Shown here one piece after another: positions 1 to 35,886 of a DNA stretch of 35,886 nt (positions within the stretch are counted from its first letter, which is position 1; each line of letters starts with the position of its first letter). The stretch comes from a virus: IMG/VR virus record IMGVR_UViG_3300023239_000020, positions 1 through 35,886 of that record. One strand, given 5' to 3'. A program made the position numbers and the translations under genes. The notes under the pieces were generated by a model, which saw only the letters and a program-made list of their open reading frames with translations, searched no databases and was not told where the DNA came from.

Positions 1-45
1 GAGGCGAGCGTCCGATTAGTCACAGGCAGTTGGAGCTACAAATGA
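1..45 (+). CDS. C-terminal end of upstream gene, possibly the major capsid protein (partial)
   Basis: The frame starting at base 1 is open and ends at a TGA at 43-45. It encodes 14 residues ending VRLVTGSWSYK. The TGA overlaps the next ATG (42-44) in an ATGA arrangement, as in the rest of this block. The gene immediately before head-tail connector genes in this type of phage is usually the major capsid protein, but only 14 residues are visible, so the identity rests on position alone. Confidence 0.4.
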   Translation, partial: EASVRLVTGSWSYK

Positions 46-200
46 AAGTCAAAATTATTTATATTAAGTCTTGTAAGAACGGCATGAACGCTGGCGACTC
101 AGCGATGGTCGATGAGGCGACAGCAGACGAGGCAGTAAAGGCGGGCGAAGCTCAGCGCGAGATTCCGCCCAAATCTAAAGTGAAGGAGGAATTGAAATGA
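42..200 (+). CDS. Small 52-aa head-region protein, paralogue of the next gene's N-terminus
   Basis: This is a 52-codon gene with ATG at 42, overlapping the upstream stop (ATGA), and ending in a TGA that overlaps the next ATG at 197. A purine-rich TGGAG lies upstream. The protein begins with a beta-like MKVKIIYIK, followed by NGMNAGDSAMVDEATADEAV and GEAQR. That pattern (NAGD/E, then A..V..GEA.R) recurs in residues 31-66 of the next gene. Similar small NAGE-type proteins sit next to capsid genes in many phages. Its function is unknown; a head or connector accessory role is inferred from position. Confidence 0.7.
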   Translation: MKVKIIYIKSCKNGMNAGDSAMVDEATADEAVKAGEAQREIPPKSKVKEELK

Positions 201-958
201 CAGTAACTAACAAAGGATCTGGGTCACGGACTGGCGCGAACATGGCGTCAATGCCTGAAGTCGTTGACATCGGCCCAGAACAAAAAGTCTTAGTCACTAT
301 GGTTCGAAACGCGAAAGGCTTAAATGCTGGTGAAGTCGGCCGGTTTCCTAAGTCGGTTGCAGCGCAGCTTGTTAGCAAGGGCGAGGCTAGTCGCCATCAA
401 GCCGCGCCTGCTGCTAGCAACGCCGCGACGGCGGTCGCGAAAGCGATGTCGGCTATTCACCGCTCGAACGACGCGAAGAAGTTGATCGCCAAGAATCTCC
501 GAGAAGTGCAAGATCTTGTAAACGATGCAGATCGACTGACACAGAGGGCTTGCGATATTGCTGAGAAAGAGCTAGCGGGCCAGACTGGCGGAGTCGAGAT
601 CTTAATCGAGCAGGACCGAGAGGCGAGCGCTGCAGGTGAAGAACAGATCTCTATCCTGGAAGGAAAAACCAAAGAGGCGAATGGCAATGTTGCTAAAGCT
701 AAGAAGTCCCTCAAGTCATCCGAAGATAAAGAAGCGGGCCAGGCTCTGGTTAGCGAGGCTGAAAAAGCTGTGGCAGATTCTGAAGAAGCAACGGTCTCCT
801 TTGTCGCTTCAAATGAAGAGGCTAAGGCTAGCCGGCTTGCGGCTATTGATGGCTTCTCTGAGGACGTTTCACTCGTCGAGGCTGTCAACAAAAGTATGGC
901 AGAGCTGGATGTTTTGCGAGCGGCTACTGAAGAGCTTGACGAACAGCTCAATGGTTAA
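197..958 (+). CDS. 253-aa protein: NAGE-type domain plus long coiled coil
   Basis: Residues about 30-66 (KVLVTMVRNAKGLNAGEVGR, then VAAQLVSKGEASR) resemble the whole 52-aa protein encoded just upstream. From about residue 75 to the end the sequence is rich in Ala, Glu and Lys with heptad-like spacing, which suggests a long alpha-helical coiled coil. It has no signal peptide or membrane segment. Its place between the capsid end and the head-tail connector suggests a virion head accessory, such as a decoration or head-fibre-like protein. No family is recognised with certainty. It overlaps the next small gene by 8 nt. Confidence 0.75.
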   Translation: MTVTNKGSGSRTGANMASMPEVVDIGPEQKVLVTMVRNAKGLNAGEVGRFPKSVAAQLVSKGEASRHQAAPAASNAATAVAKAMSAIHRSNDAKKLIAKNLREVQDLVNDADRLTQRACDIAEKELAGQTGGVEILIEQDREASAAGEEQISILEGKTKEANGNVAKAKKSLKSSEDKEAGQALVSEAEKAVADSEEATVSFVASNEEAKASRLAAIDGFSEDVSLVEAVNKSMAELDVLRAATEELDEQLNG

Positions 959-1073
959 TTCTGACTCGCCGAATAAACAGGTCCGGCCCGAGCGGCCGGC
1001 TTCTGCTCCATCAACTAAGGACGAGAAAAAGCGTTCCGTCCGAGACAACGATAGGAAGATGGTAACAAAATGA
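951..1073 (+). CDS. Small basic 40-aa protein
   Basis: ATG at 951 lies inside the end of the previous gene, and the TGA at 1071-1073 overlaps the ATG of the connector gene (ATGA at 1070). The 40-residue product is highly charged and rich in Pro, Lys and Arg, with no predicted fold. The tight overlap at both ends is the main support. It may be real, or it may serve mainly to couple translation into the connector gene. Function unknown. Confidence 0.45.
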   Translation: MVNSDSPNKQVRPERPASAPSTKDEKKRSVRDNDRKMVTK

Positions 1074-1933
1074 GCGTTACTGTAACGACCAAGCGACTAA
1101 ACGCAGACCTGATAACGCTCGCTGATTTAAAGCTGGCGATTGCGGCAGGCGACAACGATGATGTTTATCTTGCTAGCGTTATTCAGCGAGTTAGCGATTA
1201 CATCGAGTCACGTTGCCGCAGAAAGTTTGGTCGCGAGGTTGTTACAGAAACCTTTAACGGCAACAGCAATACAACCAAAGTAATGAAGTTATTCCCGTTG
1301 GTCGACCTTGGAGTTCTGACTCTCGACGCTGCGACTATTGCGGCGACCGAGTACCAGATCTACGACGATGGTCGGTCTGGGATTGTCTTTAAGGAGGACG
1401 GCTGGAGGGAGAACATTCCGGTGCGCTCATTAATCGAACGACATTACTTACCGCAGGCTGGCGACGATGACTACTCCCTTGGATATACTTATGGCTACCT
1501 TCTTCCCTCTGACAACATTGTTGTCGATGACGGCTTTGTTGATTGTGCTAGCAACGCAACGGCAAAGACTTTCACTCGAACCGCTGGTAAGTGGCCTATC
1601 CTTGTCGAAGGCGACTTTATTGCGTTCGGCGGCTTCGCTGCGACAGGGCTTAATATTGAATACACCGTGGCGAGCAGAACAGATCTGGTTATTACCGTCG
1701 TGGAAACGCCAACAGATACGGAAGCGGCCGGAGCAACCGTCACGCTATCGTGCCAGACACTTCCTTTCGAGATCGAGCAAGCGGCAATCGAAATCGCGAA
1801 CGCATGGTTCAAGGGGCGTAAGAGGGATAGCGCGATCAAGCAAGAGAGGATCGGCGATTGGTCGGGCACGTTCGGCGGAGTCGAGTCGGCCTACGTCGGG
1901 CAGATCCTAGGACGTTATCAGGTGATAATTTAA
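1070..1933 (+). CDS. Head-tail connector protein (gp6-like) with an inserted beta domain
   Basis: Residues 13-60 (LITLADLKLAIAAGDNDDVY, then YIESRCRRKFGR) are typical of the Phage_connect_1/gp6-like head-tail connector, which forms a ring below the portal. The closing part of the family (EIEQAAIEIANAWFKGRKRD... ERIGDWSGTFG) appears only from about residue 233. Between them, residues about 145-229 form an extra Thr/Val/Gly-rich beta segment (TFTRTAGKW, GDFIAFGGF, IEYTVASRTDLVITVVE), like small domains found in phage structural proteins. The protein is therefore 287 aa, much longer than a simple connector of about 100-200 aa. ATG at 1070 overlaps the upstream TGA; the stop overlaps the next ATG (TAATG at 1931-1935). 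Confidence 0.8.
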   Translation: MSVTVTTKRLNADLITLADLKLAIAAGDNDDVYLASVIQRVSDYIESRCRRKFGREVVTETFNGNSNTTKVMKLFPLVDLGVLTLDAATIAATEYQIYDDGRSGIVFKEDGWRENIPVRSLIERHYLPQAGDDDYSLGYTYGYLLPSDNIVVDDGFVDCASNATAKTFTRTAGKWPILVEGDFIAFGGFAATGLNIEYTVASRTDLVITVVETPTDTEAAGATVTLSCQTLPFEIEQAAIEIANAWFKGRKRDSAIKQERIGDWSGTFGGVESAYVGQILGRYQVII

Positions 1934-2274
1934 TGTCTGATTCTGTTATCAGCGCCGACCTTCTTAACGCCTCTGGAACGGTAAAGGTTCCTAGCTGGAC
2001 GTCAGACGGACAAGGCGGAGACGTCGAGTCTTACATCGACCATCCAACAAATCCGGCAATCATTCTCCGTTACTATGCTGCCAGGGCTAAAGATCTAATC
2101 GTGGCCGCTAGAGACGATGAGCATATCCAGTACATAGCTTACGTGCTGCCGTCAGTCTCTCTGGAGCGCGACGACAGGGTTTTGGTAGATGGCCTTAGTC
2201 TCGATGTCGTCGCAGCTCTCGCGCCCTCCAGAGCGCATCACACGAAGCTACAGCTATCTGAGCGCAAGACCTAA
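1933..2274 (+). CDS. Head-tail adaptor / head closure protein
   Basis: The start is ATG at 1933, overlapping the connector stop; a longer in-frame start at 1858 would run deep into the connector and is unlikely. The 113-aa product has the size and beta-rich pattern of head-closure proteins, with a C-terminal 'ERDDRVLVDGLSLDVVAALA' stretch resembling the 'gDri...g..y.v' strand pattern of SPP1 gp16-like stoppers. It occupies the canonical slot between connector and gp10-like gene. It probably seals the capsid and presents the tail docking surface. The assignment is mainly positional. Confidence 0.6.
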   Translation: MSDSVISADLLNASGTVKVPSWTSDGQGGDVESYIDHPTNPAIILRYYAARAKDLIVAARDDEHIQYIAYVLPSVSLERDDRVLVDGLSLDVVAALAPSRAHHTKLQLSERKT

Positions 2275-2675
2275 TGGCCTCTCGACCAAAGATAATCTGG
2301 AACGGCGGGCGAGTGCTGGGCAAGACTAGAAAGCAGATCGAGACCAACATGGGTATGGTCGTTCAGATGCTTCGAGGCGATGTCATTATCTCGATTAACG
2401 TCAGTCAGCCAACTACAGGCGCCGGTAAGGCAAGGCGTGGCTCAGACCCATCTAAGCCAGGCGAGCCTCCCAAGCGAGTAGAGGGCGACCTTGTGCGAAG
2501 CATAGTAGCCGATGTAAGATCAACGCCAAGCAGGATCACGGGAGCATACGGGTCCACCCAGGGAGCTAAAGCAAAAGCTCTAGAGTTCGGAACAAGATTC
2601 ATGGCGGCTCGACCATTTTTACGTCCCCCGCTATTAAGGCGAAGAAACGATATTAAGAGGATCTTGGCAAAGTGA
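2274..2675 (+). CDS. HK97 gp10-like neck/tail component
   Basis: The 133-aa protein has the family hallmarks: a helical N-terminus, a central SDPSKPGEPPKRVEGDLVRS, then ALEFGTRFMAARPFLRPPL, corresponding to the 'E.GT....RPFlrPA' signature of HK97-gp10-like tail components (PF04883). These proteins act at the head-tail joining interface. ATG at 2274 shares a base with the previous stop, and the end overlaps the next GTG at 2672 by 4 nt. Length and position match the family. Confidence 0.85.
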   Translation: MASRPKIIWNGGRVLGKTRKQIETNMGMVVQMLRGDVIISINVSQPTTGAGKARRGSDPSKPGEPPKRVEGDLVRSIVADVRSTPSRITGAYGSTQGAKAKALEFGTRFMAARPFLRPPLLRRRNDIKRILAK

Positions 2676-3088
2676 GTGCGTTAAGCGCAGCTTTTTACAC
2701 AGCCTTATCAAACGATGTCACGCTGACGAACGGCCTGTCTACATGGGATGGCCGTCCAGCAATATTTACTTATGAGCCTGTACCTAAAGATGTTGAATTG
2801 CCGTATGTGATAACAGCGGGTGAGATAGCCGACGAACCGAATGACTCGAAGAATTCTACAGGGCGACGAATTATCCGCGATATTCGCGTCTACTCTTCAC
2901 TGTCAGGTTCAACTGCTGCCATCGAGTCTCTGGCCGAAAGGATCAGGACACTGTTCCACAGGAGTAGCATTTCAATCACAGGGTTTAAAACCGTTTACGT
3001 TAATGTATCTGGACCACGCATAGCCGACGAACAAGACGTCTATGGCCGGATATTATCAGTGGAATTGTTGTTAAGTGATACACAGTAA
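2672..3088 (+). CDS. Tail terminator / tail completion protein (DUF3168-like)
   Basis: It uses a GTG start at 2672 inside the previous gene's stop (GTGAG). The 138-aa product starts with a helix (ALSAAFYTALSNDVTLTN), then has IFTYEPVPKDVELPYVITAG, then an alternating strand/helix region (RRIIRDIRVYSSLSG, AAIESLAERIRTLF), matching the DUF3168-type tail completion fold that caps the tail tube and contacts the neck. It lies directly before the tail-tube genes, as expected. Confidence 0.75.
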   Translation: MSALSAAFYTALSNDVTLTNGLSTWDGRPAIFTYEPVPKDVELPYVITAGEIADEPNDSKNSTGRRIIRDIRVYSSLSGSTAAIESLAERIRTLFHRSSISITGFKTVYVNVSGPRIADEQDVYGRILSVELLLSDTQ

Positions 3089-3106
3089 GCTCATGGGAGA
3101 TTCATC

Positions 3107-3763
3107 ATGGCCGAGAAAGGCTCAGCGTTTCTATTAAGAAAGGCGCCTGCTGGCGCGACAGTAACATTTACGAACGGAACCAATACCTGTAATTACACGG
3201 CTCACGGAATGGCAAACGGTGACGCGATCATCTTTACCAATTCTGGCGGAGCCGTTCCGGCCGAGCTAACCCCTAGCAAGATTTACTATGCGGGCGACGT
3301 TTCGACCAACGCATTTACTATCCACCTGACCAAGGCTACCGGAATTTCCGGAGCCAGCGATGTCGCGATTACCGACAACGGATCTGGCACGACTACCGGC
3401 AAGATTATGACAACGGTCGCCGGCATGAGATCCACGGCTTTTACTGTCACGGCGTCCGAGGTAGACATCACGACAAAGGATTCCGATTCCTTGTGGCGCG
3501 AACTTCAAGCCGCGAATGGCGAGGTTACAATCAGCGTTTCCGCTTCTGGAATATTCCAAGACGACGTAGGGCTGGCCGCAATGCGGGTCGATTCTATATC
3601 TCGATCTCTCGAAACTTATGGCTTGCAGTTTGAATCAGGCGATGAGTATTGGGGATTGTTTCAATGCACTAGCTGCGAGCATGCTGGTGAAAACAATGAC
3701 GCTTTGACTTACTCGATATCTATTGAGTCGGCTGGTGTCATTACTGCCATCAACAACGTATAG
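3107..3763 (+). CDS. Major tail tube protein, copy A, with inserted N-terminal beta domain
   Basis: This is a 218-aa protein. Residues 105-218 (AGMRSTAFTVTASEVDITTK, LWRELQAANGEVTISVSASG, FESGDEYWG, CEHAGE) align closely by eye with the 130-aa protein encoded next, and both fit the TP901-1/lambda-type tail tube fold. The first 10 residues also match (MAEKG-x-x-FLL). Between them, residues about 14-104 hold an extra domain, including YTAHGMANGDAIIFTNSGGA and a following Tyr-Tyr, typical of surface beta modules of phage tail and fibre proteins. It has its own ribosome site (ATGGGAGA upstream of 3107). It may be a minor or decorated tube subunit. Confidence 0.8.
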   Translation: MAEKGSAFLLRKAPAGATVTFTNGTNTCNYTAHGMANGDAIIFTNSGGAVPAELTPSKIYYAGDVSTNAFTIHLTKATGISGASDVAITDNGSGTTTGKIMTTVAGMRSTAFTVTASEVDITTKDSDSLWRELQAANGEVTISVSASGIFQDDVGLAAMRVDSISRSLETYGLQFESGDEYWGLFQCTSCEHAGENNDALTYSISIESAGVITAINNV

Positions 3764-3774
3764 GAGGTCACATC

Positions 3775-4167
3775 GTGGCTGAGAAAGGATTATCGTTTTT
3801 ACTGAAGCTCGCTGGAACTGCTATCGGCGGAATGAGAACAACTTCCATGACCATCAATGGCGGAGAAGTTGATATTACCAATAAGGACTCCACGAGTCAG
3901 TGGCGAGAGCTGTTGCCTGCCGCCGGAGAAGTCAGCATGACGATCTCTGCGTCTGGAGTCTTTATTGACAACAACAACGTCATCACTGTTCGCGGTTATG
4001 TGATCGCAAGAACGCTGAATGAATTTGTTCTTGAGTTCGAGTCTGGCGACACCTATACAGGGGATTTTCAGGTGACGAATTGTGAGCATGCCGGTGAATA
4101 TAACGGCGAGGTTACATACTCGATTACTCTGGAGAGTTCAGGGGCTATTGCTTTCGCGTCCGCTTAA
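3775..4167 (+). CDS. Major tail tube protein, copy B
   Basis: A 130-aa tail-tube protein starts at GTG 3775. A perfect AGGAGG at 3762-3767 overlaps the stop codon of copy A (TAGGAGG). Its sequence (MAEKGLSFLL, GGMRTTSMTI, EVDITNKDSTSQWRELLP, FESGDTYTGDF, CEHAGEYNGEVTYSITLESS) is the compact version of the preceding gene without the inserted domain. It probably forms the bulk of the tube. The strong ribosome site suggests high expression. A long gap with a hairpin follows. Confidence 0.85.
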   Translation: MAEKGLSFLLKLAGTAIGGMRTTSMTINGGEVDITNKDSTSQWRELLPAAGEVSMTISASGVFIDNNNVITVRGYVIARTLNEFVLEFESGDTYTGDFQVTNCEHAGEYNGEVTYSITLESSGAIAFASA

Positions 4168-4198
4168 TGGCGGTTAAGTAGGATTTGACTTTTAGGCA

Positions 4199-4238
4199 GC
4201 CGATAACGGATTAGCACAGATTGCGCTCCGTTATCGGC
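4199..4238 (+). terminator. Perfect 12-bp hairpin between tail tube and tail chaperone genes
   Basis: The left arm GCCGATAACGGA (4199-4210) and right arm TCCGTTATCGGC (4227-4238) are exact inverted repeats with a 16-nt loop. A-rich sequence follows rather than a T tract, so it is not a classical intrinsic terminator. It lies in the only sizeable gap of the tail block (4168-4263), just after the most highly expressed genes. It may attenuate or process transcripts so that tube protein outnumbers downstream tail proteins, or protect the upstream mRNA end. The arms contain the CCGATAA core seen in the promoter operators, so protein binding is also possible. Confidence 0.5.
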
Positions 4239-4263
4239 AATCAAAAAACAAAAGGACACGACA

Positions 4264-4614
4264 ATGGTAAACAAAAGGCGAGGCGAAACCGAGTTCACTA
4301 CAGGCGGTGAGACCTACGTTATGTGCATGACGCTTGGCGCGATGGCTGAAATAGAGGACGTCTTTGAGCTGGATTCTATTAGCGACCTGGGCGATGCGTT
4401 CGTAGACGGAAAGATTAAGACTAAAAAGCTGATCGGGTTACTCGGCGCTTTAATTCGAGGCGGCGGAACAGACATTACAAATGAAGAGATCGGTAATTTC
4501 GATCTTGATGCGGTCGAGGCTTTTGGCTCGGCGATGGAAGCGATCAACATTCAAGGCGGTGAGTCGAACAGCCCAAAACCCAAACCGAGGGCAAAGAGGA
4601 AGCCGAGGAAGTAG
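4264..4614 (+). CDS. Tail assembly chaperone, upstream part (lambda gpG / GTA gp10 analogue)
   Basis: The 116-aa protein (GGETYVMCMTLGAMAEIEDV, then GDAFVDGKIKTKKLIGLLGA, then LIRGGGTDITNEEIGNFD) matches GTA-gp10-type tail assembly proteins. These bind the tape measure protein during tail assembly and are absent from the mature tail. It ends in a Pro/Lys-rich tail and a TAG at 4612-4614. In that tail, codons AGC CCA AAA contain the slippery heptamer C CCA AAA (4572-4578), which would redirect some ribosomes into the -1 frame and make the longer fusion product. Confidence 0.85.
   Translation: MVNKRRGETEFTTGGETYVMCMTLGAMAEIEDVFELDSISDLGDAFVDGKIKTKKLIGLLGALIRGGGTDITNEEIGNFDLDAVEAFGSAMEAINIQGGESNSPKPKPRAKRKPRK
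4572..4578 (+). promoter_or_regulatory. Programmed -1 ribosomal frameshift site CCCAAAA
   Basis: The heptamer is in the correct X XXY YYZ phase relative to the chaperone frame: codons AGC|CCA|AAA read as C CCA AAA, re-pairing as CCC AAA after slippage. The frame entered is exactly the one encoding the conserved downstream chaperone part. No strong downstream stem-loop was identified by eye. Confidence 0.75.
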
Positions 4615-4829
4615 AGGCTTTTAGCTGGAGCTCGATGATGGAGCTTGGACTCGGCAAGCTACTATGGAGCCCATCGGTATTTTGGAGCTCCACCATTATC
4701 GAGATAGGAGCGGCGGCAGAGGGTCTGGCTAAGTTTCACGGCAGTAAAGATGAGGACGGCGATTCAACAGAGCAGCAACCGTTGAGTACAGATGAGTTCG
4801 TTGCATTAAAGGAGAAGCTAGGTGGCTGA
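4572..4829 (+). CDS. Tail assembly chaperone, -1 frameshift extension (gpGT 'T' part / GTA gp11-like)
   Basis: The -1 frame is open from 4563 to the stop at 4827-4829 and encodes VEAFSWSSMMELGLGKLLWS and PSVFWSSTIIEIG, matching the 'W..LM.lGLG.L..sP..FW.mT..El' pattern of GTA gp11-type proteins. An ATG exists at 4635, but it has no good ribosome site and would cut off the conserved Trp region. Slippage at CCCAAAA would give a 188-aa fusion (105 residues in frame 0, then 83 in -1). In lambda the T part recruits tail-tube subunits. The end overlaps the tape measure start by 8 nt. Confidence 0.8.
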   Translation, partial: PKTQTEGKEEAEEVEAFSWSSMMELGLGKLLWSPSVFWSSTIIEIGAAAEGLAKFHGSKDEDGDSTEQQPLSTDEFVALKEKLGG

Positions 4830-7167
4830 TAATATCGGGGAGGTAGAAGTTGAGATATTTGTGGATGTCGCCAGATTTGCGCGCCAACTCGACAAGGCAG
4901 CCAAAGCTACCGAGAGGATGGCCGCGCGAATTGCCAAGACTCTTGACAGAGTCGGTAAGAAATTTGTCGATATTGGCAAGAAGATCAGCGCGGGGATCGG
5001 ACTACCAGTTGCCGCAGCCGGAATTCTGGTCGCAAAATCCGCCGCAACATTCGAGCAATCATTTACAAAGATCGAGGCGCTTGTAGGCGTCAGCCGGAAG
5101 CAGGCTCAAGGCTGGCGGGATGACATCCTTGCGCTAGGACCAGCGACAGGCCGAGGACCCAAGGAGCTAGCTGAGGGCATGTTCTTTGTTACGTCCTCTG
5201 GCTTTCGAGGGGCCGAGGCGTTGGAGGTTTTAACCGCTTCTGCCAAGGCCTCTAGTATTGGGCTAGGACTTACCGCTGACGTTGCCAAGGCGGTCGGCGC
5301 AACCGTGAACACATACGGTAAAGAAAACTTGAATGCTGCTGACGCGACAGGGATTTTAATCGGTGCTGTTCGAGAAGGGCAGTTTGAAGCGTCCAAGTTC
5401 GCCGGTTCTATTGGTCGGGTAATTGCTGTGGCCGCATCGCTGGGCGTTGACTTCGATGAGGTGTCGGCAGCGGTTGCGGGTTTGACTAAGGGCGGCTTAG
5501 AAGTCAATCAAGCCATCACGCAGACCGAATCCGTTTTAGCTTCTTTTCTAACAGTGACCCCTACTGTTCGCAAAGAGCTTGCAGGGATGGGCATAGATGC
5601 AGACTCGCTAAAAGATTCCTTGTCTACAAAGGGCCTGCTAGGCACGATCCAGGATATTAAAAAAGCCGCCGACGCAAAAGGAATTGGTTTAGAAAAGATA
5701 TTCCCGGAGCGAGAGGCGCTAAAAGCGGTGCTGTCAATAACAGGCAAGAATGCCGAAGAGATCGAGGGGATCTTTAAGCGCTTAGCTAAAGATGGCGTCG
5801 GATCTCTCAATCAGGCGTTTAAAATTACAGCCGAAGATTCCGCTTTTAGATTCAACCAGTCTCTGGCCGCTATGGAGGCGGCCGGCATTAGATTAGGCGC
5901 GACGGTTTTACCTCCGCTGATCAGCCTTATTGAAGCGCTGGCAGGCTGGGTCGAGACCGCTGCCGAAGCGTTCGGGAATTTAGATACAAAAACCAAAGCG
6001 ATCATTATCGGCTTCGCTGGAGCGCTGGTTGTGCTTGGTCCCTTACTCGCGACTATCGGTTTTATGACTATCGGGATTGGCGGGCTAACTGTGGCTTTTG
6101 CTTGGATGGCTACAAAGATTGTCGCCGGAGCTGCATTAATTAGGCTCGCGTTTTTGACTATGACGTCTGGCCCGGTCTTATTAGGCGCAGCGATAGCAGG
6201 ACTGGTAGGCGGGTTTATCGTATTCAAGACCACTATCGTGGAGCTTGCCAAAGGCATCGTAACTGCCATGAAGGTTCAGTTAATTAACAACTTTAACGAT
6301 AATATCGTAATTCCATTCAAGACAATGCTGGCGGGTATGCTCGACGCGATTCCGGATGGGCTGAAGAAAGCGATTAGAGAAGCAACGGGATTTGATCTTT
6401 TAGGCGCTATCACCATTCCAGAAAAAAGCGGAGGCAGCAAAGAGGCTGACGGGATTCTTTTTGATGCGTTTCGCAAAGCCGGCGAGAACGCAAAGAAGGA
6501 TATGGCCAACTTCTCTCTGGTGATGGGTCAAATGTGGACCGACGCAAAGGCCATGATCGGATTCGGCGAAGGCGGCGCAGGGACCAAACTGCTCGATGAT
6601 GCCGAGGCTGCTTTTAACAAATTGCAGCAGCTCGTCTCGGGAGGCTCGGGAGGCGGCGGAGAGCCGCCTGTCCCTGATGAGCTATCGGAAGGCTGGGAGG
6701 AAGCCGGGGCGGCTATCAGGGATAATTTTGGAGCAAGTCTAGAGGATGCCATCCTAAAAATGAAGTCTTTCGGCGATGTTGGCCGAGCGGTTTTGCAGGA
6801 CATATTGCGCCACATGCTTCGCTTAATTGTAATCGCTCCTATACTAGAAGGGCTGACGGGCGGAGCATCCACGGTATTCGATGCCCTCACTGGCGGCAAG
6901 GCGGGCGGCGGGCGAATTAACGGACCCACTCTAGTCGGCGAGCGCGGCCCGGAGATCGTTAATCCAGACGGGCCTGCTACCGTAATGAATGCTATGAATT
7001 CTAAAAAGGCTATGGGCGGTGGCGGCGTTAATGTAATTCAGAACATTACATTCGCTGTCGATGTAAAGAATAGTGTTCGGGCTGAGATCGTAAACGCGGC
7101 GCCACTTATTGCGGATATGGCGTCCGGCCAAGTGTTCGATCAGATGCAAAGACAGGGACGAAGATAA
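4822..7167 (+). CDS. Tape measure protein (TP901 family)
   Basis: This 781-aa protein starts at GTG 4822, preceded by GGAGAAGC. It begins with an amphipathic helical segment (RFARQLDKAAKATERMAARI), followed by the PhageMin_Tail (TP901) core, including 'FEQSFTKIEALVGVSRKQAQ' and 'TAKASSIGLGLTADVAK'. Hydrophobic stretches lie near residues 390-475. A Gly-rich linker (about residues 605-620) leads to the C-terminal GPTLVGERGPEIVNPDGP motif typical of these proteins. It sets tail length and is ejected with DNA. At about 0.15 nm per residue it predicts a tail of roughly 115 nm. Many minus-strand ORFs opposite it are shadows. Confidence 0.9.
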   Translation: MADNIGEVEVEIFVDVARFARQLDKAAKATERMAARIAKTLDRVGKKFVDIGKKISAGIGLPVAAAGILVAKSAATFEQSFTKIEALVGVSRKQAQGWRDDILALGPATGRGPKELAEGMFFVTSSGFRGAEALEVLTASAKASSIGLGLTADVAKAVGATVNTYGKENLNAADATGILIGAVREGQFEASKFAGSIGRVIAVAASLGVDFDEVSAAVAGLTKGGLEVNQAITQTESVLASFLTVTPTVRKELAGMGIDADSLKDSLSTKGLLGTIQDIKKAADAKGIGLEKIFPEREALKAVLSITGKNAEEIEGIFKRLAKDGVGSLNQAFKITAEDSAFRFNQSLAAMEAAGIRLGATVLPPLISLIEALAGWVETAAEAFGNLDTKTKAIIIGFAGALVVLGPLLATIGFMTIGIGGLTVAFAWMATKIVAGAALIRLAFLTMTSGPVLLGAAIAGLVGGFIVFKTTIVELAKGIVTAMKVQLINNFNDNIVIPFKTMLAGMLDAIPDGLKKAIREATGFDLLGAITIPEKSGGSKEADGILFDAFRKAGENAKKDMANFSLVMGQMWTDAKAMIGFGEGGAGTKLLDDAEAAFNKLQQLVSGGSGGGGEPPVPDELSEGWEEAGAAIRDNFGASLEDAILKMKSFGDVGRAVLQDILRHMLRLIVIAPILEGLTGGASTVFDALTGGKAGGGRINGPTLVGERGPEIVNPDGPATVMNAMNSKKAMGGGGVNVIQNITFAVDVKNSVRAEIVNAAPLIADMASGQVFDQMQRQGRR

Positions 7168-7784
7168 TGGCTATTAGCTATCCTAGAACGTTGCCATCTA
7201 CACCAGGCATAAAGAGCAATCGATTTGGCTTGGTGTTTAATATAGATACGATGACGTCTCCCATTAGCAAGCAAGCTAACCACGACATTAAGGCGGGCCA
7301 TCGCTGGGAAGGGATGTATACATTTCCACCGATGAGTTCGAGTCAGGCCAGAGTCTGGAAGGCCTGGTTCGCCACGATGTATGGCCCTGCAAAAACTTTT
7401 TACGCTTTCGATCCTGACGTCAGATCGCCCAACGGGACTGCAAGCACTGGAAGCGACACACCTTTAGTTAAAGGCGCAAGTCAGACAGGAAACTCTATTA
7501 CCACTGACGGGTGGCGAACTAGCAGCTCGGGGCTGTTGCTTCCAGGCGATCCCGCCCAAATAGGCGGAGAGCTAAAAATTATAACTGAGCAGGTTGATTC
7601 TGACGGGTCTGGCAATGCAACCGTAAACTTTATGCCGGAGCTACATGTTAGCCCGGGCGATGACACTGCCATCGTTTTCGATAACCCTGTCGGGACATTT
7701 ACTATAGAAGGTTTAAGCGTTGATTGGGAAAGCGATCAGTTTGGAGTCCATGACTTTGCTTTCGCTTTTGTGGAGAAATTTTAA
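7167..7784 (+). CDS. Distal tail / minor tail protein (GTA gp12-like position)
   Basis: The 205-aa protein follows the tape measure gene with a 1-nt overlap. It starts MAISYPRTLPSTPGIKS, and has AGHRWEGMYTFPPMSSSQA and RVWKAWFATMYGPAKTFYAF, resembling distal-tail proteins in which a beta-barrel ring ends the tail tube. The C-terminal part (about residues 100-205) is a second beta-rich region ending HDFAFAFVEKF. In GTA-like tails this slot encodes gp12 (DUF2460-type) or Dit. The exact family is uncertain; the structural role is well supported by order. Confidence 0.65.
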   Translation: MAISYPRTLPSTPGIKSNRFGLVFNIDTMTSPISKQANHDIKAGHRWEGMYTFPPMSSSQARVWKAWFATMYGPAKTFYAFDPDVRSPNGTASTGSDTPLVKGASQTGNSITTDGWRTSSSGLLLPGDPAQIGGELKIITEQVDSDGSGNATVNFMPELHVSPGDDTAIVFDNPVGTFTIEGLSVDWESDQFGVHDFAFAFVEKF

Positions 7785-8452
7785 TGACGGATCGCGCCAT
7801 AGCTTCGGCCGCAATAACGGAATCAGACGCTCTGGAATATTCATCTTTTGGATTTGTCGCGCTGAACTTTGACGATGATCCTGTTTATGTCTGGACAGGC
7901 ACTCGGCCATTTACCGCCACTCTTCCAACTGAGTCCTCGCACAGCTATTTGGGCATAGGGGCGCTAGGATCTATCGACGGAATATTGGAAACCTCTGACG
8001 GCTCCAGCAACGGCGTGAAGCTACAGATGAGTGGAATTGCTAACGGCTTACTATCGAATGCTCTAGGAGAAAATTACCAAGGAAGATCAGCCAAGGTGTG
8101 GCTGGTCTTCCTCGACAGCGACGGCGCGATAGTTCCAGATCCTATAATGCTATTTAGCGGCCAGATGGATGTAATGAATTTGGTTGACGGCGACAGTCAG
8201 GGTGCTATAGAGATCTTGTGTGAAAGCCGCGATCAGTTGTTAAAACGAACCTCTGAAAGTCTTCTGACTGACGAGGAGCAGCAGCGAGTCTATCCTGGTG
8301 ACCTCGGACTTGAGTTTGTGATGGAGCTTCAGAATAAAGTTTTGGCATGGGGCGACAAGACCACTGGAGGAGGCGGGGGCAGAGCCGGGGGCAGAGGCGA
8401 AATAGGCAATGGGGGCAGAGAGGATGATCTCAGGGAGGAATTTACTAGATGA
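7784..8452 (+). CDS. Tail-tip hub-like protein (GTA gp13-like position) with Gly-rich C-terminus
   Basis: The 222-aa protein has SFGFVALNFDDDPVYVWTG, LGSIDGILETSDGSSNGV and ALGENYQGRSAKVWLVFLD, the pattern seen in DUF2163-like tail proteins between the distal tail and the cysteine peptidase genes. The last 30 residues are a Gly/Arg-rich tail encoded by three near-repeats of GGGGGCAGAG (8376-8420), unlike the rest of the protein. The stop overlaps the next ATG (8449) by 4 nt. Confidence 0.65.
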   Translation: MTDRAIASAAITESDALEYSSFGFVALNFDDDPVYVWTGTRPFTATLPTESSHSYLGIGALGSIDGILETSDGSSNGVKLQMSGIANGLLSNALGENYQGRSAKVWLVFLDSDGAIVPDPIMLFSGQMDVMNLVDGDSQGAIEILCESRDQLLKRTSESLLTDEEQQRVYPGDLGLEFVMELQNKVLAWGDKTTGGGGGRAGGRGEIGNGGREDDLREEFTR

Positions 8453-8901
8453 TTACACGCAAATCCGACTGGCCGGAACTGCTGGCAAAAGGAGTCGCCG
8501 AGGCTAGCCATCGCTCCTTTGAATTCGGCGCTCACGATTGTTGCATGTTTACCAGTAGTCTTGTTCTGGCTTTTAGCGGAACAGATCTGGCGGCTAAGCT
8601 GCGAGGCTATAAGTCAAGAGCCGGCGCCATCAAGACATTAAAAGAAAAGGGCAGCGGTACCTTGCTAAGAACGATGGGAAAAGTAATGGCTGATCACGGC
8701 TGCCAGAGAGCGACTCACGTAGGCTTACTGAAGCGGGGCGACGTGTGCATGGCGAAGGTCTCTATGCCAGAGTCGGTTGACGAGTCCGGCGTCGAGGAAT
8801 GGGCGGTCGGTGTCTGTCTTGGAGAGACTGCGGTATTTGCTTCGGACGGAGTGATTCAAATACCCATGAAGGAAGTTAGGCGAGGCTGGCACTGTGGCTA
8901 A
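8449..8901 (+). CDS. NlpC/P60-like tail peptidase (DUF6950-like)
   Basis: The 150-aa protein contains FEFGAHDCCMFTSSLVLAF near residues 25-43. This corresponds to the 'F.wG..DC..fa' active-site motif of DUF6950/NlpC-P60-type proteins of phage tails, with Cys at the DC position as candidate nucleophile. A later histidine (THVGLLKRGDV) fits the 'hvgi...GDv' part of the fold. Such proteins sit in the tail tip and are thought to cut peptidoglycan at infection. Its place directly upstream of the J-like gene is typical. It overlaps both neighbours. Confidence 0.7.
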   Translation: MITRKSDWPELLAKGVAEASHRSFEFGAHDCCMFTSSLVLAFSGTDLAAKLRGYKSRAGAIKTLKEKGSGTLLRTMGKVMADHGCQRATHVGLLKRGDVCMAKVSMPESVDESGVEEWAVGVCLGETAVFASDGVIQIPMKEVRRGWHCG

Positions 8902-11900
8902 GCTTATAAAAGCAGTTATCGTTATAACGGCGGTTGTCTTAATTGCGATTACCGCCGGACCCGAATTTGCCTTAACGTTTATCGGTAAGCTGTTTGTTGC
9001 TGCCGGTGTCGCGATAGTCAGCGATGCTCTAGCGCCAAGCGCAAATACTGCCGCTATAAGGCAGGGAGGGTTAAAGCAAGAGCTAAAATCATCCGTCGCT
9101 TCCAGAACTATAGTTTATGGAAGCGCTCGATTGGGCGGGACGATTATTGCGGCGTTCACTTCCGGCACAGACAACAAGTACTTGCATCTAATTAAGCACG
9201 CCGCCTCTCACGAGATCGAGAGCTTTGATCAATTTTTTATTAACGATACCGCCGTAACAGTCGTTGACGACATGGTTATTTCTGGAAAGTATGCAGGGAA
9301 GGTCCGGATACTGACTGGCCTAGGAACTGCCGACCAGACTGCCGACGCGACTCTGGTATCCGAGATCACTCAATGGACAACGGATCACAGGTTAAGAGGC
9401 TTGGCCTGGTTCGCGGTTAGGTTCGAGTTTGATACTGAAGTCTATACTCAGGGCCGGCCGGTTGTTACCGCAAAGATAAGCGGCGCAAAAGTGATCGATA
9501 CTAGAACGTCGGCTACCGAATTTAGCAATAATCAGGCGTTGGTCCTTAATGATTATCTAACTAGAGGCGCGGGATCTGCATGGGACTTAGGGTGCAGGGT
9601 TCCTGTGGCCGAGCTGAACACCACTAACATTAATGCCCAGGCGAATATTTGTGATGAGAACGTCGCCTTAAAGGGTGGCGGGTTCCAGAAGCGGTATACA
9701 TGCGACGGCAGAGTTCTAGCTACCGCTTCTCGGGACGTAAACATTAAAGGAATTCTGTCTGCTGCGGCTGGACAGTTGATTTACCAGAGTGGCGTATTTA
9801 ATCAGTATGCTGCGGCAGCGCCTACAGTTTCTATTCAGCTAGACGATGATGATTTGAGAGGGCCTTTCAGTCTTGCGACTCGGCGACCGATTGGCGAAAG
9901 AACAAATCGTGTTATAGGCGTTTTTCTAGATGCCACATCCGACTTGCATGAAGAAAATAATTATCCGCCGGCCGTGGATTCGGCCGCTGTCACGGAAGAC
10001 GGCGAGGTGTTCGAGAAGCGCCTGGATCTGCCTTATACGCAAGACCCGATAAGAGCGCAGCGGATCGCTCAGATCCAGCTTAGAAGAGCGCGGGCGCAAA
10101 TGTCAGCTACCTACCCCTGTAAGATGAAGGGCATACAATTGCAGGCATGGTCTACCGTTGGTATTACTAGCGGGAAGTACGGGTTTGTCGCTGAGGAATT
10201 CCAGATCTTTAAATGGAACTTCAGCAAGTCGGGTGGCGTTGACTTGGAGCTTCGCGAGCACAACGCCGCCATTTATGCCTGGGACGAATCGACAGACGAA
10301 GGGACACCCTTGGTGGGCGCAGATCCAACAATCGCAGACGGCACTATAAAAATAGCGCTTACTGGCCTTTCAGTTGCAGCCGTCAACTTAACCGAAAACG
10401 GAACCAAGATCCCCGTTTTGGTCGCGGCATGGACCGCTCCGTCAGCGCTAGTTAGGAGTACGGATGTTCAGTGGAAGAGAAATGCCGATAGCGATTGGGA
10501 GGTTGGTCCGGCGGTGTTAGATCCTTCTAATCCTAGGGCGGTCATTACAGGGTTGCTCCCTGCGGAAAGCATAGACATAAGAGTCCGACACGTCACCTTT
10601 TTTGGGATTCTCGGGGATTGGGTATCGGCTCTAGATAACACCGTGGGCGCTGAGTTCACTGCCAAAAACACCGTCAGCGTCAATACCAGATCAGCTTCTG
10701 ATATTAGTGAAACAATTGATATCACAACCGAGGATGGAAACCAACTAACAACTGAAACAGGGACTCCATTTAGTCTACAAACCGTTACTGACGTGAGCCT
10801 TGAACTTTTTAATGTTGACGTCAGCGTTAGTACAATCGCAATTGACCTCGCTGCCTTAGCTATTTCCAATGCCGCTTTACAGCAAGCAATCATTGATTTA
10901 ACTTCTGGCGTTAGTGATATCTATCTGCAAGCAACCAAACCTGTCGCGGGTGTGGATGGCATTCCAGACCCGATCCCCCCGTTCAGTCGCTGGTATGACA
11001 CGAATGATAATAACTCGCCTTACTATTTTGACACAGATCTAGACGACTTCATTTCGTTTGAAGACGGAAGGATAGCTATTAACGCGAACGACATCCTCAA
11101 TTTAACAGGAAGGCTTGATGATGGGACAACGGGTTTAATTGCTTCGTTTGATGCTATCCAGATTCTGGATGGAAATATCATCACCCTAGATGGTCTCATT
11201 ACCACCAATGCAACAAACCATACCAGTCTATCCGTAGGCTTGTTTAAAGTTGAGGAAGAAGACGGTTCAATTGTTGAGATGGAAAGTGGTTCTGAATTAG
11301 ACCTTGAGCCTCTTTCTGGGGTGGCTGTTGGAGCAGCTCAAGCAGCTCAAACACTTGACGCCAGAGTAACATCAAGCGAGGATGACATAACATCTCAAGC
11401 GTCTTTATTAACCTCGCTTGATGTTGAAGTAAACGGGAAGGCTTCGTCTGCTGCTTTTGATTTGGTTCAGACTACAGTTAATGATTCTTCAACTGGTGTC
11501 ACTGCGACATCAGAAGCTCTTGGATTGCTTAGCTCAACGGTTAATGATGAAGTTACAGGTTTATCAGCTAAGGCTTCGTCTGCTGCTTTTGATTTGGTTC
11601 AGACTACAGTTAATGATTCTTCAACTGGTGTCACTGCGACATCAGAAGCTCTTGGATTGCTTAGCTCAACGGTTAATGATGAAGTTACAGGTTTATCAGC
11701 TACAGCACTTGTTGCTAACAATGCCTTTACCAATGCTGGTATTGCAGATGGTAAAGCTGTAGCGGCTGCTGGTACTGCCAACTCAGTTAGTACCACAGTG
11801 GATGGTCATACTACAACGATTGGAGAACATACAACTTCTATTAATGGTATTGAGGGAGAGAAGACTTTATTCATTGATGCTGATGGAAATATTGCTGGCT

Positions 11901-12577
11901 ACAAGGTTATTAATGGAGTGGGTACTCCTAGTGAGTTTATTATCTTAGCTAATAAATTCCAGATTGTTGACCCTGATGCTCCGGATGGGGGAGGTGTAGC
12001 TTCACCATTTACTGTGACTGGTGGCATTGTCACGATGCAGAATGTAAACATTACTGGGAGTCTATTAGTATCGGGGTCAGTTACTAATACTAAGCTTGGT
12101 CCTGAGGCGGTTACAACTCCTAAGATTGCTGACAATGCGGTTAGCTCCTTTTTGGGTGTTGAAATTTCTTCGATTTCTACAGAGCTCCACTATGCGGGAT
12201 GGACTGAATTAGATGATATCACAGTAACAACTACCTCTGCTCAGATTGTAAAAATCACGGTACAGGTTCAGTTCTTCTCAACTTTTACCTCAACCACTAA
12301 TTGGAATGAAGTAGAAAGCCGTTTGGTAAGGGGGTCTTCCACTGTGATCGGTCCTGCTACAATTAGATCAAACCGTGTTGTATCAATTTCAGGTATTGGG
12401 CCGGAAAACCAAAATTCCCCCCGTGAAACCTATATTTTTTATGATGAATCCCCAGCGTCTGGGGATAACACCTATAACTTCCAGTGCAAACTGCTGCTTG
12501 ACGAGTCTGGAGGTTCATCAGCAAGAGTTTTTGGATTCCAATACTTTTCAATTTCAGTCGAGGTTCAGAAACGATGA
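8894..12577 (+). CDS. Tail tip attachment protein / central fibre (lambda J-like)
   Basis: This 1,227-aa protein uses a GTG start at 8894. Residues 1-45 are hydrophobic (KAVIVITAVVLIAITAGPEF and a second stretch), as in many J-like proteins. Residues about 55-480 form the hub region (SRTIVYGSARLGGTIIAA). Residues about 490-582 look like a fibronectin type III domain. From about residue 600 the sequence becomes Thr/Ser-rich and coiled-coil-like with a perfect 44-residue tandem repeat (11,438-11,701). Residues about 985-1060 (LFIDADGNIAGYKVINGVG, SEFIILANKFQIVDP) match the DUF1983-type domain of J proteins. The last 150 residues are probably receptor-binding. The 3' half is visibly more AT-rich than the 5' half. 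Confidence 0.88.
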   Translation: MAKLIKAVIVITAVVLIAITAGPEFALTFIGKLFVAAGVAIVSDALAPSANTAAIRQGGLKQELKSSVASRTIVYGSARLGGTIIAAFTSGTDNKYLHLIKHAASHEIESFDQFFINDTAVTVVDDMVISGKYAGKVRILTGLGTADQTADATLVSEITQWTTDHRLRGLAWFAVRFEFDTEVYTQGRPVVTAKISGAKVIDTRTSATEFSNNQALVLNDYLTRGAGSAWDLGCRVPVAELNTTNINAQANICDENVALKGGGFQKRYTCDGRVLATASRDVNIKGILSAAAGQLIYQSGVFNQYAAAAPTVSIQLDDDDLRGPFSLATRRPIGERTNRVIGVFLDATSDLHEENNYPPAVDSAAVTEDGEVFEKRLDLPYTQDPIRAQRIAQIQLRRARAQMSATYPCKMKGIQLQAWSTVGITSGKYGFVAEEFQIFKWNFSKSGGVDLELREHNAAIYAWDESTDEGTPLVGADPTIADGTIKIALTGLSVAAVNLTENGTKIPVLVAAWTAPSALVRSTDVQWKRNADSDWEVGPAVLDPSNPRAVITGLLPAESIDIRVRHVTFFGILGDWVSALDNTVGAEFTAKNTVSVNTRSASDISETIDITTEDGNQLTTETGTPFSLQTVTDVSLELFNVDVSVSTIAIDLAALAISNAALQQAIIDLTSGVSDIYLQATKPVAGVDGIPDPIPPFSRWYDTNDNNSPYYFDTDLDDFISFEDGRIAINANDILNLTGRLDDGTTGLIASFDAIQILDGNIITLDGLITTNATNHTSLSVGLFKVEEEDGSIVEMESGSELDLEPLSGVAVGAAQAAQTLDARVTSSEDDITSQASLLTSLDVEVNGKASSAAFDLVQTTVNDSSTGVTATSEALGLLSSTVNDEVTGLSAKASSAAFDLVQTTVNDSSTGVTATSEALGLLSSTVNDEVTGLSATALVANNAFTNAGIADGKAVAAAGTANSVSTTVDGHTTTIGEHTTSINGIEGEKTLFIDADGNIAGYKVINGVGTPSEFIILANKFQIVDPDAPDGGGVASPFTVTGGIVTMQNVNITGSLLVSGSVTNTKLGPEAVTTPKIADNAVSSFLGVEISSISTELHYAGWTELDDITVTTTSAQIVKITVQVQFFSTFTSTTNWNEVESRLVRGSSTVIGPATIRSNRVVSISGIGPENQNSPRETYIFYDESPASGDNTYNFQCKLLLDESGGSSARVFGFQYFSISVEVQKR
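11438..11701 (+). repeat. Perfect 132-bp tandem duplication inside the J-like gene
   Basis: Bases 11438-11569 and 11570-11701 are identical over all 132 bp and are in frame, so a 44-residue coiled-coil unit (beginning KASSAAFDLVQTTVN) occurs twice in a row. Complete identity at synonymous sites means a recent duplication or ongoing exchange. It lengthens the fibre stalk by one unit. Confidence 0.95.
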
Positions 12578-12798
12578 GGTTAAAACGCCGAAAGTGGGGT
12601 TTAAGAAATAAGACTACCAACGATGTGGTGAAGGTGATGAACGGAGACAGCGTTCATGTAGCAATGCAAAAGCTCCGCCCTGGACACAGCTGGATATTAT
12701 TGCCAGATGGCTTTGACCAGACTCAACACCAAATCAATGGGCAGGGGCAAATAATGACTAACTATGAAAATGGAAACCCAAAGGAGTATGCCCTATGA
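12574..12798 (+). CDS. Small 74-aa protein between tail fibre genes
   Basis: ATG at 12574 overlaps the J stop (ATGA), and its own stop overlaps the next fibre gene (ATGA at 12795). The product is basic at the N-terminus (MRLKRRKWGLRNKTTNDVV) and polar after that. No family is recognised. The tight coupling on both sides and the coding-like composition support a real gene, perhaps a fibre accessory or chaperone. Confidence 0.65.
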   Translation: MRLKRRKWGLRNKTTNDVVKVMNGDSVHVAMQKLRPGHSWILLPDGFDQTQHQINGQGQIMTNYENGNPKEYAL

Positions 12799-14162
12799 GT
12801 AAAATGTCGGACCTGTCAGACGGCGGAAAAATTGTCGACACTGACAAAATTATGGTATTACGATCAGGGGGGAACCTCTTAGTTGACCTTGATGGATATG
12901 TCCTAGGAGGTACAACGCCTGCCGCCGGATCATTTACAACGCTTGCGGCGAGTGGAGCGGTAGCTTTTGCGAGCACCCTAGCTGCTGGCGATACTGACAT
13001 TACAGGCACCCTTGATGTTAGTGGCGATATAACCGGCACTGGAGATATAGCGTTAACTAAAAGCACGGCGGTAACTGCGGAATTTGAGCGAACAGGCGGA
13101 AACGCGGCAAAGGTGACACTACACACAGGCGGAAACGCGGCGACCATTTCTTTGGAGTCTTTAGGGGGCGCCGTAAATTCATGGTCAGGCGTTAATGGCA
13201 ACTTGTACCACGTTGCTAATGGTGTAGAGACTTTGCGATGGGACAACTCAGATGATCAATGGGAGTTTGCGAAACCTGTAAATATGGCCAGCACCCTTGA
13301 TGTTAGTGGCACCCTTGATGTTAGTGGCCAGGCATCACTTAGTAAGCCCTCAGATTTTTGGTCGTCTAACTCCTATTATGATGTTGGAGGCGTTGGCGGT
13401 CTGACATCACAAGGATCATTCGCAGTTAATCTAACATCAAATGGCTATCGTGGTGCTGGTAGTTTGTGGGTGTCTCATGGGGCTAACAGCTTAACTGGGG
13501 CGGCAGCGGTTTCACTATACCCAACAGGGGAAGTGCATATTGGCGCTGAATCTTCCAAAGCAACAGGCGCGACCCCCACAGTTACTGCTCGACTTAAAGT
13601 TGATAACGATGGTGCTGAGGTTATAGGAACACTTGATGTTAGTGGTGACATAACCGCAACATCAGGAAATGTAGTCATAGGCACATCAGGCAAGGGTATT
13701 GATTTCTCTGCTGCTGGTGGAGGGGTTCTCGCTACATACTCTGCCGCCACCACTTTCACGGCGGAAATTGCAGACGCTTCGAGTGGAGGGAATACCGGAA
13801 CAGCAACAGCCTCATCTTGGTATACCCGAGTAGGAGATATGGTTTTCCTTGAAATTGCTCTGGTCAATATAGTCACGACCGGAATGACCGCAGGCAATAA
13901 CTTCTATATCAGAAACCTACCATTTGACTCTGATTTTAAGGGGGGCACAGGGAACTTTGCAACGTTGAACGTCCGAATGAATCAAGTCAACTTTTCATCC
14001 ACTCCGGTTAATGTCGCCGCTACTATTGCTGAGAACGTTTCGTTTATGACATTAACCGAACTGATAGACGCAGGGAATTCCCAGACTGTCGCGGTAGGCG
14101 ATTTAACCACAGGGGTATCTGATATTTACATCACAGGAACTTACATAACGGACGCAGCGTAA
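12795..14162 (+). CDS. Tail fibre / receptor-binding structural protein
   Basis: This 455-aa protein is rich in Gly, Ser, Thr and Ala. Its N-terminal part (MSDLSDGGKIVDTDKIMVLR) is a common fibre-attachment pattern. The shaft contains at least four copies of (G)TLDVSG-type units, two of them adjacent (13293-13328). The C-terminal 150 residues (EIADASSGGNTGTATASSWY, TRVGDMVFLEIAL, FYIRNLPFDSD) resemble the jelly-roll head domain at the end of many phage and cyanophage fibres, where receptor binding occurs. It has no visible intramolecular chaperone domain. Confidence 0.8.
   Translation: MSKMSDLSDGGKIVDTDKIMVLRSGGNLLVDLDGYVLGGTTPAAGSFTTLAASGAVAFASTLAAGDTDITGTLDVSGDITGTGDIALTKSTAVTAEFERTGGNAAKVTLHTGGNAATISLESLGGAVNSWSGVNGNLYHVANGVETLRWDNSDDQWEFAKPVNMASTLDVSGTLDVSGQASLSKPSDFWSSNSYYDVGGVGGLTSQGSFAVNLTSNGYRGAGSLWVSHGANSLTGAAAVSLYPTGEVHIGAESSKATGATPTVTARLKVDNDGAEVIGTLDVSGDITATSGNVVIGTSGKGIDFSAAGGGVLATYSAATTFTAEIADASSGGNTGTATASSWYTRVGDMVFLEIALVNIVTTGMTAGNNFYIRNLPFDSDFKGGTGNFATLNVRMNQVNFSSTPVNVAATIAENVSFMTLTELIDAGNSQTVAVGDLTTGVSDIYITGTYITDAA
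13293..13328 (+). repeat. Two adjacent 18-bp units in the fibre gene
   Basis: ACCCTTGATGTTAGTGGC occurs twice in tandem (13293-13310, 13311-13328). A further copy lies near 13008, and a diverged one near 13632. Each encodes TLDVSG. These are shaft repeats able to expand or contract by recombination. Confidence 0.85.
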
Positions 14163-14851
14163 TGATTAAACTTAGAGAGGATAATTCAATAAATTCTAGT
14201 GATGGCGCTGTTCTAAACGATAAAGCTCCCGACTCAACCTGTGCTACATCGCTTAAACTTCATAAGGCGTTTCCGTATATAAAAGAGTATGCGCGGCCAG
14301 ACTGCGAAGAAATCTGTAGTTTCAATCAAAAAACCTTGATAGTTACTATTGAGTGCATCCCTGTAATTGGCGGCGTCCGAGGCAAACGGCACAACTTAAC
14401 GTTTCAACCGCTACAGGACTACTCAACCGAATCAGACAGGGTTAAAACCTTCTGCGGCATAGTCTTTGATGCTGAAGTAAAAGCGGCGTATATCGCAAGC
14501 CTACCGACTGTTGATGAGCCTGTAATGTCAAAGCGTCAGGTCACGGTTGATTTGCCGGTGATGATTAATAACCCTGATTATGATGCCGAAGTTGAAGGCA
14601 GTCAGCAGCAAATTCAAAAGACTGAAGTTGTGCTGGTTGACGTTGAAGAAACTACGGTACTTGATGGCGCTGTGCAGAAAGTAGTCAAAGCGCATCAGGC
14701 CAAACAAGAGCAGGGCGCAGTTGAAACCATTGGCGTAACTGACGAGTCAGGCGCGAAGGTCATGGAAGAATACGACACTGGCGAAGTTGTGACCAAGATT
14801 CAGTACAAGGGCGAACTCTATAAAAACGCTGCGGAATTGCTGGCGCTCTAG
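14162..14851 (+). CDS. 229-aa protein downstream of tail fibre, unknown
   Basis: ATG at 14162 overlaps the fibre stop (TAATG). The N-terminal 100 residues include CSFNQKTLIVTIECIPVIGG; the middle is acidic and beta-like with several 'TEVVLVDVEETTVLDG' strands; the end reads VTKIQYKGELYKNAAELLAL. The same IQYKG-[ED]-[LF]-Y ending occurs in a short reading frame just downstream (14979-15125), so this ending may be a shared module. It may be a tail fibre assembly factor or a fibre-associated protein. No family is recognised. Confidence 0.7.
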   Translation: MIKLREDNSINSSDGAVLNDKAPDSTCATSLKLHKAFPYIKEYARPDCEEICSFNQKTLIVTIECIPVIGGVRGKRHNLTFQPLQDYSTESDRVKTFCGIVFDAEVKAAYIASLPTVDEPVMSKRQVTVDLPVMINNPDYDAEVEGSQQQIQKTEVVLVDVEETTVLDGAVQKVVKAHQAKQEQGAVETIGVTDESGAKVMEEYDTGEVVTKIQYKGELYKNAAELLAL

Positions 14852-15167
14852 CAAGTGCTGTTGAAGATTTGTTGAAGGTATCTGCACAAAACCCCACAGA
14901 AACCGGCACTGAAGTGCGGCCCGCCAAATTCTATGCCGTTATGAATCAATGATTTAACTGGGCGTTATATCAGGGTGCTTGATTCGTAAGCAGTTGGTCG
15001 GAGGTAAGGTAGTTGATGTTGTTGTTGAGAAGGCAAGGAATGAAGTTAAGATGGTTCTGTCGACTCAAAAATTCATCCAGTACAAAGGCGACTTCTATCC
15101 TATCGGCTGGGATGGAATCATCTAAGAATAATAAGTAAGAAAGTTTAACCAACCAAGGAGAAACGAG
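14852..15167 (+). other. 316-bp gap between fibre and lysis genes
   Basis: No full-length gene is visible. The gap holds a short open frame ending at 15125 (listed separately). The first 100 bases have stops in all forward frames. No promoter with a good -35/-10 pair and no T-tract terminator was found. It may mark decay of a former gene next to the variable fibre region. Confidence 0.5.
14979..15125 (+). pseudogene. Possible remnant or 48-aa small gene similar to the end of the 229-aa protein
   Basis: A frame open from 14958 with a possible TTG start at 14979 runs to TAA at 15123-15125. It encodes MIRKQLVGGKVVDVVVEKAR, then FIQYKGDFYPIGWDGII. The FIQYKGDFY part matches the KIQYKGELY near the end of the upstream 229-aa protein. 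There is no ATG and only a weak ribosome site (TCAGGG). It could be the last part of a second copy of that protein whose 5' part has been lost, or a small intact gene with a TTG start. Confidence 0.35.
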
Positions 15168-15497
15168 ATGCCAGAAGCCACAAAAGCAGAAGTTGTAAAA
15201 GTTCCCCAATGGATCTTAGGAGCGGCGCTAACTTTATTTGTTGCCTTGGTGGGGGTATGGGTAAAGAGCACTGCTGCCGACGAGGCAACGGCAATGATCT
15301 CTACCCAGAGTGAAAAGAACCAGAAGCAGTTTGAGCAGATTGCAGACCATGGCACGAGAATTATAATTGTCGAAACCAACATGACCGCCCTTACTGATTC
15401 GGTTAATAAAATAGAGAAGGTTTCGTCTGGCAACAGGGATCTGCTAATCAGGATAGCGACAAAACTGAACGTCGAAACGGACGGGTCTTCTCAATGA
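15168..15497 (+). CDS. Membrane-anchored coiled-coil protein of the lysis cassette (i-spanin-like)
   Basis: ATG at 15168 has an AAGGAG ribosome site upstream. The 109-aa product has one membrane segment at residues about 14-32 (WILGAALTLFVALVGVWV) followed by a polar helical region with coiled-coil character to the end. This is the topology of inner-membrane spanins, which link to the outer membrane and fuse it at the end of lysis. A matching outer-membrane lipoprotein was not identified. XhlA-like or other lysis-accessory roles are alternatives. It overlaps the holin gene by 4 nt. Confidence 0.5.
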   Translation: MPEATKAEVVKVPQWILGAALTLFVALVGVWVKSTAADEATAMISTQSEKNQKQFEQIADHGTRIIIVETNMTALTDSVNKIEKVSSGNRDLLIRIATKLNVETDGSSQ

Positions 15498-16090
15498 AAA
15501 TAGTAGACATTTTAAAATCGGTCGGCACTGGATTGATCACCTCGCATCCTCTGGGCAAGCTCGCGCTAAAAGCAATCTCTGCTGTAACCGGCGGCGAAGC
15601 TCCGGCAGATCTAACGGGAGACGTTGCGATCTCCCAGATCGAGAAGCTCCCGCCAGAACAGCGCGAGCGATTAATGGCGGCCGAGATCGAGGCCGACGTC
15701 GAGCATGACAAACAGCACACGAAGCGGTTCGAGGCTATGACAAACACGGCGTCTTGGAGCTGGCTGCGCCCGTTCATTGTCCTTCAGTTCTCGTTCGTTG
15801 TTTCCGGAACGTCGGTCTACTTTATGTACTTGCTTCACATGACTATTGAATCTGCGATGGAGGAAAACGCTGCTCTATCTGTTGGTGCTTCGATAGCATT
15901 GGCGGTTACGGCTGTTGCTGGACTATGGCCTGTGATCCTTGGAGTCCAGGCGCTGCCGGCAGCGATCATCAGGTCGTGGTTCGGGTTCAGGGAACAGGCA
16001 AAAAATAGAGCAGCTGCAGCAATATCCGGGCAGTCGATCCCGCCGCTGGAAGGATTCCTTTCTGGCGTCAAGAAATTATTCAGGAGTTAA
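15494..16090 (+). CDS. Holin, GTA_holin_3TM-like
   Basis: The 198-aa protein has a soluble N-terminal half with a charged helix (EKLPPEQRERLMAAEIEADV), then ASWSWLRPFIVLQ, a typical 'WLRP' entry into membrane segments of the 3TM GTA holin family. Hydrophobic segments lie at residues 93-116 and about 126-158, the latter long enough for two passes. It would make holes in the inner membrane that release or activate the endolysin encoded next. Position between the membrane protein and endolysin genes supports this. The cytoplasmic C-terminus is basic. Confidence 0.8.
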   Translation: MKIVDILKSVGTGLITSHPLGKLALKAISAVTGGEAPADLTGDVAISQIEKLPPEQRERLMAAEIEADVEHDKQHTKRFEAMTNTASWSWLRPFIVLQFSFVVSGTSVYFMYLLHMTIESAMEENAALSVGASIALAVTAVAGLWPVILGVQALPAAIIRSWFGFREQAKNRAAAAISGQSIPPLEGFLSGVKKLFRS

Positions 16091-16092
16091 TC

Positions 16093-16533
16093 ATGGAACA
16101 CCATCAGCTAGGCACTTCGTCTAAGGCTCATTTGTCAGAAGTTAAGCCAGGCTTACAAGATGTCGTTACGTTGGCGCTGCGGAAATGCAGGATCGACTTC
16201 TCAGTGGTAGACGGGAGGCGAACCTGGTTCGAGCAGTCGTCTTACGTGGCCGCCGGAACGAGCTGGACAATGAGAAGCAATCATCTGCCTGATATAGATG
16301 GGCTGGCCGGGGCGGTCGATATCTACCCGTGGGTAGACGGCAAGACGAGCCACGACGGCTACCACTACGCGCTGATCGCCAGAGCAATGTTCGAGGCAGC
16401 GATTGAGCTTGGCGTTCAGATCCGCTGGGGCGGCTTCTGGAGGCGTAAGTACAGGAAAGAGATCTTCGAGGGCTTGGATCGTCCGCATTGGGAGCTGGTA
16501 GGCCATGAGCCAGTAATGGAGGAGGCTGCTTAG
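16093..16533 (+). CDS. Endolysin, M15-type peptidoglycan L-Ala-D-Glu peptidase
   Basis: The 146-aa protein shows the M15/VanY-like layout of small phage endolysins: LGTSSKAHLSEVKPGLQ (substrate-side helix), then DFSVVDGRRT, then SNHL and AGAVDIYPW, ending RPHWEL. Predicted zinc ligands are His64, Asp76 and His132; the spacing between the first two is longer than the usual six residues because of an IDGL insertion. There is no signal peptide, so export depends on the holin. A good ribosome site (AGGAGTTA) precedes ATG 16093. The terminator follows 80 nt later. Confidence 0.88.
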   Translation: MEHHQLGTSSKAHLSEVKPGLQDVVTLALRKCRIDFSVVDGRRTWFEQSSYVAAGTSWTMRSNHLPDIDGLAGAVDIYPWVDGKTSHDGYHYALIARAMFEAAIELGVQIRWGGFWRRKYRKEIFEGLDRPHWELVGHEPVMEEAA

Positions 16534-16610
16534 GCGGGTAATGCCTAAGAGCTTCTGTGAGCCTCTGTGAGAGGTTTAAATTTTAGGAATAGCGATATAA
16601 GGGTAGGTGG

Positions 16611-16657
16611 CAGTATCCGGCTCCTGTAGAAGCTCCTAAAGAGCCGGATGCTGTTTT
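16611..16657 (+). terminator. Intrinsic terminator closing the late/lysis operon
   Basis: The left arm (16611-16623, CAGTATCCGGCTC) pairs over 13 bp, with one G-U, with the right arm (16641-16653, GAGCCGGATGCTG). TTTT follows at 16654-16657. It sits between the converging endolysin and zinc-ribbon genes. On the other strand no T tract follows, so it mainly stops rightward transcription. Confidence 0.8.
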
Positions 16658-16663
16658 CGCGGA

Positions 16664-17005
16664 TTAGCTCGACCAGTAGTCGCCGTCTGCCCCTTCCTGA
16701 TCTTCGATAGCTGAATTCCATGCCGCCTCGGGTGACAAGTAAATAACCTGATCCGCTTCCGGTACGTCGGGATTCTGGATCTCTGCCTGCTTCTTACAGT
16801 TCTCGTTCTCGCGCTGGTGCTTGCTAAGACCTTTTGGCTTAACTCTCTTGCCGCAGATCGTACATTCAATTCTTTTACTCGGGGGATTAGGAGCTGTCTT
16901 ACACTGATCACATTTTCGCGGAAAGCCTGGGATGCCGAAATCAACAATCACAGCACAAGACGAGCAGACGTACCCCTCTACAATTTCTTCAGCAATACTA
17001 CTCAT
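16664..17005 (-). CDS. Small zinc-ribbon/zinc-finger protein
   Basis: The 113-aa protein has two putative zinc sites. The first is CSSC at residues 14-17 with CDQC about 15 residues later (zinc ribbon). The second is CTIC with KGLSKHQRENENCKK (C2HC finger). The C-terminal third is acidic. It is the last gene of the leftward operon and overlaps its neighbour by 8 nt. It may bind nucleic acid or a host protein; no specific function is known. Confidence 0.65.
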   Translation of the reverse strand: MSSIAEEIVEGYVCSSCAVIVDFGIPGFPRKCDQCKTAPNPPSKRIECTICGKRVKPKGLSKHQRENENCKKQAEIQNPDVPEADQVIYLSPEAAWNSAIEDQEGADGDYWSS

Positions 17006-17288
17006 GGGTAATGTCTCCGTTTATTAGCGCGTCGTAAAGCGCTGGATGAACTATTATTTTCTTGCCGAAATAAGGCGTATTAATAACCCAGACCGACGGC
17101 AACGTGTAAACCTTCTGCCGGAGGTTGTTCCACGGCATGAAGAATTTTCGCTCGCGCCAGTCCTTAATAAATTCAACTCCGACTTGTTGTTTGACCGCTA
17201 GGGTTGATTTGTAGACAGCCATGCCACTGATCATCCCGGACGAAAGGTCGTTATAAGAATGAATCTTGCCCTGGTGTTTTATAGCCAT
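16998..17288 (-). CDS. 96-aa hypothetical protein
   Basis: A basic protein beginning MAIKHQGKIHSYNDLSSGMI, with WRERKFFMPWNNLRQKVYTL and a C-terminal IVHPALYDALINGDI. No family recognised. It overlaps genes on both sides (8 and 10 nt), which supports co-translation within the leftward operon. It has no membrane segment. Confidence 0.6.
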   Translation of the reverse strand: MAIKHQGKIHSYNDLSSGMISGMAVYKSTLAVKQQVGVEFIKDWRERKFFMPWNNLRQKVYTLPSVWVINTPYFGKKIIVHPALYDALINGDITHE

Positions 17289-17554
17289 TTGAATTTATCC
17301 ACTATCTGATTAAGTACTTGCTCCGCCGTTGTCAAGACTCCCATAAGGAAATTGTACTCGACATAAACTCTGATATAAGTTCGAGAGTCAGACCTCTCTG
17401 GCCTGGATATGCTGTAATCAAACCAGTGATCATCTACCGACACGTAGATAGGTAGCGTAAAGTGCTCGCTAAGCGACGCTCTGCCCTGCCACTCCTCGAT
17501 ATTTGCGATAATCATTTGCCGCATCTGATCTTGCATTTTCTTGGTAATTTCCAT
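17279..17554 (-). CDS. 91-aa hypothetical protein
   Basis: The N-terminus is helical (MEITKKMQDQMRQMIIANIE), followed by alternating beta-like stretches (LPIYVSVDDHWFDYSISRPE, YIRVYVEYNFL) and a C-terminal helix. The compact alpha/beta pattern suggests a folded protein, but no family is recognised. It overlaps the downstream gene by 10 nt. Confidence 0.6.
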   Translation of the reverse strand: MEITKKMQDQMRQMIIANIEEWQGRASLSEHFTLPIYVSVDDHWFDYSISRPERSDSRTYIRVYVEYNFLMGVLTTAEQVLNQIVDKFKWL

Positions 17555-17563
17555 TGGTCGCCT

Positions 17564-17638
17564 CTAGTATTGCTGGTTGTGTTCGTCGCTTTCCAATATC
17601 AAAATAACTTCTTCTTGGCTGTCTATTTCTGCCTGTAT
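17564..17638 (-). other. 24-codon open extension in frame after an amber stop
   Basis: Directly after the TAG of the 84-aa gene (17639-17641) the same frame stays open for 24 codons, encoding IQAEIDSQEEVILILESDEH and a few more residues, before a second TAG at 17564-17566. It has no ATG, GTG or early TTG of its own. It looks coding in composition but could be chance. Confidence 0.3.
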
Positions 17639-17893
17639 CTATTTTATCCGGCCAAGAACGTAGCGGGCTAGCTCTTCTGACTTAACGATCTTTAACTGAC
17701 GGTAGTGGCCGTGGTGGCAATGTTGTAGCTCGGAGGCGTAGTTCCTTATTTTTATTGCGGCCGTCAGTCTTGATTGTTTATCTTCCTCTGTCGCTTTACG
17801 CTTTTCCGCAGGATCGTTGTCTAGAATTCCTTTAGCCATTACGCCTAGAAAAAAGCATCCGATAAAAAGTAAAGAGTTCGCTAGCTCGATCAT
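17639..17893 (-). CDS. 84-aa membrane-anchored protein
   Basis: Residues about 4-24 form one hydrophobic segment (LANSLLFIGCFFLGVMAKGI). The rest is polar with a Cys-His cluster (LQHCHHGHYRQLK). An Rz- or Sie-like small membrane protein is possible, but no family is recognised. ATG overlaps the stop of the upstream gene (ATGA at 17890-17893). The frame continues past its TAG stop (see the 17564-17638 entry). Confidence 0.6.
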   Translation of the reverse strand: MIELANSLLFIGCFFLGVMAKGILDNDPAEKRKATEEDKQSRLTAAIKIRNYASELQHCHHGHYRQLKIVKSEELARYVLGRIK

Positions 17894-18495
17894 GGGTTTC
17901 CTCGCTTATTATTAGATTGACTTTCTATGTAAAGCTTTCTTTGCTTGAGGTCTTTCTGGATCGCTCCTATCTGTCTTTGAGTGAGCGAGCCGTATTTTAG
18001 AAGAGCGCCTTGAAGCGAGATCGCGAATCGATGTCCACTCAATACGCCTCGCGCCAGCCATTCCTTGATGAGCGGATTGTCGGCGAGGAACTGTCGTCCG
18101 GTGTCTGTCGTCTTTTCCTTGAGCTTCTTGGCCCTGATGACTCTCTGCTGGCGGCGATGCTCGAGAACGTCGGGATGAGTCTTAGTCTTGAAGTAGCCAA
18201 GCCCTTTGCATGAAAAGCATTTACCAACGACGTATCCGGCGGAGGATCTAAACAGGCCGCTGCCGTTGCATTTTTTGCACTTGGACTCGAACATTGCCTC
18301 TGATGCTTCCGTGATCTTTGATGACGACTGGCCTAAGAATATGGCGGTGGCTTCTGCTCGCTCTGCTCTGGACAGCTTGAGATCGTCCAGCTCCTCCGGG
18401 TCGGCAAAGTCGAGTGGGGTCTTGCTAACAAATCTCCGCTCGTCGTCCTTGCATCCGTCTGGATTAAGTGCGTCTGGTCGCTCGCTGCGTTTCAT
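17890..18495 (-). CDS. Protein with DnaJ-type zinc-finger repeats
   Basis: I chose the start at 18495 because AGGAGAGCAAC precedes that ATG and it overlaps the upstream gene's stop by 4 nt; the longer open frame to 18675 is a shadow of that gene. The 201-aa product contains CKKCNGSGLF and CFSCKGLGYF, two CxxCxGxG repeats like those that hold one zinc in DnaJ. No J-domain is present. The rest is helical and basic. It may be a phage accessory that recruits host proteins; function unknown. Confidence 0.7.
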   Translation of the reverse strand: MKRSERPDALNPDGCKDDERRFVSKTPLDFADPEELDDLKLSRAERAEATAIFLGQSSSKITEASEAMFESKCKKCNGSGLFRSSAGYVVGKCFSCKGLGYFKTKTHPDVLEHRRQQRVIRAKKLKEKTTDTGRQFLADNPLIKEWLARGVLSGHRFAISLQGALLKYGSLTQRQIGAIQKDLKQRKLYIESQSNNKRGNP

Positions 18496-18698
18496 GTTGC
18501 TCTCCTTGCTTTCAGTTCGGCTGCTGCGTAGAAATGCTCGTCCCAATACTGGCCGGCTTTTTGAGCGTCGCCAATCGACTCCATCGCCAGCGCGGCTTCG
18601 TGCGAATCCTTGAGGATGTACTGGAGCGACGCGACCGGCTTTGATTTCATGCCTTGCTGCTTGTCGCCGTGCCACTGGTGGTCGATTGGGTTTTTCAT
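18492..18698 (-). CDS. 68-aa hypothetical protein, first gene of an operon
   Basis: The product begins MKNPIDHQWHGDKQQGMKSK and continues as a helical, Ala-rich segment (HEAALAMESIGDAQKAGQYW). No family recognised. It lies 33 nt downstream of a sigma70-like promoter with an operator-like spacer (18731-18758, minus) and is coupled to the next gene by a 4-nt overlap. Confidence 0.65.
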   Translation of the reverse strand: MKNPIDHQWHGDKQQGMKSKPVASLQYILKDSHEAALAMESIGDAQKAGQYWDEHFYAAAELKARRAT

Positions 18699-18730
18699 TT
18701 CGCTCTGCCTCGTTCTGCGGGTATGAAGCT

Positions 18731-18758
18731 ATCTTACTCGTCTTATCGGTAATATCAA
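18731..18758 (-). promoter_or_regulatory. Leftward promoter TTGATA-N16-TAAGAT with operator-like spacer
   Basis: On the minus strand, -35 TTGATA (18753-18758) and -10 TAAGAT (18731-18736) are 16 nt apart. The spacer includes TTACCGATAA (18743-18752), one change from the TTATCGATAA palindrome found in other promoters here. It lies 33 nt before the ATG at 18698. Confidence 0.65.
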
Positions 18759-18762
18759 TACT

Positions 18763-18957
18763 TTATTTTGAAGGGGACATCTTATGCTTGCGCTTCTCGA
18801 TTATAGCGATGGTCCGCTTTACCGCCTCGATATCTGCAACGAGAAGAGTCTTCTCCATTCCTTTGCATTCAGGGCGGTAGGATTCGTTTCTCATATCTCG
18901 CATCAGGTCTTCGGCCAGGGCGTTTAGCTTTCTGACTTCTTCGTAGCTGGTTGCCAT
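18763..18957 (-). CDS. 64-aa small helical protein
   Basis: An all-helical charged protein (MATSYEEVRKLNALAEDLMR, then LVADIEAVKRTIAIIEKRKH). It has its own strong promoter (18991-19019, minus) and a ribosome site (AGCAGGCAG). As a single gene under a promoter with a full operator palindrome it could be an early regulator or host-takeover protein, but it has no recognisable DNA-binding motif. Function unknown. Confidence 0.65.
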   Translation of the reverse strand: MATSYEEVRKLNALAEDLMRDMRNESYRPECKGMEKTLLVADIEAVKRTIAIIEKRKHKMSPSK

Positions 18958-18990
18958 AATATATCTGCCTGCTTTCTTCGATGTGGTTGT

Positions 18991-19019
18991 ATACTAATAA
19001 GCTTATCGATAATAAGCAA
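18991..19019 (-). promoter_or_regulatory. Leftward promoter TTGCTT-N17-TAGTAT enclosing TTATCGATAA
   Basis: On the minus strand, -35 TTGCTT (19014-19019), 17-nt spacer and -10 TAGTAT (18991-18996). The perfect palindrome TTATCGATAA occupies 19003-19012 inside the spacer. The gene start lies 34 nt downstream. This is the best match to the shared promoter design of the leftward arm. Confidence 0.75.
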
Positions 19020-19068
19020 GGCTTTTTATTTATCCTGGCTGTCGAAGGCGTCCCGTGATTTTGCGGGG

Positions 19069-19515
19069 TCAGCCGCGCGGTTCTCTCCGCTCGTCTCTAA
19101 GCCGATAGTTTTCGGTTGGCGTCGTCCATTGCAAGTTATCGACACAATTATGTTTGCGGTTTGCGTCTTGGTGATGGACGTGGGTCTGAGTGTACGGTTT
19201 TGGATTGGGGATAAAAGCAAGAGCGACCAGCCTGTGAACATATTGCTTTACACCCCTGCCCATCTGAACCATCACATAGCCCTCGCGTTTAATAAACGGG
19301 CTAAGGCATCGCCAGACTCCGGCCCTGGAAAGAGACCTGACAGATCCTTGATCGCTAACCTGATAGCCGGAAAACCCTGGGATGTCTAGCCACTCCTCAG
19401 ACGGACAGCCTGTTTCGTTGTACTCGTAAAGCGTTGTCTGGGATTTACAGGAACTGCAAAGCGGCTGGCGATTAGGCGCGAGGTTGTCGCAAATAGAGAT
19501 GTCGCATGACTTCAA
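19069..19515 (-). CDS. HNH homing endonuclease with NUMOD4 domain
   Basis: The 148-aa protein uses a TTG start at 19515 that overlaps the TGA of the neighbouring broken gene (TTGA). Residues about 38-62 (EEWLDIPGFSGYQVSDQGSV) match NUMOD4, a DNA-binding module of homing endonucleases. Then YVHRLVALAFIPNP, HVHHQDANRKHN and NLQWTTPTENYRLRD form the HNH_3 nuclease site. The first 30 residues hold an extra CSSC motif. Such enzymes cut sequences lacking the gene and spread by repair. It lies at the 3' end of a disrupted gp88-like gene. Confidence 0.85.
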   Translation of the reverse strand: MKSCDISICDNLAPNRQPLCSSCKSQTTLYEYNETGCPSEEWLDIPGFSGYQVSDQGSVRSLSRAGVWRCLSPFIKREGYVMVQMGRGVKQYVHRLVALAFIPNPKPYTQTHVHHQDANRKHNCVDNLQWTTPTENYRLRDERREPRG

Positions 19516-20062
19516 AACTCAAGCTCTCTGGTTAATGACTTTGCCACAATCCTATTCATCTTCCGGCCATGAGTTGGATAGATTATCATCGGCACCGACT
19601 TGCCCCAACAGTCTCGACACTTCCCGCACTCGTGATCGCGAGTACATGCCTTGCAGACCTTGCGCTCGGTTACATCCAAAAGTACTAGAGGTGCGACCGA
19701 CGAGCCGTGAAGCTCCGGATCGTATTGGCCGTGGATGCTGTCTGACGAATATCGAACCATGACGTTTGGGAGCTTCTGCCTCTTCTCTAGCCAGAACCGG
19801 ATTCGAACCATCGGAAGTGTCGTTCGGTATCGAGGGCTTCCACCATGTTGGTAACCCAGAGATCTCGCTTCCAATCTTCCTTGTTGAATTCTCTTACATC
19901 GGTGACGTTCTTCATTTTGTAGAAGCCGGTTACTGCGTAGCATCCTTGGCATACGGGAACTAGGCTCCCGCTGCCGTCGAATGAGCCGGGACACGTTGCT
20001 TGTGCCTGGAGCGACCAAGACTTGCAATTCATCTTCTTGGTATTCGATAGTCGTACGCCCAT
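19512..20062 (-). pseudogene. Gp88-like gene broken by a deletion/frameshift
   Basis: Two frames together make one protein. Frame 1 (20062 to 19787) encodes 91 aa beginning MGVRLSNTKKMNCKSWSLQA, with CPGSF, CQGCYAVTGFYKMKNV and RHFRWFESGSG before a TAG. The other frame continues with FWLEKRQKLPNVMVRYSSDS and ends in a Cys-rich CKACTRDHECGKCRDCWG region. Intact Gp88-domain proteins (mycobacteriophage-type gene product 88) have about 25-30 more residues between the 'RWF.SGD' and 'FWLPTR' parts. Here those are missing and the frame is shifted at about 19,790. The product is therefore truncated. An HNH gene abuts its 3' end. Confidence 0.65.
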
Positions 20063-20140
20063 AATTTTGCCCTTATAGGTTGCTGTGATTGGATCTAATT
20101 TGAATACTGGCGGATCTATCGAGTGTAGACCCTGCCTTAT

Positions 20141-20407
20141 TCACTCTACGGATGCCTCTGAAATGCTGAGGCATAGTGCAGGGGGTTCGACGCCTAGAAT
20201 CTGGCATCGCTTGTTGAACGACTCAATCGCGAGTACAGCTTGGGTGTGGTAGTCGCCATCAAATAAAGCGCCTACCGGCGCTCTTCTGACGATCTCCATG
20301 TTCTGGGTGTGGATGACCCATCCCGATTTAGTCTCGGTCAGAATCGCGCGAAGAGGGGCGTTTATCTCGTCGCCCTCCTTGATCTCGGATCTGCTGATAA
20401 CGTCCAT
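20141..20407 (-). CDS. 88-aa hypothetical protein
   Basis: A compact alpha/beta sequence (PLRAILTETKSGWVIHTQNM, then HTQAVLAIESFNKRCQILGV). ATG overlaps the stop of the upstream 55-aa gene (TAATG). No family recognised. It belongs to the operon that starts at the 21065-21093 promoter. Confidence 0.6.
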   Translation of the reverse strand: MDVISRSEIKEGDEINAPLRAILTETKSGWVIHTQNMEIVRRAPVGALFDGDYHTQAVLAIESFNKRCQILGVEPPALCLSISEASVE

Positions 20408-20574
20408 TACAAGCCGCGCTTTTTGTTCTTCTTTGCCACGTAGTTTTTGATCTCGGCTGCGTCATCTGGATGTGCGCGAACCTCGATCCGCTTTAGTCCT
20501 GTGGCGACCTGCTTCTCATTGAAGCGACGTTGCGCTTCGTTATTGGCTTTCTGTGCTGGCGTCTGCTTTGCCAT
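20407..20574 (-). CDS. 55-aa basic protein with a strong ribosome site
   Basis: ATG at 20574 is preceded by TCCTAGGAGGACGTCA, a near-perfect ribosome site. The product begins MAKQTPAQKANNEAQRRFNE and continues TGLKRIEVRAHPDDAAEIKN, ending in a Lys-rich tail. The 'G..RI.V..HP.D...IK.Y' pattern resembles short ribbon-helix-helix-like phage proteins, so DNA binding is possible but unproven. Its stop overlaps the next ATG (TAATG). Confidence 0.75.
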   Translation of the reverse strand: MAKQTPAQKANNEAQRRFNEKQVATGLKRIEVRAHPDDAAEIKNYVAKKNKKRGL

Positions 20575-20605
20575 TGACGTCCTCCTAGGACTTTAGTTGT
20601 TTGCT

Positions 20606-21031
20606 CTATTGAGCGGGGGTTGCTTGTCGTGCGTCGATGCGGGGTAACTCCACTCGCTTAAACCCGCAGCCTTCGACGCGGTAGGCTTCTTCTCCTATTA
20701 GAACGATATTCCCAACGCTGACGCTGGTAGCGTTGCGGCTTCGATAATATTCGCAGTCTGGGTTGCGGGGATTTCCGTTACCTGCTGCGAATATGTCTTC
20801 TAGGGCTTTATCGATACTATCTTGATCTAGCTTGATGTTGGCGAACTCGGCCATACAAACTCTTGAGTAGAATTTCCAAGTCTCTGGATCGAATTCAGAT
20901 CCGTGACCTGCTCGCGAGTATGCTTTGATCTTAGGATACTGCTGCTCGGCTTCGGCCCAACCTAGTCGGTTGATGGTTTTGCCTTCTTCTTTGGTGAGCT
21001 GTATCTGGTGGACGGTCGCTGTGATCTTCAT
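20606..21031 (-). CDS. 141-aa hypothetical protein, first gene of an operon
   Basis: It begins MKITATVHQIQLTKEEGKTI, contains a helical middle, then SRNATSVSVGNIVLIGEEAY and a following GCGFKRVEL. The last part follows the 'R.lsvGDvv......y.v...GF..v' pattern of a protein widespread in phage early regions whose function is not known to me. It lies 34 nt downstream of a promoter with a TTATCGATAA spacer. Confidence 0.7.
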   Translation of the reverse strand: MKITATVHQIQLTKEEGKTINRLGWAEAEQQYPKIKAYSRAGHGSEFDPETWKFYSRVCMAEFANIKLDQDSIDKALEDIFAAGNGNPRNPDCEYYRSRNATSVSVGNIVLIGEEAYRVEGCGFKRVELPRIDARQATPAQ

Positions 21032-21064
21032 TCTTGTTTGCCTATTCCCGTTAGTGGAGATTCC

Positions 21065-21093
21065 ACTCTACGCGACATTATCGATAACGTCAA
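21065..21093 (-). promoter_or_regulatory. Leftward promoter TTGACG-N17-TAGAGT enclosing TTATCGATAA
   Basis: On the minus strand, -35 TTGACG (21088-21093), 17-nt spacer and -10 TAGAGT (21065-21070). The perfect palindrome TTATCGATAA sits at 21078-21087, directly next to the -35. A second small palindrome, GTGGAGATTCCAC (21053-21065), lies just downstream of the -10. Confidence 0.75.
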
Positions 21094-21104
21094 TCGCTTC
21101 TTTG

Positions 21105-21323
21105 CTATTCCCTTCTAGTGGCTTTGGCCTCGTCCATGAAATTGAACGTGAGGCCGCTGTCCCTGTCGAGAACCACTCTGGTGCTTCCGCAGAACTTACA
21201 TTCAATTTTCCGCTTCGGTGGGCTGCTCATATAAGCGCCGCCAGTGTCTGGCGTCATCGCTCCGCCGCACTCGCAAAAGTGGGCCTCGACAACCGCTATG
21301 CAATTCCTGATTTCTTTAGCCAT
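21105..21323 (-). CDS. 72-aa zinc-ribbon protein
   Basis: The start at 21323 is preferred because AAGGAGAATAGA precedes it; an in-frame ATG at 21347 has no ribosome site. The protein has HFCECGGAM and, further on, IECKFCGSTRVVL, making a CxC...CxxC zinc site of the ribbon type. The C-terminus is basic. Function unknown; one of several small zinc proteins in this phage. Confidence 0.65.
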   Translation of the reverse strand: MAKEIRNCIAVVEAHFCECGGAMTPDTGGAYMSSPPKRKIECKFCGSTRVVLDRDSGLTFNFMDEAKATRRE

Positions 21324-21333
21324 TCTATTCTCC

Positions 21334-21603
21334 TTATCGATTCGCATAATCGCCCTTATCGCCTTCGTTAGACATGGGCGGATCTTCCCCTATTAACTTG
21401 GCAAGCAGGATCTCTCGTTCCGCTGCCGCCTTTTTCCTAACGGCGTACTCATCGTTCGCTCGCTCTGGTCGAGCCACTGGCCCAACCCGCTGGTGATACT
21501 TGGCGAGATCTTCCTTCGATGGGTTCGTCCAGTCGATCCAATCTGGATCGCGTGGAGTAGGCGTTAAAGGTTTGCCGTCTGTGTACTCGCTGTATTTAGC
21601 CAT
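21334..21603 (-). CDS. 89-aa hypothetical protein
   Basis: A Pro-rich N-terminus (GKPLTPTPRDPDWIDWTNPS) is followed by a charged helix (EYAVRKKAAAEREILLAKLI). It overlaps the 504-aa gene upstream by 8 nt. No family recognised and no zinc site or membrane segment. Probably real because of tight packing in the operon. Confidence 0.55.
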   Translation of the reverse strand: MAKYSEYTDGKPLTPTPRDPDWIDWTNPSKEDLAKYHQRVGPVARPERANDEYAVRKKAAAEREILLAKLIGEDPPMSNEGDKGDYANR

Positions 21604-23110
21604 AGGTGATTGCCACGTTTTTGATCTGGCCTTTGGCTATAGCGATTACCAGCTTCTTGGCCGCTTCGGTATCGAGCGAGCCGCTGAGTAACGCAAACTC
21701 TTGAACCAGCCTGCGATTAATTTCGGCCTTCTGTTCTTTCGTCGCGGACAGTGTCGTCGAGGTATCTGCCGGAGGCGGGGCGATGTAGTCCGCTCCGTGG
21801 CGCGAGACAGGAGCGGTCGTTCCTGATACTTCAGGTGAAGGTATTGGTGGATCTGAGCGAGGTATCGACATCGCTGTCTGAGTAATTTCTGCGGTTAGCG
21901 TGGCAGTTACTTCTTCGGTGGTCTGACGTTTAATCTCAGCCTCGCGAGCTTCTGTCGCGAGCCTTTCGTTTTCTTCTGTCAGCTCTGCGCCACGGAGATT
22001 AACGCTAACGATAGTCCAAATCCGATTGAACTCCGCAATTCCTTCGTCGGTCAGCTCTTCCAAAGAGACGTCGTCGGATGCTGGGTTCAGATCAATTAGC
22101 GTGTCGAGCAGTCCCTGGAATCCCTCGCTGGTGAGAGTTGTTGATTTGACCGCTTCCTCGTACTCAGTAATCAGAGCGATGTGATCTTTATGTGTTTGGA
22201 TTCTAGCCTTCTCGACGGCGTTCATATCGTCAATAGGCTTCTGGTGAACAGTCATTAATGCATCAAACTGCGCCTCGATCTCCTTGGCCTGGGCGTCAAC
22301 CTGCTTTGCATATTCCATTGCGACTCGCTTCGCCTCTTTTCTCGCCTCGCTCAGTCTAGCCTTGGCTTGGCGGAACTGGTAGATGTGAGCCTTCGCCTCT
22401 TTAAGTCCTTTGGCTTCCGTGATGTCGAATACCAAACCCTTGCTCTCGGCAGTCAGCTTTTTTAACTGCTTAATAAACGGGTTGTATTCGGCCAGCATCG
22501 GAACGCTTCCTGCCGACGCGTCTGGTATTACGGCTGGAGCATTCGGTGTCTCAGTAAATTCCGCGTCCTCAATGTTTGGGTCTTGCTCTGGAACCATCTG
22601 AAACGGTACGGGCTCTAGGCCGGCAGGGAGATAGAGCGGGTGCTCCGGCGCAAGCTTTTGAGTCAGCCTGATGGCGTGAACATCACGCCCTGCTTTCAAG
22701 AGTCGATCAAGCGTTTCGTCGATCTGGCTTTTAGCCCAGACCTTCGCGCCCCAGGCCGCAACAATCATATCGGCGCATTCAACGGCCTTGTCAAAGTTCT
22801 TCCAGTGCTGAGGGCCTAGCAGGTTGGTGCCTGCCTTCTTGGCTTTTTGAACTTCCTTGATGTCGGTCTCTCGATAAGAAAACAAGTTCACGACCTCCAG
22901 ACTGGTGAAGCCCCAGGCTTTGGCAAAGCCTATGCAGCGGGTTACGGTTGGATCGTTATCGTCCGCGTCCGCCGTCGAGGGGTTGCACATGATAAACAAT
23001 ACTTTACAGGCGGTAGGTGTGCCCTCTCCTTCTGCTACCTCGTCGATGATTCGACCCAATCGATATCGGTGTTTTAAATCTTTGCTGATAGTTGCCGTCT
23101 TTAATTGCAT
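21596..23110 (-). CDS. Fusion: DUF1643 domain plus coiled-coil phage protein
   Basis: Of 504 aa, residues 1-175 match DUF1643: 'HRYRLGRII', then KVLFIMCNPSTADADDNDPT, then CIGFAKAWGFTSLEVVNLFS. This domain is common in phages and prophages and is of unknown function. Residues about 210-340 resemble a different protein common in phage recombination regions: EYNPFIKQLKKLTAESKGLV, then HIYQFRQAKARLSEARKEAK and a long coiled coil with VHQKPID. A Pro-rich linker (about 425-455) precedes a short helical tail. Separate genes are usual, so this is a domain fusion. A 150-bp gap without a clear promoter lies upstream. Confidence 0.75.
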   Translation of the reverse strand: MQLKTATISKDLKHRYRLGRIIDEVAEGEGTPTACKVLFIMCNPSTADADDNDPTVTRCIGFAKAWGFTSLEVVNLFSYRETDIKEVQKAKKAGTNLLGPQHWKNFDKAVECADMIVAAWGAKVWAKSQIDETLDRLLKAGRDVHAIRLTQKLAPEHPLYLPAGLEPVPFQMVPEQDPNIEDAEFTETPNAPAVIPDASAGSVPMLAEYNPFIKQLKKLTAESKGLVFDITEAKGLKEAKAHIYQFRQAKARLSEARKEAKRVAMEYAKQVDAQAKEIEAQFDALMTVHQKPIDDMNAVEKARIQTHKDHIALITEYEEAVKSTTLTSEGFQGLLDTLIDLNPASDDVSLEELTDEGIAEFNRIWTIVSVNLRGAELTEENERLATEAREAEIKRQTTEEVTATLTAEITQTAMSIPRSDPPIPSPEVSGTTAPVSRHGADYIAPPPADTSTTLSATKEQKAEINRRLVQEFALLSGSLDTEAAKKLVIAIAKGQIKNVAITYG

Positions 23111-23175
23111 TGCCTTTTTCCTTCTCTAGTTAAAGCCGTTAATAAAACTGATTGTTTCTAAAATAGTTCGTTGGT

Positions 23176-23355
23176 TTATTCCTTGTCCATAAGCATATCG
23201 GAGGTCAGCTCGTCGATAATTCGACACGCTTGCAGGTTGGCCCCTTCTTTGGTTTCGTGGCTGGAATCCGTCAACAGCGCGATGGTTGTTGCTTGCAGCA
23301 CGACGCCTAGCCTTCCCAGCTTGATAACTTCTTTTTGAAATTCTTCTGTCGTCAT
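23176..23355 (-). CDS. 59-aa small protein
   Basis: ATG at 23355 overlaps the stop of the RusA-like gene (TAATG), and the frame ends at TAA 23176-23178. The sequence starts MTTEEFQKEVIKLGRLGVVL and continues as helix-rich polar protein. No family recognised. The translational overlap and coding-like composition support it. Confidence 0.65.
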   Translation of the reverse strand: MTTEEFQKEVIKLGRLGVVLQATTIALLTDSSHETKEGANLQACRIIDELTSDMLMDKE

Positions 23356-23768
23356 TAGATAATCTCCATTATCACATTAACGTGCGGATCGGTAGGCAGT
23401 GGCTTCCCCCGGTAGATATGTGTCTCGTCGATCTGGCAATCATCATCCATCCATCCAGCCGCCTCCAGCATGTCCGATAATGCTTTCTCTCGGTTGTTGA
23501 TGTCGTCTTGGCGATAACCAACGAAGTGATATAGCAGCCAAACCCTCAACCGCGCAGCTCCAAACCCCTGACCCTTGCCGCCGTCCAAGTTTTCAAAATC
23601 CTGCTGCTTGAGTCTAGCCTTAGCAATCGGGCGAGCGACTTTTTCCCATTCGTTGTGCTGGCTCGATAGAATGAGTCTGGCCGCCCGTCGATTTTTCTTC
23701 GGCATTGCAACCGGCGTCCATAGCTCGTTGACTGATGGCGGCATCGGAAAGTTGCATTCAATCCTCAC
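23355..23768 (-). CDS. RusA-type Holliday junction resolvase
   Basis: The 137-aa protein starts at GTG 23768, overlapping the upstream TGA (GTGA). It shows the RusA layout: MPPSVNELWTP near the start, then VGYRQDDINNREKALSDMLE, then GWMDDDCQIDE. Asp88/89, Lys95, Asp99 and Asp108-110 are the expected acidic metal-binding and basic catalytic residues. It resolves four-way junctions made during recombination-dependent replication, so concatemers can be packaged. It fits with the Sak4, SSB and YqaJ genes of the rightward operon. Confidence 0.88.
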   Translation of the reverse strand: MRIECNFPMPPSVNELWTPVAMPKKNRRAARLILSSQHNEWEKVARPIAKARLKQQDFENLDGGKGQGFGAARLRVWLLYHFVGYRQDDINNREKALSDMLEAAGWMDDDCQIDETHIYRGKPLPTDPHVNVIMEII

Positions 23769-23929
23769 GAGTCGTCCTGCTCTTGCGCTTCTATGGCTGC
23801 GACCTGTCTGCCAGAAAAATACTCGTCCCTCATGCCTACCATATAGGTCCAGTAACCAGTGGCGAAAGGGTCGAGGTCTAGAAACTCTTGAGCCGTAATC
23901 ACGTGGTCTAACGGATTTGTCTGGCTCAT
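23765..23929 (-). CDS. 54-aa small protein
   Basis: ATG at 23929 overlaps the upstream stop (ATGA), and its TGA overlaps the RusA GTG start (GTGA). The product starts MSQTNPLDHVITAQEFLDLD and has GYWTYMVGMRDEYF, ending in an acidic tail. No family recognised. The double overlap makes it very likely to be translated. Confidence 0.7.
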   Translation of the reverse strand: MSQTNPLDHVITAQEFLDLDPFATGYWTYMVGMRDEYFSGRQVAAIEAQEQDDS

Positions 23930-24612
23930 AATTTGGGTGCCTTGGCGCAGATAAGTGAAAAGGTGTTTTCTAGCGTTAAACCCATATACCGCCGGGTCCC
24001 TTTGGCGACATGCTCTTTGGCTTCCGGCGTCGGGTTAACGTATCGGTACTGCTGCTTGAGGAACATAAAGTCCCGGTACGCGAACGCGCCCTCTTCGACT
24101 ACCATAAGTTTAATGTTGGCGCTCAGTTCCTTGCGGGCAAACTCGGCATTCTTATAGTCTTCGTTCTCGCTCACCTTTAGCCAGGAATCAACATAGACCT
24201 CTGCCTCTTGTCCTATCTCAAGGTTCGGGATAAATCGGTTTCGCTTAGGCCAGCCGCCGAATGGCATTAGAACAAAGAACGGTTCTGATGCGGAGCTTAC
24301 TGTCCAGGCTACGTCCTCGCTCGTCAGGACTACGCGTTCTTTAAGCCACTCGGCAACGACGACCTTGGACCCTGGGCGAGCGTGAAGTTTTCGCCCGTTG
24401 TAGATTAGAGGGCCTTCGGTCTTTACCTTGTCGAGAGAAATTTCTCGCAACGCTTCCATAGAATCCTCGGCGTTTCTGAGAGGCTCTCTGGCAGCTTGGC
24501 ACATGAGCCATTGATCTATATAGCTGTCGAGTAGGTTGTCGCCTGCCGCAAACCTGCGGGGCAGTTCGTCCTGTTCTTCTTGCGACCACTCGGGTCCTTC
24601 GTAATTACTCAT
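23926..24612 (-). CDS. 228-aa hypothetical protein
   Basis: The N-terminus is acidic (EGPEWSQEEQDELPRRFAAG), the middle is alpha/beta (GSKVVVAEWLKERVVLTSED), and further on are 'IPNLEIGQEAEVYVDSW' and a helical C-terminus. No conserved family motif is recognised. It overlaps the next gene upstream by 8 nt and the 54-aa gene by 4 nt. An early-region replication or host-interaction role is possible from context only. Confidence 0.65.
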   Translation of the reverse strand: MSNYEGPEWSQEEQDELPRRFAAGDNLLDSYIDQWLMCQAAREPLRNAEDSMEALREISLDKVKTEGPLIYNGRKLHARPGSKVVVAEWLKERVVLTSEDVAWTVSSASEPFFVLMPFGGWPKRNRFIPNLEIGQEAEVYVDSWLKVSENEDYKNAEFARKELSANIKLMVVEEGAFAYRDFMFLKQQYRYVNPTPEAKEHVAKGTRRYMGLTLENTFSLICAKAPKL

Positions 24613-25075
24613 AAACTCTCACCCATTTTTTACTTAGATTAATCATCCCGTTTTTGTCTAACGCATTGGAAAAGGGCATGGCCTCATCGATGTATTCGAT
24701 AATCATTTTCTCGGGCACGGCCGCCAGCTCCAGGGCTACCCTCGTTTCTTTCAGGACTAGACCTGGATGCGCGGCTCCGCCGATTGCCGATATAGATATT
24801 GCTGCGCGAGGACATTTTAATTCGACGCCATAGTTTAGTTGCTTGCCCAAAGATGCCGCTTGTTTTTTTGCCGTAGGTTTATCTTGGTTGCGTTCGAGTC
24901 GGTCGGCCGTCTCTCGCAGCTCCTCGATTACATCAGCTCGATTACCGTTGCTGATGTAGTTGCTGATGCCAGGACTCCAAGGTCCGACGATCAGAACGAT
25001 GTGGAGACCTGGAAATAAATCTTTGAGCAGCCCTATGGCTGATTGCATTAGTTCTACCGTGAATTGTTTTGTCAT
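24605..25075 (-). CDS. 156-aa hypothetical protein
   Basis: The start at 25075 (ATGACAAAACAATTC) is preferred; the longer open frame to 25120 overlaps the upstream gene. The sequence includes FPGLHIVLIVGPWSPGISNY, then ISNGNRADVIEELRETADRL, a pattern ('nyiSN..R.dmi..lrE.a.Rle') seen in small phage proteins of unknown function. A basic helix follows (PTAKKQAASLGKQL). Confidence 0.6.
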   Translation of the reverse strand: MTKQFTVELMQSAIGLLKDLFPGLHIVLIVGPWSPGISNYISNGNRADVIEELRETADRLERNQDKPTAKKQAASLGKQLNYGVELKCPRAAISISAIGGAAHPGLVLKETRVALELAAVPEKMIIEYIDEAMPFSNALDKNGMINLSKKWVRVYE

Positions 25076-25076
25076 T

Positions 25077-25451
25077 TTAATCCATCCTGGTCGTGTAGGT
25101 GGAGCCGGTCTTGCTGTCACGGAAAGCGATCAGCTCGTGATTGTAGATTAAGATCTCGACCCGGTAGTTTTTGGTAATGGCCAGCGGCGCTATATCTGGA
25201 TCGCCCGGATAGCTGAGCATTCCGCTTTTCGATAATGTCGATTCGTCCGGCTCAGGGCAGGGGAATCCGTAGGCGTCAAATATCGCCAGTCTTATCGCGT
25301 CAGCGTCGGTGCTTTGTTCGAGAGTTTGTCTTGCCCAGTCTAGTAATATTCCGCATCGCTCGCGCATCGATTCGATGCTGCAATCGTGAGCGCCTAGCGG
25401 GTCGTATTGGAGCATCACTTCTAGGTGGGTCTGCTGGTTCGAGTCTGTCAT
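25077..25451 (-). CDS. 124-aa hypothetical protein, first gene of an operon
   Basis: The sequence begins MTDSNQQTHLEVMLQYDPLG, with a helical segment (CGILLDWARQTLEQSTDADA) and a beta-rich C-terminal part (NYRVEILIYNHELIAFRDSK). No family recognised. It lies 47 nt downstream of a promoter flanked by two operator-like sites. Confidence 0.65.
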   Translation of the reverse strand: MTDSNQQTHLEVMLQYDPLGAHDCSIESMRERCGILLDWARQTLEQSTDADAIRLAIFDAYGFPCPEPDESTLSKSGMLSYPGDPDIAPLAITKNYRVEILIYNHELIAFRDSKTGSTYTTRMD

Positions 25452-25497
25452 TGGTCTGCCTCTAGCGGTTATCAGGGAATAGATTTAACTAATCCGA

Positions 25498-25526
25498 ATC
25501 GTATATACTACCGATAATTTAGTCAA
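25498..25526 (-). promoter_or_regulatory. Leftward promoter TTGACT-N17-TACGAT with two operator-like sites
   Basis: On the minus strand, -35 TTGACT (25521-25526), 17-nt spacer and -10 TACGAT (25498-25503). One degenerate operator (TTATCGGTAG, 25508-25517) is in the spacer; another (TTAACGATAA, 25530-25539) lies just upstream of the -35. This is the only leftward promoter with two sites. Confidence 0.65.
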
Positions 25527-25535
25527 CCATTATCG

Positions 25536-25688
25536 TTAAAAAGAAAGGACAAGAGCCGGAGTTGACAAAGAGGGGGACGAGGTGCGAAGATCGCCTTCGC
25601 GATCTTCGACACCCCTGTCCCTTTCGCTATCCCTTTTCATCTTATCCCCTTTTACGTCAGGTCTTAGATCGTCCCTTCTGGCATTCAT
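25536..25688 (-). CDS. Possible 50-aa charged small protein
   Basis: An ATG at 25688 opens 50 codons ending at TAA 25536-25538. The product is highly charged (DDLRPDVKGDKMKRDSERDR) with a Ser/Pro/Leu-rich end. The frame passes through a strong hairpin and the distal operator site. Only a weak AAGAGA ribosome site is present. It could be a chance frame in a structured intergenic region. Confidence 0.25.
   Translation of the reverse strand: MNARRDDLRPDVKGDKMKRDSERDRGVEDREGDLRTSSPSLSTPALVLSF
25570..25625 (-). terminator. Long imperfect hairpin in the intergenic region after the primase gene
   Basis: The core is a perfect 10-bp stem CGAAGATCGC (25585-25594) / GCGATCTTCG (25599-25608) with loop CTTC. 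GGTG/CACC and GGGAC/GTCCC extend the stem outwards with small bulges. No T tract follows on the minus strand. It may end the primase transcript, insulate the next promoter, or mark a replication origin; the sequence alone does not decide. Confidence 0.45.
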
Positions 25689-25744
25689 CCGTTTTCTCTT
25701 ATCTTCTTGCAAGGGTTAGGTTGCCCGATAATATCGCAGACTAC

Positions 25745-25779
25745 AGGCGGGGATTTGACGCCTACGGCTATCCCCGCCT
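25745..25779 (-). terminator. Hairpin directly downstream of the primase/helicase gene
   Basis: AGGCGGGGAT (25745-25754) and ATCCCCGCCT (25770-25779) are exact inverted repeats with a 15-nt loop, starting 9 nt after the stop codon of the leftward primase gene. It is GC-rich, as expected for a terminator, but lacks a T tract on the minus strand. Confidence 0.5.
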
Positions 25780-25787
25780 TTCGTCCG

Positions 25788-27926
25788 CTAGTCTAAGTGG
25801 CTGGGCTTGGGCGCTTCGGACCTGACTGGGTGAGCTAGCCATTTGCTAGAGCCGACTTTGAAAAGCAGCTCGGACCTCTGCAGCATTTTGGTAATGTCAG
25901 CCGCTTCTCCTATGCCATCGTTTCTAGCTTTGTATTCTTCAGTAATCATTGTGCGAACTGACGCGGTGTATTCGATTCGACCGTCTGGCTCGATGCCCTG
26001 CCGATCTAGGACGGATGTCGTAATTTCAATAAGCAGCTTCTTGCCTGTAATCGTCTTGCGCTTTTGTTCTGCCTCGATGGTGATTTCTGGTAGGTCCGCA
26101 TGAATCGGTTTGTCGATTACCTTGACTACCGGAACGATTAGATGGACGGGCTTACCGAACCAGTTTACTTGTTCGCCGAGATCGTTTTCTTCTAACTCAA
26201 AATAGATCGGCTCCCATTCCTTACCGTCTTTAATTTTCTCCGGCATGAGGTTGCGCTCGTAAACTCTGCCGGACCCCTGATCTTTTTGGGTGTCGATCCG
26301 AATCGCGTAATCTGACGACGCTCGGAAGACGGAAGATCCTCGAGCGGTGGACTGGTCGCCTTTTCCCGTATGGTGAATGAGGCAGACGTTTTTGATCTGG
26401 TGGTCGCGCATCAGGATCGAGAGGTTGGTGATGAATCGCTGGGCGTCCATCGTCGAGTTCTCGTCGCCTTCCATGTTTGCGGCCAGGGTGTCGATAAAGA
26501 TAATGTCTGGCTGGTAGTCGAGGTTGATTAGATCTTCGCGTAACAATGCGACCGACCGATAATCGTTGATGGCGACTCGCGACTTGGTGACTCGAAAAGT
26601 TTTCCTCAGATCGGCGCCTGGGACCTTGTAATGTTGTAGCCAGCTACGAATCCGATTAAGGAAGCCGACCCGCCCCTCGCCGAGAATGTAAAGCACGTTG
26701 CCCTGCTTCGCGTCAAAGTCATGCCACGGTTTTCCGGAGGCTATCGACAAACCCATATCGCAGGCAACAAATGATTTACCAGATCCGCTAGCGCCGAACA
26801 GCATGCCGATACCTGATTTGGGAATGATGCCCTCTTGACCTGTTTCATCCTCGATCCAGTTGTCTTGTGCCGTTACTGGACTTTCGTAATCGACATCATC
26901 TATAATATGAATCACAGGGGAGTGGGTAGGCTCGTCACTGAGTTTCTCCACGATACGGTTTGCCTCGTTCTTGGATATCCACTCCCCTATCTTCTCCGAT
27001 AAATGCGCCCTCGTTCTTTCCACCCCTATATCGTTATAGTCTCCGCATCCTGCTGACTCGTCCAAACTAATCGGCGGTTTTATTATCGGCCACTGCTTTC
27101 CTGTTTGCGCTTGAACCGCTGCTGCTACTCCGGCTCCTGTTGGGTGCGCCATCGATTCGTCGTAAACGTCAGGACAAAGTATTGCCGTCTTGCCCTGGGC
27201 GAAAAGGATCTCGGCGATGGCGGGGACGTTGCTGGTGGACATTGCGGCGTATACAGTCGCGCCCGTTGCTTCATGGATAGTGCAGGCGGTTGCATAGCCT
27301 TCGCATATTATCGGGAACTGATTTTTCGCTCCTTCAAGAATGCAAGCTCTGCCGCCCGACTTTCCTCTGAATCGTTTCTCTACCTCTTCGTGCTCGTTGA
27401 TCCATATCCGCTGGTATGATTTAAACTCGCCGTTAGCAACATCGGACATCGGAATGATCAGCTCGCGGCCGGATCGTTTCGCCAAGTAGGGCTGGATGTG
27501 TTTGGCTGTTATGTAAGGATGCGTATCGACTTCTAGGTTGCAGTTGCCAAAGAATAGCACCGCTTCTTTTTCTTGTTTGGCGGCTAGCTCGTCTTGCTCC
27601 GCATGCAGCTTATCGATACGGTCTCTAAAATCAGACCGCTCTGTTTCGCTGATGCTGTCCTGGTTCGAGAACCAGTTCGCCTGCATGCCGGTTTTCCAGT
27701 TGCCGTAGGTGGCGCAAATTTTTTCGGGGCTTATATAGGAAGCTATTAGCCAGCCGGAAAGATCTCCGCGTCTGCCGTCGAGCATCTTATGCCGGTAGTA
27801 TTTGTCAAAATATGGGACGTCGATTATGTCGTGACCGTTGCCGCGCATTTCTGCAACTAGATCTGTTAGGGTTTTCTGATTCGAGCTGGTTGGACTGTTG
27901 TTGTTATTGACAACATAGACGGCCAT
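25788..27926 (-). CDS. TOPRIM primase fused to RecA/RepA-like replicative helicase
   Basis: The 712-aa protein starts after an AGGAG site. Residues about 120-300 form the primase part: RSGRELIIPMSDVANGEFKS, then IICEGYATACTIHEATGATV with the TOPRIM Glu209, then LCPDVYD (Asp253). Residues about 370-600 form an AAA/RepA-like ATPase: Walker A GASGSGKS (378-385), Walker B IIFIDTLAA, and VCLIHHTGKGDQSTARGSSV. The C-terminal 100 residues look like a winged-helix tail. There is no N-terminal zinc finger. It unwinds DNA and makes primers, presumably for a host polymerase, since no phage polymerase gene is in the window. It is transcribed divergently from the Sak4 operon. Confidence 0.88.
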   Translation of the reverse strand: MAVYVVNNNNSPTSSNQKTLTDLVAEMRGNGHDIIDVPYFDKYYRHKMLDGRRGDLSGWLIASYISPEKICATYGNWKTGMQANWFSNQDSISETERSDFRDRIDKLHAEQDELAAKQEKEAVLFFGNCNLEVDTHPYITAKHIQPYLAKRSGRELIIPMSDVANGEFKSYQRIWINEHEEVEKRFRGKSGGRACILEGAKNQFPIICEGYATACTIHEATGATVYAAMSTSNVPAIAEILFAQGKTAILCPDVYDESMAHPTGAGVAAAVQAQTGKQWPIIKPPISLDESAGCGDYNDIGVERTRAHLSEKIGEWISKNEANRIVEKLSDEPTHSPVIHIIDDVDYESPVTAQDNWIEDETGQEGIIPKSGIGMLFGASGSGKSFVACDMGLSIASGKPWHDFDAKQGNVLYILGEGRVGFLNRIRSWLQHYKVPGADLRKTFRVTKSRVAINDYRSVALLREDLINLDYQPDIIFIDTLAANMEGDENSTMDAQRFITNLSILMRDHQIKNVCLIHHTGKGDQSTARGSSVFRASSDYAIRIDTQKDQGSGRVYERNLMPEKIKDGKEWEPIYFELEENDLGEQVNWFGKPVHLIVPVVKVIDKPIHADLPEITIEAEQKRKTITGKKLLIEITTSVLDRQGIEPDGRIEYTASVRTMITEEYKARNDGIGEAADITKMLQRSELLFKVGSSKWLAHPVRSEAPKPSHLD

Positions 27927-28069
27927 GCACTTCTCCTAATGTAAATTGATTTGGTTTGCCTTTCGCTTTCGCGAGAAGATATAGTAGCGCAGACCTCGGC
28001 GTCTTGGAAGTCAGGAGATGGCGCGGCACGGCCTGGCTCGGGAGTACTCGCCGTACATAAATAAAATCG
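27927..28069. promoter_or_regulatory. Divergent control region between the two early arms
   Basis: This non-coding stretch separates the leftward primase and rightward recombination operons. On the minus strand a weak promoter TTCCAA-N17-TACTAT lies at about 27978-28006, upstream of the primase. A CTTTCGCTTTCGCGAGA segment near 27960 can form a small hairpin. No copy of the TTATCGATAA operator is present, so this region may be regulated differently from the rest of the leftward arm. Confidence 0.4.
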
Positions 28070-28098
28070 TGGACACTGGCGGCTATATTATATAGTAT
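28070..28098 (+). promoter_or_regulatory. Rightward early promoter TGGACA-N17-TAGTAT
   Basis: -35 TGGACA (28070-28075) and -10 TAGTAT (28093-28098) are spaced by exactly 17 nt, within a very AT-rich stretch. It is 33 nt from the ATG of the Sak4-like gene. The same -10 hexamer is used by the promoters at 18991 (minus) and 33786 (plus). Confidence 0.7.
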
Positions 28099-28130
28099 GG
28101 TAATCCATCAATAGAAACGAGGCTACCAAC

Positions 28131-28880
28131 ATGGCACTACAACTGGCAGACCCTTCGGTCGGTCGAGGCTTTATTTTTACTTTTGTCGGGGAGGGCGGGC
28201 TAGGCAAGACGGCGCTAGGCGCCAGTTTTCCATCGCCGATTTTTATCCCGACAGAAGACGGATTAATCCCGCCGAACGTGGACCGTTTTCCATTATGCAA
28301 ATCATCAGACGAGGTTATCCAACGACTTCGTGAAGTCGGGGCAGATCCCGACCAAGCAAACCGCACCGTCGTACTCGATACAATTACTCAGCTCAATATT
28401 CTAATTGAGCAAGAGATTGTCGATGGCGACTCGAAAAAACCTAAAAGCATTAACACCGCTCTTGGCGGATACGGTGCTGGACAGGGAGCAGTCTCAGCGA
28501 AGCACAAATTGATTAGAGATTGGTGCGGATTGCTGTCACAAGAGAGGGGTCTGCACATTGTATTTTTGGCCCATGCTACAACCGAGACTGTGAAGCCACC
28601 AGATCAGGACGAGTATTTTCGATACTCGATCCGCATGAACCAACGGTCGGTATCTCACTACTCGGACAATACCGATCTAGTCGGTTACGTCAAGCTGCAA
28701 ACTTTTACTCGCAAGACCGGCGAGGGTTTGAACGAGCGAACCCTGGCTCAGTCTGACGGTAAGAGAGTTATTGCCTGCTATCCTCATGCGTCTAGCATTG
28801 CGAAAAACAGGTTCAACATTACCACTGACGTTCCATACGAGATGGGGCTTAACCCCTTTTCTCCATTGGTCGGCCAGTAA
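28131..28880 (+). CDS. Sak4-like RecA-family recombinase / AAA_24 ATPase
   Basis: The 249-aa protein has Walker A GEGGLGKT at residues 20-27 and a Walker B-like RTVVLDTITQL at about 78-88. A following GLHIVFLAHATTETVKPPDQ corresponds to the 'HvvfiaH....' sensor region of phage P-loop proteins annotated as AAA_24/Sak4. These promote single-strand annealing together with the phage SSB, encoded next. It is the first gene of the rightward operon and has an ACGAGG ribosome site. The family assignment is strong; annealing activity is inferred from family. Confidence 0.85.
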   Translation: MALQLADPSVGRGFIFTFVGEGGLGKTALGASFPSPIFIPTEDGLIPPNVDRFPLCKSSDEVIQRLREVGADPDQANRTVVLDTITQLNILIEQEIVDGDSKKPKSINTALGGYGAGQGAVSAKHKLIRDWCGLLSQERGLHIVFLAHATTETVKPPDQDEYFRYSIRMNQRSVSHYSDNTDLVGYVKLQTFTRKTGEGLNERTLAQSDGKRVIACYPHASSIAKNRFNITTDVPYEMGLNPFSPLVGQ

Positions 28881-28907
28881 TTAACTAACGATATTGAGGA
28901 GGCAGAG

Positions 28908-29798
28908 ATGCCAGTATATGTTCAACAAGGACTAGAGCAACAGTCGCAAAGTTTTGAAGCGTTTCCGGCGGGTGATTACAATCTAATTATCTCGGATATT
29001 GCAGACGGCCCGTTCGGCAACGGCGCAGGCCACAAGGTTGACATCACTCTTGAAGTGATAGACGGCGAGTATAAGGGGCGCAAGATCTTCGACATGATCG
29101 CTCTGGTACATGTCAATCCGGAATGGGCGCAAGGCACGCAGGCTCGGCTAGATGCTATATGCGCGGTTGCCGGATTCCCATCCCTCGATGCGTTTAGTCA
29201 ACTGCTTAACACGATGGTCCGAGCTAAAATTTTTATCGAGAAAGACAAGTCGGGAGAATACGATCCCAAGAATAAAATCGATAAGATTCTCGGTCCAGCA
29301 GTAGCGGGCGCTGCTCCGGCGTCTATGGCTGCTCCGGCGCCGGCCCCTCCCACTCAGATGTCCATGCAACCGCCGTCGCCTAACACGACGGTAGCGCCTC
29401 CCGCTCAGATGACCATGCAGACACCCGTTCAAGCTGCCGCGCAATCTGTGACGCAACCTGTGACGCAACCGGCCATGCAGCCGCCTGTACAGGCGACTAT
29501 GCAACCGCTTGTTCAACCGGCCATGCAACCTCCCGTGCAGCCGCCTCTTCCCGCACAGACGGTCATGCAGCCGCCTGCTCCACCTGCTCCAGTTGCTGCG
29601 CCCGTTCCGCCTGCTCCGGTGGCCCGACAAGTCGCGATGGCACCTACCGGATATGACGATGGTTCCACGTGGGACACTGCGGTCTACACCGATACTGGCG
29701 AGTTCGTCGCGGTCGGCCAGCCGGGTTATGCGGCCCCGATAAACACGGTTGCGGCTCCGGCCCCAGACGATATCTTCGACGACGACATCCCGTTCTAG
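28908..29798 (+). CDS. Single-stranded DNA-binding protein (DUF669-like) with acidic SSB tail
   Basis: The 296-aa protein starts after a GAGGAGGC site. Residues 1-125 (SFEAFPAGDYNLIISDIADG, then KVDITLEVIDGEYKGRKIFD) match DUF669-type OB-fold proteins. Residues about 130-245 are a low-complexity Pro/Gln/Met/Ala linker with repeats such as QPAMQPPVQ. The extreme C-terminus is DDIFDDDIPF, the same type of acidic tip with a final Pro-Phe that bacterial SSB uses to bind partner proteins. It therefore coats single strands and probably recruits host or phage replication factors. A large antisense ORF opposite the repeats is a shadow. Confidence 0.85.
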   Translation: MPVYVQQGLEQQSQSFEAFPAGDYNLIISDIADGPFGNGAGHKVDITLEVIDGEYKGRKIFDMIALVHVNPEWAQGTQARLDAICAVAGFPSLDAFSQLLNTMVRAKIFIEKDKSGEYDPKNKIDKILGPAVAGAAPASMAAPAPAPPTQMSMQPPSPNTTVAPPAQMTMQTPVQAAAQSVTQPVTQPAMQPPVQATMQPLVQPAMQPPVQPPLPAQTVMQPPAPPAPVAAPVPPAPVARQVAMAPTGYDDGSTWDTAVYTDTGEFVAVGQPGYAAPINTVAAPAPDDIFDDDIPF

Positions 29799-29825
29799 TC
29801 GATTTCGATTAGGCGGGCTTTCGAC

Positions 29826-29848
29826 GAGCGGCTGTAAGACGGCCGCTC
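29826..29848 (+). terminator. Small hairpin after the SSB gene
   Basis: GAGCGGC (29826-29832) and GCCGCTC (29842-29848) pair with a 9-nt loop in the 104-nt gap after the SSB gene. No T tract follows, so read-through is likely. It may adjust expression between the abundant SSB and later genes. Confidence 0.35.
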
Positions 29849-29902
29849 AGAGACGGCAAGCCGACAGGCTGGATTGCATCTAACGGATTAAACGAGGCGA
29901 TT

Positions 29903-30130
29903 ATGAGTTGTGAATATTGCGAAGACAGTAACGGAATTTCTATTTATCCCTACTACGGTTTGGCGCCTCACAGCCATTCTGTTGATCCAATAAGTCCTTC
30001 CGGATTGAGCACTAGATTTTTAAGCCCTCCCGACGCGCCTGCAAACTTCTCTCCGGATAACATGAGCGGCGGGCAATTAGGCACATACACTCACTGCCTG
30101 CTATGCGGGCAACCAGAGGACAGAGACTGA
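29903..30130 (+). CDS. 75-aa putative zinc-binding protein
   Basis: Residues 3-6 are CEYC and the C-terminal part has HCLLCGQ, giving a possible split CxxC...CxxC zinc site. The middle is Pro/Ser-rich. ATG 29903 follows a GAGGCG site, and the stop overlaps the next ATG (TGATG). Function unknown. Confidence 0.6.
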   Translation: MSCEYCEDSNGISIYPYYGLAPHSHSVDPISPSGLSTRFLSPPDAPANFSPDNMSGGQLGTYTHCLLCGQPEDRD

Positions 30131-30369
30131 TGGGAACCAAAACAGATCCGGGAGAGTTTGACTGCTACGGATCGGCAAAAGACGACGAGCCTATTTTTAT
30201 TTTAAGGGCTAGCGACGAGCAAGCGCCGGATAGAGTTATAGATTGGGCGAATGATTACAGAGCGAAAAAGATGGCAAACAGTAAATGGACGCTTAGGTCT
30301 CGAGCTAAGTATGACGAGGCATTGGGTTGCGCCAAAGCCATGAGACGGTGGCTTAGAAATAACCGATAA
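30130..30369 (+). CDS. 79-aa hypothetical protein
   Basis: The start at 30130 is preferred because it overlaps the upstream stop (TGATG) and follows AGAGGA. The product starts MGTKTDPGEFDCYGSAKDDE, contains DEPIFILRASDEQAPD, and ends in a basic helical part with WLRNNR. The 'dEP.FiLrasD..Ap..v..Wa' pattern is common in small phage proteins of unknown role. It overlaps the helicase start by 1 nt. Confidence 0.7.
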   Translation: MGTKTDPGEFDCYGSAKDDEPIFILRASDEQAPDRVIDWANDYRAKKMANSKWTLRSRAKYDEALGCAKAMRRWLRNNR

Positions 30370-31427
30370 TGCCGCTACGAAACTACCAGCAGACGGCCTC
30401 CGACTTTACTATTCGAGATATCGAAAACAAGATTCTTCGATGCCTTATCGTTGCGCCGACTGCCTCCGGTAAGTCGCATATTATTGCCGACATTGCAAAA
30501 CGTCGAAAGGGTCTTACTCTTTGCGTGACTCACTCTCATCACTTGGTATCACAGAACGCTGATAAGATCCGAGCGGTAGGTTTGAGGCCTTCGTTCTGGT
30601 GCTCCGCGCTGGGGCCTAAAGACGATACTGGCGATGTTATTATGGCGTCGATTCAGTCGTTGTTTCGCGACGTCGATCTTATCTCGCGGGCAGACACAAT
30701 TATCGTTGATGAGTGTCATCGAATTTCAACAGAATCAACTCAGTACGGCGCGCTACTAGAGCACATGCGGGACGATGTTCCCATAATCGGGTTGACGGCT
30801 ACACCGTTCCGTCTCGGGTCTGGCTGTCTGATTAACGGCAGCGACAAAATTTTCGACAGGGTGAGTTACGAGATTGAGATTCCGTATCTTATCGAGAATC
30901 AATACCTTGCCCCTGTCTCGAACCGATTTCCCAAGATAGACAACAACGCATATTTAAACCGACACAAGCTGACGGTTCGTCGAGGCGAGTACACGACAGA
31001 ATCGATCCGTGATGAGCTAAGCGATTCTAAGATACAGTCTCAGGCCAGCCTAATACTCTCAGCATTTAAAGCGATGGGCCGGAATAAGGTCATGGTCTTT
31101 GCATCGAGTATTGTGCATTGCCAGAAGTTGCACCAGCAGATGAACCTAATGGGAATGCCGACGACTATCGCTCATTCCAAGATGGACGCAGAGCGATGCG
31201 AGGCCAACGTCCTAGCTTTCCGACGAGGTAAATATCAAGCCATGATAAACATGGAAATGCTGACTACTGGCTTCGACGATCCGCCGCTTGATTTTATTGT
31301 CCTGGCCCGGCCTACCAAATCGGCGAGCCTGTATATTCAGATGGTTGGCCGAGGAATGCGTATAGCTCCCACCCTCTCTGTATGTTATAATGAGTATCTT
31401 GAAAAGCGAAAGGAGAAGATGTTGTGA
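30369..31427 (+). CDS. Superfamily 2 DNA helicase, N-terminal part (gene split after motif VI)
   Basis: The 352-aa frame has motif I APTASGKS (residues 29-36), motif II DECH (114-117), motif III TAT (143-145), a RecA2 region with KVMVFASSIVHCQKLH, and motif VI QMVGRGMR (324-331). After P334 (codon ending 31370) the expected 'gKTD...LDfaG...' is missing and is replaced by an 18-residue unrelated end that includes the ribosome site of the HNH gene. Such phage helicases usually continue for about 200 more residues. The missing part is found at 32197 onward. Whether this truncated product works is unknown; both RecA-like lobes are nearly complete. Confidence 0.85.
   Translation: MPLRNYQQTASDFTIRDIENKILRCLIVAPTASGKSHIIADIAKRRKGLTLCVTHSHHLVSQNADKIRAVGLRPSFWCSALGPKDDTGDVIMASIQSLFRDVDLISRADTIIVDECHRISTESTQYGALLEHMRDDVPIIGLTATPFRLGSGCLINGSDKIFDRVSYEIEIPYLIENQYLAPVSNRFPKIDNNAYLNRHKLTVRRGEYTTESIRDELSDSKIQSQASLILSAFKAMGRNKVMVFASSIVHCQKLHQQMNLMGMPTTIAHSKMDAERCEANVLAFRRGKYQAMINMEMLTTGFDDPPLDFIVLARPTKSASLYIQMVGRGMRIAPTLSVCYNEYLEKRKEKML
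31383..31391 (+). promoter_or_regulatory. Extended -10 promoter element (TGTTATAAT) in front of the inserted HNH gene
   Basis: A perfect TATAAT (31386-31391) preceded by TGT (31383-31385) lies 33 nt before the HNH start, just after the last conserved helicase codon. No -35 match is present, as is usual for extended -10 promoters. It suggests the HNH gene carries its own promoter. Confidence 0.55.
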
Positions 31428-32038
31428 TTGTGATAGATGGAATTGAGTATAAAGAAGTGATGTCTTGGTTGCCTGACAGGCGCAAGAAAAGCACACGGGC
31501 TGTCGCGGCAGTTTCTGCTAACGGTGTGGCTATCAGACTCCCTTATACTATGTGGTCCAAAAAGAACAAATGTTATTCGTCTTACCGCCTACACATTTAC
31601 AAGCAGGGAACTAACAGAGGTAAGAATCGGCTTGATCCTATCTCGTGGAAGGGGACGTACAGATACGTGGATATTCGAGGGAAGGCTTATTCGGTTCATC
31701 GGCTGGTGGCTCAGGCTTGGCTTCCGAACGACGATGGTAAACCGCAGGTCAATCATATTAACGGTGTTCGCGATGACAACCGAGCCGCCAACCTAGAGTG
31801 GGTGACTAATGACGAGAACATGTCTCACGCTATATCGAAAGGGCTTTATGTCGTATTGAAAGGAGAAGATACGGCGCACCATAAACTAACCGAAGATCAG
31901 GTTATGGAGTTCAAGCTATCGATCAAGGACGGGATCTATCGGGGTCAGTTGGCGCATTTTGCTAAAAAATTCGGGGTCGGCATTACTACCATGAGCGAGA
32001 TTAAAGCAGCCCGCTCATGGTCGCATGTCACAGCATGA
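31424..32038 (+). CDS. HNH homing endonuclease inserted in the helicase gene
   Basis: The 204-aa protein starts at GTG 31424, with AAGGAGAAGATGTT as ribosome site, and overlaps the truncated helicase stop. Residues about 84-135 form HNH_3: AYSVHRLVAQAWLPNDDG, then VNHINGVRDDNRAANLEWVT. The C-terminal part (HKLTEDQVMEFKLSI, then LAHFAKKFGVGITTMSEI) is a helix-turn-helix typical of phage homing endonucleases and likely contacts the target DNA. There is no room for a group I intron core between the helicase and this gene (about 50 nt). It probably spreads by cutting uninterrupted helicase alleles. Confidence 0.88.
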   Translation: MIVIDGIEYKEVMSWLPDRRKKSTRAVAAVSANGVAIRLPYTMWSKKNKCYSSYRLHIYKQGTNRGKNRLDPISWKGTYRYVDIRGKAYSVHRLVAQAWLPNDDGKPQVNHINGVRDDNRAANLEWVTNDENMSHAISKGLYVVLKGEDTAHHKLTEDQVMEFKLSIKDGIYRGQLAHFAKKFGVGITTMSEIKAARSWSHVTA

Positions 32039-32946
32039 AAGTTTATTTTGTTCTCTCGTCGGCAGACACTAAGGAGACGGTGATCAAAGAGCTGGCCGGA
32101 ATGCACGAGAACGATGACGAGCTTATTGTAATGACTCCGAATGAGGCTGCTGGATTCCCTTTTGGCGACAGCATAGTGATGAGAGGCGTTTCACCCAGCA
32201 AAACAGATCTCAAGGTGTTAGACCTGGCCGGCTTAGTTGACGAGCATGGACCGATTGATATGCCCGACATTGAGGGTCAGGAGACAATCCCGCGAGGCAC
32301 TAAAGCACCAGAAGAAATTCCAGAGGCTGAGGTTGATGCCGGACTCGATGGCGACACGCCCGAGGAGGTGACGATCCGGGTCCTCAGAAAAGAGCAGGAC
32401 ATCAGCCTCGAAGTCCATCAAGAGATCGACATTCTCGCCGGCAAGCCCTGGGACTCGCTGGTCGATCCAGATATGGCACAGGGATCGTTTATCAGGATTG
32501 CCCGCGCAACGTTACGCCCTGCCAAGACTCGGAACAATGAGACAACCTACATCCTGCAAGTCTATGGCCGCGACGCTCGATCAGGAGGAAAGGTTTCGTG
32601 CCGGCAATACTTCAACTTTTTTGTCGGCTCTAAGTACGCGAGGAAAAAGGCGCGAGATTCCTTCCGCCATTTATTTAAGCTAGAGGAGTTGCCGCTGTTC
32701 TTCTATCAGCACGAAGGATCTCCGGTGTCTCCGTCAGGCGAGTTGTTGATGGAGGATCGAGAGTACATTAGGACCGTGGATAGGCGAGCGAATGAGTTGC
32801 TCAAGTTCAAGATGGTAAAAATTCTAAACAAGAAGTCGGGCTATCCAGAAATGGAACAGTACGAAAAGCCACCGACGACAGGAGAGATAGATGTTACAAA
32901 GGTCAGCGGAATGGAATCGCACCCGAGCCACGTCAGTAACGGCTAG
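32035..32946 (+). CDS. Chimeric protein: unknown N-terminus plus helicase C-terminal part
   Basis: I chose ATG 32035, which overlaps the HNH stop (ATGA), over an in-frame ATG at 32017 inside the HNH gene. Of 303 aa, residues 1-54 (MKVYFVLSSADTKETVIKEL, then MTPNEAAGFPFGDSIVMRGV) are a well-formed alpha/beta segment of unknown origin. Residues 55-80 (SKTDLKVLDLAGLVDEHGPI) are the conserved helicase block that normally follows motif VI. Residues about 140-230 (SFIRIARATLRPAKTRNN, YFNFFVGSKYARKKARDSFR) match the C-terminal domain of the same helicases. N-part 1-334 plus residues 55-303 would make a normal helicase of about 583 aa. Confidence 0.7.
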   Translation: MKVYFVLSSADTKETVIKELAGMHENDDELIVMTPNEAAGFPFGDSIVMRGVSPSKTDLKVLDLAGLVDEHGPIDMPDIEGQETIPRGTKAPEEIPEAEVDAGLDGDTPEEVTIRVLRKEQDISLEVHQEIDILAGKPWDSLVDPDMAQGSFIRIARATLRPAKTRNNETTYILQVYGRDARSGGKVSCRQYFNFFVGSKYARKKARDSFRHLFKLEELPLFFYQHEGSPVSPSGELLMEDREYIRTVDRRANELLKFKMVKILNKKSGYPEMEQYEKPPTTGEIDVTKVSGMESHPSHVSNG

Positions 32947-33766
32947 CGGATGTTCGGCAGTGCTGGACCTGTCGCCCTGGATTAGCAGGAAGGATTACCT
33001 CGAGCAAAAAGCTTTCGAAAGCGTTTACGGCGTCGGCCCTCGTCCCTCGAACGTAGCGATGGAGGACGGTATTATGTGGGAGCCGGCTGTTATCGAAATG
33101 AGCAAGCCGTTTGTTCTCGGATTCAATCCAAACCTGTACTACGCTGACAACTCCGGTAAGGCGGTCAATGGCGTATCGACTGAGTACCAGCGGCATCCAG
33201 AAATTCCTTTCCTCGGCGCCTCGCCTGATAAGCTTGTTTATGACAGGTCCGTCGCGGTTCCCGTTCAGCGGCAAGACGGATTGTTCGATTACAGAGACCT
33301 GTTGGTTTCTGGCTTAGAGGTTAAGAAGCAATTCCGCATGTCTAAGCGCGGACCCGAGGCGTGGTTCCCGTGCAAAGAGGTTGTCTATAATTACTGGTGC
33401 CAGTGTCAATTATCGATGGAAGTATTCGACGTGCCTCATTGGGATTTTTTTGTCGTAGGTCAGCAAATAACAAGTGATGAAACGTTGCCGGACGGATCTC
33501 CGTCTCACGTTGCCGCCTGGTCTCAGGGCGAGAGAGTCTATAGGGACAAGCAGTGGTTTGAAGATTCGTTGGTAGAGTTCGTGAAATTCATGGACGAGCT
33601 TGAGGCGACGATTGCCGAATTAAAAGCGAGCGAAACAGGCGGCGAGCCATGCCCGACGATCCCCATAATGCCGGCGCCAGAGGTAAGTCGGGCTGCTCAT
33701 ATCGAGGGAGAGTGGGACGGTGTAATCGAGGACGAGGAATGGGACGGAGTCATTGAGGACATTTGA
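32891..33766 (+). CDS. YqaJ-type viral recombinase exonuclease
   Basis: The 291-aa protein starts at ATG 32891 after ACAGGAGAG, overlapping the chimeric gene by 56 nt. It has the PD-(D/E)xK layout of YqaJ/lambda-exonuclease-like proteins: RSAEWNRTRATSVTASG near the start, GIMWEPAVIE (Glu64), FLGASPDKLV (Asp113) and SGLEVKKQF (Glu143, Lys145), then YNYWCQCQLSMEVF. It digests one strand of double-stranded ends so that Sak4 and SSB can anneal them. The last 18 residues repeat EWDGVIED twice, making an acidic tail. Confidence 0.85.
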   Translation: MLQRSAEWNRTRATSVTASGCSAVLDLSPWISRKDYLEQKAFESVYGVGPRPSNVAMEDGIMWEPAVIEMSKPFVLGFNPNLYYADNSGKAVNGVSTEYQRHPEIPFLGASPDKLVYDRSVAVPVQRQDGLFDYRDLLVSGLEVKKQFRMSKRGPEAWFPCKEVVYNYWCQCQLSMEVFDVPHWDFFVVGQQITSDETLPDGSPSHVAAWSQGERVYRDKQWFEDSLVEFVKFMDELEATIAELKASETGGEPCPTIPIMPAPEVSRAAHIEGEWDGVIEDEEWDGVIEDI

Positions 33767-33791
33767 CCTGCGCCCTAATCATATATAGTAT
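33763..33791 (+). promoter_or_regulatory. Promoter TTGACC-N17-TAGTAT placing the start site at the ATG (leaderless)
   Basis: -35 TTGACC (33763-33768) contains the exonuclease stop codon, and -10 TAGTAT (33786-33791) follows after 17 nt. The ATG at 33798 lies 7 nt after the -10, where transcription normally starts. No ribosome site is present before the ATG. Confidence 0.7.
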
Positions 33792-33797
33792 TTGAAC

Positions 33798-33995
33798 ATG
33801 ACTGACCAGACCCCAAGCCAAAGACACACCGCCAAGCTCCGCGCCAAAGGCCGCTCGACCTATTTGATCTGGGTGCCGAACGACCCTGTATTTAAAGAGC
33901 GGATAAAAATCTACCGCGACAAGATCCTGCCGGAGTTTCTCAGGGACAATGACTATGATCCCAAGCTAAAAAAATGGATTCCTCGCAATGACTGA
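33798..33995 (+). CDS. 65-aa basic protein, probably translated from a leaderless mRNA
   Basis: ATG 33798 (an in-frame TTG lies 6 nt upstream at 33792) starts a basic protein: MTDQTPSQRHTAKLRAKGRS, then TYLIWVPNDPVFKERIKIYR. The 'R.....G......vWVP.d....' pattern resembles small phage proteins of unknown function with possible nucleic-acid binding. The upstream promoter leaves no room for a ribosome site. It overlaps the methyltransferase start by 8 nt. Confidence 0.7.
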   Translation: MTDQTPSQRHTAKLRAKGRSTYLIWVPNDPVFKERIKIYRDKILPEFLRDNDYDPKLKKWIPRND

Positions 33996-35211
33996 AAAAG
34001 AAAGCTCGACTCCAAAGAATCGCAAGATGAGAGTTGCCTCGATAATCCCTGACTCGAAAAACGCTAGGACTCACAGCGAGGCCCAGGTTGAGCAGATAGC
34101 GGCTAGCATAAAAAGGTTCGGTTTTAATAACCCTATACTGATAGACGAGAACAACGTCATCATTGCTGGGCACGGACGCTTCCTCGGAGCCATGAAGCTT
34201 GGCTTGAAGTCTTTGCCGGTTAGAGTTTTAAGTCACATGAGCAATGCAGAAAAGAGAGCCTATGTCCTGGCCGATAACCAGATCGCTCTCAATGCGGGAT
34301 GGGATTTGAATCTGGTAAAGTTTGAGTTGTTGTCGCTGCAGGTAGAGGATTTTGATTTATCGCTTACTGGATTCGGTGAAGATTTTGTTGCGGATCTGCT
34401 GCGAGAAGAAACCGAGGGCCTGACTGATGATGATGATGTGCCCGAGGCTCCGAAGTTACCCGTGGTCGTGCTTGGCGATATCTGGGTGTTAGGCAACCAT
34501 AGATTAATGTGCGGCGACAGCACAAGCATTGACGCGGTCGAGAGGCTTATGGATGGTGGAAAGGCTGACGTGCTATTTACCGATCCTCCTTATGGGATTG
34601 ACTTTGCGCCGCAGCGCGGGACTCATGGAAAGATATTGAATGACGCGCTGGCCGGCTCAGCGTTCGAGGATTTTCTTGCTAGTGTCTTTTTTTGTGCCGA
34701 TAGCGTGATGAAGCCGAACACTTATGGGTTTGTATGGACGGGGTGGTCTAATATCGGGGCTTTTGAAAAAGCTATTCAGCCGTTCTTTAAGATTCAAGCT
34801 CTACATATTTGGGTTAAAAATAATTTCGGTATTGGCTACTATTCTAGGCCAAAACATGAGCCGTTCTATTTGTGCTTGAGGGGTAAGCCTGATCGTCCGG
34901 TCAAGGCTCCTGCTGATGTATGGGAGTTTGCCAAGGTTCACAAGACGATCCATTCATGCGAAAAGCCGGTTATGTTGATTGAGAGCATCCTGGACGCTTA
35001 TCACAAAAACGGCACTGTCCTTGATTTTTTCGGCGGCTCCGGCTCAACACTAATCGCCTGCGAAAAGACAGATCGTCAGTGTCGAATGATGGAACTAGAT
35101 CCGACCTATGCCCAGGTCATCCTGCAGCGCTGGGCGGACTTTACTGGCAGAGATCCTGTCCGAGAAGCTGACGGCAAAGCGTTTAGCAAAATCAAGAGAA
35201 AGAAAAAATAG
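33988..35211 (+). CDS. ParB-like domain fused to DNA methyltransferase
   Basis: Residues 1-95 are a ParB/Srx-like domain (VEQIAASIKRFGFNNPILID, then IIAGHGRFLGAMKLG). Residues about 160-400 are an adenine/cytosine-N4-type methyltransferase with LFTDPPYGIDF (DPPY at 199-202) and the SAM-binding DFFGGSGSTL near residue 345. DPPY suggests N6-adenine methylation, but the base and target site cannot be read from the sequence. No matching restriction gene is nearby, so it is an orphan enzyme that probably protects phage DNA or controls timing. This fusion is common in phages. Confidence 0.88.
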   Translation: MTEKESSTPKNRKMRVASIIPDSKNARTHSEAQVEQIAASIKRFGFNNPILIDENNVIIAGHGRFLGAMKLGLKSLPVRVLSHMSNAEKRAYVLADNQIALNAGWDLNLVKFELLSLQVEDFDLSLTGFGEDFVADLLREETEGLTDDDDVPEAPKLPVVVLGDIWVLGNHRLMCGDSTSIDAVERLMDGGKADVLFTDPPYGIDFAPQRGTHGKILNDALAGSAFEDFLASVFFCADSVMKPNTYGFVWTGWSNIGAFEKAIQPFFKIQALHIWVKNNFGIGYYSRPKHEPFYLCLRGKPDRPVKAPADVWEFAKVHKTIHSCEKPVMLIESILDAYHKNGTVLDFFGGSGSTLIACEKTDRQCRMMELDPTYAQVILQRWADFTGRDPVREADGKAFSKIKRKKK

Positions 35212-35220
35212 AGGTGAACC

Positions 35221-35403
35221 ATGAACATGACGATAGAAGAACTTAGCAAATTGATACTTGAAAAAGAGGCTGCGATAAACAAGCTGCTTGTAGAACTTTG
35301 CGAGGAGGCCGATGGAGTCTCTGCATTTGAAGTCGAGGCGGTTGCCTATCGCACTATCGACGGGCCGGATGTTCCGGCTATTCGGATCGTGGGGAGGATT
35401 TGA
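35221..35403 (+). CDS. 60-aa hypothetical protein
   Basis: ATG 35221 follows AGAGGTGAACC. The protein is helical at the N-terminus (MTIEELSKLILEKEAAINKL) and beta-like at the end (VEAVAYRTIDGPDVPAIRIV). No family recognised. Its stop overlaps the next ATG (TGATG). Confidence 0.65.
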   Translation: MNMTIEELSKLILEKEAAINKLLVELCEEADGVSAFEVEAVAYRTIDGPDVPAIRIVGRI

Positions 35404-35570
35404 TGGCGGAGTCTTATCCTATCGTATCGATGCCGGTTCCGGGCGAGGTTTACAGGGCGCTTAAATGCCGCCTTGAGGCCGCCGGGTACGGACATGCAGT
35501 AAACGACGGGCGGCTAGATATGTCCGGAATAACTTTAACCGACGAGGATGAGGGCGACGAAGATGAGTAG
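35403..35570 (+). CDS. 55-aa small acidic protein
   Basis: ATG 35403 overlaps the upstream stop, and the frame ends at TAG 35568-35570. The sequence (MAESYPIVSMPVPGEVYRAL, ending TLTDEDEGDEDE) has an acidic tail. No family recognised. The overlaps with both neighbours support translation. Confidence 0.6.
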   Translation: MAESYPIVSMPVPGEVYRALKCRLEAAGYGHAVNDGRLDMSGITLTDEDEGDEDE

Positions 35571-35691
35571 CCCTGTCTACTTCAACGGCCGGTGCGACAT
35601 CTGTCAGGCACTATCTGTCGATCACGAAGAGGAGTGCGATCCTCTCGCGGTTCTGGCTACTCAATGCGAGATACGCGGGAGCTTACTCTAG
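35563..35691 (+). CDS. 42-aa putative zinc-binding protein, possibly frameshifted
   Basis: ATG 35563 lies inside the end of the previous gene. The product begins MSSPVYFNGRCDICQALSVD and ends at TAG 35689-35691. CDIC and two later Cys residues could bind zinc. In the +1 frame an open stretch continues past this stop and encodes more Cys pairs (next entry), so the two may be one broken gene. Confidence 0.5.
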   Translation: MSSPVYFNGRCDICQALSVDHEEECDPLAVLATQCEIRGSLL

Positions 35692-35878
35692 GGCAGAAAC
35701 GCTGGCCTACTGTGGTCACGTTCTGAGATTTAAATGCTCCGATTACCAGGCCAAGAAGCGCCGGTGTTACGCGTGCGAGAATTCTAGATCAGGCGGCATT
35801 AGCGTTATCGGCGATAGAGAGGTGTTCTTCTGGGACACCGAGCTGCAAAAACCAACATCAATGATTATAGAGGCGTAG
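35660..35878 (+). CDS. Cys-rich open frame without a normal start codon
   Basis: This frame is open from 35567 to TAG 35876-35878 but contains no ATG, GTG or TTG before the conserved-looking part. From about 35660 it encodes LNARYAGAYSRAETLAYCGH, then RFKCSDYQAKKRRCYACENS and VIGDREVFFWDTE. The spaced Cys residues suggest a zinc ribbon. A CTG start, a frameshift from the 42-aa gene, or a sequencing error could explain it. A further ATG at 35882 may start the next gene beyond the window. Confidence 0.45.
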   Translation, partial: LNARYAGAYSRAETLAYCGHVLRFKCSDYQAKKRRCYACENSRSGGISVIGDREVFFWDTELQKPTSMIIEA

Positions 35879-35886
35879 GCAATGCA

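Follow-up and report, generated by a model that had tools for sequence, protein, structure and literature searches.

What has become of a phage helicase gene whose conserved motifs are shared out over two open reading frames, with a gene for an HNH endonuclease lying between them? This question is raised by positions 30369-32946 of the virus record IMGVR_UViG_3300023239_000020, all 35,886 bp of which were analysed and are referred to here as the window. This DNA-repair helicase gene is split by a selfish HNH gene just past its last catalytic motif, and two coding pieces are left. Our preferred reading, to which we give roughly a 70% probability, is that a free-standing HNH homing endonuclease gene split the helicase gene and that the two resulting proteins are likely to reassemble. 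This kind of event is already known; the helicase gene is newly seen to be split in this way, as far as our literature search reached.

A helicase gene in two pieces

Three plus-strand open reading frames (ORFs), each in a different frame, make up the locus: the helicase N-part at 30369-31427, the HNH gene at 31424-32038 and the C-part at 32035-32946 (or from 32017). Both helicase ORFs have open frames with start and stop codons. The native front part, recognised by matches to the RadD model, Pfam and the PDB, covers 30369-31370 on the plus strand. Its 334 residues comprise RecA1 and RecA2 of a RadD-like SF2 helicase through motif VI, and it ends directly after QMVGRGMRIAP. The native back part (32197-32946, plus strand), recognised by a RecA2 profile and by a joined query, picks up with the last RecA2 strand, SKTDLKVLDLAG, and continues with HGPID and the C-terminal region, in a frame that differs from that of the N-part. 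The break lies between motif VI and the last RecA2 strand. The earlier note had the N-part stop right after QMVGRGMRIAP and the next block begin 823 bp later in another frame; the change of frame was confirmed, the other two details needed correction. The N-part runs on for 18 foreign residues (TLSVCYNEYLEKRKEKML) before its stop, and the insert measures 826 bp (31371-32196), assuming a join between RIAP and SKTD. An assembly error is ruled out, since two contigs from other samples carry the identical arrangement at 100% identity; it is unchanged across the three records. Over 13.9 kb the window differs from one contig (G003) solely by eight substitutions, in two tight clusters at 34431-34453 and 35598-35616.

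The front part is readily identified. It matches phrog_16 (PHROG 16, DNA helicase, E=2.7e-72), the Pfam families ResIII and Helicase_C, the NCBIfam RadD model (E=1.8e-66) and E. coli RadD in the PDB (E=2.3e-49). Its 224.6 bits do not reach the curated 720-bit RadD equivalog cut-off of NCBIfam, and we therefore call it RadD-like only. The C-part alone matches no family model in PHROGs, Pfam or NCBIfam. Judged by its sequence, it is nevertheless the true continuation of the helicase, because joining the halves (RIAP to (S)KTD) raises the score against RadD from 171.5 to 184.2 bits, with an alignment that spans the junction, and that against phrog_16 from 245 to 257 bits. In many phages the alignment of the joined query reaches residue 383-391, and in Achromobacter and Pseudomonas phages residue 491. 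When six intact helicases were aligned with the joined query, zero residues were missing at the join. A RecA2 profile built from 189 homologues matches the C-part from residue 52 onward only. The full SF2 motif set and the KTD..VLD.AG strand of RadD-like phage SF2 helicases (phrog_16) are present.

The closest solved structure is that of E. coli RadD (PDB 6jde and 7r7j), with which the alignment crosses the junction once the halves are joined. The phage helicase differs from it in scoring far under the equivalog cut-off and in a back half that lacks the CxxC...CxxC zinc ribbon. Nearly all homologues have this ribbon after HGPID; in the C-part an acidic linker takes its place. The predicted structure of the C-part is poor (mean pLDDT 55.7) and serves as a hint only; a structure search with it gave no fold match at E<=0.001. 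Inteins were among the top rows from Foldseek (E=0.39), which we took as noise.

How unusual is the interruption? The survey, which was not a census, covered 213 loci at the split point that had been fetched by loose patterns, and 197 of these have motif VI in the expected context. Barring contigs that end first, 195 of the 197 read through without a nearby stop, as do seven more loci with the exact QMVGRGMRIAP peptide; the other two belong to a phage relative described below, which we call relative B. The search for intact homologues that the earlier note had proposed thus returned 195 and 7 loci uninterrupted at the split point. Among the approximately 200 homologues a stop at this site is confined to the window phage and relative B, and the survey contained no uninterrupted close relative. 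The neighbourhood of the helicase looks like a hot spot for HNH and NUMOD genes, since such genes adjoin intact helicases in other phages; they lie directly upstream of intact helicases of the family at L016, L017, L019, L089 and L130.

Just upstream of the helicase, at 28908-29798, lies an SSB-like gene, the product of which has a linker rich in Pro, Gln and Met and ends in DDDIPF, a typical SSB tail. In RadD the first RecA domain is the one that binds this tail (PMC10238739), a domain that the N-part keeps, and the SSB-like protein is likely the partner of the RadD-like helicase.

The inserted sequence

The insert holds a complete HNH_3 gene as well as 54 codons that are in frame with the C-part and for which no source was found. 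Its 5′ end (31371-31427, plus strand) encodes the 18 foreign residues and the stop of the N-part and forms the leader of the HNH gene; the first 21 bp are also seen in relative B. The HNH_3 homing endonuclease gene itself (31424-32038, plus strand) starts with GTG and encodes 204 residues that match Pfam HNH_3 (E=8.7e-10) and phrog_59 (E=1.4e-32). It looks complete, since its product can be aligned with phage HNH proteins from the HNH core up to the C-terminal SWSHV, where it ends. The core is intact, with conserved H..N..N residues that we take to have the roles of their counterparts in I-HmuI. The closest relatives found are 44-49% identical, come from Bacillus Herelleviridae and are located between genes. 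Apart from two near-identical contigs, no further carriers of the 5′ end of this cassette were found. The window hosts a second HNH gene on the minus strand (19069-19515), which is 35% identical to the first over 91 residues.

The three ORFs are knitted tightly together. The GTG of the HNH gene overlaps the stop of the N-part as GTGA, and its TGA overlaps the ATG of the C-part as ATGA, which suggests translational coupling. An overlap with the nrdA stop is also known for mobE of T4, where it again points to coupling (PMC2988022). An extended -10 and a ribosome site had also been attributed to the HNH gene. The second of these is well founded, with a Shine–Dalgarno AGGAG at 31411-31415, 8 nt 5′ of the GTG at 31424. 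The first is not: on the plus strand of 36 kb a perfect box occurs once, as TGtTATAAT at 31383-31391, which is close to chance since simple counting predicts 0.55, and no -35 element accompanies it.

The remainder of the insert (32035-32196, plus strand) encodes the new N-terminus of the C-part, a head of 54 residues that we call foreign in the sense that no homologue was found and that it is not a decayed RecA2 copy. By the phage's own codon usage the head codes in frame: its signal exceeds that of every off-frame window and ranks at the 66th percentile among real genes. No homologues were found by tblastn in phages, by a pattern scan of IMG/VR or by profile searches; phrog_1090 came up at E=0.11 only and was not confirmed. 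A model of the head shows a weakly predicted beta-alpha-beta unit of low confidence (pLDDT about 75). Some tblastn alignments from residue 28 prompted the idea of a decayed RecA2 duplicate. This we rejected: the head obtains -1.5 bits with the RecA2 profile, a value reached by 466 of the 1414 shuffles that were scored. The description of the back part as re-fused to an unrelated start of 54 residues therefore holds, by the joined query as well as by the head itself. A tentative idea, on which we would place rather low odds, is that the head is an adaptor borne by the element, its start coupled to the HNH stop, which might travel with the cassette, provide the severed back half with a start signal and a small folded unit, and help it bind the front half.

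Apparent traces of transfer and the probable fate of the helicase

Two contigs from one sample (3300035698), G002 (10,698 bp) and G001 (25,487 bp), make up relative B; their shared sample, facing ends and matching divergence lead us to treat them as one phage. Outside the tracts described next, B is 65-83% identical to the window in nucleotides. For the helicase outside the tract dS is about 2 on both sides and dN/dS 0.02-0.04 (about 0.04 in the N-part), values that reflect the time before transfer and not selection on the split pieces. In G001 the matches to window positions 32670-33612 and 32-9603 (L067, L068) are separated by about 14.8 kb, while the window has 2.3 kb remaining for that interval; probably either some 12 kb are missing from the window record or B carries additional genes at this place.

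Against this divergent background two stretches are 100% identical. Upstream, 31266-31391 holds 105 bp of helicase and 21 bp of insert, and G002 ends there; downstream, G001 starts with 32670-32795. Both are exactly 126 bp, they lie at the facing contig ends across the insert, and they tie for the greatest length of any identical run between the two phages, the runner-up measuring 62 bp. Given the divergence next to the tracts, the chance that all third positions are identical is about 1.5e-9 upstream and 2.6e-11 downstream. We infer that the 126-bp ends are the pattern left by an assembler at k=127 where two genomes enter and leave one shared tract. The simplest reading is a single tract from 31266 to 32795, which would hold the 826-bp insert with 105 bp of helicase sequence before it and 599 bp after it; 252 bp of this identity is directly visible, 21 bp of it within the insert, with zero differences. 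What these stretches record appears to be recent homing into a distantly related phage, with co-conversion of some 105 bp of upstream and 599 bp of downstream flank. Flank co-conversion is a known mark of homing (PMC2988022). These tracts, the join test and the lack of any other interrupted homologue agree with the earlier note that an HNH gene was inserted after motif VI. G002 also ends near the second HNH gene, at window position 20387, with identity of up to about 97% (20387-20514), and possibly a second exchange took place around this endonuclease gene.

Under the preferred reading, a free-standing HNH gene would have been inserted between the RIAP and SKTD codons at the end of RecA2. The HNH enzyme would nick or cut the uninterrupted helicase gene of a co-infecting phage, and repair would copy the insert and flanking helicase sequence into the cut gene. 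The split gene would then be expressed as an overlapping cluster of N-part, HNH gene (coupled through GTGA) and C-part (coupled through ATGA), in which the start codon and the first 54 residues of the C-part come from the insert. Finally, the two helicase pieces would bind each other and make the enzyme functional again, as is known for Aeh1 NrdA. Given the split, we regard such reassembly as the probable outcome, since the known cases do so (Aeh1 NrdA and the phage 25 polymerase) and all frames are intact, although the C-part is without the zinc ribbon that nearly all relatives have, its model is poor, and intact frames prove little as the transfer is too recent.

The main rival shares the insertion and parts from this account only in its outcome: the helicase would have been lost or changed, with a truncated ATPase as the N-part, a C-part that is drifting or has a new role, and a helicase that the phage can dispense with. 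We hold this to be doubtful, yet better placed than the other alternatives. The split takes away the last strand of RecA2, and the C-part is the piece without the zinc ribbon of nearly all relatives and without a family model; moreover, transfer into or from B was recent enough, with 0 differences over the 252 bp seen, for any decay to remain hidden as yet. Weighing on the other side, the three ORFs are open and neatly overlapping, the head is strongly coding and the arrangement is constant in all three records.

Another alternative concerns the tracts alone, and derives them from ordinary homologous recombination or a chimeric assembly. Recombination is widespread in phages, plain homologous recombination could leave the same tract, and the middle segment of B was not assembled, leaving just the tract ends to be seen. 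We nonetheless consider this unlikely: it is exactly the HNH insert that the two longest identical runs flank, and each of them measures exactly 126 bp and sits at one of the facing contig ends.

Could the helicase still be made from a spliced mRNA, as the earlier note entertained? HNH_3 genes do occur in introns, e.g. I-HmuI in SPO1, and phage ICP1 genes that seemed to be fragmented by HNH_3 genes proved to be spliced (PMC10448857). A group I (or II) intron that carries the HNH gene is improbable here, whatever these precedents. The search of the insert gave no Rfam intron match up to E=10 and no conserved ribozyme core, whereas the SPO1 I-HmuI intron was detected as a control, with limited sensitivity (Intron_gpI, 25.4 bits, E=7e-4, below the Rfam gathering score). 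A ribozyme would have to fit into 53 nt ahead of the HNH gene and approximately 160 nt behind it, the latter behaving as protein-coding sequence, and the RNA folds no better than shuffles (z of +0.3 to +1.1). Least probable by far is a fractured gene in which split-intein pieces flank the endonuclease gene and protein trans-splicing joins the halves, an arrangement that exists (Dassa et al. 2009, cited in PMC3653736) and that would fit the foreign residues on both halves at the break: Pfam, PHROGs and NCBIfam give no intein or Hint match, no split-intein halves were found at the break, the 18-residue tail of the N-part shows no intein start, and a terminal HN/Asn before the junction is missing from the head.

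Likeness to known systems

Returning to a free-standing endonuclease gene and two reassembling proteins, the enzyme itself resembles I-HmuI and related HNH_3 phage homing endonucleases in its HNH core and family. I-HmuI is encoded within a group I intron, whereas the search around the HNH gene of the window detected none. The splitting has its own parallel: Friedrich et al. (2007) reportedly described an nrdA gene in Aeromonas phage Aeh1 that is split by the HNH homing endonuclease gene mobE. In both cases an HNH gene sits within a core gene of DNA metabolism with separately translated halves, the frames overlap or are coupled (as for T4 mobE) and extra residues are found at the break. The window differs in that the host gene encodes a RadD-like helicase, in an HNH_3 member related to Bacillus phage proteins, in the 54-residue head on the back half of the phage helicase, and in that reassembly of the helicase is here our own inference.

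Precedents for pieces that work together are Aeh1 nrdA with mobE, the T4 topoisomerase with mobA and gene 43 of phage 25 (PMC2988022). In the T4 topoisomerase/mobA and phage 25 gene 43/seg cases, as here, an endonuclease gene splits a conserved DNA-replication gene, the product of which still works there (PMC2988022); the split genes are different ones and, for seg, so is the nuclease family.

Few phage genes are known to be split by a homing endonuclease, and a recombination helicase can now be added to them. The locus also bears marks of a natural transfer between uncultured phages, such as are seldom observed. The idea that mobile-element sequence can act as the glue of a broken enzyme has so far been based on the Aeh1 ribonucleotide reductase, and the foreign residues at the break make this helicase a good second case. 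If the head is indeed an adaptor, the element would bring with it a built-in remedy for the gene that it breaks.
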